A stretch of 34,485 bases of DNA from a virus. The notes below the pieces were generated by a model that searched no databases, was not told the origin of the DNA, and worked only from the letters and a program-made list of their open reading frames with translations. The stretch is from positions 1 through 34,485 of the IMG/VR virus record IMGVR_UViG_3300032235_000435. One strand, written 5' to 3'. Of this stretch, positions 1 to 34,485 are shown in pieces. The position numbers and the translations under genes were made by a program. Position 1 is the first letter of the stretch; every line of letters begins with the position of its first letter.

Positions 1-1
1 A

Positions 2-253
2 ATGAACGACGACCTTTACGAGTACAGATACGAACAACGTGCTGACGAGTACACACTACGTCGCTGGCACAACGGCAACGAGCGCTCGTTTCGGGAACTT
101 GTTGACAACATGCCTGAGTGGCTATCCGCCATTCTCGCAACGGCCAAGGTGGCTGGAGCAATCCGGCCCATCAAAGAGCCGCCGCCAAACATCATCCTCT
201 GGTTCACAACTGATGAAGCCCACAACCTCGTTGAATTTATCGACATGACTTAA
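2..253 (+). CDS. Small hypothetical phage protein, possibly 5'-truncated
   Basis: An 83-residue acidic reading frame begins with ATG one base from the window edge, so the true start could lie upstream and no ribosome binding site can be judged. I do not recognise the family and see no signal peptide, membrane segment or metal motif. It is followed after 14 bases by another small gene and is the first of a co-directional train of small early genes, which is the main reason to accept it. Confidence 0.6.
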   Translation: MNDDLYEYRYEQRADEYTLRRWHNGNERSFRELVDNMPEWLSAILATAKVAGAIRPIKEPPPNIILWFTTDEAHNLVEFIDMT

Positions 254-267
254 CCGACTGGACCCAC

Positions 268-432
268 ATGAACTACGACAACCTCACCGACGAAGAGCTG
301 CTGCGAGTAGCTGATGGCCAAGCGGGGCTTATCAAAGCCCTTGCCGAGCGGCTGGAGATGCGCTTGCGCGACATCGAAGACCGTGACAAACCCGCGCCAA
401 ACGAAGACGACCGACAACTCAAACTCTTCTAA
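268..432 (+). CDS. 54-residue hypothetical protein
   Basis: The frame starts at ATG 268 and ends at TAA 430-432. The product begins MNYDNLTDEE and ends DRQLKLF. It is highly charged, with a predicted amphipathic helix (about residues 8-40) and an acidic, proline-containing tail. It fills the space between two genes on the same strand almost exactly. The function is unknown; helical early phage proteins of this size are often small regulators or inhibitors of host proteins, but nothing here shows that directly. Confidence 0.55.
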   Translation: MNYDNLTDEELLRVADGQAGLIKALAERLEMRLRDIEDRDKPAPNEDDRQLKLF

Positions 433-450
433 GCTTAGATGGAGAACATC

Positions 451-942
451 ATGCCCGACCTCAAATCCGAACTGAACAAAGTCCTCACCGAGTGGAATAC
501 TCCCGAGGCACAACCCGCAACCAAGCCGTACTTCACGGTGACCAACAACGTGACTCGCGTTACGTTTGACTACGTGCGAGACAACCCCGGCAAGACCCGC
601 AAAGAGATCGCCATTGCGCTGGAGAAGCAAGGCTTTAAGACCGGCTCTGTGACTTCACTGCTGGGGCAGATGGTCAAGCAAGGCCTATTCCGAGAGAGCG
701 CGAACCTGCTCTACGTCACGACTGGCGAGTACACCCCGCTGAAATCATCCAAGAAGATGAAAGCGCTGGAGGAGAAGTCACAAGCACCACAGGGCAAGGT
801 TGTCACCATCGTGCGCAAACCGAAGGACGAGCCTACCCCGCAGATCAACGCTGCATGGGACGCAGAGACACTGCTCAACAACCTGAGCATCAAGCAAGCG
901 CGTGCCCTGTACGACGAGCTGCGCAAAATCTTCGGTGGCTAA
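451..942 (+). CDS. Winged helix-turn-helix DNA-binding protein
   Basis: The 163-residue product has a winged-helix-like segment at about residues 36-90: a first helix ending near DNPGKTRKEIA, a recognition helix around TGSVTSLLGQMVKQG, and a short strand pair ending LLYVT. The C-terminus (about 137-163) is a separate helical motif, LSIKQARALYDEL. Start 451 is preferred over the in-frame ATG at 439 because GGAG at 441-444 sits six bases ahead of it. The likely role is early transcription regulation, inferred from fold and position only. It ends two bases before the start of the next gene. Confidence 0.75.
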   Translation: MPDLKSELNKVLTEWNTPEAQPATKPYFTVTNNVTRVTFDYVRDNPGKTRKEIAIALEKQGFKTGSVTSLLGQMVKQGLFRESANLLYVTTGEYTPLKSSKKMKALEEKSQAPQGKVVTIVRKPKDEPTPQINAAWDAETLLNNLSIKQARALYDELRKIFGG

Positions 943-943
943 C

Positions 944-1270
944 ATGAAAAAACTTTTAATCATCGCTGCACTGATGTGCAGCAGCGCACATGCGCAGCCG
1001 TCGTCCATCCTGATTACGGGGCAAGAGCTGTTGGCCCGTATGGCCGACAACCGGATGTGGGTGTTTGGGTACGTCGCAGGGGTTGCTGACTCTCAGTCCG
1101 GCGTGACGATCTGTATTCCTCCGGGGCAGGTGACGGTGGGGCAGATGACTGACATGGTCAAGCAATCTTTGGAGCGCGTGCCGTCAGAGCGCCACTTGGC
1201 CGCCGACATTTACGTGCAAGCAACGCTGTCCAACCGCTGGCCTTGCGCACGCAGGGGGCAGAACCTATGA
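944..1270 (+). CDS. Secreted Rap1a/Tai-family-like protein
   Basis: The 108-residue product starts with a clear Sec signal peptide (MKK, hydrophobic core, cleavage near AHA-Q17). The mature part matches the Rap1a/Tai pattern: a GYVAGVAD segment at 42-49, CIPPG at 57-61, VTVGQ at 63-67, then a helix with H84 and A87 leading to WPC at 99-101. Cys57 and Cys101 could form a disulfide. Family founders are periplasmic immunity proteins against type VI secretion amidase effectors (Rap1a in Serratia). Start 944 is chosen over an in-frame start at 902 because only this start exposes the signal peptide at the N-terminus. Its stop overlaps the next start in ATGA. The phage role is unknown; guarding peptidoglycan against an amidase is an inference. 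Confidence 0.72.
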   Translation: MKKLLIIAALMCSSAHAQPSSILITGQELLARMADNRMWVFGYVAGVADSQSGVTICIPPGQVTVGQMTDMVKQSLERVPSERHLAADIYVQATLSNRWPCARRGQNL

Positions 1271-1557
1271 GCATCGAAGCAGAGAAGCCGGAGCCTGTGG
1301 CGTGGTTAACAGAAGAACGATACGCACAACTGCATACAGCACAGCGGCAATGGGTCGGGCTGACCGATGAGGAAATTGAACCGTACTACGCTGCGAATAA
1401 ACCGTTGATTAAATGGGTCGAAGCCAAACTCAAGGAGAAGAATGGCTGGTATCGGCAGCACGCAACAGACGGCTCTCCTTGTTGGTGTGAACCAGAAATC
1501 AGCTACACAAACCCAGAGACAGGCGCGTCTGTGATTGTTCACAAGGAGCCGCAATGA
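1267..1557 (+). CDS. Hypothetical early protein with RQWVGLT motif
   Basis: A 96-residue product starting at ATG 1267 inside the stop codon of the upstream gene (ATGA). It contains RQWVGLTDEEIE near residues 25-36, a stretch with a close relative in the protein encoded at 1763-2101, and AKLKEKN, which recurs at the C-terminus of the gene at 1554-1766. Two cysteines flank a Trp near CWC. I do not recognise a function. An upstream in-frame TTG (1243) exists but AGGGGG at 1253-1257 supports the ATG. Confidence 0.7.
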   Translation: MSIEAEKPEPVAWLTEERYAQLHTAQRQWVGLTDEEIEPYYAANKPLIKWVEAKLKEKNGWYRQHATDGSPCWCEPEISYTNPETGASVIVHKEPQ

Positions 1558-1766
1558 CAACGCCAGAGCAACTGATGACGCAGGAAGAGCTTGCGTTCCG
1601 CTGGAAGATCAGCGAGGCCACACTGGAGCGCGACAGATCACTTAAGCAGGGCTGTCGATACCTCAAGCTGGGCGGTCTAATCCGTTACCGCATTCAGGAT
1701 GTGTTGGATTATGAAGAAGCCTGCACGCATGAGCCGAAAGCCAAATTAAAGGAGAAGAACACATGA
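1554..1766 (+). CDS. Small helix-turn-helix protein (AlpA/MerR-like)
   Basis: A 70-residue protein with an excisionase/AlpA-like winged helix: MTQEELAFRW (8-17) and KISEATLERDR (18-28) form the helix-turn-helix, and YLKLGGLIRYRIQDVLDYE (36-54) matches the characteristic wing (G-x-x-I-R-Y-R) followed by a helix. Such proteins are DNA-binding regulators or recombination directionality factors; no integrase is visible here, so a regulator is more likely. AAGGAG at 1543-1548 precedes ATG 1554, which overlaps the previous stop as ATGA. Confidence 0.8.
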   Translation: MTTPEQLMTQEELAFRWKISEATLERDRSLKQGCRYLKLGGLIRYRIQDVLDYEEACTHEPKAKLKEKNT

Positions 1767-2101
1767 AGCAACTGATCGAAGACCTTATCAGCATGATGGA
1801 GTATCACGTTGAACAGACAAGGCCAATACACACCACCACGGTTGCGCTTCAGGCCGCAAGGGAGGCGCTTAAATCTTTGTCAGCACAGCCAGCACCTGTG
1901 CAGGAGCCGGTGGAAAAGTATTACGTTGACGGTGGGCACATTGTTTATCCCGCAGCACATCGGCAATGGGTTTCGCTGACGGCTGATGAGCGCTATGACA
2001 TAAGGGCTTCGTTTCGGGGGAGGTTTCTGGAAACGAGTGAGTTTGCAGAACAAGTTCAACTTGCTACCGAAGCCATATTAAGGAGTAAGAACAATGGATA
2101 A
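1763..2101 (+). CDS. Hypothetical early protein with RQWVSLT motif
   Basis: The 112-residue product starts in an ATGA overlap with the previous gene, behind AAGGAG. The N-terminal half (1-40) looks helical; residues about 66-77 carry HRQWVSLTADER, which parallels RQWVGLTDEEIE in the protein encoded at 1267-1557. The rest is charged and soluble. No known function is recognised; the shared segment suggests the two genes exchanged or duplicated a short module. Confidence 0.7.
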   Translation: MKQLIEDLISMMEYHVEQTRPIHTTTVALQAAREALKSLSAQPAPVQEPVEKYYVDGGHIVYPAAHRQWVSLTADERYDIRASFRGRFLETSEFAEQVQLATEAILRSKNNG

Positions 2102-2513
2102 GCAAGACATAAATTGGACTCAGGCCACAGTGCCAGACAAAATTCTGTCCGTTGGAAACATCAAGCCCAACTACAACATCAGCTTTCACAACAACGGGAA
2201 AGAAGTCGGCAAGCTGGACTTCAACGGCCCTGCACTGGTGTTTACTGGTGACGCACAGGAAAGCGCCAAGGTGTTCGTTGACTGGATCGCACAGAGTTTT
2301 GCAGGGCGGCTGGAGGAGGAGCGCAAGGCAGAGCGTGAGGCATTCAACAAAGAGCGCCAGCAGTATGCCGATTGGCTTGATGAGGCTGCTGCTGACATTG
2401 AGGACTGGGGGATGTACGCCAGCGAGTATTTGCAGAAGAAGTGGGACTTGCCCGATCAGGTGCAGGACTACAAGAACCGAGCCGCCGCCATCCGAGCAAG
2501 GGGGAACACATGA
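2094..2513 (+). CDS. Hypothetical protein with charged coiled-coil segment
   Basis: A 139-residue soluble protein overlapping the previous gene by 8 bases, with AAGGAG (2081-2086) ahead of its ATG. The N-terminal half has alternating hydrophobic residues suggestive of beta strands; residues about 70-100 are a long charged helix rich in Glu, Arg and Lys (LEEERKAEREAF) likely to form a coiled coil. No family recognised. Its position within the early gene train makes it probably real. Confidence 0.7.
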   Translation: MDKQDINWTQATVPDKILSVGNIKPNYNISFHNNGKEVGKLDFNGPALVFTGDAQESAKVFVDWIAQSFAGRLEEERKAEREAFNKERQQYADWLDEAAADIEDWGMYASEYLQKKWDLPDQVQDYKNRAAAIRARGNT

Positions 2514-2908
2514 GAGACACGATAGACATGCTCCGTGAGGCTGGCTGGGCAAGCTATGCCTCGCAAGATGAGCGATTCAAAGCCTTTGAAGCCCTCGTCC
2601 GTGCTGATGAGCGCAGTGGCGCAGAGGAGAGATTCAACGCTTTGCTAGACGACTACTGCACAGCGCTCGAAACAATCGGTGACATGCGTTCAGAAGACGA
2701 AGTAAACGGGAACATCATTCAGTGCCACGAAGCAATGATCAAGCGGCTGGAGGCCAAGATACTGGCCGAGCGTGAAGCGCTAATTGGTTTGCTCAAGGGT
2801 ATTGACGAAACCGAAACCGAATCCGCTGAGGGCTGGTGGGAGACCTCTGCTGGTGCTGAGTTTGGGGCTGGCATTCTTGCCGCTATCCGAGCAAGGTGGC
2901 AAGCATGA
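2510..2908 (+). CDS. Acidic helical hypothetical protein
   Basis: The 132-residue product begins at ATG 2510 (MRDTIDMLRE), which overlaps the preceding stop as ATGA and has GGGG three bases upstream. The protein is acidic and predominantly helical, with repeated charged heptad-like stretches (about 60-95) and a Trp pair (GWWET) near 108. I do not recognise it. An in-frame earlier start would overlap the upstream gene by more than 70 bases and is less likely. Confidence 0.65.
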   Translation: MRDTIDMLREAGWASYASQDERFKAFEALVRADERSGAEERFNALLDDYCTALETIGDMRSEDEVNGNIIQCHEAMIKRLEAKILAEREALIGLLKGIDETETESAEGWWETSAGAEFGAGILAAIRARWQA

Positions 2909-3177
2909 AAACCATTGAAGAAGTGATCGCTCTGGCCGCCGAGAAAGGCCGCGTGGTCAAAGCCTGCCACAGCCCGGAGCACGCAGCGCTGGATTGCGGT
3001 GCGGCACCAGACACCAACGAGCGCATGCGCATGACCGCTGGCGGCGCACTGCTCACGGTCAACGAGGGCCGCTACTGGCAAGTCGGCACGCTGGACGAGG
3101 TTTACAACGGACTGAGGAGCTTGGGCGAGCCACTGCCCATGCAAAAGAAACAACTGCCCTTTGGAGATGGAACATGA
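2905..3177 (+). CDS. Hypothetical early protein
   Basis: The 90-residue product starts at ATG 2905 (MKTIEEVIAL), overlapping the previous stop as ATGA, with AAGG at 2893-2896. It has two cysteines (C21 and C31) in the first third, a mid-region GGALLTVNEGRYWQVG that looks like a beta hairpin, and a short C-terminal tail. No recognised domain. Translational coupling with both neighbours supports it as a gene. Confidence 0.65.
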   Translation: MKTIEEVIALAAEKGRVVKACHSPEHAALDCGAAPDTNERMRMTAGGALLTVNEGRYWQVGTLDEVYNGLRSLGEPLPMQKKQLPFGDGT

Positions 3178-3263
3178 ACTGTAAACACCGCTGGGAAGAA
3201 GGAACCAACAAAGAACGACCTTCGTATCGTTGCACCCGCTGTGGGGCGTGGAGATTTTTATGA
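3174..3263 (+). CDS. 29-residue zinc-ribbon-like mini-protein
   Basis: ATG 3174 overlaps the previous stop (ATGA) and the frame ends at TGA 3261-3263, which itself overlaps the next ATG at 3260. The peptide begins MNCKHRWEE and ends CTRCGAWRFL, giving C3, H5, C20 and C23: a plausible four-ligand zinc knuckle (C-x-H ... C-x2-C-G). GGAG lies at 3162-3165. Phages often carry such mini-proteins; the function is unknown. Double coupling and the ordered ligands argue against chance. Confidence 0.6.
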   Translation: MNCKHRWEEGTNKERPSYRCTRCGAWRFL

Positions 3264-3649
3264 CAGACACCTCCGTACGGCGCAAGGTAGGGTCGCGCCG
3301 AGGACACAAGGTCAATGCCATGTCGTTTGCAATCATGTGTAAACTTCTCATGGAGGGTACGCGGACATGCGCCGAGCTGGCCGAAGACACAGGGCTACAC
3401 GTTCTGACAATCTACGACTGGGTGCGAGAACTGCACCGACAAGGCGTCATCCACGTCTGCATGTGGGAAGGTGAGGGGCGCTCCTCAATGCGCGTCTTCA
3501 AGCTCGGCCCCGGCAAAGACGCACCCCGCCCAACCAAACCGCGCTCGCGTATCCACGCTGAGTACAGAGCAAAAAAGAAAGCAGCACTGCTGCTGCACCG
3601 CATGGTAGGAATATGCGCAAACGATCAAAGTATCGCCCAAAAGGCGTAA
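3260..3649 (+). CDS. Helix-turn-helix protein, putative regulator
   Basis: The 129-residue product starting at ATG 3260 overlaps the mini-protein stop. Residues about 24-62 form a winged-helix-like unit: a helix at FAIMCKLLMEG, then CAELAEDTGLHVLTIYDWVRELHRQG, followed by a wing (VIHVCMWE) and RVFKLGPGKDA. The C-terminal third is strongly basic (RAKKKAALL). This points to DNA binding, with transcription control or a role in replication initiation as options. It overlaps the next gene by 37 bases. Confidence 0.75.
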   Translation: MTDTSVRRKVGSRRGHKVNAMSFAIMCKLLMEGTRTCAELAEDTGLHVLTIYDWVRELHRQGVIHVCMWEGEGRSSMRVFKLGPGKDAPRPTKPRSRIHAEYRAKKKAALLLHRMVGICANDQSIAQKA

Positions 3650-4116
3650 GACTCGACAACATGACATGGGTACAGGCGGGCTTGAAAAAGCTCGACGCGA
3701 TCAGTGCGGGCACTACCCTCAAGATTCGCAACCACGACGCAATGAACAACATACGGTTAGGCAGTGCCACAAAGACCGATGTTGACGCCGTGATCGACGC
3801 GTTCAATGTAGCCGAAGCGTTGGCCAAACGCGGTATGGGCGCAGACTGGGCAGCTGAGATACGGGCTGCGCAAGACGCTCTGCTGACGCTGGCTCGACGC
3901 GGTGTGGAGCGCGGTCATAAGTTTATTGTAAGGTCCGAAGAGCTTAATGCGATGAACCTTGGAATGCAGATACACGACGCCCAGCTTGACGCAGTGACCG
4001 TGCGGGAGCTTGAGCAAGCGATGGACGACGTGATGGAGAACCTCAAACACAAACGGATGCGCCCTGTGGTGCAGAATAAAGAGCTTGCCAAAACCACACA
4101 CAAGGACCCGCAATGA
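3613..4116 (+). CDS. Conserved-looking hypothetical phage protein
   Basis: The 167-residue product begins MRKRSKYRPKG and overlaps the upstream gene by 37 bases. A basic N-terminus is followed by a helical body, including a segment around DVDAVIDAFNVAEALAKRG and a long helix near residues 125-150 (VRELEQAMDDVMENLKHK). The layout resembles small proteins found in early regions of podoviruses, but I cannot name a family or function. Its 3' end overlaps the next start as ATGA. Confidence 0.7.
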   Translation: MRKRSKYRPKGVRLDNMTWVQAGLKKLDAISAGTTLKIRNHDAMNNIRLGSATKTDVDAVIDAFNVAEALAKRGMGADWAAEIRAAQDALLTLARRGVERGHKFIVRSEELNAMNLGMQIHDAQLDAVTVRELEQAMDDVMENLKHKRMRPVVQNKELAKTTHKDPQ

Positions 4117-4361
4117 CTAAATGGCCTGACGGCACACCCAAATCCACCGACAACGCGTTTGCTTGGCGCGAGAGACAGCCAGAGGTGGAGCTCCCCAAAC
4201 CCCGCGCCCCAGCGGTCAGATCAAAGGACTTAAATGCCAGTGGCAACGCGTTCCAAACCTACTCCAAAGCCTACGCCGCTATTGGAAATTTCCCACCCGT
4301 GGCCGTTTCCCGTGGTGAACGGGCAAAGGCTTCCCCCACCACCCAAGCCAAAGAAGCTTGA
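4113..4361 (+). CDS. Proline-rich small hypothetical protein
   Basis: An 82-residue protein starting in an ATGA overlap. It is rich in Pro, Ala and Lys and probably largely disordered, with no hydrophobic core, membrane segment or metal motif. The first residues (MTKWPDGTPKSTDNAFAW) look ordered and could be the conserved part. Coupling to the upstream gene is the main support; the function is unknown. Confidence 0.55.
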   Translation: MTKWPDGTPKSTDNAFAWRERQPEVELPKPRAPAVRSKDLNASGNAFQTYSKAYAAIGNFPPVAVSRGERAKASPTTQAKEA

Positions 4362-4388
4362 TCTATCAACTGTTGACGAGGCACTACT

Positions 4389-4631
4389 ATGACAATTTCT
4401 ACTCCTTCCGCTGACGAACTTCAAATCGGTGGGCAGCACTACAAAGAGATGGGCGTGCAGCCGTGGGCTGTAATGGAAGCCGTGTTGACTCCCGAAGAGT
4501 TCGTTGGGTTTCTGAAAGGCAACTGCATCAAGTACGGCATGCGTGCTGGCAAAAAAGACTCCGACGATGCGGGCAAGTTCCGGCACTACTGGCTCAAGCT
4601 GGCAGAGGTTCAACGTGGCCGCAACGCCTGA
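4389..4631 (+). CDS. DUF3310 family protein
   Basis: The 80-residue product carries the DUF3310 hallmarks: GGQHY near residues 14-18, a central helix, GNCIKYGMRAGKK (about 44-56), and a final segment with D-x-G-K-x-x-x-Y (DDAGKFRHYW). DUF3310 proteins are widespread in tailed phages; they have been labelled nucleotide-kinase-like but their biochemical role is not established. It sits just ahead of a nuclease gene it overlaps by 17 bases. Confidence 0.85.
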   Translation: MTISTPSADELQIGGQHYKEMGVQPWAVMEAVLTPEEFVGFLKGNCIKYGMRAGKKDSDDAGKFRHYWLKLAEVQRGRNA

Positions 4632-5004
4632 GTCAAAAGTAAAGGCCAAGATTCACAAACTCTTGGCCAAGCATGATGCGTACGCCGTGAACTACATCGG
4701 CGGCATGCACGCGAACAACGGCACCCCTGACATCTTGGCGTGCGTCCGTGGTATGTTTGTGGGGATCGAAGCCAAGGCTGGCAAGAACCGGCCGACGGCC
4801 CTGCAGATATCTAATCTTAGACGCATACACGAAGCAGGAGGGTGTGCCCTTGTCATCAACGAAGACTCCATCGTCCACCTTGACGGACTGCTCTCTGCCG
4901 TTCGCATCGGCGGTCAGCAGATATCCAACTACGAGTATTACGAACGACAACTACCCGCTGAGGGCACCGACGCACCTCGGAAGCGGACTACACAGGAGAA
5001 ATGA
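4615..5004 (+). CDS. VRR-NUC domain nuclease
   Basis: The 129-residue protein is a compact PD-(D/E)XK nuclease of the VRR-NUC type. Catalytic positions are visible as GTPD (D39), IEAK (E52 and K54) and a following Q64, with a C-terminal helix-strand GCALVI. Stand-alone VRR-NUC proteins act on branched DNA such as Holliday junctions or flaps, which fits a replication/recombination region. I chose GTG 4615 because AGAGG at 4604-4608 lies six bases upstream and the conserved fold begins soon after; an in-frame ATG at 4543 would lie deep in the previous gene. Confidence 0.85.
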   Translation: MAATPESKVKAKIHKLLAKHDAYAVNYIGGMHANNGTPDILACVRGMFVGIEAKAGKNRPTALQISNLRRIHEAGGCALVINEDSIVHLDGLLSAVRIGGQQISNYEYYERQLPAEGTDAPRKRTTQEK

Positions 5005-5006
5005 AT

Positions 5007-5453
5007 ATGAGCAATCTGAGCGCTGGCGTGCAAATCCTTGTCACGCAACTGAAAGAAAACCCCGATGCCTTCTTTGGTCCGATTGCGTCTGACCCACGCA
5101 GCATTTTCAGCAACCCCAAGTTCAGCGGATGGCGGGTAGTTATTGAAGAAGAAGTTATCGGCATTGAATACGAGGCGGTTCGAGTGAAGCAGCCCCGCCC
5201 GACTACATGGTTCCTGACCGACGAAGAAAAGGCCGCACTGGCGGACGCCTATCGGCAAGCCAAGCGGGAGCGGTTTGATGCGGACATCATCTACACCTTG
5301 AACAGACCCAAGGAAGATGAAGTTGAAAAATACCGCACTATCACCGGGCAATACCAACATCAGTTGGCCACGGCCATGACTGTGACGAAAGAATCCCTGA
5401 CCAATTCAGTGATCGGTAACCTTAATGGCTTTGCCCAAGGTGGCACGCGATGA
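5007..5453 (+). CDS. Hypothetical protein upstream of DNA polymerase
   Basis: The 148-residue product begins MSNLSAGVQ. Two in-frame ATGs compete: 5001 overlaps the previous stop (ATGA) but is only two bases from AGGAG (4994-4998), whereas 5007 has an eight-base spacing and is preferred. The sequence has mixed alpha/beta character with a central strand-rich region (GWRVVIEEEVIGIEYEAV) and a C-terminal helix. No family is recognised. It overlaps the polymerase start as ATGA, suggesting translational coupling. Confidence 0.7.
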   Translation: MSNLSAGVQILVTQLKENPDAFFGPIASDPRSIFSNPKFSGWRVVIEEEVIGIEYEAVRVKQPRPTTWFLTDEEKAALADAYRQAKRERFDADIIYTLNRPKEDEVEKYRTITGQYQHQLATAMTVTKESLTNSVIGNLNGFAQGGTR

Positions 5454-7330
5454 GGGTAGTAACCTTCGACGCGGAAACGTATTACGACCGTGAATACAGC
5501 CTGAGCAAAATCACAACCGAGGAGTACGTGCGCTCCCCGCTGTTTGAGATGATTGGCTTTGCCATCAAGATCGACGACGGCCCCACCCAGTGGGTGCCAC
5601 AACCCGAGACCGAGGCGTTCCTCAAGTCCTTTGATTGGTCTGATGCAATGGTCGTGTGCCAGAACACAGCGTTCGACGGGGCCATCCTGAACTGGCGGTA
5701 CGGCGTCAACCCTATGGTGTGGGCAGATACGCTGGGCATGTCCCGCGCACTGTTCCCGCATGAGAAGGCGCACAGCCTCGACGCGCAGACCAAACGTCTG
5801 GGTATCGGTATCAAGGGCGATGAGGTGCACAACGCGATTGGAATGCACTACAAGGACTTCTCGGCAGAGCAGTTGGCCCGCTACGCGCAGTACTGCGAGC
5901 TGGATGTGTTCCTGACATACCAGTTGTTCTTGGCATACATGGGCCGGGGCTTCCCAAAGAGCGAGCTCAAGCTGATAGACCTGACACTGCGCATGTTCAT
6001 CGACCCGGTGCTGGAGCTTGATCGGCATACGCTGGAGGCGCACTACATCGACGTGGTGGACCGCAAGGAGAAGCTGCTGTACGACGTGCGCGGCATGCTG
6101 TCGGCCGAGTCTGAGGACGAGAAGGACGCATGGGGCACAACCCCCGAAGACCTCAAGAAGCTGCTCATGTCCAACGAGAAGTTCGCCACCCTGCTGCGCA
6201 GCGTGGGCGTGGAGCCACCGACCAAGGTAAGCGCCACCACCGGCAAAATAGCATGGGCCTTCGCCAAAACCGACGAAGCTTTCAAAGCACTGGAGGACCA
6301 CCCTGATGAACGAGTTCAAGCCCTCGTGGCCGCACGCCTTGGCAACAAGACAACTCTGGAAGAAACCCGTACCCAACGGTTTATCGGGATGGCTGATCGT
6401 GGCAAGTTCCCTGTGCCACTGCGGTATTACGGTGCCCATTCTGGCCGTTGGTCTGGCCAAGATTCAGTGAACCTGCAGAACCTGCCATCGCGCGGTACGA
6501 ACGCAGGCAAGATCAAGAAAGCCATCAAGGCCCCACCGGGCTACGTGGTGATCGACTGCGACTCGGCGCAGATTGAGGCCCGTACGCTGGCGTGGCTGGC
6601 AGGGCAGGACGATCTGGTGCAAGCCTTCAAGGACAAGCAAGATGTTTACAAACTCATGGCGTCGAAGATTTACGGTATCCCGGTTGAGTCAGTCGACAAG
6701 ACACAGCGACAGGTTGGCAAGACTGTTGTTCTTGGAGCTGGTTACGGCGTCGGCCACAAGAAGCTGCAAGCCTTCCTCAAAACTCAGGCAGGGGTTGAAG
6801 TTACGCTTGAGGAAGCCAAGCGCATTATTGACACGTACCGCTCCAGCGCCAACAAAATCGCCGACCTCTGGGCGAAATCGGGCAAGGCGCTCGAAGCGCT
6901 GATGCTGGGCCAAGAGACCACAATCGACGCCGTTGGCATCATCAAGGTCGTGCCGGGCGTAGGGCTCACGCTGCCAAGCGGGCTGCACATCCAGTACCCC
7001 AACCTGCGGGTCCACACCGACGCTGAGGGCAAGCGCGAGTTGATATACGACTCCAAGGGCCTGCCAGTTAGGATTTATGGTGGGAAGGTCGTGGAGAACG
7101 TGTGTCAGGCCGTGGCCCGGCAGATTGTGGCCGAGCAGATGCTGCGGGTGTCCAAGCGCTACAAGGTGGTGCTGACGGTGCACGACGCCGTGGCGATCAT
7201 CGCACCAGAGACCGAAGCCAAAGAGGCCCAAGCCTATCTGGAGGAGTGCATGAGCTGGAACCCCAAGTGGGCCACTGGCCTGCCTTTGTCCTGCGAATCC
7301 GGCATGGGCGTTTCCTACGGCGACTGCTGA
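5450..7330 (+). CDS. Family A DNA polymerase with 3'-5' exonuclease
   Basis: This 626-residue protein is the replicative polymerase. The exonuclease domain (about 1-165) shows Exo I (D7, E9 in FDAET), Exo II (D76 in NTAFDG) and Exo III (Y148 and D152 in YCELD). The polymerase domain follows: RxxG-type template contacts (GRWSGQDSVNLQNLP, about 332-346), motif A with D371 in DSAQIEAR, motif B from R420 through K424 to Y432 (RQVGKTVVLGAGYG), and motif C at 577-580 reading VHDA. Most family members have HDE there, so the Glu is replaced by Ala580. The C-terminal YGDC end is typical of phage members. There is no 5'-3' exonuclease domain. The start overlaps the upstream stop; a terminator follows. 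Confidence 0.96.
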   Translation: MRVVTFDAETYYDREYSLSKITTEEYVRSPLFEMIGFAIKIDDGPTQWVPQPETEAFLKSFDWSDAMVVCQNTAFDGAILNWRYGVNPMVWADTLGMSRALFPHEKAHSLDAQTKRLGIGIKGDEVHNAIGMHYKDFSAEQLARYAQYCELDVFLTYQLFLAYMGRGFPKSELKLIDLTLRMFIDPVLELDRHTLEAHYIDVVDRKEKLLYDVRGMLSAESEDEKDAWGTTPEDLKKLLMSNEKFATLLRSVGVEPPTKVSATTGKIAWAFAKTDEAFKALEDHPDERVQALVAARLGNKTTLEETRTQRFIGMADRGKFPVPLRYYGAHSGRWSGQDSVNLQNLPSRGTNAGKIKKAIKAPPGYVVIDCDSAQIEARTLAWLAGQDDLVQAFKDKQDVYKLMASKIYGIPVESVDKTQRQVGKTVVLGAGYGVGHKKLQAFLKTQAGVEVTLEEAKRIIDTYRSSANKIADLWAKSGKALEALMLGQETTIDAVGIIKVVPGVGLTLPSGLHIQYPNLRVHTDAEGKRELIYDSKGLPVRIYGGKVVENVCQAVARQIVAEQMLRVSKRYKVVLTVHDAVAIIAPETEAKEAQAYLEECMSWNPKWATGLPLSCESGMGVSYGDC

Positions 7331-7339
7331 CGCGGTACA

Positions 7340-7370
7340 CTGGGGGTTCAACCAAACTCCCGGTTCTTTT
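7340..7370 (+). terminator. Intrinsic terminator after DNA polymerase
   Basis: A 9-base-pair stem is formed by 7340-7348 and 7355-7363 with two G-U wobbles and a six-base loop, followed by a T-rich run (TTCTTTT, 7364-7370). It lies between the polymerase stop (7330) and the next ATG (7373), where a plus-strand terminator or attenuator would be expected. Confidence 0.6.
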
Positions 7371-7372
7371 CT

Positions 7373-8038
7373 ATGGCACTCGCACATTCCTACTCAGCAA
7401 TCAAAGACTTTGAGGGCTGCCCCCGGCGCTACCACGAAGTCCGTATTCTCAAAAAATTCAAATCAAAAGACACCGAAGCTACTCTCTATGGAACCGCAGT
7501 ACACAAAGCCTTTGAAGACTTCATCACGGATGGGGTCGCCCTTCCACCAGCTTTTGCGACTTACCGCCAGTTCGTGGAGCCTCTCGCCCAGCTTGACGCA
7601 GACATCCGCTGCGAGGAAAAGATGGGTATCCGAGCTGACTTTACGCCGTGTGGCTTCTTTGACGCAGACGTATGGTTCCGGGGAATACCGGACTATCTTG
7701 CCATCAGCAAGTCAGGCAAAACCGCACGCGTAGCCGATTACAAAACCGGCAAGTCCAGCCGCTATGCAGACACCGCCCAGCTCGAACTCATGGCCGCTAT
7801 GGTGTTCATCCACCATCCGTCCGTTGAGCGTGTCAAAGGGGCCCTGCTGTTTGTCGTGGTTGGCGACATCATCAAAGCTGAGTACACTCGTGAACAACTG
7901 CCCGAAATCCTGTCGAAATGGGCTGGCAGGGCCGCAGCTATTGAGGGTGCGCTGGACGTAGGGGTGTGGAATCCCCGCAGCTCAGCCCTCTGCAAATTTT
8001 GCCCAGTCTCTTCCTGTGAGCACCATCATGGCAACTAA
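7373..8038 (+). CDS. Cas4/RecB-like PD-(D/E)XK nuclease
   Basis: The 221-residue protein has the RecB/Cas4 nuclease motif set: GTAVH (H44), a Glu pair at 81-82, GIPD (D107), DYKTGK (D122, K124) and the QxxxY-like helix AQLELMAAM (Q136). Four cysteines, C16 and the C-terminal cluster C207, C210 and C215, match the Fe-S cluster arrangement of Cas4 and AddB-type nucleases. It probably degrades or resects DNA ends during phage recombination or host DNA breakdown. The ATG follows a terminator directly and no good ribosome binding site is visible, but the N-terminus (SYSAIKDFEGCPRRY) is conserved in the family, so the start is likely right. No Cas1 or repeats are nearby, so this is not a CRISPR adaptation gene. 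Confidence 0.88.
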   Translation: MALAHSYSAIKDFEGCPRRYHEVRILKKFKSKDTEATLYGTAVHKAFEDFITDGVALPPAFATYRQFVEPLAQLDADIRCEEKMGIRADFTPCGFFDADVWFRGIPDYLAISKSGKTARVADYKTGKSSRYADTAQLELMAAMVFIHHPSVERVKGALLFVVVGDIIKAEYTREQLPEILSKWAGRAAAIEGALDVGVWNPRSSALCKFCPVSSCEHHHGN

Positions 8039-8318
8039 GCGTAACTACAAAAAAGAGTACGAGAACTACCAAGGCACCCCTGAGCAGCTTAAGGCTCAGT
8101 CCGAGCGCCACAAGGCCCGGCGAGCCTACGAGAAAGCCAACGGCGATCTGCCGTCCACGGTAGACGTCCACCACAAGAAGGCTATGTCCAAGGGCGGCAC
8201 GTCTAAGCTTAGCAACCTGTCGGCAATGCACGAGTCCAAAAACACCAGCTTTGCCCGCAAAAAAGACGGCTCCATGAAGTCGGAAATTTCCAAACGTGAG
8301 CGTTCCAAAAAGCGCTGA
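8028..8318 (+). CDS. HNH-endonuclease-like protein
   Basis: The 96-residue basic protein overlaps the 3' end of the nuclease gene by 11 bases. It starts MATKRNYKKEYENYQGTPEQ, a signature of a small phage family, and carries an HNH-like core: VDVHHKK (H48, H49), GG at 56-57, LSNL with N63, and H68 followed by SKN. It lacks the zinc-ribbon cysteines of many HNH enzymes. Family members are annotated as HNH endonucleases or HNH-like DNA-binding proteins; cleavage activity is not assured. An in-frame GTG at 8016 is less likely. A strong terminator follows. Confidence 0.78.
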   Translation: MATKRNYKKEYENYQGTPEQLKAQSERHKARRAYEKANGDLPSTVDVHHKKAMSKGGTSKLSNLSAMHESKNTSFARKKDGSMKSEISKRERSKKR

Positions 8319-8381
8319 CTTGCTGTAGCATGGAGGTGCTGGGCAACCAGCAGTTTCATGATTGTTTCTCCTGTAGGTTTC

Positions 8382-8411
8382 GCCCGGTAGTTCTGCTACC
8401 GGGCTTCTTTT
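8382..8411 (+). terminator. Strong intrinsic terminator before helicase
   Basis: A perfect 9-base-pair stem (8382-8390 with 8396-8404) closes a five-base loop and is followed by TTCTTTT (8405-8411). It sits in the 125-base gap between the HNH gene and the helicase start at 8444, so the helicase transcript must arise by readthrough or from a promoter I could not identify in the remaining bases. Confidence 0.85.
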
Positions 8412-8443
8412 GTCGTCAATTCTTCTATTTTCGTGAGGTCCGT

Positions 8444-10003
8444 ATGGAAATCGTGCAGGACAAGGCACTGCTATTTAACACGCGCAAAGCCGCGCAGATC
8501 ACTGCAATCATCCCTAAAAGCAAAGTGATCGACTCGAATGGGGACGTGGACCGGGTACTGGTCAACTGGGATTTCGATGAGGTGCAACTGCTACGCAACC
8601 TCGGCATTAAGGATGTGCCATCCCCCATCACAAACAGGTATCAGTGGCCGGGTATGTATACCCCCTTCGAGCATCAAAAAGATACCGCAGAATTCCTCAC
8701 ACTTCACCCCCGATGCTTTGTGTTTAACGAAGCTGGCACTGGCAAAACTTCTGCTGCTGCGTGGGCTGCCGATTACCTCATGACCAAGGGGCGAGTCAAA
8801 CGGGTACTGGTGATCTGTCCCGTGTCCATCATGGAGACCGCATGGCGCTCGGACTTGTTCAAGACGGTGATGCACCGCACAGTGGCCATCGCGCAAGGCA
8901 CACGCGCTCAGCGACAAGCCGTGGTCAAGGGGGACTACGAGTTCGTCATCATCAATTTCGACGGCGTAAAGGTGGTCACTCCCGAACTTCAAGAAGGGGG
9001 CTTCGACCTGATTATTGTTGATGAAGCCAACGCGATCAAGAGCGTATCAACGGAGCGCTGGAAAGCAATGGCCAGCCTCGTGAAGCCCACCACCCGGCTG
9101 TGGCTCATGACGGGCACTCCTGCCTCTCAGTCGCCGCTCGACGCGTACGGTCTGGCCAAGCTGGTCAACCCCGAGGGCGTGCCAAGATTCTTCGGTGCGT
9201 TCCGCGATCGGGTCATGATTAAGATCACCCAGTACAAGTGGATGCCGCGCCAAGACGCGCAGCAGATCGTCCACAACATCCTGCAGCCAGCCATACGGTT
9301 CACCAAGGCCGAGTGTCTTGACTTGCCGGACATGCTCTACAGCACGCGTGAAGTGCCCCTGACTGCGCAGCAAACCAAGTACTACGAGGCGCTGCGCAAG
9401 GAGATGATGACCATCGCCGCAGGCTCTGAGATCACCGCAGTCAACGCGGCGTCCATGCTCAACAAGCTGCTGCAGGTCTCACAAGGGGCGGTGTATACGG
9501 ACGATAAGGCCGTGGTTGAGTTCGACGTGACCAACCGAGTCAACGAGCTGCTGGACGTAATCGCATCGACAGACCACAAGGTGCTGGTGTTTGTGCCGTA
9601 CCGCCATACGCTGCAGATGCTGGAGGATGAGATGGCCAAGGCAGGCTACACGTCCGCAGTCATTCACGGCGGGGTCAGCGCCACGCAGCGGGCGGACATT
9701 ATCAAACAGTTCCAGACCGAGGACGACCCACGGGTGCTGCTCATGATTCCGCAAGCCACGGCACACGGGATTACCCTAACCCGCGCCGATCAGGTTGTCT
9801 GGTGGGGCCCAGTAGCGTCTACGGAGATATACCTACAAGCGAACTCGCGTGCGCACCGCGCAGGGCAGACAAATAAGGTTACAGTCACCCACCTGCAGGG
9901 TAGCCCCGTCGAGCGCCGCATGTACGCCATGCTACAGAACAAGATCGACCTTCATCAAAATTTGGTTGACTTGTACAAAAAGGCGCTTGACGACAAGATT
10001 TGA
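8444..10003 (+). CDS. SNF2-type superfamily II DNA helicase
   Basis: The 519-residue protein has both RecA-like halves. The first contains Walker A NEAGTGKT (95-102), motif Ia around ICPVSIM (124-130), Walker B IVDEAN (191-196) and motif III LMTGTP (221-226). The second contains the strand LVFVPYR (381-387), a motif V region near TAHGITLT (439-446) and motif VI QANSRAHRAGQ (465-475). This ordering with the RAHRAGQ signature is that of SNF2/RapA-like translocases. Walker B ends in Asn instead of His. It may remodel replication or recombination intermediates beside the neighbouring nucleases. ATG 8444 is chosen because GTGAGG precedes it and the upstream in-frame extension runs through the terminator. 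Confidence 0.92.
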   Translation: MEIVQDKALLFNTRKAAQITAIIPKSKVIDSNGDVDRVLVNWDFDEVQLLRNLGIKDVPSPITNRYQWPGMYTPFEHQKDTAEFLTLHPRCFVFNEAGTGKTSAAAWAADYLMTKGRVKRVLVICPVSIMETAWRSDLFKTVMHRTVAIAQGTRAQRQAVVKGDYEFVIINFDGVKVVTPELQEGGFDLIIVDEANAIKSVSTERWKAMASLVKPTTRLWLMTGTPASQSPLDAYGLAKLVNPEGVPRFFGAFRDRVMIKITQYKWMPRQDAQQIVHNILQPAIRFTKAECLDLPDMLYSTREVPLTAQQTKYYEALRKEMMTIAAGSEITAVNAASMLNKLLQVSQGAVYTDDKAVVEFDVTNRVNELLDVIASTDHKVLVFVPYRHTLQMLEDEMAKAGYTSAVIHGGVSATQRADIIKQFQTEDDPRVLLMIPQATAHGITLTRADQVVWWGPVASTEIYLQANSRAHRAGQTNKVTVTHLQGSPVERRMYAMLQNKIDLHQNLVDLYKKALDDKI

Positions 10004-10014
10004 CAATGTACAAT
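9987..10014 (+). promoter_or_regulatory. Candidate sigma70-like promoter
   Basis: TTGACG at 9987-9992 and TACAAT at 10009-10014 are each one base from the consensus boxes, separated by 16 bases. The site lies at the 3' end of the helicase gene, with a predicted start near 10021 just ahead of AGGAG (10026-10030) and the ATG at 10037. It would drive the small proteins, the ssDNA-binding candidate and possibly more. Seen by eye only. Confidence 0.4.
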
Positions 10015-10036
10015 TTACCCACAACAGGAGAAAACA

Positions 10037-10279
10037 ATGAGTACAGAACAAGAAGACGCAGCCATGCTGCTGGAGCTGCAGGAAAAAATCACGCGACGAA
10101 TCCGGGAGCAAATTATCTCGGCCATTGATGGGGTAGCCCCGCTGCCCGGAACAATTTCCGAGGAGGAACTGACCGCCTTCGCCATGCAGGACAGGCTGAT
10201 GCGGAGCCTTGTCAACAACCCCGCGTTTGTCATCGAAATGACCAAGCGCATCGGGCAAAAAATGAACAACATCTATTAA
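10037..10279 (+). CDS. Small helical hypothetical protein
   Basis: An 80-residue, mostly helical protein with a good ribosome binding site (AGGAG six bases upstream). It has a charged N-terminal helix (LLELQEKITRRIREQI) and ends with FVIEMTKRIGQKMNNIY. No domain is recognised. It lies between helicase and ssDNA-binding-like genes, so a replication accessory role is possible. Confidence 0.75.
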   Translation: MSTEQEDAAMLLELQEKITRRIREQIISAIDGVAPLPGTISEEELTAFAMQDRLMRSLVNNPAFVIEMTKRIGQKMNNIY

Positions 10280-10289
10280 GGCGGTCACC

Positions 10290-10682
10290 ATGAGCGACGC
10301 GAGTAAACTCGTTCAGGTCTACGTCAAAATCCGTGACGCACGGGACCTTAAGAAAAAGCAGATGGAAGAAGAGATCGCCCAGCTCGAAGAGCAGATGGGC
10401 GCAGTAGAGCAAGAGCTGCTGGAAATCTGCAAGACCACTGGCCAAGACGGTGGCAAAACACAATTCGGGTCGTTCACACGATCTGTCAAAACACGCTACT
10501 GGACCAGCGACTGGGACAGTATGTACAAGTTCATCCGTGAGCATGATTCCCCCGAGCTGCTGGAGCGGCGAATTCACCAAGGCAACTTCAGTGAGTTCCT
10601 GCAACAAAACCCGGACGTCATGCCCGCAGGTGTAAATGTCGAGTCCCGCTACTCGATCACGGTCCGTAGGGCCACCAAGTAA
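10290..10682 (+). CDS. Coiled-coil replication-region protein
   Basis: The 130-residue protein has a long N-terminal coiled coil (about residues 10-50; KKKQMEEEIAQLEEQMGAVEQELLE), then a compact domain with a Trp-containing segment (RYWTSDWDSMYKFI) and a C-terminal strand ending SITVRRATK. The coiled coil plus small domain is reminiscent of Gam-like host-nuclease inhibitors, but I see no convincing Gam signature and do not assign it. GGCGG lies ahead of its ATG. Confidence 0.75.
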   Translation: MSDASKLVQVYVKIRDARDLKKKQMEEEIAQLEEQMGAVEQELLEICKTTGQDGGKTQFGSFTRSVKTRYWTSDWDSMYKFIREHDSPELLERRIHQGNFSEFLQQNPDVMPAGVNVESRYSITVRRATK

Positions 10683-10703
10683 CCTCCCATCAAAGGAAAT
10701 TTT

Positions 10704-11597
10704 ATGAGCAACATTGCACTCTTTCAATCTGGTTCCATGATCCCCGACTATCTGCGCGAAGCCGCAGATGAGACCACCAAAGATATTGCCGGTTCGTCCG
10801 GTGGTAAGCAGATATCCATCAAAGGTGGCGTCTGGCGTATGGTGGTGGGAGGCGAGGAAGTGGCCAAGAACGAAGACCGCTCCATGAACCTCGTGGTGAT
10901 TGCGTCTGGTAAGGGCGTAGCCCGCACCTTCTACGCTGAGAAATACGAGGAAGGCAAGGACATCAAGCCTGCCTGCTGGTCCGCCGAAGGCGACAAGCCC
11001 AACCCCGAAGTCGAGAACCCACAAAGCTCAAGCTGCGCTACCTGCCCTCAGAACATCGAAGGCTCTGGCGAAGGCAAGTCCCGCGCATGCCGTTACAGCA
11101 AGCGTTTGGCTGTCGCTTTGGAAAACGATATCGGTGGCAACATCTACCGCCTGCAAGTGCCTGCCAAGTCCTACTTCGGCAAAGCTGACGGCGACAAGAT
11201 GCCCCTGCAAGCGTTCGGTAAGTTCCTTGCTGGTCACGGCATTCCAATCACCGGCATCGTGACCGAAGCGCGCTTCGACACCAACGAAGCTGTGCCAGTT
11301 CTCAAGTTCCGCGCTGTGCGCCCCCTGACCCGCGAAGAGTGGGAAACAGCCAAGCAGCAGAGCCAGACTGAGGACGCCAAGCAAGCCATCGAGTTCCGCA
11401 TGGTTGTTGGCAAGGCCAAGGGCGAGAGCCAGCCTGCATTGCCCCAAGCGTTCAAGGAAGCCGCACCCGTCAAGGCACAAGCCGAAGAAGTGAGCGAGCC
11501 TACCAAGCGCGAGAGCAAACCCAAAGCAGCTGCCGCTGCACCAGCCAACAAGAACGTGGCTGACATTCTGAGCGACTGGTCCACGGATGAGGAGTGA
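10704..11597 (+). CDS. Candidate single-stranded DNA-binding protein
   Basis: The 297-residue protein has an N-terminal strand-rich domain (about 35-215), a candidate zinc site (C91, C111, C114, C129), a low-complexity Ala/Lys/Pro-rich linker (about 245-283) and a short acidic tail ending DILSDWSTDEE. A folded core with a flexible linker and acidic C-terminal tail is the typical architecture of phage and bacterial ssDNA-binding proteins (T4 gp32 also binds zinc). Its place between helicase and primase-helicase fits. No sequence signature proves an OB fold, so this is an architectural inference. AAAGGAAA precedes the ATG. Confidence 0.7.
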   Translation: MSNIALFQSGSMIPDYLREAADETTKDIAGSSGGKQISIKGGVWRMVVGGEEVAKNEDRSMNLVVIASGKGVARTFYAEKYEEGKDIKPACWSAEGDKPNPEVENPQSSSCATCPQNIEGSGEGKSRACRYSKRLAVALENDIGGNIYRLQVPAKSYFGKADGDKMPLQAFGKFLAGHGIPITGIVTEARFDTNEAVPVLKFRAVRPLTREEWETAKQQSQTEDAKQAIEFRMVVGKAKGESQPALPQAFKEAAPVKAQAEEVSEPTKRESKPKAAAAAPANKNVADILSDWSTDEE

Positions 11598-11601
11598 GGT
11601 T

Positions 11602-11847
11602 GTGCGCGGATACGACACCCTCTTTGTTCAGCGCGTGAAAGCCGTCGCTGCGACGCACGAGATTTTGGCTGTGCGCCAGTTCCTGCGGGCCTGCTTGGCT
11701 CGCCCCACTTCGGTGGCGGAGTTGGCCAAAACCTTTGAAGTCTCGCGTAGCACGGTCTACAACTGGATGACTGGACAAACGGTGCCGCACCCGCGCTACC
11801 TTGCTGAAATGCCGAACGTTACTGCTGCCCTGCGCAAGCGTAAGTAA
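11602..11847 (+). CDS. Helix-turn-helix DNA-binding protein
   Basis: The 81-residue basic protein has a homeodomain-like or Cro-like helix-turn-helix at about residues 36-60: TSVAELAKTFEVSRSTVYNWMTGQ. I prefer GTG 11602 because AGGAG (11590-11594) is seven bases upstream; an in-frame ATG at 11587 would place the site inside the gene and overlap the upstream stop by 11 bases. Likely a small transcription regulator; a terminator follows directly. Confidence 0.78.
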   Translation: MRGYDTLFVQRVKAVAATHEILAVRQFLRACLARPTSVAELAKTFEVSRSTVYNWMTGQTVPHPRYLAEMPNVTAALRKRK

Positions 11848-11859
11848 TTGGCGTCCCCC

Positions 11860-11888
11860 GGGCGGCAGGGAAACTTGCCGCCCTTTTT
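11860..11888 (+). terminator. Intrinsic terminator after HTH gene
   Basis: An 8-base-pair GC-rich stem (11860-11867 with 11876-11883) closes an eight-base loop and is followed directly by TTTTT (11884-11888). It separates the HTH gene from the primase-helicase gene, whose GTG start at 11916 lies 27 bases downstream. Confidence 0.88.
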
Positions 11889-11915
11889 GTCTCATCCAGT
11901 TGACCGCGAGGACAT

Positions 11916-14756
11916 GTGACTGACTTTTTCAACTCCGTATTACCAACACAGGGCCTGTATTGCGCTGTGGGGATTCGGTCAGGCGCGGTACGGCAGTCGT
12001 TTCATCCGACTATTGCCGACGTGGAAGCAATGGGCCAAACCCATACTTCACAAGGTGTCGATGCCTACTTTGCAATGGCGTCGTTCAAAGATTCTGCTGA
12101 GGGCCGCACGGCTGACAATGCTGCGTTCCTGCGTTCGTTTTTCCTTGATCTTGACTGTGGTGTAGGTAAGCCCTATGCCGACCAAGCAGCTGCCGCTGTC
12201 GCGCTGGCTGCGTTCATTGACGCCAACGAATTCCCAACCCCCATCATCATTAACTCTGGTGGTGGACTGCATGTGTACTGGCCGCTGACCGAAGACGTGC
12301 CAGCCGATGTGTGGGCGGTGCACGCCCGCAGCCTCAAGCGCCTGTGCTCTGAACAAAATCTGTATGCTGACCCTGCGGTCACGGCAGACCGCGCCCGTAT
12401 CCTGCGGATACCCGGCACCCTTAACTTTAAGAACAACCAACAGCGCCCGGTTCAGATCGTGGCCAATGGCGTGGCCGTGTCGCTGGCAGAGTTTGTCTCC
12501 AAGCTGCCCGCTGCGCCTATGGACTTGTCGGCCGCCAAGCAGTTCGGCATGGACGACGCAACCCGTGATCTGGCTGGTGGGGACTTCCCAACTTGCTCGT
12601 TCAAACGGATTTTGGTGCGCAGCGTTGCCGGTGATGGTTGCAACCAGATCAAGATTGCCGTCACTGAAGCCGCGACTTTGGAAGAGCCGCTGTGGCGGGC
12701 TGCCCTGTCGATTGCAACGCGCTGTGAAGACGGTGCCACGGCAATCCACGCGCTCTCCAAGAAGCACCCAGAGTACACCCCTGCGGCGACCGAAGCCAAA
12801 GCTGCCGAGACCAAGGGCCCCTATACCTGTGAGTGGTACAAAGCCAACAACCCTGCAGGGTGTGAAGGCTGCAAGCAGAAAGTATCGACCCCGATCATGT
12901 TGGGCAAGATCATCGAAGCTGCGCCCGTTGAGAACGACCAGTACATCATCGAGACGCCCGTGGAGGGCGACACCCCTTCGGTGGCGTTGGCTGTTCCGGC
13001 ATACCCATATCCGTACTTCCGTGGTGCCAATGGCGGCGTGTACAAAAAAGAGCGCACCCCTGACGGGGAAGAGCTTGAGTTTGAAATTTACGCCCAAGAC
13101 CTCTATCTAACAGAACGGTTCTACGACTACAGCGAGACCGGAGAAGGTGACGGGGAAATGGTTGGCATCAACCTGCACATGCGCAATGACGGTGTGCGCC
13201 GGTTCTACTCTCCGGTCACGACGCTGTTTACCAAAGACAAGATGCGCGACCTGCTGATTACGCACGGAGTTATCGCATACGGCAAGCAACTGGATTCGCT
13301 TATGGCTTATTTTGCATCGACGATGAGAAAGCTGCAGCAGCAGTTTTCCGCCAGCCGCACCCGCAATCAGATGGGGTGGACTCCTGACATGCAGGGCTTC
13401 GTGGTTGGTGAAGTGGAATACACACCGGGTGGCCCCAAGCTGGCACCCCCAGCCAGCGGTACGCGGCAGTTGGCGTCGTCGTTCCGGCCGACTGGCTCGC
13501 TGGAGGAGTGGCGTGAGGTGGCAAACTTCTACGACCGCCCGGGTCTGGAGCCCCATGCCCTGACCTTGTTCTTTGGCTTTGGCTCTCCGCTGCTCAAACT
13601 GATTGGCGGCAAGCACGTCAAGGGTGCGCAGGTTCACCTCAAACACAACGGCTCAGGCTCTGGCAAGTCCACGGCGCAGATGGTGGTCAACTCGATCTTC
13701 GGGGCACCAGACGAGCTGCTGATGAAGAAGGAAGACACCTACGCGTCCAAGATGCACATGCTGGGCATGATGAACAGTCTGGCGTTTACGGTCGATGAGA
13801 TCACCAACGAGAAGGCTGACGTGCTGTCCGATTACGCGTACGGTTTCACGTCCGGCCGGGGCAAGCACCGCATGGAAGCGCAGACAAACAAACTGCGGGC
13901 CAACGTGACCTCATGGTGCAACATCACCATCACGTCCGGCAACGCCTCCGTGGTGGACGCCCTGCAGCAGCTCAAGAGCACGGCAGACGGCGAGCTGCGC
14001 CGCATTTTGGAAATCTCGGTGCCCAAGTACACGGGTGCCACGAAGACTGAGATCGACGCAATCTTTGGCAAGCTCAACGACAACTACGGTGTGGCAGGGC
14101 CGCTGTATATACAGCACGTAGTCAGCAACATCGAGTCCGTGCGAAGCGCGTGCCTGAAAATGCAAGCCCGTATCGACGCTGCGCTGGGGCTGGACCAATC
14201 CGATCGGTTCTACTCCTGCATTCTGGCCTGCGCCTTCACCGGGGCCGTGATCGCCAGACAGCTCAAGCTGCACAACATCGACATCCACCGCATCTACGAA
14301 TACTCCCTCGTGGCTGTGCAGCAAGCCCGTACCTCCAACAAGAGCGAAGCTGGCGACATGCTGACGATCTCCAAAGAGACGCTGGCTGCGTTCCTTAACC
14401 AGAACGTCAACAACGCGCTGGTGGTCAACCGTGCTGTTCGTGGAGCCCCGCAGGCACCGATCCTTACGCCCCGTGGCGAACTCAAGCTGCGCTATGAGCC
14501 AGACTCCAAAGAGCTGTTCATCACTGTGGCCGAGTACCGTGCGTTCTTTGCCAGTCGGCAGGTGGACGTCAGGGACAGCGTGGCCAAGCTGGCTGCGGCT
14601 GGAATCATCAAGAACGACGGCAAGTCACAAACCACCCGCATCGGTGCCGGTGCAGTAGGAGGTCTCAATGGCGTTGCCGTCCGGTGTTACGTATTCGATG
14701 GAGCTGCACTTGGGGTCGACGAAACCGCGTTTATCGAAAGTCCAGACGCCGCCTGA
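11916..14756 (+). CDS. Primase-helicase fusion (AEP primase plus DUF927-like ATPase)
   Basis: The 946-residue protein combines two replication activities. The N-terminal part resembles archaeo-eukaryotic primases: catalytic DLD at 78-80, SGGGLHVYW at 114-122 (nucleotide-binding Gly-x-His motif), and RILRIPGTLNFK at 161-172. A small Cys cluster follows (C305, C316, C319), typical of primase C-terminal zinc-binding regions. The C-terminal half has an ATPase: Walker A in NGSGSGKST (578-586) and Walker B as TVDE (D627, E628), with a later Arg-rich helix, resembling DUF927-type phage and plasmid helicases. The start is GTG 11916, since the ATG at 11914 is followed at once by a stop; GAGGA is three bases ahead, a tight spacing. 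Confidence 0.88.
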   Translation: MTDFFNSVLPTQGLYCAVGIRSGAVRQSFHPTIADVEAMGQTHTSQGVDAYFAMASFKDSAEGRTADNAAFLRSFFLDLDCGVGKPYADQAAAAVALAAFIDANEFPTPIIINSGGGLHVYWPLTEDVPADVWAVHARSLKRLCSEQNLYADPAVTADRARILRIPGTLNFKNNQQRPVQIVANGVAVSLAEFVSKLPAAPMDLSAAKQFGMDDATRDLAGGDFPTCSFKRILVRSVAGDGCNQIKIAVTEAATLEEPLWRAALSIATRCEDGATAIHALSKKHPEYTPAATEAKAAETKGPYTCEWYKANNPAGCEGCKQKVSTPIMLGKIIEAAPVENDQYIIETPVEGDTPSVALAVPAYPYPYFRGANGGVYKKERTPDGEELEFEIYAQDLYLTERFYDYSETGEGDGEMVGINLHMRNDGVRRFYSPVTTLFTKDKMRDLLITHGVIAYGKQLDSLMAYFASTMRKLQQQFSASRTRNQMGWTPDMQGFVVGEVEYTPGGPKLAPPASGTRQLASSFRPTGSLEEWREVANFYDRPGLEPHALTLFFGFGSPLLKLIGGKHVKGAQVHLKHNGSGSGKSTAQMVVNSIFGAPDELLMKKEDTYASKMHMLGMMNSLAFTVDEITNEKADVLSDYAYGFTSGRGKHRMEAQTNKLRANVTSWCNITITSGNASVVDALQQLKSTADGELRRILEISVPKYTGATKTEIDAIFGKLNDNYGVAGPLYIQHVVSNIESVRSACLKMQARIDAALGLDQSDRFYSCILACAFTGAVIARQLKLHNIDIHRIYEYSLVAVQQARTSNKSEAGDMLTISKETLAAFLNQNVNNALVVNRAVRGAPQAPILTPRGELKLRYEPDSKELFITVAEYRAFFASRQVDVRDSVAKLAAAGIIKNDGKSQTTRIGAGAVGGLNGVAVRCYVFDGAALGVDETAFIESPDAA

Positions 14757-14967
14757 GCCGCCGATCATCCACCTGATCGGGGTGGATTACTTCGTGCACT
14801 GGGACGCCCTGCTTGTCGGGGCGTCCTTCTTCCTACCTACCATTGCCACGACAGCTCAGGTGGTTGAGGTGCTTACGCCCATCGAGGAGGCACTTACTAT
14901 GACGTTTGCCGTACACACCCGCGTTGAATACGGGCGGTACGGGACGAGGGTTTGGCGGATTCAATAA
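14668..14967 (+). CDS. 99-residue hypothetical protein overlapping primase-helicase
   Basis: The frame starts 89 bases inside the primase-helicase gene, behind a near-perfect ribosome binding site (AGGAGG, 14657-14662, five bases before ATG). The product has ordinary composition, with a strand-rich centre (PPIIHLIGVDYFVHWDALLVG) and a C-terminal VEYGRYGTRVWRI. It is the last plus-strand gene; its stop overlaps the convergent giant gene. Function unknown. The strong binding site and protein-like composition support it. Confidence 0.75.
   Translation: MALPSGVTYSMELHLGSTKPRLSKVQTPPEPPIIHLIGVDYFVHWDALLVGASFFLPTIATTAQVVEVLTPIEEALTMTFAVHTRVEYGRYGTRVWRIQ
14802..14826 (+). terminator. Terminator-like hairpin inside the last plus-strand gene
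   Basis: A perfect 8-base-pair GC-rich stem (14802-14809 with 14819-14826) with a nine-base loop is followed by TTCTTCCT. It lies within the 99-residue gene and could terminate or attenuate the plus-strand transcript just before the convergent junction. The pyrimidine tract is weak and the element is also coding, so this is tentative. Confidence 0.3.
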
Positions 14968-17900
14968 CCGAGCGTTGCCTTGGCTTCGCGCAGCCAGCCG
15001 GTCATGTCAACTTCCATCTTGCGCAGCTCCTGCAGCTCCAGTGCCCGCTCTTCTTTGGACATCTCTGCGGCAGCGTCTGGGCTGTTGAGGTACTTGCGGT
15101 AAGCGCGGGTGCGTTCGAGCTGTTCCAGCGTCGAGTTGACTGCACTCTCCAGCATCAACACATCGGCGTTCTTCTCGGCGTAAGCTGCGGCCCGGTCGAG
15201 ATCGGTCTTGGCCAGCTCGTTGAGCGTGGCGTTGGCGCGGCCCACCTTTTCGCGGGTCTCGTAGAACTCGGTCATGCGGCGGGTGCCCACCGGGTCGTAC
15301 ATGTAGTTCGACAGCAGGGCCCACTTGTGCAGGGGGCGGTCCACACGGGTTGGGTTCAGCAGGGAGTCGGTCATTGCGACCAGCAGACCTGCCGACGAGC
15401 CGAAGTAGCCGTTGAGCGCGTTGTCCACGAGGATCGGAGACACCTTGTCCACACCGACCACATCCCGCGAGAAGTTGGCGATGGCGATGGCCAGCTCGGA
15501 CGTGTTGGATGCCCGGCGCAGGCTGGGGTCCTGCTGCTTCTGGTAGATGCCTTCCAGTTCGCGTCCAGTGAAGAACGAGTAGTTGGTCCACGCCTCCAGC
15601 AGTGGCTTGACCGCTTGTGGCACAGGCACCGTCCGTCCGACGTATTGCTCGAACATGTAGGTCAGGGCCGTGCGGGTTGCTTCCCATGCAGTCTGCTCTT
15701 CTGGGGTTCCTTGGCGGCGCATGTATTCGACGATGCGCTCGGGCACAACTTTGAACAAGGCACCCAGTTCGGTAGGCACCGGCAGCTTACCTACCCCCGG
15801 CAGAATCCAGTTGCTGTCCCGTGTACGCAGGTCCATCTCTTGGTATTCTTCGTCTTCACCGGCCATCAGTGCATACATAGAGCTGAGCGTCATGGCGATA
15901 GCGGCGCGGGTCATGAACATCTTGCGGGCTTGCGCACGCCCCACGGAGGAGCTGGAATCCTTACCCGATGCTGCACGGTACAGCACGTCCATACCTTGGA
16001 TGTAGGCGTTGAAGAACGGGATGGTCGTAACCAGCGCACCCACAGCGTCGCTCGCGCCACGGCGGCGGAAGTTGATGAATTCACGGGCACGGGTCTGTGC
16101 CAGCAGTTGGTCGCCGCCTTCTTTCAAAGTCTGCTCGTAAATCGCCTTACGGACAGCCAAGTCAGATGCGCGGGTAATGCCGTCCAGACGGTGCAGCAGG
16201 GTCTCAAACTTGCCCCGCTTCTTGTATCCCAAGTCCTTGAGGAGAGATACGGCAGGTTTGCCTGCCTCGAAGTCGTATTCGCCGGTAAGCCCCAGCCTGC
16301 CAAACTGCTTGACGGACGGATGCTGGATGCCGCGCAGTTCAGCGAACGCGATGCCCCCGAAGTTGGAGAGCGACATACGCAGCAGAGCGCCGGGGTTCTT
16401 CACACCCGAGGTCATGATGGCACGCTGGATATCGTCTGTCACCTGCTTGAGCGCGAAGGGCGGCAGTGCAGTCACGGACTTGCGCAGCACGTTGGAGAAC
16501 TTGCCCAGATTACGCAGCCAGCCTGCCTTCTGAGGGTTCATGTCCTTGAACGCCAGCACATCGTATTTGCTTGGCAGCTCCCAGTACATCATCTCGCCGT
16601 CGATGTAGCCACCCACTGCGTTGGCCTTCTTCTGGGTGTTGCGGCCCAAGAACTTGGCGTAGCCCAAATCCTCCAGACTGCGCAGGGTTTGCGTGTTGGC
16701 ATCGGACTTCATGGTCTGGCCAACCATCCAGCCAAGCGTGTTCAGGTAGTTCTCAAAGACGTTGCCAACGGGGCGTTGCTCGGAGCCCACCAGCTCTGGC
16801 AGCTTGCCCAGCTGGGCCAAGCCTTTGTTGCTGACCTTCTTGATTTTGCTGAACGCAGCGCTGAAGTCCTCGTCGCCAAGACGGTCGAACGGCACGTAGC
16901 CAACGGCATCTTTCCAAGCTTCCCCGGTTTCTTTGGTCAGGCGGCCGACGGCCACCATGTTGTCCACCATTGCAATACGCGACTCGTCCATCGCCTTGCT
17001 CATGGCCTGCAGGTCTGGGTCTGCGTTGTACTCGGCCACAAGCTGGTCGATCTCGGGGTCTTTGAGGTGAATCAGGAAGCTCGTGCCGTCTTCTCGGTTG
17101 GACCGACGCATCTCATTCAAGCGCACACCTTCGAGCACACGGCTGGCGATCTGGGTAGCACGCTCACGGTCGTACCCGTTCTTCTGACCCCATGCGTCGA
17201 TCAGGGCATACACCTCGGCAGGGGGACGCACACCGTTGATGCCTTGCACAACCCACAAGCCTGTTGCTGGGTCTTTGACCAGCCCGCCCACTTGGAAGTA
17301 TTCCAGCAGAGTCTTGGTGTAGTCCTGTGCCTGACGGTACAGGCCCATCGGGTTGAGCTTGCCCAGACTGTCACGCACGGCACCGTCAAACTGCTCGCGC
17401 AGGCGATGCTCGATTGTGGCAGCGGTATCCGCAACTTGCGTACGGAACTTGACGCCGTAGCTCGGCTCGGCCGGAGACATACCCGCTTTGAACGACGGGA
17501 TCAGTGCCTTGAGGCCAGTCTTCTGGTCGGGGTCCAGCGGACCCATGCTGTCGATCAGGGACTCTGTGGAGAACGATACGGAGAACTGATCCTTGACCCG
17601 CGCTGGTGCAGCTTTCACGGCCACAGTTGGTCGGAAGTCTGCGGGGCCAAGCTTGTTCAGGTAGTCGGCAACTGACTTAGCCGGTGGGAACTTGCGGCCT
17701 GTTACGACGGCAACAAGGTCGCGCATCTTCTGCGCCAGCTTGGAGAAGAACTTATCGGCAATGCTGAGCGGCTTCTCGTTTGTCGTGGCCCAACGGGATA
17801 CGTTGTCAGCAAACCACTCCCCAAATCCGGTCCAGTAGCTATCAAAGTTTTGCAGGGTCTTGGCGGCAGGGTCGTCCGCCCGCCCCGCTGCTTCCAATGC

Positions 17901-20846
17901 AGCGACGTTGATTTGCGCATCCTCACGGTTACGCAGCATTTCGATAAGCTCACGAGAAGTGGCACCTTTTGCCTTCTTGTGCCACGCAAGGTACTCGTCC
18001 GCGATTGCTTTGCGCGTCTCCGCATCGGCGTTGTTGTAGGCTTCTTTCTCGATGATGTGCCCGATCTCGTGCGCCAAAATTTCAACTCTGGCATTTTCAG
18101 AGAGCGACGGCTTCAGATAAACCGCGTAGGTTTTCTCGTCGGTGCCGAAAGGACCTGCAGACCCATTGAGCTGCGCAGACTTGAATTGCGAAGGACGCGC
18201 GAACGGGCCGTACAGTTTGTTGGCGTCAACAAAGTCGGACTGCGCTGCGTCATCCGCCGTATAAATAAACAACTTGATGTCGCCCAGTCCAAGAGACCGC
18301 AGCAGATTGGCAGCGTAGCCTTCAAGGGCCGGGCCGACCGATGGAGCGGCCACGACCGACTTACCGTCAGTAAAGGGTCCATCCGGATTGGCAGTATGCA
18401 ATTCAGCTTCGGCCTGCCGGGCTACATCCGCAGCGGCCATAAGGCGGGTCACCTGCTGGGGCGTAATCCAAGCCGGTTTCGTCTTGCTCTCGACCGGGTA
18501 GAACGCTTGAGTGCCGTCACGGTGCATCGGGAAGTACACCACCTCCCCGTACGCATTCACAGCGCGCACCAGCGCAACTTCGCCATCCTCATAAACGAGG
18601 CGTTGGTTACCCAGCAAACTTTTAGCCGCCCACGTAGAGGGGACAGACAATTCGGGCGCGGCCTCTTTGGTGAAGTCCAGTTCGCCTTGACGCGCATCTC
18701 GGGCAGCGGGAGCGGCTTCCTCGGCTTCAGGCTCCCCACGTTGACGTTCAGCGTACTCAAGCTCCTCACGCTTGCTCATGGGGAACAGCATGGCCTGCGG
18801 ACCCCGCAGGATTTCTTTCTGGCCCTCCTCCATGCCGAACTCTGACGTGCCGATGGGCTCGTACAGCTTCTCAGGGATAGGCGGCGTAGGTTGCGCTGCA
18901 CGGGGAGCTGCAGGGGCGGCAGGGGGCGCAGTTCGACCACGACCCCCCGCGCCTTGTTGGCGGGCCAAAGCGGCTGCCATTGCTGCAGCTTCAGCTTTGC
19001 GTGCGGCTTCCTCCTCAGCAGTTTCTACTGCAGCGGGCTCGACTCCTTGAGCTTCAGCTCGCGGCTCAGCAGGCTGTCCAGCAGGTACCAATCCGCGTCC
19101 GTCAGGTGTGACAGGGGCTGCGGCGGGTCCGGCCACTCCGGCTCCGGGTTCAGGAACGACGGCGGCTGCAGGCTCGCTAGGAACTCCCACGCTTGGCTCA
19201 CCAGCTCGGGGCTCATCTCGCTGCTCAGGCGCAGGCTTTTTGGCGGTGGGCGGGACATTGGTAGGCTCCTTGAATGTGGCTGGACGGGGTGCCAGCAGCT
19301 CGCGCAGGATTTTGGCACGCTTGCCCTTGCCTTCAATCAGGGTCGGGTCAGCGGTGACCAGTGCTTGTACTTCCGCCGAGGTCTTGCCGACGACGTTTTG
19401 CTCAAACCAACCACGCGTGGTGCTCGGGGCGATACCCGTGTCCTCCACGTCCTTCATGGTCAACTCGCCAGCACGGCCGCGCAGCGGAAGTTTGTATTGG
19501 TATGGGCCCGTGCGGGCATAGGGCGGCACAGGGGTAGGCTCACCGGGGGCTGCGGCTTCTTCGGCAGTGGGCTCAATGGCAGCAGGCGCGCCACCGAACA
19601 GATCGCCCTGCGTGCGGGCTTTGACCTCATCGGGCATGGTGAGCAGGTCTGGGGCTTCGGCCAGCGCGGGGAAGCGCTTGCGGCCTTCGGCATCTTGGCG
19701 TGCTTGCTCGGCATCGACTTCAGCCTGTGCGCGAAGCCCGGCGATGTTCATCTCTTCGTAACTGCGAATCTGCTCGCTCAGATCAGCCACGCGCTGCTCG
19801 ACCTCTGGGGTCGGTGGCTGCTGGCGCAGGCGCTCCCTCTCCAGATACAGCTGCTCAACTTCACGCTGATAGTCCAGACCGAGGTCCATCTGACCTGTGG
19901 GGGTAGCGGCAGCGGGTTCGGTGGGAGGTACGGGCGCTGCGGGAGCAACCGGGGCTCGACCCACGCCCATCTCGGCAGGGGTAAACATCTCACCTTGGGT
20001 ACCCGCTGGGGTTTCGGTAGCCGGAGGTTGGGTAGGCTGCGCACCCTTGGCGCGTCGGCCGAGCGCCAAATCCATAAGGCCCTGCACGATAGCGCCGGTT
20101 GCGCCGCCGTAGGCAGCTTGCTCCCCCAGACCTTCAATGAGTGCTTGCTCAGGCTTGTATACGCCACGGGCAATCAGGTTTTGGGCGAAGCCCGATGCAG
20201 CTTCTTGGGCGGCTTCTTCGCCACCGGCAATCATGGCCCGCTTGACAGCCTCAACACCTGCAGCTTTGGACGCCGTGGGGATACGGGACAGAATACGGAT
20301 GGGCGCGAATGCTTCCAATGCGCCGGGGATGGTGCCTAGAGCGGTGGCTGTACCGCGTTGATCGGCAGTAGCGCCCTCTTGTTCAGCACGCGTGCGGGCT
20401 TCTCCAGCGCCTGCGCCAACACCTAAACCAACGGCAGCAGCACGCCCGGCCAAGCCGAAAGGACCTGCGAGCAGGAACGGGGCTGTCGAGCCGACAGCTT
20501 CACTGAGCTTACGGGCAACGGTATCTTCGTACCCCGGAGCGGCTTCAAATGGCTTCTTGGCAGCGCCAGCCACAGAGGCGATCTTGGCTCGTGCGGACTT
20601 CTCCAACTCCTCTGGCAAGAGGGCGGAGGCACCAGTCGCTGCGGATTCCAGCAGGCCGACAGCACCGGGAACCAAACCTTTGAAAGCTTCTTTAACTTGG
20701 CCCCCGATCGTGGGCTCGGGGGCAGGAGGTTTATCGCCTTGAGCGGCAACCCCTTGGATGTACTGAGCGAGCTTCTTGGCCCCCTCCTTGTCTCCCGCAG
20801 CGTCAGCGTTGCGGAGTGCTTGGTAAAGGGCGTTCAAGTCGGCCAT
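14961..20846 (-). CDS. Giant polyvalent virion protein with metallopeptidase domain
   Basis: The 1961-residue protein is the largest in the window. It starts with a short helical segment and a Gly/Ala-rich hydrophobic region (about 110-150), followed by Pro/Ala-rich linkers (about 270-330 and 530-680). A zincin-like domain spans about 840-1080, with HEIGH at 926-930 and a downstream EWFAD (E1010, D1014) that can supply the third ligand. The C-terminal part (about 1450-1860) resembles the LPD38 domain of large polyvalent proteins, which phages package and inject with DNA to act on the new host (Iyer and colleagues described the class). A hydrophobic segment near 1640 may be membrane active. 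AAGGA precedes ATG 20846. I infer a packaged, injected protein; substrate unknown. Confidence 0.88.
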   Translation of the reverse strand: MADLNALYQALRNADAAGDKEGAKKLAQYIQGVAAQGDKPPAPEPTIGGQVKEAFKGLVPGAVGLLESAATGASALLPEELEKSARAKIASVAGAAKKPFEAAPGYEDTVARKLSEAVGSTAPFLLAGPFGLAGRAAAVGLGVGAGAGEARTRAEQEGATADQRGTATALGTIPGALEAFAPIRILSRIPTASKAAGVEAVKRAMIAGGEEAAQEAASGFAQNLIARGVYKPEQALIEGLGEQAAYGGATGAIVQGLMDLALGRRAKGAQPTQPPATETPAGTQGEMFTPAEMGVGRAPVAPAAPVPPTEPAAATPTGQMDLGLDYQREVEQLYLERERLRQQPPTPEVEQRVADLSEQIRSYEEMNIAGLRAQAEVDAEQARQDAEGRKRFPALAEAPDLLTMPDEVKARTQGDLFGGAPAAIEPTAEEAAAPGEPTPVPPYARTGPYQYKLPLRGRAGELTMKDVEDTGIAPSTTRGWFEQNVVGKTSAEVQALVTADPTLIEGKGKRAKILRELLAPRPATFKEPTNVPPTAKKPAPEQRDEPRAGEPSVGVPSEPAAAVVPEPGAGVAGPAAAPVTPDGRGLVPAGQPAEPRAEAQGVEPAAVETAEEEAARKAEAAAMAAALARQQGAGGRGRTAPPAAPAAPRAAQPTPPIPEKLYEPIGTSEFGMEEGQKEILRGPQAMLFPMSKREELEYAERQRGEPEAEEAAPAARDARQGELDFTKEAAPELSVPSTWAAKSLLGNQRLVYEDGEVALVRAVNAYGEVVYFPMHRDGTQAFYPVESKTKPAWITPQQVTRLMAAADVARQAEAELHTANPDGPFTDGKSVVAAPSVGPALEGYAANLLRSLGLGDIKLFIYTADDAAQSDFVDANKLYGPFARPSQFKSAQLNGSAGPFGTDEKTYAVYLKPSLSENARVEILAHEIGHIIEKEAYNNADAETRKAIADEYLAWHKKAKGATSRELIEMLRNREDAQINVAALEAAGRADDPAAKTLQNFDSYWTGFGEWFADNVSRWATTNEKPLSIADKFFSKLAQKMRDLVAVVTGRKFPPAKSVADYLNKLGPADFRPTVAVKAAPARVKDQFSVSFSTESLIDSMGPLDPDQKTGLKALIPSFKAGMSPAEPSYGVKFRTQVADTAATIEHRLREQFDGAVRDSLGKLNPMGLYRQAQDYTKTLLEYFQVGGLVKDPATGLWVVQGINGVRPPAEVYALIDAWGQKNGYDRERATQIASRVLEGVRLNEMRRSNREDGTSFLIHLKDPEIDQLVAEYNADPDLQAMSKAMDESRIAMVDNMVAVGRLTKETGEAWKDAVGYVPFDRLGDEDFSAAFSKIKKVSNKGLAQLGKLPELVGSEQRPVGNVFENYLNTLGWMVGQTMKSDANTQTLRSLEDLGYAKFLGRNTQKKANAVGGYIDGEMMYWELPSKYDVLAFKDMNPQKAGWLRNLGKFSNVLRKSVTALPPFALKQVTDDIQRAIMTSGVKNPGALLRMSLSNFGGIAFAELRGIQHPSVKQFGRLGLTGEYDFEAGKPAVSLLKDLGYKKRGKFETLLHRLDGITRASDLAVRKAIYEQTLKEGGDQLLAQTRAREFINFRRRGASDAVGALVTTIPFFNAYIQGMDVLYRAASGKDSSSSVGRAQARKMFMTRAAIAMTLSSMYALMAGEDEEYQEMDLRTRDSNWILPGVGKLPVPTELGALFKVVPERIVEYMRRQGTPEEQTAWEATRTALTYMFEQYVGRTVPVPQAVKPLLEAWTNYSFFTGRELEGIYQKQQDPSLRRASNTSELAIAIANFSRDVVGVDKVSPILVDNALNGYFGSSAGLLVAMTDSLLNPTRVDRPLHKWALLSNYMYDPVGTRRMTEFYETREKVGRANATLNELAKTDLDRAAAYAEKNADVLMLESAVNSTLEQLERTRAYRKYLNSPDAAAEMSKEERALELQELRKMEVDMTGWLREAKATLGY

Positions 20847-20856
20847 TGCTCAGTCC

Positions 20857-22515
20857 TTATTTGCCCCCGTACTTGTTCAGGAGGGCTTGCACGTCAGAAG
20901 GGATTCCGCCGGGGCCTGCTGCGCCGGGGGTTCCCGTAATTGTACCGAGACCAGCCATATTGACAAGCGCGGCCTCAACCCGGTCCAGTTTTGCCTGTAC
21001 CGCCGCACGCTCAGTTTTATTGAACGTCGTTTTAAGTTGGTCGGCATACTGCTTCTGCAAGGCTTTGAGCTCGCTGAGTGTCTGGCGGTCATTTACATTG
21101 CCGCCCCTATCCCGCATCGCGTCAACCTGCATCTTTGTCCGAGCAGTTTGCCCCTGCTGCTCAACTTGAGTCTTGTAAATGGCAGCAGCAATATCAGCAT
21201 CCTTGCCCGTAATGTCCATGATGCCCTTGACGCCGACTTCACGCGCTTTGTCCAGACGGGTCGCGGCTTTGTCCTCGAAGGTTTGGGCGGATTTCCAGTC
21301 CTCAAGCTTTTCGGCACGGCGAGCGTTTTCAATATCGGCAAAAGCTTTCTGGCGCTCTTTGGCGGCTTTCTTCATGTCCTTCATGGCAGAGGTGTACTCG
21401 TCCAGCCCAGTCAAAGCGCCCTTGCTGATGTTCTCGAACGCGCGGGGAGACGTGCCGCCCATCATGGCCAAACCCGCCTTAAAGATTGCAACGCCAGTGG
21501 CCTCGTCTCGCTCTTTGCCAGCACGGCCTTCTTCGCCCTGCAGCATTTCCTCATACTTGGAATAAGCTTCGCCAGTAGGCTTGCCCTCTTTGCGGCGTTC
21601 GCGTGCTTCGGCGACAGAAGCCTTTGTGTCTTTTACAAACTCTTTGAGAGCGTCGGTCTGCGCATTAGCGTCAAAAAACTGACCAGCGAGCGTTTTCGCG
21701 TCCTGTACGGACGGAGCCTTAGCAGCGGCGGGAGCAGGAGATTTCTGCAGGGCAGCAGCTTCGGGCGTAGCGCCAAGCCCTGCGGGGGCTTTGGGCGGCA
21801 GGGGAGTTTTAACGGACGCAATACTGGGCTGGCTACCTGCCATGAGGCGGCGGTCCATACCGCTTAAATTGTCTGCCGCAGGTGCAGCGGCAGGAGCGGC
21901 GGGCCGAGGAGCAGTGGGGGCAATCCCCATATTACGCAAAATGCGCTCGTTCATGACGCCGCCCGCATTAGGGCGAGCTGCCAATTCCTCGTCTGAAAGT
22001 TGACTGGCCCCCTCGGTGAAGTAGTTCCGAATACGAGGGCCCAAGTTTTCAAGAAACGTGTTGGCTGCGCCCACGCCGCTGTCGGCACCCAAAGGACGGC
22101 TTTGAAGGGCTACACCGGCTTGCTGCAGCAGGGCGTTTTCTTGTGGAGTCCGTTGGGCTGGTGGCTTTTGCAAAATGCGTTGCACATCCCCAGTCAACGA
22201 ACCGCCAGCCTGATAGCGCTCAACATCCCCACCATCAGCAAACGCCACAATGCCACCACCGGCAAAGTTCATTTCTTCGGTAGGCAGCGCATCGACGCCA
22301 CCGGCTGGGGACATCTCCATTAGTGCTTGGTCAGCGACTTTAGGCTGTGCTTGTTGCTGCGGTGCTGCAGCTGTACGCATCTGTTTACGGCGTCGGGATT
22401 CCGACAAAGCCAGCGCCATGATGTAAGGGTCTTCCTTGTTCATCATGGCGTACTGCTGCAGCGCCTGATCGGGCATCTGCGCCAAGCGGTTCGTGAGCTG
22501 CTCAATGTTCATCAT
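20857..22515 (-). CDS. Gly-rich coiled-coil virion protein
   Basis: The 552-residue protein has a helical N-terminus (QMPDQALQQYAMM), a motif FAGGGIVAFADGG (about 84-96) of a type common in environmental phage structural proteins, Pro/Ala-rich linkers (about 200-270), a long charged helical stretch (about 275-420), and a C-terminal helical segment. This looks like an internal or ejection protein. It lies directly upstream of the giant gene in the same transcript, and the giant gene's ribosome binding site overlaps its stop. GGGGGAG precedes ATG 22515 by nine bases; ATG 22512 is also possible. Confidence 0.82.
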   Translation of the reverse strand: MMNIEQLTNRLAQMPDQALQQYAMMNKEDPYIMALALSESRRRKQMRTAAAPQQQAQPKVADQALMEMSPAGGVDALPTEEMNFAGGGIVAFADGGDVERYQAGGSLTGDVQRILQKPPAQRTPQENALLQQAGVALQSRPLGADSGVGAANTFLENLGPRIRNYFTEGASQLSDEELAARPNAGGVMNERILRNMGIAPTAPRPAAPAAAPAADNLSGMDRRLMAGSQPSIASVKTPLPPKAPAGLGATPEAAALQKSPAPAAAKAPSVQDAKTLAGQFFDANAQTDALKEFVKDTKASVAEARERRKEGKPTGEAYSKYEEMLQGEEGRAGKERDEATGVAIFKAGLAMMGGTSPRAFENISKGALTGLDEYTSAMKDMKKAAKERQKAFADIENARRAEKLEDWKSAQTFEDKAATRLDKAREVGVKGIMDITGKDADIAAAIYKTQVEQQGQTARTKMQVDAMRDRGGNVNDRQTLSELKALQKQYADQLKTTFNKTERAAVQAKLDRVEAALVNMAGLGTITGTPGAAGPGGIPSDVQALLNKYGGK

Positions 22516-22521
22516 AATGCG

Positions 22522-23667
22522 TTACTCCCCCAACATCTCGGCAACCGCCAAATCCATCAGACCACCGCCCGCAGCTTTTGTAGTGCCGCCTTCGGCAAAC
22601 ATCCCCGCGCGGCTTGCGCCGTACAACGCAGTGCCCGCACCAACCAACTGAGACGCTGCACTGGGGGGCGCTTGGTACATGGACTGCACAGTGCCCATTG
22701 GCGTGCCGCGCAGGATGTTCGACATGAACTCCAACTGCTGGTACGGGTAGCGCTGCTGCGCTGCAAAGTTCTGCGCTTCGGCGTTGATGAGAGCCTGCTG
22801 CTGAGCCTGCTGCTGAGCGCCAAACTGGTTCTGCAGACCGAGGATGTCTTTCTGCTGACCGAACTCTTGCTGACCAAACTGGCCGAGTTGGCCTGCGCCT
22901 TGCAGTGCCGTCTGCAAACCCTGCATACCAAGACCTGCGCCATACTGGCGTGACTGCTCGCGCAGTTGCTGCTCGGTGTTGAATTGTTGCTGGGCGCGTT
23001 CAAAGGCACTTTGCAGACCGCGAGACTGAATATCCCCAAGCTGCGTACCCAGATTGCGCTGACGCTCGGCTTCGACGATGGCCTGACGAGAACCGCCAAA
23101 CGCACCGCGCCCTACAGCTTGAGCCTGATCGGACTGACGCTGGATTTCTGAAGCACGCACAGCCTCGCGCATCTGAGGCTCCAAAGCCTGCTGGATAAAC
23201 GGCGACATGTACATGCCCGCCTGCTGACCAAATTGGCCAGTGGCGTAGGGGTCATACCCGGTGCCCAGAGCGCGTTGTGCCGCAGCCCCCGCCAAACCAG
23301 TAGCCATGCCCAGTTGGGGAGAGGTCTGCATACCACCCGCAGTTCGGTAAGCCTGCTGCTGCAAGGGGTCCATGCCAGCAACCACTTTGCTGGGGTCAAA
23401 CCCAATCTGTCTGCCCGACGCATCCTTGATACCGCCAAAGGACTGGAACGGGTTTTGGTTGATGTCAGTTACAGACTCAGCAAGGCCCAACTGCTTTTGC
23501 GCAGTAGGTTTGGCCCACTCCGGCAGGTCAACGACTTGAGTTTGCGTAGCGCTTCCGCCGCCACCCCCGCCACCATAAACGATGCGCCCGCCTTCTTTGC
23601 GGGTTACGCTTTCGCCAAGAGGCTCGCCAAACTCATACAGTTCCCGGCGTGAATAGCTCGTTTTCAT
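22522..23667 (-). CDS. Gln-rich virion protein with Gly motifs
   Basis: The 381-residue product starts MKTSYSRREL at ATG 23667, preceded by GAGGG seven bases away; a longer in-frame start at 23769 would run over 100 bases into the neighbouring gene and is rejected. An early GGRIVYGGGGGGG stretch is followed by a Gln/Ala-rich helical body (about 100-330, many Q-Q and Q-A pairs) and a C-terminal FAEGG and AAGGGLMDLAVAEML. Gln-rich helical proteins of this type occur among podovirus internal core proteins. It is probably a structural or ejection protein. Confidence 0.82.
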   Translation of the reverse strand: MKTSYSRRELYEFGEPLGESVTRKEGGRIVYGGGGGGGSATQTQVVDLPEWAKPTAQKQLGLAESVTDINQNPFQSFGGIKDASGRQIGFDPSKVVAGMDPLQQQAYRTAGGMQTSPQLGMATGLAGAAAQRALGTGYDPYATGQFGQQAGMYMSPFIQQALEPQMREAVRASEIQRQSDQAQAVGRGAFGGSRQAIVEAERQRNLGTQLGDIQSRGLQSAFERAQQQFNTEQQLREQSRQYGAGLGMQGLQTALQGAGQLGQFGQQEFGQQKDILGLQNQFGAQQQAQQQALINAEAQNFAAQQRYPYQQLEFMSNILRGTPMGTVQSMYQAPPSAASQLVGAGTALYGASRAGMFAEGGTTKAAGGGLMDLAVAEMLGE

Positions 23668-24071
23668 AGCTTGACCCTCATTACTTGGTGGGTGTTTTCC
23701 ATACCCATTTTCTTGTACATATCGACCAGTGTGCCTTTGGCCCAGCACTGCGCGGTCGTTGCTCCGCAACGGCGCATAAATTCTTTGGCTTCGTCAAACA
23801 CGTAGTCCCGCACAACGCCTTTTCCGCCCATGAGCTGGACGTGAGCAATACGCTCTACCGGGTCGTCAATGAGCTCGACGGTGCACGCGCCCGTGATGCC
23901 TTCGTTCGGCTCTTCCCACACAAGCAGATGCACGCGCCCTGTACGGATGCTGTACTCAATGAACTGTGGGTTGTACGCCTCGGGATCGAGGTCGATCGCT
24001 TTCTTCAACAACGGAAATGCAATCGGCCAGACGGTCGGTAAAGTGCTAGGGTGTACGTGGTGCAACGGCAT
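23664..24071 (-). CDS. GNAT-like protein (T7 gp13-like)
   Basis: The 135-residue protein resembles small acetyltransferase-fold phage proteins such as T7 gp13, an internal virion or assembly protein. Visible features are a helix PLLKKAIDLDPEAY, strand pairs around RVHLLVWEEPNEGITGACTVEL, a strand AHVQLMGGKG in the position of the acetyl-CoA-binding strand, and a C-terminal helix MYKKMGMENT with a final strand. A canonical acetyl-CoA P-loop (RxxGxG/A) is not clear, so activity is uncertain. It lies among virion genes, fitting a gp13-like role. The stop overlaps the downstream gene's start by four bases. Confidence 0.7.
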   Translation of the reverse strand: MPLHHVHPSTLPTVWPIAFPLLKKAIDLDPEAYNPQFIEYSIRTGRVHLLVWEEPNEGITGACTVELIDDPVERIAHVQLMGGKGVVRDYVFDEAKEFMRRCGATTAQCWAKGTLVDMYKKMGMENTHQVMRVKL

Positions 24072-24073
24072 GA

Positions 24074-25153
24074 TTACGCGGGGAGAAGTTTCTCGGCGCG
24101 GCTGTTGACTGCTACGCGGTCTTTGCCTGTGGTTTTGCCCCGAGCCTTTTGAATGCGGTCCATCATGGCGTACAGCTTGCGGGCACCCGCATCGGTCGAG
24201 CCGTTGCCTAGCTCAGAAACAATACGAGCAGGCACAACAAACTCACCATCAGCAAGACGCGCTGGGCGCTTGTTCGCAATCGTTGCAGGAATGGAGTCAG
24301 AAACACCATCGCCGGGACCTTTCAAAAGACGGCCACCGTCGGAGTAGTCGCCAAGGTGAGATACGCCGCCACCAGCAGCAAACATCTGACCGCCGTTGGC
24401 CATCATGGTTTCCATACGGTTTTGGTCGGACATAGCCTCAATCGGGCCACCCGCTGCCATCATTGGCGTGGTGGGGGCAAGCATATCCCGTGGCCTGCTG
24501 CCGGGCGTTACGCGAGTGTATGTTTGGTTGTTAGGGTTGTATTCGTACTCGTACGGGTTCGGGCCACCGCCGTCGTACGGCTTTGCCGCATCGGGCTGCA
24601 TCATGGGGGCGGCTGCAGCGAGTCCGGTTTTCATAAGGCCCGAAGCCCCACCCATGCCGGTGGCCTCTGCGGTTTTTGTTGCTGCGTTGCCCATGAAGGC
24701 ACTAAGACCTTCTTTGGTGCCAAGCGAACCCAAACCCCGCCCTGCTGCGGCAAGATTGCTGGAAAAAGTAGCCGGGGCAGCACCTGCGGCACCAGCCCCC
24801 GCTGCGGTCAAGCCACCAGCCAAACCAGCACCGCCAAATGCACCCATACCGGCCATCAAGCCTTTTTCCAAACTGCCTGTACGGAGACCTTCAACGCCGC
24901 CAACAAGCCCTGCCGCCATCAGAGGGCCAACGCCCGGAATAAACGACAGGCCCGCACCGATCAGCGTAGGCAGAATTTTCTTGAGGAAGTTGGCTTCGGG
25001 TAAGCCCGTATCTGGGTTCAGCGTCAGTGTGCCGCCGCCAGCTCTGGCAAGTGCTTGGAGACCCGAGACTTCCTCTGGAGCCATGTGCACCAGCATGGTG
25101 TCGCCTTTACGCCCACGGCTGGCAAGGTGTTGTGCAGCAAGTTCTAGGCTCAT
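24074..25153 (-). CDS. Gly/Ala-rich virion protein with LADGEFVVPA motif
   Basis: The 359-residue protein has an N-terminal MLVHMAPEEVSGLQALARAGGG (about 20-41), a long Gly/Ala-rich hydrophobic stretch (about 60-180), a linker, and a C-terminal conserved-looking block: MMANGGQMFAAGGG, GPGDGVSDSIPATI and LADGEFVVPARIVSELGNG, then a basic tail. Similar C-terminal blocks are common in environmental podo- and siphovirus structural proteins. A membrane-interacting ejection or tail role is plausible. The start is an ATGA overlap with the upstream gene. Confidence 0.82.
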   Translation of the reverse strand: MSLELAAQHLASRGRKGDTMLVHMAPEEVSGLQALARAGGGTLTLNPDTGLPEANFLKKILPTLIGAGLSFIPGVGPLMAAGLVGGVEGLRTGSLEKGLMAGMGAFGGAGLAGGLTAAGAGAAGAAPATFSSNLAAAGRGLGSLGTKEGLSAFMGNAATKTAEATGMGGASGLMKTGLAAAAPMMQPDAAKPYDGGGPNPYEYEYNPNNQTYTRVTPGSRPRDMLAPTTPMMAAGGPIEAMSDQNRMETMMANGGQMFAAGGGVSHLGDYSDGGRLLKGPGDGVSDSIPATIANKRPARLADGEFVVPARIVSELGNGSTDAGARKLYAMMDRIQKARGKTTGKDRVAVNSRAEKLLPA

Positions 25154-25461
25154 GTTTTAACTTTCAAGACGTTTCCCGCAGAGCTATCGTAATAGACATC
25201 GCCCACCCGGAGGTTACTCAAATCTGCCTGACTTGGCAAGCTAAGCGAGAACGTATTTGGGTTTGCGGGGTCGGGCTGTACGAAGCTCAACGCAGCAACA
25301 AGCTGCCCGTTTACACGTTGTGTAGCTGCCGCCATAGGCCCTGCGTTGTCCAACTGGTTGAAATACAGTCGCAAAACCCCCAGAAGTTGGTTCATAAACT
25401 GTGCGTTGTATTCTACCGGAGCAACCGGCAGCAGGGGAGCGCGTATATTTTTCTGGCTCAT
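25150..25461 (-). CDS. Small virion-associated hypothetical protein
   Basis: The 103-residue product begins MSQKNIRAPLLPVAPVEYN, then a helix (FMNQLLGVLRLYFNQLDN) and a strand-rich C-terminal half ending GDVYYDSSAGNVLKVK. Genes of this type sit between the nozzle-like and Gly-rich virion genes of environmental podoviruses; a structural or assembly role is inferred from position. GGAGA precedes the ATG by five bases and the stop overlaps the next start as ATGA. Confidence 0.75.
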   Translation of the reverse strand: MSQKNIRAPLLPVAPVEYNAQFMNQLLGVLRLYFNQLDNAGPMAAATQRVNGQLVAALSFVQPDPANPNTFSLSLPSQADLSNLRVGDVYYDSSAGNVLKVKT

Positions 25462-25463
25462 TT

Positions 25464-27419
25464 TTATCTCCGGCCATCAGGGCGCAGATCGAGCGACGGA
25501 ACGCCCAGTTGCCACTGCACACCCAAGCCTGTAGAGCTGACGCGGAACGCCATCTGACGCCCACGAACCCGCACATACACGATCTCGGTGAACTGCTGCA
25601 CCTCGTAGTTGCGCTGGCCTTGGTAGTTTTGCGTGCTGGTCACCGAAGGCGAGGCCGAAGCGCTGTAGTTTGCGCCGGGGTTTTGCCGTGGGCGCAGCGT
25701 CATGGTGACGGACGGGTTGTTGACCGTCGAGCCGTTGAAGGTGATGTCCGGGATCATGCGCCAGACAAACCCGTAGTTATGGCCATCGCCAATGTTAGCG
25801 TCCGCTGACTGGATGAACGCGGTGATGGGGCTTGGCGGATTGGTTGCGCCGTCGTCCACACCGTTCTCGTGGTAGATCAATTGGCCACCGTAACCTGCTG
25901 CAGACGGGAAGGTCCGCAAAGGGGTATCCAGCCAAGCCGTGCGGCTGAGGTTGCCGTAGGACCAGATTTTCTCCAAGTAGTTGTATATCACGTACTTGTC
26001 GATCACCGTGGAGTTGGCCGAGCAATAAAACCACCAGACTTCGTTGAAGCCTTCATTGGTACCCGCAAAGAACTGGTACTGCTGCTGCAGGTTGATGTCA
26101 CCAAAGATGTACTGGCGCAGAGGGCAGTAGAGCGTCTCCACACGACCGGAGTACATATAGAACTTGTCCAGACCCATCCAGTACGTGATGTTTGCCGCCG
26201 TGGCAGTAGCGTTGGGGCCAGCAATCGAGATGTTGTCGCCCAGAATCTGGAAGCCCCAAACGTACGGAGGTCCAAGGTACTGCATGGAGTACAGAGCCGC
26301 GTCGGTCCAGACCAAAATCTCCTGACGACCCTGCTGGTGCGCCACGATGGACGAACCTGTACTCAGGCGGTAGCTGCCCGCTTGGTTGGTGATAGCCGGT
26401 GCCCATACCGCGTAGTTTTCCTGATCGGACCAGCGCACCAGCAAGGGGTCCAGCCGGGTAGGGTCGTCCGGGTCTAAGGGGTCGTTGCACCCAAACGCAA
26501 TCACGAAGCGCGACGCATCGGAGATGGCCACCGAGTTTGCGACTGAAGGGCAGTCCGCGTCTGTCTGGTACGCCCCCGAGCTTGTGGGGGACAGCAGCAC
26601 CGCACGGTCGTAAATCAGTGGGTTGGGGTTGACTTTCCACAGATACAGTGCGCCGCCACGAGGGTTGATGATCAGGTCTTGGCCGTAGTTGTCTTGGCTC
26701 CAGAGGCGAAGCTGAATACCAATACCCACGCCCGCAGGCGCAGGAACACCCCAGCCAGTATCAGAAAAGCCCGGAGTTACCCCGCCCCAACCGCCCGCGC
26801 CCCAGCCCACACCGACGGTGTAAATGTCACTGCCGATCGAAAGTTGGTATGTAAAGGTGGCTGCCCCCGCAGTGCCTGACGACGTGGCAGGTGAAGATAC
26901 AGTGATGCTGTACGTGGTTGCGCTGATGTAGGTGATACGGAACTCTTGGTTCAGCGCAGCCGCAGGAATGCCGTTGACCGCACCAGAACCCGAAATCGTC
27001 ACGAAGTCCCCGTCCTTACCCGCGTAGCCGGGGTCATTGACCACCACTGTCGTGGAGCCGTTGGTCGTTGTGAACGCCCCAGAGGCGATTGTGTTGACGT
27101 CCCGGATGGGCGTCACGTCGTAGAAATCACCACCAGAAGTTGGCTGGATGTAGTACTTCATGTTGGTACCTACACCCATCAGGTTGTTGCCGCCCAACGT
27201 AATCCAGTTCCACAGTGATCGGGCGGTGCCCCAGAACGACCCAGTAGGCGGCTTCAAAGCGGCCTTGGCGATCCCCGTATCCGCGACCCACCCGCCGATT
27301 TTTTCGGGAAAGCCCGAGCGAAAGCGCACCTTGTCCATCTCGAACCAAGTGCCTTCGTTGGCAAGCGTCGTGGATTCTTTGTTGATCCCCGGCTTTAGCA
27401 GTAGTTTTTGCAGCGACAT
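25464..27419 (-). CDS. Large tail protein, nozzle-like
   Basis: The 651-residue protein starts MSLQKLLLKPGINKESTTLANEG and continues with EMDKVRFRSGFPEKIGGW, a beginning typical of environmental podovirus tail proteins. The body is beta-rich with many Trp, Gly and Tyr, including Ig-like inserts (about 120-200), and aromatic repeats such as VLVWTDAALYSMQY that suggest propeller blades. This is compatible with the nozzle family (T7 gp12 or P22 gp10) but I cannot prove homology by eye. GGGAG lies nine bases ahead of ATG 27419. It is just downstream of the endolysin gene in the same transcript. Confidence 0.8.
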   Translation of the reverse strand: MSLQKLLLKPGINKESTTLANEGTWFEMDKVRFRSGFPEKIGGWVADTGIAKAALKPPTGSFWGTARSLWNWITLGGNNLMGVGTNMKYYIQPTSGGDFYDVTPIRDVNTIASGAFTTTNGSTTVVVNDPGYAGKDGDFVTISGSGAVNGIPAAALNQEFRITYISATTYSITVSSPATSSGTAGAATFTYQLSIGSDIYTVGVGWGAGGWGGVTPGFSDTGWGVPAPAGVGIGIQLRLWSQDNYGQDLIINPRGGALYLWKVNPNPLIYDRAVLLSPTSSGAYQTDADCPSVANSVAISDASRFVIAFGCNDPLDPDDPTRLDPLLVRWSDQENYAVWAPAITNQAGSYRLSTGSSIVAHQQGRQEILVWTDAALYSMQYLGPPYVWGFQILGDNISIAGPNATATAANITYWMGLDKFYMYSGRVETLYCPLRQYIFGDINLQQQYQFFAGTNEGFNEVWWFYCSANSTVIDKYVIYNYLEKIWSYGNLSRTAWLDTPLRTFPSAAGYGGQLIYHENGVDDGATNPPSPITAFIQSADANIGDGHNYGFVWRMIPDITFNGSTVNNPSVTMTLRPRQNPGANYSASASPSVTSTQNYQGQRNYEVQQFTEIVYVRVRGRQMAFRVSSTGLGVQWQLGVPSLDLRPDGRR

Positions 27420-27434
27420 GGCGTGATTCTCCCA

Positions 27435-28034
27435 TCAGGCCGTCAGTACGGCAAGGGCGCGGTTTGTGCGCTGAATGCGGTCGTCCAGCCCGTGGGTGCC
27501 GCCGTTGATCTTTTTGGTCAGGCCGACCCAATCTTGCGCATCGGCAAACCTGTTGCACTTATGCGTGGCCCAGAACCAACCAGCCGTCAGGGCTGCGTAT
27601 TGGGGAGTCAGCACCAAATCGGGTTCTTTCACCAGATCAACCCCCAGCCATTTACCAGCATGAAAGTACCCGCTGTGGCCTGTAAGCTGAATGCAGCCTC
27701 GGCCCCGGAAACGGTGCCCATCCCCAGACGCTTCGTCTCGGTTCCCCATACGGTTAGCGTAGACGTTGTTGGCCAGTGCTTTGGGGTTACGGGCGTAGGG
27801 CTGGGCAGCATCCAGCGTGGGAAAGCGCCGGGGCCAGACTTTCATCAGGCGCTCAGCAGAATAGCTCAGGCCTTCCTCCAGCTTGGTGAAGTTGGCGCTC
27901 TCATGCCCGCACTGACCGATGAATGCCGCTTGCTGCAAGGGCGTGGCAAGCCCGCACCGGGCAAAGGTATCGTTCAAAGCAGGCACCCACTCGATGCCGA
28001 TCTTGAGCTGCTGAAGTTGTTCAGCGTTGACCAT
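27435..28034 (-). CDS. GH19 chitinase-like endolysin
   Basis: The 199-residue enzyme belongs to glycoside hydrolase family 19, used by many phages to cut peptidoglycan glycan strands. The catalytic Glu is expected at E45 in GHESANF, with a second acid in LEEGLSYSAERL (E53/E54). GRGCIQLTG (111-119) is the family's conserved substrate-cleft motif, and the RFPTLDAAQPYARNP segment is typical of phage members. There is no signal peptide or SAR helix, so release depends on a holin. It overlaps the 3' end of Rz by 14 bases, with GGGAG seven bases before the ATG. Confidence 0.93.
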   Translation of the reverse strand: MVNAEQLQQLKIGIEWVPALNDTFARCGLATPLQQAAFIGQCGHESANFTKLEEGLSYSAERLMKVWPRRFPTLDAAQPYARNPKALANNVYANRMGNRDEASGDGHRFRGRGCIQLTGHSGYFHAGKWLGVDLVKEPDLVLTPQYAALTAGWFWATHKCNRFADAQDWVGLTKKINGGTHGLDDRIQRTNRALAVLTA

Positions 28035-28515
28035 TGATCTGCTCCCTTACTTGGTTGTAGGCGTCAATGCAGGCGTTGAGCTGGTTGATGGCCCGGTCCC
28101 CGTCGGCTGCGATTTGGGCGATGAGTCGGAGGGTTTCTCGGTCGGCATCAGAAGGCTGGTCAGCCGGTCGGTCAAGTTCGCTTCGCGCTTCTTGGCGATC
28201 TCCGCTGGGAGCGGGGGTACTTGCGGGGGATTGTACGCAACTTGCGGCGGGGAGGCGCACCCGGCCAGCGCGGATAGCGCGATCAAGAGCAGAAGATTTT
28301 TGGTCAAGGGCATTGTTAGCCTCCAAGAGTTTGGTACTGCTTTCGTTGAGCCTGTCAGCCATCTGCCGCTCTTTGGCTCGGGATTCCTCGTTTTTCTGTG
28401 CGATCACCGCCTGCATCTCAGCATCACGGTCTCCCCACCCACGGCCGTAGCCCCAGCGGTAAAGCCCGATGACTGTCAAAATTACGACAGCGGCGGCGAT
28501 CAGATAGCGAGTCAT
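28021..28515 (-). CDS. Rz: Rz-like inner-membrane spanin
   Basis: The 164-residue protein has an N-terminal transmembrane helix (about 4-18), then a periplasmic coiled coil rich in Glu, Arg and Gln (about 30-85) and a Pro/Ser-rich linker with a C-terminal helix. This is the i-spanin layout: the protein spans the periplasm and, with the o-spanin, fuses inner and outer membranes at lysis. An o-spanin is encoded entirely inside this gene in another frame, as in phage lambda. Its ATG overlaps the upstream stop as ATGA, and the 3' end overlaps the endolysin start. Confidence 0.85.
   Translation of the reverse strand: MTRYLIAAAVVILTVIGLYRWGYGRGWGDRDAEMQAVIAQKNEESRAKERQMADRLNESSTKLLEANNALDQKSSALDRAIRAGRVRLPAASCVQSPASTPAPSGDRQEARSELDRPADQPSDADRETLRLIAQIAADGDRAINQLNACIDAYNQVREQINGQR
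28047..28313 (-). CDS. Rz1: Rz1-like outer-membrane lipoprotein spanin, nested in Rz
   Basis: The 88-residue product has a lipoprotein signal peptide with lipobox ALAGC (Cys19) followed by a Pro-rich stretch (PPQVAYNPPQVPPLP) and a short helical region, the o-spanin pattern. It is encoded wholly inside the Rz gene in a different frame. GAGG lies six bases ahead of ATG 28313. The lipid anchors it in the outer membrane, where it pairs with Rz. Confidence 0.88.
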   Translation of the reverse strand: MPLTKNLLLLIALSALAGCASPPQVAYNPPQVPPLPAEIAKKREANLTDRLTSLLMPTEKPSDSSPKSQPTGTGPSTSSTPALTPTTK

Positions 28516-29048
28516 GTCTCACCCCTTGCGTGTACCCGCTCACGGGCGATTTCTTCCGCAGCCGGATCAATGTAGTCCGGTGGGGTGCTTGGCGGTGGCG
28601 GAGGAACCCAGCTCTCATCAAGCTCTGGGTTTTTGTACCCCATCCAGTTCCAGTCAGGAACTACGCTTGTCGGCCCCGGGGGAGTCTGCGGCTGTGGCTG
28701 GGCCACCGCAGCCGCTGGGAACTTTGGGGGTTCAGGCGCTATCGCTTTTGCCACCGACCCGACGGCGCGTTTACTGATGACCCCGCCGATACCGCCCACA
28801 ATCAGCAGCACGATGTCGTTGAGCATCTTGGTATAGGCTTGGTCGATGGGGGCCATCGACTTGATAGGCTGCGTCACAAACGTCACCGAATACAGCAGGG
28901 CGATCACGATGAACGCCAAAATGAGCGTGACCACGACCACGACGAAACCCCATATCCGTGCCTCTAGGACTTCGACGTAGTTGTCGGTGGTCCCGTCACT
29001 TGTTAGCGTCTGGTTCGGCGGGGCTTTGGTTAGATTGTTGAACGGCAT
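28512..29048 (-). CDS. Membrane protein, candidate holin
   Basis: The 178-residue protein has a strong transmembrane helix (about 33-56), a second hydrophobic segment (about 78-92, LNDIVLLIVGGIGGVI), and a Pro-rich cytoplasmic-looking C-terminus. The gene sits directly upstream of Rz/Rz1 and the endolysin, where a holin is expected, and no other gene in this cassette has a better holin profile. It is longer than most holins because of the Pro-rich tail, so the call is moderate. It overlaps the lipoprotein gene by 53 bases. Confidence 0.7.
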   Translation of the reverse strand: MPFNNLTKAPPNQTLTSDGTTDNYVEVLEARIWGFVVVVVTLILAFIVIALLYSVTFVTQPIKSMAPIDQAYTKMLNDIVLLIVGGIGGVISKRAVGSVAKAIAPEPPKFPAAAVAQPQPQTPPGPTSVVPDWNWMGYKNPELDESWVPPPPPSTPPDYIDPAAEEIARERVHARGET

Positions 29049-29223
29049 TTATTTGCTTCTCCAAAATGGGGGCGACAAGGTACTCTGGACACATCTGGGT
29101 GAACTGGCACTTGGGCTTTTGGCACTGGGGTTTATGGAAGTTGTCAGGATTTTGACAGGGGTAGCGGTACTGGTCCTCACACCCAGCCAGCAGCGCCACG
29201 AGAAGCAAGACGCCGTACTTCAT
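28996..29223 (-). CDS. Cys-rich outer-membrane lipoprotein
   Basis: The 75-residue precursor has a signal peptide ending in lipobox LLAGC (Cys15), with Glu at +2, which should favour outer-membrane sorting. The mature part has four further cysteines (C23, C34, C39, C45), enough for two disulfides in an oxidising compartment, and a disordered Gln/Pro-rich tail. It is not Rz1, which is present separately. A role in superinfection exclusion (as with T5 Llp) or lysis is possible but unproven. The start overlaps the upstream stop and the 3' end overlaps the holin-like gene by 53 bases. Confidence 0.78.
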   Translation of the reverse strand: MKYGVLLLVALLAGCEDQYRYPCQNPDNFHKPQCQKPKCQFTQMCPEYLVAPILEKQINAVQQSNQSPAEPDANK

Positions 29224-29723
29224 TTTGACAACGGGTTAGAGGTTGCCCGCTTGAGCACGTTCATCTCAGCGCGAAGGGCTGCGGCCGTACTGTCGAGGTC
29301 TTGCTTGAGTGCAGCCAGCTTGGTCTGCACTTCCCGGGCTTGGCTCTCAACAGCCGACTTCACTTCCCGGCTGGACGCAGCAGATTCAGTAGCCGCGCCC
29401 TGTGCAACGGCACGAGTTTCGCGGGCAAGCGCGATTGCGTCGGATGATTTTTCAGCAATGCGAACTGCCTGCTCAGCGATAGAAAGCTGGCGCTCTTTGA
29501 GCGCTTTGACCTCGATCTCAAAAGCCTGAACCTTTTCGCGGAACTCAGTGTCGTCATAGGGTTTGAACTTGTCAACGGCTTCAATGGTCTTCTCCATCTT
29601 GCCCCAAAACTTAATCCCCGAATACGCCGCTCCCCCGATAAGTGGCAGGAAGGTCACGAGCAAGCCAAGAATCATCTGGCTGGATAAGCTCACTGAGTAT
29701 GTTTTGTTGTCTTCGGATGGCAT
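29220..29723 (-). CDS. Membrane-anchored coiled-coil protein
   Basis: The 167-residue protein has an N-terminal transmembrane helix (about 17-37) and then a long charged, Ala-rich coiled coil (about 45-160) with heptad-like spacing. It resembles spanin- or tape-like envelope proteins in shape but matches no named family I recognise. It lies in a run of exported or membrane proteins beside the lysis genes, and its 5' end overlaps the 387-residue gene by 113 bases. Confidence 0.75.
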   Translation of the reverse strand: MPSEDNKTYSVSLSSQMILGLLVTFLPLIGGAAYSGIKFWGKMEKTIEAVDKFKPYDDTEFREKVQAFEIEVKALKERQLSIAEQAVRIAEKSSDAIALARETRAVAQGAATESAASSREVKSAVESQAREVQTKLAALKQDLDSTAAALRAEMNVLKRATSNPLSK

Positions 29724-30774
29724 CCGGTAGCTCCTGTTTGAGACTGATCAATTCTACGATGGAAGGCTGGCGGGGCATAGCCCCAATCCGCTCAAGTCTT
29801 TGAGTAATCGACACCGCTCTCGCACCAGTCCCTGCAGACGTTCGCGGAGCAGAGCTGCCCGGTGATGGGGCAGCGGAAGTTTCCGAGCTCGTTTGGCTTT
29901 GGGGCTGCGATCCGCTGGCTTGGGTCGGTTGCGACGAAGGGGCCTCTGGCGTATCGGTAGGTGGCGTCATCATCGGCGCAAACCCCGGCATCGCAGTTAC
30001 AGGTGCGATGGGGGCTACGGGTGCAGACATGGGGCTGACTGGGCTGCTCGGATTGAGCGGACTGACGGGGCTGACGGGCGAGAGGACGTTTGTTGGATTC
30101 GTCATCGACTTCACGCAACTGTCGGATGTAGTCTGCCAGACGTTGGACCACACGGGGCTGCCATAGGGATTTGGGCATGTACTCGTCATTGACTGGGTAA
30201 TGCTTCCCGTGAATCCCGCTTGGCACGCCAGAGTTTGCGTCTGAGTGCTTATCTGGCATGTTGGTGGGTTCCATTTGCATGCGTCCTGTGTCAGTTGCCA
30301 TTGGCCCCAGATGGGCTGGCCGTAGGGGTTGGGGCAGGTGCTTTGGCGGGTGTACGTTTTGCTGCCACTTTGATTTGCGAGGCAGCCCTCTTGACGTGTT
30401 TCGACACTTGCTTTGCAAGTTGGAGGCGCTGGCGTGCAGGTATCCGAGATTTTGAACCAGCCGCTGTCAACGGCTGTTGAGCCAACGCAGTTTGACTCTC
30501 GCTTCCAAGTTTCTGTCCCGTTAAAGTTGACGGGGCATGGTCGCTGTTCGGTGACTGCGGAGTACGTGCAGGCTGGTGCAGGTGGCTGGTATGTAGGGCA
30601 GAAGGCTTGTTGCCATGTGGTGCTGTATGCTCCGGGCTGGCAGGCCCAGCAGGTGGCGTTGGCCGTACAGTGCCCAGCAAACCCCGGACGCGCAGGGCCA
30701 GCACAGAAACAGCCTTGAGCCAGCGCATTACTTGACCCCAGCGTCAGCAGTAGCCAGAGTAGGAACCTTGCCAT
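29611..30774 (-). CDS. Secreted Cys-repeat protein
   Basis: The 387-residue protein has a Sec signal peptide (cleavage near ALAQ20) and then a Cys-rich head. Three repeats of about 50 residues share exact spacing: C69-C80-C96-C113, C120-C131-C147-C166 and C173-C184-C200-C220, with Trp residues before the last Cys and CPNPYG motifs in repeats 2 and 3. A Pro/Ser-rich linker (about 230-320) leads to a helical C-terminus. The repeat pattern implies disulfide-stabilised modules, perhaps adhesive; I do not know the family. It overlaps both neighbours (by 47 and 113 bases) inside the envelope cassette. Confidence 0.78.
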   Translation of the reverse strand: MARFLLWLLLTLGSSNALAQGCFCAGPARPGFAGHCTANATCWACQPGAYSTTWQQAFCPTYQPPAPACTYSAVTEQRPCPVNFNGTETWKRESNCVGSTAVDSGWFKISDTCTPAPPTCKASVETRQEGCLANQSGSKTYTRQSTCPNPYGQPIWGQWQLTQDACKWNPPTCQISTQTQTLACQAGFTGSITQSMTSTCPNPYGSPVWSNVWQTTSDSCVKSMTNPTNVLSPVSPVSPLNPSSPVSPMSAPVAPIAPVTAMPGFAPMMTPPTDTPEAPSSQPTQASGSQPQSQTSSETSAAPSPGSSAPRTSAGTGARAVSITQRLERIGAMPRQPSIVELISLKQELPDAIRRQQNILSELIQPDDSWLARDLPATYRGSGVFGD

Positions 30775-31177
30775 ACAGCTTCTTGAACCTTTCTGGATGC
30801 AGCTTCACCCATGCCTCACGAGCTGCATCGCCAATAGCTCCGCCGATGGGGCAGGGCGATCCTGACATCTCCATCGCCTCCCAGACGCGAATGTCAGCGC
30901 ACAGGATGGCCACAGCTCCGACCTTCAAGCCTTGGTTGGACAGCTCCCGCGCCAGTTTGATGCGCTCGCAGTTTGCGTCCGTGACGGTGGTTCCACCTGC
31001 CACGCCAATGACCGTTGAGCTGATGGCACCAGACACAGGCACGGCGCAAATATCACTGCCCATTGCAGCAATGGATGGAGCCATAGCCGTTGGGGGCGGC
31101 TGCCCCCGGTAGTTGATAGTCGTGTCCTGCGCATAAACCAGCACAGGAGCCAGCAGGAGCAGGGCGAGGTACCGCAT
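30728..31177 (-). CDS. Exported hypothetical protein
   Basis: The 149-residue product starts at ATG 31177 (MRYLALLLLAPVLVYAQ), giving a clean signal peptide; an upstream in-frame start at 31231 would bury it behind a charged extension. The mature protein has a Gly/Ala/Val-rich region (about 45-65) and four cysteines. A C-terminal helix carries AREAWVKLHPERFKKLYGK. I recognise no function. It is the first of a block of exported or membrane proteins leading into the lysis genes. Confidence 0.75.
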   Translation of the reverse strand: MRYLALLLLAPVLVYAQDTTINYRGQPPPTAMAPSIAAMGSDICAVPVSGAISSTVIGVAGGTTVTDANCERIKLARELSNQGLKVGAVAILCADIRVWEAMEMSGSPCPIGGAIGDAAREAWVKLHPERFKKLYGKVPTLATADAGVK

Positions 31178-31181
31178 CCCT

Positions 31182-31409
31182 TTACAGCTCAAGAATAGCC
31201 TTGATTTCTGCGTACGTGGTTGCCGCATCAATCTGCTGCTGCATTACTGCGTACTTTTCGCGGATGGCTTGCCGCGCCGCTTCTGTAGCACTGGCGTTGG
31301 GCAACTGCGCAACGATGGCGTAATCGAGCGGATCGAACTCAGCGTCTCTTTTGCGTCTGCGAAATTCGTGGGCAGCCAATTTCAGTTTTTCAAAGTTGAC
31401 GCTTATCAT
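31182..31409 (-). CDS. Small tail-fibre-adjacent protein
   Basis: The 75-residue, mostly helical protein begins MISVNFEKLKLAAHEFRRRKRDAEF and ends in a helix with repeated Ala and Glu residues. Similar short proteins follow tail fibre genes in many phages of proteobacteria; a chaperone or assembly role is an inference from position. AGGAG is six bases ahead of the ATG, which overlaps the previous stop as ATGA. Confidence 0.75.
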   Translation of the reverse strand: MISVNFEKLKLAAHEFRRRKRDAEFDPLDYAIVAQLPNASATEAARQAIREKYAVMQQQIDAATTYAEIKAILEL

Positions 31410-31705
31410 GCTTCGCTCCTGAGTACCGGATTGCCTGCTTCGTCATAACCAACGACAGCATTGGTGGACCCCACGCCATAATCTTCCCCAACGCCTTGCG
31501 GCGTAGTGCCGGGGTCGATCTCCCAAGCAGAAGAAAACTGCGCGACTGTCGGCAGTTCAGACTCTTCCACGATTTGGTACGGGAGCCCGAACGGAACGTC
31601 TTTTTTCGCAATCTGCTCTACGGTCAAACCGCAAAACTGGGGGTAGGGGTTCAGCACAACAACAGAACCGCTGTTGTCCCAATAGATAATTTTTTTGGTT
31701 GTCAT
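31406..31705 (-). CDS. Small fibre-associated protein
   Basis: The 99-residue product starts MTTKKIIYWDNSGSVVVL at ATG 31705, with AAGG nearby. A strand-rich N-terminus is followed by LTVEQIAKKDVPFGLPYQIVEESELP, a pattern common in small proteins encoded just after tail fibres, and an acidic C-terminal part. A fibre assembly chaperone or cap is likely by position. An in-frame start at 31732 would overlap the fibre gene by 20 bases and is less likely. Confidence 0.72.
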   Translation of the reverse strand: MTTKKIIYWDNSGSVVVLNPYPQFCGLTVEQIAKKDVPFGLPYQIVEESELPTVAQFSSAWEIDPGTTPQGVGEDYGVGSTNAVVGYDEAGNPVLRSEA

Positions 31706-31712
31706 AAAAGCC

Positions 31713-32780
31713 TTATCTAAAAATTGCAACACCAGTCAGGGCGGTCAGCGCAGCACCGTTGAAGATAGTGAACTGCGAGCTTGAGTTGATTGCGCCGATA
31801 CAGGCGTATCGGGTGCTTCCGCTTCCACCCAATCCCGAAATTACGGGGGCGTAGGCGCTGTCAGCCACGGCCGAGGCCAAGTTTACTGTGCAAGGAACCG
31901 TACCGCTTGTGCTCGATATGTTGTAGCCAGCAACCAAGTTGCCGTTAATGTCGATACGCGCCCATGCTTTGCAAAGCTGCGCTGCAGCGATAGACGAGAC
32001 GTTTGCAGCGGTTCCGGCATTCGTGGCGTAGTCGGCGGAGCCCGCAAGGGTGGCGTAGCCTGCGAAGGTAGCGTTTGTGGCGTTTGATGCGTTTGTTGCA
32101 AAACTTACGGACTGGCCGCTAATGTTGCTGCTGGTGATGAACGAGCCGCCCGATGCCGGGTTGGTCGCGTTTGTGGCGTTTACTGCGTTTGTGGCGTTTG
32201 TGACCGCAGTTGTGCCGATCTGCCCAACGATGTCAGCAGCCGAAGCTACGGAGATCGCGCCGGTCCCGTTACCGCGCAAGAGGCCGCCGCTGGTAAACGA
32301 CGAAGCCCCCGTACCGCCGTCGGCGACAGCCAAGTCGGTGGCCAGCGTCAGGCTTGGCAGGTGGTTGTTTTGGAACGCGAAGTTGGTGCCGTCCGACCAC
32401 ACGGTCACGGTTCTGCCCGCAGGGATGACGACTCCGGTGCCCGCTGCCGTGGTGTTGCCCAGCACGGTGGAGTTGAAAATCGTCGCCGCTTGGGCGCTGG
32501 CGTTCTGGATAATGTACGTCTTCTCCGCCGGGGGAGCATAGACACTGAAAGCCGCGCCGGTGGTTGTTGTCAGCGCAAGGGTCATATTGCGCGACTGGTC
32601 AGCCGCGCCGTCCAGAGCGGTCAGTGCTTGGTTGGCCGAAGTGACGGACACCGACGTGTAACCTGTGATGGCAGACTCAATGAGCGTGCCGAGGTTCGTG
32701 TTGGTCGTGGTACCCCAGACACCGGCTTGGTCACCAGTGGTGATAAGGGTCAACCGCAGGGAAGGAGAAAAAGTGCTCAT
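31713..32780 (-). CDS. Tail fibre with Asn-Ala-Thr repeats
   Basis: The 355-residue protein starts MSTFSPSLRLTLITTGDQAGVWG, a typical N-terminus for fibres that attach to the tail (the TGDQAGVWG segment recurs in many phage fibres). Mid-region repeats of NAT and NATNA (about 195-265) imply a trimeric beta-helical shaft, followed by a C-terminal beta-rich tip ending FNGAALTALTGVAIF. Trimeric fibres bind host receptors. The gene's own ribosome binding site (AAGGA) is five bases upstream. It lacks the S74 domain found in the neighbouring fibre. Confidence 0.85.
   Translation of the reverse strand: MSTFSPSLRLTLITTGDQAGVWGTTTNTNLGTLIESAITGYTSVSVTSANQALTALDGAADQSRNMTLALTTTTGAAFSVYAPPAEKTYIIQNASAQAATIFNSTVLGNTTAAGTGVVIPAGRTVTVWSDGTNFAFQNNHLPSLTLATDLAVADGGTGASSFTSGGLLRGNGTGAISVASAADIVGQIGTTAVTNATNAVNATNATNPASGGSFITSSNISGQSVSFATNASNATNATFAGYATLAGSADYATNAGTAANVSSIAAAQLCKAWARIDINGNLVAGYNISSTSGTVPCTVNLASAVADSAYAPVISGLGGSGSTRYACIGAINSSSQFTIFNGAALTALTGVAIFR
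32071..32199 (-). repeat. Three copies of a 15-base repeat in the fibre shaft
   Basis: The plus-strand sequence GCGTTTGTGGCGTTT occurs at 32071-32085, 32167-32181 and 32185-32199; the last two are 18 bases apart in register. On the coding strand they specify parts of the NATNA repeats. Perfect identity at DNA level suggests recent copying or slippage. Confidence 0.75.
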
Positions 32781-32804
32781 ATGAGTCCTTACGTAGTGCC
32801 GCGA

Positions 32805-32984
32805 TTATGGCGTGTTTGGGGCGGTTTGGCCAGAGTCATCCGGGGCGGCTGCCTTGACTTGTGGGCCAGCTTGCTCCTGAATGGCTTGCACCAGTTGGAA
32901 CACTTCGCCGTAGGGGCGAGTGCCGAGGTATTGCATAACGCCGTTAAGCAGGGACAGTGTCAGGGTGATGTTTTGCTCGCTCAT
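32805..32984 (-). CDS. Small helical protein between tail-fibre genes
   Basis: The 59-residue product starts MSEQNITLTLSLLNGVMQYLG at ATG 32984, with GGAG six bases upstream. It has an amphipathic helix and a Pro/Ala-rich tail ending TAPNTP. The size and place between two fibre genes suggest a fibre assembly factor, but no family is assigned. Confidence 0.68.
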   Translation of the reverse strand: MSEQNITLTLSLLNGVMQYLGTRPYGEVFQLVQAIQEQAGPQVKAAAPDDSGQTAPNTP

Positions 32985-33304
32985 GCTTGGCTCCAAGGCA
33001 GGGGTGGGGTGACCACGGGTGGGTTGATCTGGTTGTCGATTTGTTGCTGCACGGCAGCTTCTGTGGCGTCTTTGTCAACGCCGTTGGCCCAAATCCAGCC
33101 CAAGACTTGTTCTTGAGTCAGGTCTGCGTAAGGTGTGAACGCGGAGCCAGTCGGCGTGGGAACCGCGCATGTGGAGTACACATAGGCGCTGTAAGTGTCT
33201 TGGGTGCCGGAGCAGGTCCAGTGCACGGTGAACACGACATCGGTGTGGCCGTCCTCTTGCGGGTAGCAGTCCATTGCTGTGACTGTCCAAGTGATTGTGG
33301 TCAT
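32981..33304 (-). CDS. Conserved small phage protein beside tail fibre
   Basis: The 107-residue product begins MTTITWTVTAMDCYPQEDG and continues with DVVFTVHW, a strand-rich domain, then a helix DLTQEQVLGWIWANG and PPVVTPPLPW at the C-terminus. This composition, including the closing TPPLPW, marks a family often encoded beside phage tail fibres; its role is not established. Its stop overlaps the next ATG by four bases. Confidence 0.8.
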   Translation of the reverse strand: MTTITWTVTAMDCYPQEDGHTDVVFTVHWTCSGTQDTYSAYVYSTCAVPTPTGSAFTPYADLTQEQVLGWIWANGVDKDATEAAVQQQIDNQINPPVVTPPLPWSQA

Positions 33305-33321
33305 GATTTACCTTTCAGTGG

Positions 33322-34485
33322 TTAAGGGTGCGATGCTTTGTAGGCATCAAATTCTGCTTTGAGTTCTTGGATGGCTGCAGTCAGGGTTGCCACAAGGAAC
33401 GAAGTGTCGATGCCTTGGGGTTTGATACTGCCATCTGCATTGACCGCATCTTTTTCGCCAGAGACGGCTTGGGGGCACACCTCTTGCAGTTCGTGAGCGA
33501 TGAAGCCCTCACCGTCAGAGCCATCGGCGTTCCACTTGTAAGTGCAAGGCTTGAGTGCAGCAACACGAGCCAATGCGCCTGTCATTGGAGTAACGGTATT
33601 TTTGAGGCGGTAGTCAGAAGTTGTGTTAAAGGCCGTGCCAGTGTTACTCACGAGAATGCTACCAATCACTGCGCCTGATGCATTAATACAGGTCAAGACG
33701 TTTGACTGAGTGACGGACAGGTTTTGCACCATGATTCCGTACCAACCACCTCCGTTGCAGTTCGTAACAATTGTGGAGGCGCTGCCAGATATGCCGCTTT
33801 GCCCATTAACAGATATCCACCCGCCAACCGTGAGTCTTTCAATTGCGGTTGTCGTATTGATCAGGAAATTTCCGGTGGAGGTAATACGGGCGCGTTCGCC
33901 ATTGCTTGTGCCGAAAATCAGGTTACCTGACTCGTAGTTAAAGGCGTATGCATCCAACCCGATCTGCCCGTAGATTGAGCCATCACCTCCCCCTGCACCA
34001 GACTCGGCAGTAGTAGCGTGAAACAACGACCAATGCCCCGCTGCGCTGGTGTTTAGATGTATCGTGTTGCCGCTACTGTTAATCGTTGGCGAAGTAGTGC
34101 CGACCCCCAAACTACCACCAGCCGTCAGCCTCATGCGCTCAACATCGCCTGTTCCAAACCGAATTGGGTTGGCCTGCTGGGTATAAATGAACCCCAAGTT
34201 GCTGTCTGCGCCAATCCGCATCGTGTTTCCGCCCGCCTGCCGGTATTCGGTAAAGCTGCCGGTAGAACCGTCAAGCGTCATGACGTTGTAACCCGAAATC
34301 ACGCGGGGGGTTGTGGTTCCAAGCCCCAATTGCCCACTCGCAGTCAGAGTCACCAGTCCTGTGGTGACGCCTGTGTTGCCGTTACCGATCCGCAGTGTGC
34401 CGTCCGGTGTTGCTGGTTGGAAGATCGTGAAGTTGTCGGTCGCGGTGGTGGAGGTTCCAACCTGTACGTTTTTTGCAATTACGGT
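33322..34485 (-). CDS. Tail fibre/spike with peptidase S74 chaperone domain, truncated at window edge
   Basis: The frame is open from the right window edge to its stop at 33322, so the N-terminus lies outside; 387 residues are visible. The body is beta-rich with repeats such as QLGLGTTTPR and SLGVGTTSP that build a fibre shaft. The C-terminus is the intramolecular chaperone of endosialidase (peptidase S74): TSDYRLKNTVTPM begins with the expected self-cleaving Ser (codon 33616-33618) and Asp, followed by GEGFIAHELQEV and a terminal coiled coil. Such domains assist trimer folding and are then cleaved off. This protein likely sets host range. Confidence 0.9.
   Translation of the reverse strand, partial: TVIAKNVQVGTSTTATDNFTIFQPATPDGTLRIGNGNTGVTTGLVTLTASGQLGLGTTTPRVISGYNVMTLDGSTGSFTEYRQAGGNTMRIGADSNLGFIYTQQANPIRFGTGDVERMRLTAGGSLGVGTTSPTINSSGNTIHLNTSAAGHWSLFHATTAESGAGGGDGSIYGQIGLDAYAFNYESGNLIFGTSNGERARITSTGNFLINTTTAIERLTVGGWISVNGQSGISGSASTIVTNCNGGGWYGIMVQNLSVTQSNVLTCINASGAVIGSILVSNTGTAFNTTSDYRLKNTVTPMTGALARVAALKPCTYKWNADGSDGEGFIAHELQEVCPQAVSGEKDAVNADGSIKPQGIDTSFLVATLTAAIQELKAEFDAYKASHP

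What the first reader, a model, noticed from the sequence alone, without database searches (positions are those of the whole stretch)
14961..20846. 1961-residue polyvalent protein with an intact HEIGH zincin motif
Giant multi-domain phage proteins with a C-terminal LPD38-like region are thought to be packaged and injected. Here the metallopeptidase ligands are all present (H926, E927, H930, E1010), embedded between disordered linkers. A protease delivered at infection could cut a host defence or envelope protein, or process other virion proteins. The LPD38 assignment is from recalled family character; the zinc motif is seen directly.
Basis: partly seen in the sequence, partly recalled or inferred. 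Interest (0 to 1): 0.75.

Follow-up and report, generated by a model that had tools for sequence, protein, structure and literature searches.

The report
Swappable zincin protein with clamp-binding-like motifs
A freshwater phage makes a giant protein, probably packed in the virus particle and injected into the bacterium, that carries an intact but interchangeable protein-cutting domain and a chain of short motifs that look like docking sites for the host's DNA-replication clamp, a combination I did not find described before.

Summary
In detail: 14961-20846 is one 1961-aa ORF on the minus strand with HEIGH at 926-930 and E1010. HEIGH's H, E, G, H, Y1004 and E1010 are invariant in 52 homologous domains, AlphaFold gives a confident zincin-like fold (pLDDT 89), and LPD38 is real (95.5 bits). 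It is a phage-type polyvalent protein, last gene of a podovirus-like late operon near a DNA-ejection gene; a distant relative, gp25 of E. coli phage PTXU04, is required for infection. Delivery by the virion is inferred, not shown.

(1) The zincin sits in an exchange slot: 67 of 67 related proteins carry a zincin motif there, but of four kinds, exchanged at least 22 times between conserved flanks; one pair is 94-96% identical in flanking DNA but holds unrelated cassettes. (2) The "disordered" linker holds six motifs (QGEMF, QMDLGL, QGDLF, QYKLPL, QAMLF, QGELDF) that fit the bacterial sliding-clamp-binding consensus: QxxLF-type motifs occur 84 times against 3.9 expected across 59 proteins, at that spacing only. 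Best reading: an injected, clamp-tethered effector with interchangeable protease heads. Clamp binding, protease activity and injection all need experiments.

The parts
14961..20846 (-). 1961-aa polyvalent protein gene (whole ORF), last gene of the minus-strand late operon
20067..20846 (-). N-terminal region, residues 1-260: Gly/Ala-rich, membrane- or ejection-type by composition (function inferred)
   Evidence: sequence; weak non-significant match to virion RNA polymerase family phrog_2206 at 144-291, E 0.19
18645..20066 (-). Linker, residues 261-734, A/P/E/Q-rich, carrying the six clamp-binding-like motifs
19983..19997 (-). clamp-binding-like motif 1, QGEMF (284-288)
19875..19892 (-). clamp-binding-like motif 2, QMDLGL (319-324)
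19596..19610 (-). clamp-binding-like motif 3, QGDLF (413-417)
19482..19499 (-). clamp-binding-like motif 4, QYKLPL (450-455)
18783..18797 (-). clamp-binding-like motif 5, QAMLF (684-688)
18672..18689 (-). clamp-binding-like motif 6, QGELDF (720-725); in the L002/L015 pair the cassette junction falls directly after this motif
17580..18644 (-). Exchange slot, residues 735-1089: zincin metallopeptidase domain, type A
18057..18071 (-). HEIGH zinc-binding/catalytic motif, residues 926-930
17817..17819 (-). E1010, expected third zinc ligand, invariant in 52 domains
14964..17549 (-). C-terminal core, residues 1100-1961, conserved helical module containing LPD38
15357..15854 (-). LPD38 (PF18857), residues 1665-1830
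20857..22515 (-). 552-aa upstream neighbour, no family match
22522..23769 (-). 415-aa neighbour, 'DNA ejection protein' family phrog_4287
   Evidence: E 1.5e-10; related to the 294-aa gene of phage DSL-LC04
25464..27419 (-). 651-aa virion structural / stabilization protein

Best explanation
The gene encodes a phage-type polyvalent protein, most likely packaged in the head of a short-tailed phage and delivered with the DNA. The C-terminal LPD38 core and the N-terminal Gly/Ala-rich region are the conserved chassis (packaging and ejection; inferred). The central slot carries an intact zincin metallopeptidase that is swapped as a cassette between related phages while a zincin of some kind is always kept. 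The linker upstream carries six short motifs that fit the bacterial sliding-clamp-binding consensus; after entry they would tether the protein, or the piece bearing the protease, to the host DnaN clamp at the replisome, where the protease cuts host proteins (counter-defence or takeover) and the clamp itself may be occupied. Shown here: the ORF, conservation of the zinc residues, a zincin-type model, cassette exchange, a non-random motif array. Inferred: injection, peptidase activity, DnaN binding, host target.
For: Zincin: H, E, G, H of HEIGH, Y1004 and E1010 invariant in 52 domains; AF2 pLDDT 88.7, pTM 0.85, with the zincin core (helix, three strands, HEIGH helix, second helix with E1010); the best 21 rows of the VIA second look are nearly all zincin-fold structures (lethal-factor-type, YbeY, PPEP-1, PprI), though all Z < 8. 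Slot: 67 of 67 proteins have HExxH (57) or HExxxH (10) there; four kinds A/B/C/D on a tree of the C-terminal core need at least 22 changes where 3 would suffice; L002 and L015 are 94.2% and 95.9% identical in DNA on either side of unrelated cassettes; L003 and L078 add an ADP-ribosyltransferase-type sequence in the slot (PF18760, 53.7 bits in L003; L078 by eye). Motifs: six in window linker 261-740, 0.23 expected, none of 10,000 shuffles as high; in 59 linkers Q..[LMI]F 84 observed, 3.9 expected, one residue more or less of spacing gives 0-5, and Q is the only first residue strongly enriched (9.2-fold); at aligned slots the free positions change (up to 15 spellings) while Q, L/M and F/L stay. 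The consensus (Gln at 1, Leu/Met at 4, hydrophobic at 5 or 6; pentameric and hexameric forms) is from PMC11139829. No other candidate gene of the window has such an array and no phage-encoded clamp was found in ten records. Delivery: last gene of the late operon, DNA-ejection family two genes upstream, same place as the 'DNA transfer protein' of DSL-LC04. Relevance: PTXU04 gp25, a distant LPD38 relative, is a required 'Fit' gene, and it is in the list of genes whose expression was toxic or interfered with infection (PMC11879866).
Against: No binding, peptidase or virion data for any member. Position 2 of the motifs is often Gly, while known clamp ligands prefer a large aliphatic there (PMC11139829), so single affinities may be low. 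Motifs 5 and 6 are conserved only in part of the family (15 of 22 and 11 of 27 ungapped rows), and anchor columns are only modestly more conserved than the rest of the linker (0.57 against 0.45). Distant LPD38 relatives in isolates lack the array, so it is not needed for delivery in general. Foldseek gave no significant PDB match for the zincin model.
Confidence: 0.5

Rival explanations
1. The zincin is an autoprocessing protease: it cuts the giant protein itself (before packaging, in the head, or after entry) and so releases the working pieces, as proposed for polyvalent proteins in general. The linker motifs may still bind the clamp.
For: Proposed in PMC5512222 from phage P1 DdrB, which is processed before packaging. 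A zincin is always present (67 of 67), as expected if every member needs cutting. Long unstructured linkers are natural cleavage sites.
Against: Four different kinds of zincin sit between flanks that are otherwise conserved (94-96% DNA identity in L002/L015), so different proteases would have to share the same flanking cut sites or carry their sites inside the cassette. PMC5512222 also notes that N4 vRNAP, with an MPTase domain, is packaged uncut.
Confidence: 0.35
2. The QxxLF/QxxLxL repeats are a phage-internal short motif, for example docking sites for a capsid, portal or ejection protein or a packaging signal, and have nothing to do with the host clamp.
For: The array is specific to this phage group and its near kin and absent from distant LPD38 proteins; position 2 is often Gly. 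Arrays of one motif in a disordered linker can serve packing in the head.
Against: The motifs occur in both forms known for clamp ligands (five and six residues), with Leu/Met at 4 and Phe/Leu at the end, including consensus spellings such as QLDLF in relatives. A single phage-internal partner would not predict this double form.
Confidence: 0.3
3. The zincin domain is a structural or regulatory module without peptidase activity (for example a zinc-stabilised packing domain).
For: Peptidase activity is untested; the region with the MPTase domain in N4 vRNAP is needed for encapsidation (PMC5512222).
Against: Catalytic Glu927 and all ligands are invariant in 52 domains down to 24% identity, and all four kinds keep HExxH or HExxxH; a scaffold would be expected to lose them in some lineages.
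Confidence: 0.12

Closest known systems
Phage-type polyvalent proteins with zincin-like MPTase and LPD38 (Iyer et al. 2017, PMC5512222)
   Same: Giant multi-domain protein in late phage genes, LPD38 in the C-terminal part, zincin with HExxH and downstream Glu, HExxxH variants in relatives, ADP-ribosyltransferase partner in some members.
   Different: The sliding-clamp-binding-like motif array is not mentioned there (no 'clamp' or 'DnaN' in the main text); the repeated exchange of zincin kinds in one slot was measured here.
PTXU04 gp25 (Escherichia phage PTXU04, PMC11879866)
   Same: LPD38 (133 bits), a zincin-like HEIIVH motif, gene of a podovirus, 2197 aa; C-terminal similarity by sequence and by predicted structure.
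   Different: HExxxH form; no clamp-motif array (1 motif, 1.8 expected); only 24% identity over the matched part.
Phage anti-DnaN proteins (Twort gp168, G1 gp240; PMC3594737, PMC11139829)
   Same: Phage protein aimed at the host sliding clamp (in our case inferred).
   Different: They are listed among phage early proteins (stage not determined for these two); Twort GP168 binds the DNA channel of the clamp rather than the peptide pocket (PMC11139829). Here the motif would use the peptide pocket and the protein would arrive with the virion.
IS transposases that bind the beta clamp through QLxLF motifs (PMC4549789)
   Same: A mobile element's protein using the host clamp through a short Q..LF motif.
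   Different: [quoted passage not shown] no protease, no virion.
N4 virion RNA polymerase and P1 DdrB (as described in PMC5512222)
   Same: Giant packaged phage proteins with an MPTase domain.
   Different: Carry an RNA polymerase or ParB-like domain; whether they have a core or motif array like this was not tested here.

Membership tests
Phage-type polyvalent protein (PMC5512222) | Large multi-domain protein with large-polyvalent-protein-associated domain(s) | tested here: met
   1961 aa; LPD38 PF18857 95.5 bits against cut-off 27
Phage-type polyvalent protein (PMC5512222) | Disparate enzymatic domains in one polypeptide | tested here: inconclusive
   Only one enzymatic domain (zincin) recognised in the window protein; close relative L003 adds ART-PolyVal PF18760, 53.7 bits
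Phage-type polyvalent protein (PMC5512222) | Encoded among late virion genes | tested here: met
   Same strand and run of genes as DNA-ejection, structural, endolysin, spanin and tail-fibre genes
Phage-type polyvalent protein (PMC5512222) | Packaged in the virion and delivered at infection | not testable with these tools
   Needs virion mass spectrometry; context only
Zincin-like metallopeptidase (MPTase) | HExxH plus downstream Glu | tested here: met
   H926, E927, H930, E1010 invariant in 52 domains
Zincin-like metallopeptidase (MPTase) | Zincin core fold (N-terminal helix, three-stranded sheet, HExxH helix, Glu helix) | tested here: met
   AF2 elements helix 105-117, strands 124-129, 161-165, 172-177, helix 183-201 with HEIGH, helix 274-288 with Glu, pLDDT 88.7; zincin structures fill the top of the VIA list, Z up to 7.5
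Zincin-like metallopeptidase (MPTase) | Zinc-dependent peptidase activity | not testable with these tools
   Needs purified protein
Peptidase_M78 (PF06114) | Score above the curated cut-off | tested here: not met
   16.1 bits against 22 for the window; 18.0 for L010. Not filed as M78
Sliding-clamp ligand (clamp-binding motif) | Gln at 1, Leu/Met at 4, hydrophobic at 5 or 6, in an accessible segment | tested here: met
   Six motifs in the A/P/E/Q-rich linker; enrichment and spacing controls; consensus from PMC11139829
Sliding-clamp ligand (clamp-binding motif) | Large aliphatic at position 2 | tested here: inconclusive
   Window motifs have G, M, G, Y, A, G at position 2; relatives also have L, I, Q, S, T
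Sliding-clamp ligand (clamp-binding motif) | Direct binding to DnaN | not testable with these tools
   No complex prediction or assay available here

The most novel reading that the evidence does not exclude
A virion-delivered effector that docks on the host sliding clamp through a multivalent array of clamp-binding motifs and carries an exchangeable protease (or protease plus ADP-ribosyltransferase) head, so that different proteases are aimed at the host replisome in the first moments of infection.
Probability: 0.4. Interest if true: 0.85.

Novelty: new variant of a known kind. Interest (0 to 1): 0.62.

Why it matters
If the motifs bind DnaN, this would be a phage protein that uses an array of clamp-binding motifs and could act before any phage gene is expressed; it would also be a natural example of multivalent clamp docking, whose effect is called not understood in PMC11139829. 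The exchange slot gives a natural set of zincin swaps in a constant chassis, which makes the open question 'autoprocessing or host cutting?' directly testable.

Tried and rejected
Relatives in bacterial genomes by the C-terminal core and in plasmids: none, so no prophage context and no host name. The ejection gene found no isolate match by tblastn. Sequence search of solved structures with the whole protein: nothing significant. Foldseek against PDB with the zincin model: no match below E 0.2. C-terminal core against PDB: all Z under 8, mostly helical chance; one row is an entry titled 'core proteins' (7eyb_I, Z 5.6, 191 residues, 7.0 A), too weak to use. Considered and rejected: that the zincin is a Pfam M78 member (below cut-off); that the motif array is a composition artefact (shuffles, spacing, reversed motif and other first residues); that some relatives lost the zincin (the ten without HExxH have HExxxH); that the array is needed by all LPD38 proteins (absent in four isolates). 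A literature search for a polyvalent protein with clamp binding found none; the library is partial.
Full report
What is there. The ORF at 14961-20846 is on the minus strand, 1961 aa, with HEIGH at 926-930 and E1010 as described; chance would give 0.004 such HExxH motifs in this protein. It lies in a 34,485-base virus record of IMG/VR. It is the last gene of a minus-strand late operon that runs tail fibre, unknown genes, Rz-like spanin, GH19 endolysin, a 651-aa structural/stabilization protein, unknowns, a DNA-ejection family protein, a 552-aa unknown and then this gene, facing the plus-strand replication genes. Phage DSL-LC04 has the same order (stabilization protein E 2.4e-110, two further genes recognisable), and a 'DNA transfer protein' without sequence similarity holds the place of our gene.

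Domains. Residues 1-260 are Gly/Ala-rich; 261-734 are an A/P/E/Q-rich linker; 735-1089 are the zincin; 1100-1961 are a conserved helical core containing LPD38 (95.5 bits). In 52 aligned zincin domains H926, E927, G929 and H930, together with Y1004, E1010, W1011, F1012, A1013 and F1033-F1034, never change. AlphaFold gives pLDDT 88.7 and pTM 0.85 and the expected zincin order of elements. A second look by VIA-align puts zincin structures of several families at the top (lethal-factor-type entries Z 7.5, YbeY 6.6, PPEP-1 6.4, PprI 5.9), all under Z 8, so the fold class is supported but no particular family is. Pfam M78 is below its cut-off.

An exchange slot. Of 72 non-redundant relatives in viral contigs with the C-terminal core, 67 reach far enough to show the slot, and all 67 carry HExxH (57) or HExxxH (10) there. 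The zincins are of four kinds as sorted here: A (HE[ILMF]GH, the window's), B (HEL[LIV]H), C (mostly HE[ASV]xH) and D (HEVGAH, HEVAAH). On a tree of the core alone the four labels need at least 22 changes where 3 would be the minimum (quick tree, some long branches). The window's nearest core is L003, which carries kind B plus an ADP-ribosyltransferase domain (PF18760, 53.7 bits). L002 and L015 are 94.2% and 95.9% identical in DNA on the two sides of entirely different cassettes; the upstream junction follows the QPELDF motif. So the catalytic head is replaced again and again while its presence is kept.

A clamp-motif array. The linker of the window holds QGEMF, QMDLGL, QGDLF, QYKLPL, QAMLF and QGELDF. 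Six are observed where 0.23 are expected and none of 10,000 shuffles reaches six. Over 59 linkers (34,004 residues), Q..[LMI]F occurs 84 times against 3.9 expected; with one residue less or more between Q and L it occurs 5 and 0 times; Q..[LMI].[FL] occurs 125 times against 18.3; among 17 tested first residues only Q is strongly enriched (9.2-fold, next 2.7). At aligned slots 1-4, 25-33 of 31-35 ungapped rows keep the motif while its free positions vary; slots 5 and 6 are weaker. The known consensus for bacterial clamp ligands is Gln at 1, a large aliphatic at 2, Leu/Met at 4 and a hydrophobic at 5 or 6, in pentameric and hexameric forms; flanks tend to be acidic (PMC11139829), and acidic residues are mildly enriched next to our motifs (19% against 14%). 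No other candidate gene in the window has an array. Four LPD38 proteins of isolates lack it, so it belongs to this phage group; some zincin-A proteins without this core also have it. No clamp gene was found in ten phage records, so the partner would be the host's DnaN.

How it may work. Packaged late and delivered with the DNA (inferred from place and kin), the protein would dock on host clamps through its linker and bring the protease to the replisome, where host proteins are cut; occupying the clamp could itself slow host replication. The alternative, autoprocessing, is the published general proposal for such zincins (PMC5512222). The cassette swaps between otherwise conserved flanks speak somewhat for targets outside the protein, but do not exclude sites carried in the cassette. 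The distant relative PTXU04 gp25 is needed for infection and is in the list of genes whose expression was toxic or interfered with infection (PMC11879866), which fits an active effector but also a structural ejection protein.

What is known and what is new. Phage polyvalent proteins with zincins and LPD38 are known (PMC5512222), so membership there is not new. The motif array and the measured exchange slot were not found in the literature held. None of the functional steps has been tested at the bench.

Noticed in passing
L003 and L078, slot upstream of the C-terminal core: ADP-ribosyltransferase sequence follows the zincin in the exchange slot (PF18760, 53.7 bits in L003; L078 by eye).
   Followed up: partly
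window 19287-19463 (-), residues 462-520 and on to 527: A conserved stretch (TMKDVEDTGIAPSTTRGWFEQNVVGKT...) lies inside the linker right after motif QYKLPL; its positions are among the most conserved of the linker and match no Pfam family.
   Followed up: no
window 10290-10682 (+): Matches phrog_13900 'minor head protein' (E 1e-18) although it lies among plus-strand replication genes.
   Followed up: no
window 22242-24382 (-): Three neighbouring late genes share short Gly-rich FAxGG-type motifs (GGGIVAFADGG, MFAEGG, MFAAGGG).
   Followed up: no
L105, L108, L109, L153, L156: Zincin-A proteins without this LPD38 core also carry clamp-motif-like arrays (4-6 motifs against 0.7-1.3 expected).
   Followed up: partly
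L175 (Acinetobacter sp. CFCC 10889), L173 (Legionella MAG), L174 (Endozoicomonas MAG): Relatives of the zincin-A domain occur on contigs assigned to gammaproteobacterial genomes, possibly prophages.
   Followed up: no

Follow-up and report, generated by a model that had tools for sequence, protein, structure and literature searches.

Three adjacent genes, encoding an exported protein (SP), an exported protein with cysteine repeats (CysRep), and a membrane coiled-coil protein (CC), constitute an undescribed module of aquatic bacterial viruses that, judging from sequence evidence, is probably placed in the cell envelope. In the window analyzed here, i.e., the whole 34,485-nucleotide stretch of virus record IMGVR_UViG_3300032235_000435, they lie on the minus strand in the order SP (component 1; 149 aa, 30728..31177), CysRep (exchangeable component 2; 387 aa, 29611..30774), and CC (component 3; 167 aa, 29220..29723). 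The same gene order, built around unrelated middle proteins, recurs in pelagiphages, Roseobacter phages, and freshwater phages. In the first two groups the plan is constant: SP is exported and has four Cys, the middle protein is exported and exchangeable, and the third protein is a short membrane coiled-coil with N-P-L at its end. Carriers include cultured phages of Roseobacter and of SAR11, ocean bacteria of very high abundance, and in both the genes are labeled hypothetical or misnamed (OmpA, lysozyme, TonB). No named family for the trio proteins was found in the profile libraries, where SP matched only phrog_20531 (unknown function). A full-text literature search, with many subscription papers and supplements outside its scope, returned no recognized description of the trio, and the accessible parts of the CRP-810 and HTVC033P papers do not mention it.

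The initial annotation had read the trio and a fourth gene, encoding a 75-aa Cys-rich lipoprotein (28996..29223, minus strand), as a single linked, envelope-targeted cassette, and had offered superinfection exclusion, envelope modification, or lysis regulation as its possible role. Its coordinates and overlaps of 47, 113, and 4 bases proved exact when recomputed from the ORF coordinates. Overlapping as such is not peculiar to these four genes; overlaps continue past them, with 53 bases shared by the lipoprotein gene and its downstream neighbor, then 4 and 14. That neighbor (28512..29048), like all further genes described here, is on the minus strand and encodes a 178-aa membrane protein, called holin-like by position; it has relatives in 598 stretches, and its sole PHROG match was phrog_25359, a family of unknown function (E 2.5e-8). 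The remaining downstream lysis genes were borne out by PHROG matches: a Rz-like i-spanin (28021..28515; phrog_1327, E 9.5e-13, checked over the whole record), a Rz1-like o-spanin nested within it (28047..28313; phrog_3198, E 3.4e-6), and a GH19 (chitinase-like) endolysin (27435..28034; PF00182, E 1e-10; phrog_181, E 9.8e-82). Upstream of the module lie a 355-aa tail-fiber-type protein (31713..32780), assigned from composition and position rather than a family-library scan, an ORF without a Pfam or PHROGs match (31406..31705, its start set at an inner ATG of the 108-aa ORF 31406-31732), and, between SP and the tail genes, a 75-aa ORF (31182..31409) with sub-threshold family matches only and a single relative elsewhere, in locus L031. 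Promoter and terminator scans gave hits at chance level only.

All four genes have relatives and are under purifying selection (pN/pS 0.07-0.46 outside overlaps) and are therefore real, beyond what chance would produce. Comparison of these relatives led us to reject the four-gene cassette and to divide it into two modules. Comparison also showed that SP, CysRep, and CC are, as far as related sequences reveal, inherited as a set and in a single order, with overlaps mostly conserved in the Cys-repeat type; the scatter of separate genes that the initial annotation had named as contrary evidence was not seen for these three. The CC gene adjoins SP in 106 of the 111 SP loci from phages. An unrelated 3TM holin was used to fetch 52 testable loci, and in these all three trio genes were present in 29 and none in 23. 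Both overlaps within the trio are conserved: among 58 locus pairs, 46 had an SP-CysRep overlap of 47 or 50 bases, always in a single phase (these pairs were not deduplicated, as for all overlap counts in our lysis-gene and overlap survey of 91 trio loci). The lipoprotein instead tracks the lysis genes: 144 of 145 lipoprotein loci have the 178-aa membrane-protein family no more than 900 bp further on, whereas just 18 of the 91 trio loci have the lipoprotein. The linkage proposed for the envelope-targeted set thus holds for genes 1-3 and fails for all four as a unit, and the lipoprotein is, on this sequence comparison, a member of the neighboring lysis cassette. Upstream sequence sufficed in 124 lipoprotein loci, of which 104 had an unrelated C-tail-anchored protein (KYF) without SP, 14 had SP only, five had both, and one had neither. 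KYF and SP may be read as occupying an interchangeable slot upstream of the lipoprotein, rather than a mutually exclusive one; given that cassette genes served to fetch these mutually related loci, the pattern does not prove equal function. These locus sets comprise the best 80 per scan and are skewed to close relatives, the iterated HMMs were built from the very loci that they count, and deduplication, where applied outside that survey's overlap counts, used shared segments of 300-350 bases.

In SP, a signal sequence precedes a domain that has a helical core (residues 68-135) and in which four Cys are conserved. Its alignment (A1) has 26 invariant columns, and four Cys occur after residue 20 in 62 of 65 complete relatives. 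The structural model was moderate overall (pLDDT 68.8) and reached 84-91 over residues 71-140. Neither Foldseek nor fold comparison of this model yielded a usable PDB match and, against a viral structure library, only SP relatives and phage proteins of unknown function came near the top. Eight alphaproteobacterial contigs carry single-gene SP relatives without CC, which are N/Q/G-rich exported proteins; since these chromosomal genes stand alone, we rejected them as a clue to function.

CC has one N-terminal membrane segment, a coiled-coil, no Cys, and a C-terminus ending in SNPLSK; signal peptides and membrane segments were called by rules throughout. Among 256 ORFs lying downstream of SP, 113 had the N-P-L motif together with this topology, as against none of 1568 similar ORFs elsewhere. 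A membrane coiled-coil that comes after SP and has N-P-L at its end is a simple marker by which the system can be found in any phage genome. Orientation of CC is ambiguous because positive-inside charge splits three ways, with 22 of 50 proteins favoring C-in, 11 N-in, and 17 neither. Against Rz families CC matched phrog_9841 only (E 0.17), and the sole match to PADLOC host-defense profiles, that of CC to a JetC2 coiled-coil (E 0.0025), was taken as noise. The lipoprotein has the lipobox LAGC and four Cys (alignment A3), and a strict lipobox was present in 69 of its 78 distinct relatives.

CysRep was modeled as three disulfide-type beta repeats (residues 70-222, pLDDT about 95), a disordered Pro/Ser/Thr-rich spacer (pLDDT <50), and a short helical C-terminus. 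The number of repeats varies between phages, and that of Cys is even in 47 of 53 complete relatives. CysRep had no family match in Pfam, PHROGs, or a further profile library, and Foldseek gave none below E 0.26. The best fold comparison (VIA; Z 4.0, rmsd 7.5, 154 aligned) was weak and far below a trustworthy Z; of the thrombospondin-type and G5-E-like beta repeats considered as candidate folds, thrombospondin repeats did not stand out. Comparison across loci showed at least three unrelated types of middle protein, i.e., Cys-repeat, carbohydrate-binding-like with an acidic spacer, and helical.

We favor superinfection exclusion as the function of the module, a plausible assignment from sequence, if somewhat short of a probable one. 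SP and the middle protein would be exported and disulfide-bonded and CC would be anchored in the inner membrane, where its conserved N-P-L tail may dock SP, the other conserved part; should CC prove to be C-in, this docking model fails. SP and CC could thereby hold in place an interchangeable protein, which would reach into or across the envelope on its flexible spacer. Least certain are the final steps, in which the held protein may occupy the envelope of the infected cell and keep out further phages, and may be swapped because receptors and rivals change. In broader terms, we tentatively suggest that the trio might be an undescribed trans-envelope machine, a two-protein holder with a plug-in that is swapped to control which phages or molecules can affect the envelope of an infected cell. 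Such a machine would be common to phages infecting SAR11, Roseobacter, and freshwater bacteria. If the holder is constant and the exported protein that it carries is exchangeable, a testable prediction follows for phage action on the host envelope. Consistent with superinfection exclusion are the all-or-none inheritance of the trio, the adjacency of CC and SP, the specificity of the motif, the order kept with unrelated middle proteins, the faster evolution of the middle gene (pN/pS 0.22-0.46 vs. 0.07-0.28 for SP and CC), its varying repeat number, and positions in accessory slots, i.e., after tail-fiber genes in some loci, before terminase, and beside primase in T4-like phages. Arguing against it, the trio sits among late genes whereas T4 Spackle is an early gene product, the T4 and T5 precedents are single small proteins, the orientation of CC is ambiguous, SP has relatives without CC, and neither Spackle nor another solved structure gave a usable match among those listed for SP; PADLOC gave nothing useful, though it models host defense.

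The trio might instead act with holin and endolysin, for example in lysis timing or as a third-step, outer-membrane disruptor besides or instead of Rz/Rz1, which we consider possible but rather unlikely. When both sides of SP were counted, 65 of 86 SP loci from phages had a holin or endolysin family within -2.5/+4.5 kb. When only downstream lysis genes were counted, these were detected in all 59 Cys-repeat loci, which fits a lysis role as well as exclusion, but in just seven of 32 loci of other types; the 76 ORFs around 19 such loci included few lysis families, and in HTVC202P the endolysin is 20 kb away. In representative freshwater loci the trio is followed directly by a 3TM holin and by endolysins from several families, and a 3TM holin flanks its other side in Mosig and L332 (in L332 by sequence look only). 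No Rz exceeded threshold in 24 trio records (PF03245 0/24; phrog_1327 0/24), while the Rz models matched 17 of 17 window-type or Rz-type control records. However, the 23 loci that have the same 3TM holin and lack the trio lack Rz too (0/52 overall), so the absence of Rz is not accounted for by the trio, whose candidacy as a Rz/Rz1 replacement is weakened. Moreover, the window carries the trio and Rz/Rz1 together, and no lipobox was found in SP (0/46 distinct relatives) or CysRep (0/41). A core lysis role is doubtful because the trio is optional and, outside Cys-repeat phages, seldom near lysis genes.

It is improbable that infected cells display the middle protein, as a beta-repeat stalk or carbohydrate-binding domain, to hold cells or debris together, a role reportedly proposed for pelagiphage curli genes. 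The variable repeat number, the N/Q/G-rich exported SP relatives, the best, sub-threshold Pfam match of one middle protein (CBM_4_9; E 0.0089, 16.8 vs. 25.9 bits), and the presence of staphylococcal adhesin modules (SasG/Aap-type) among the weak, untrusted fold matches of CysRep are consistent with such an adhesin, but the trio has neither an outer-membrane pore nor a lipid anchor. Proximity to tail-fiber genes in several loci would suit tail or ejection components with hydrophobic N-termini by chance, an explanation that we regard as very improbable; the N-termini of signal type, the membrane segment of CC, and Cys counts that are even in both SP and CysRep suit export, not cytoplasmic virion assembly. 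No more credible would be unrelated neighbors held together by late-operon synteny alone, for although the operon is densely packed, with all genes co-directional and many overlapping, their order is kept across unrelated backgrounds and three unrelated middle proteins, and the trio is present all or none.

The trio can be set beside several known systems. Like the curli (T8SS) operon of pelagiphages, it is a co-inherited envelope gene set, but the curli reading was rejected, the CsgG pore (PF03783) being missing from all 14 trio records, while control genomes matched. CC has the i-spanin look of Rz, by rule-based calls of an N-terminal membrane segment and coiled-coil, and lies beside lysis genes; unlike Rz/Rz1, the trio contains no lipoprotein (o-spanin) partner and gave no match to an Rz family, and Rz/Rz1 are encoded separately in the window. 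phrog_20531 matches SP of the window (E 2.7e-10, residues 27-110) and of HTVC023P (E 2.8e-18), but covers neither middle protein nor CC. The gene of T5 Llp adjoins the receptor-binding gene pb5 (PMC9586334), and the trio resembles Llp and T1 Cor as small envelope proteins encoded beside tail or receptor-binding genes, differing in that these are single lipoproteins whereas the trio comprises three proteins, with SP and CysRep lacking a lipobox. T4 Spackle is described as a periplasmic helical exclusion protein with one disulfide (PMC7677548). The Spackle chain was absent among the PDB sequence and Foldseek matches listed for SP, whose model is moderate. Spackle, an inhibitor of a tail lysozyme, is also a single 75-aa early protein, whereas SP has four Cys and partner genes; SP may share with it export, a compact helical domain of similar size, and disulfide chemistry. 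Position is alike as well, the trio lying near a primase gene in T4-like marine phages and T4 sp near gene 61.

The window, which at 34,485 bases is a complete IMG/VR virus record, carries on its minus strand the genes of a 149-aa exported protein (SP, 30728-31177), a 387-aa exported Cys-repeat protein (CysRep, 29611-30774), a 167-aa membrane coiled-coil protein (CC, 29220-29723), and a 75-aa Cys-rich lipoprotein (Lipo, 28996-29223), with lysis genes downstream on the same strand (a 178-aa membrane protein, Rz, Rz1, and endolysin). The initial annotation had treated the first four as one cassette, and its coordinates and overlaps (47, 113, and 4 bases) proved exact. A 1961-aa ORF for a very large protein occupies 14961-20846 (-). 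No near relative of positions 27000-34485 was found among 50,697 phage records. Relatives of CysRep, SP, and the 178-aa protein were taken from viral contigs, profiles were built, and gene order was mapped. SP, CysRep, and CC stayed linked in these relatives, and Lipo was linked to the 178-aa protein, Rz, Rz1, and endolysin. With repeated contigs removed, CC lay downstream of SP at 106 of 111 phage loci and the 178-aa family <900 bases downstream of Lipo at 144/145 testable loci; Lipo was present at only 18 of the 91 SP loci having at least 4.5 kb downstream. As a check with a starting point outside the trio, 80 loci were retrieved by alignment of the 3TM holin, whose gene adjoins many trios (SP, middle protein, and CC), the eight seed holins themselves coming from trio loci. 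Fifty-two were testable (26 were too short upstream and 2 were duplicates); SP, CysRep, and CC were each present in 29, and the remaining 23 had none of them. The claim that all four genes travel together held for SP-CysRep-CC (29 with, 23 without) and failed for Lipo (18/91 SP loci). Judged by gene order among relatives, the flagged genes are two modules, not one.

In the near relatives L065 and L066, which lack the trio, its place holds a small protein that we label XhlA-like and KYF, an unrelated C-tail-anchored protein matching phrog_32327 (a family of unknown function); the 178-aa protein of L065 is 85% identical to that of the window. This XhlA-like membrane protein and C-tail-anchored protein are the alternative occupant in L065 (3035-3985) and most lipoprotein loci. 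Among 124 such loci, 104 had KYF alone, 14 SP alone, 5 both, and 1 neither.

SP was also recognized in pelagiphages HTVC023P, HTVC202P, HTVC115P, HTVC033P, Baldr, and Mosig, a Votkovvirus, and Roseobacter phages CRP-810 and CRP-207, all matching the window-SP profile with E 1.5e-26 or better. Downstream of SP, each of them has a larger exported protein and next a small coiled-coil protein with an N-terminal membrane segment, a series interrupted by extra genes in HTVC115P. Relatedness of these middle proteins to CysRep was not detectable. The Votkovvirus one has an N-terminal domain whose best Pfam match, CBM_4_9, is sub-threshold, those of pelagiphages resemble it at their beginning and have an acidic spacer, and the Roseobacter phages, like L072 and L084 from freshwater, have a third, helical-looking type. 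The CC proteins share little sequence across phage groups, but almost all of them have N-P-L at the C-terminus, followed by no more than four residues. By mechanical scoring (60-240 aa, sole membrane segment N-terminal, C-terminal N[PRK][LM]x0-4), this motif was found in 113 of 256 ORFs with CC topology downstream of SP and in 0/1568 such ORFs elsewhere in the same DNA. Five phage SP loci had no recognized CC: L072 and L084, where a CC-like gene ends differently; L320, whose similar gene lacks the motif; and the short contigs L333 and L334. Eight alphaproteobacterial contigs, excluded from the phage-locus counts, lacked CC and bore the SP domain terminally in an N/Q/G-rich exported protein (three were read); such solitary proteins, with N/Q/G-rich exported N-termini, occur in Caulobacterales/Hyphomonadaceae and other alphaproteobacterial contigs (L335-L342). 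At L042:4456-5022 and relatives, an XhlA-like cytoplasmic segment and membrane helix ahead of SP replace the plain signal peptide, and Lipo relatives adjoin marine-type trios, in altered gene order, at L228:8417-8599 and L233:4436-4708.

Among the matches listed from a body of 5.39 million open-access papers, we found no description of the trio module, which does not prove its absence; in public records its genes are hypothetical or misnamed. The label 'lysozyme' looks wrong at the CC position of CRP-810 and CRP-207 (L149:7255-7677, L156:3292-3873), where Pfam detected no lysozyme, as does 'transport protein tonB' in the CysRep/CC region of MW202481 (L145:6302-7408). No name was obtained above threshold from Pfam, NCBIfam, or PADLOC for SP, CysRep, CC, or Lipo, or from a PDB sequence search for SP, CysRep, and Lipo; in PHROGs only SP matched, to phrog_20531 (a family of unknown function). 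SP has four Cys beyond residue 20 in 62/65 complete relatives and CysRep an even Cys number in 47/53; Cys is absent from all 50 distinct CC proteins. A strict lipobox was present in 69 of 78 Lipo sequences and in none of 46 SP or 41 CysRep sequences. The AlphaFold2 model of SP (mean pLDDT 68.8) has a confident helical region and gave no PDB match with E <2.7 in Foldseek. That of CysRep has three confident beta repeats, a ~120-residue disordered spacer, and a short helical end; its best matches (Z 4.0) include staphylococcal adhesin modules, a similarity we do not trust. Adhesion by the trio appears quite improbable.

Measured against relatives and outside overlaps, pN/pS values were 0.08-0.28 (SP), 0.07-0.26 (CC), 0.14-0.26 (Lipo), and 0.22-0.46 (CysRep). 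Without deduplication, the SP-CysRep overlap was 47 or 50 bases in 46/58 pairs and the CysRep-CC overlap 113, 134, or 143 bases in 45/54, and phase was constant bar two pairs, where the script took an inner start. Since the outer genes are constrained while the middle gene is faster and exchangeable, these data suggest that SP and CC are a holder and the middle protein a plug-in.

A holin or endolysin family lay within -2.5/+4.5 kb of SP at 65/86 phage SP loci, and lysis genes were downstream at all 59 Cys-repeat loci; at representative ones, SP-CysRep-CC is followed, in some cases after extra genes, by 3TM holin and a GH24, GH19, or M15-like endolysin. Only 7/32 loci of other middle types had downstream lysis genes; in HTVC202P the endolysin is 20 kb away, and when 76 ORFs surrounding 19 non-Cys-repeat loci were scanned with PHROGs, no endolysin or holin family among the 25 listed had more than two members. 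The trio is unlikely to be a core component of lysis because related cassettes lack it and other trio types lie away from lysis genes; an accessory role in lysis is rather doubtful. Rz models matched 17/17 window- or Rz-type records and, above threshold, 0/24 trio records (HTVC033P had one sub-threshold PF03245 match). Since Rz of the window family was missing from all 52 3TM-holin loci, with or without the trio, we do not call the trio a spanin substitute. At the trio-less loci of this set (L363-L420), 3TM holin and endolysin cassettes lack any Rz/Rz1 of the window's family, and upstream of some of them lie only tail or metabolic genes.

Superinfection exclusion is our preferred but tentative reading, ahead of a lysis accessory. 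The trio is predicted to be exported and is optional and modular, with a fast-evolving middle and tail genes near some loci, as would be expected of an exclusion or envelope-modification system; several tail-fiber PHROGs (2-4 ORFs matched per family) were found among 57 large ORFs upstream of the trio. In T4-like marine phages, an annotated primase gene is close to the trio in Mosig, and a primase near it was judged from a CxxC-type motif at L331, L332, and L229; T4 sp lies near gene 61. The data support a predicted envelope location, a holder and plug-in composition, and inheritance as a unit, any function being a proposal, and we rate the trio among phage envelope accessory systems.

Curli were considered since pelagiphages carry them (PMC9599517, PMC9004378, and PMC7029224), and this link was rejected, with CsgG in 0/14 trio records. 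Llp of T5, whose gene is 'adjacent and downstream to pb5' (PMC9586334), and Spackle of T4 (PMC7677548) may offer precedents for a mode of action.
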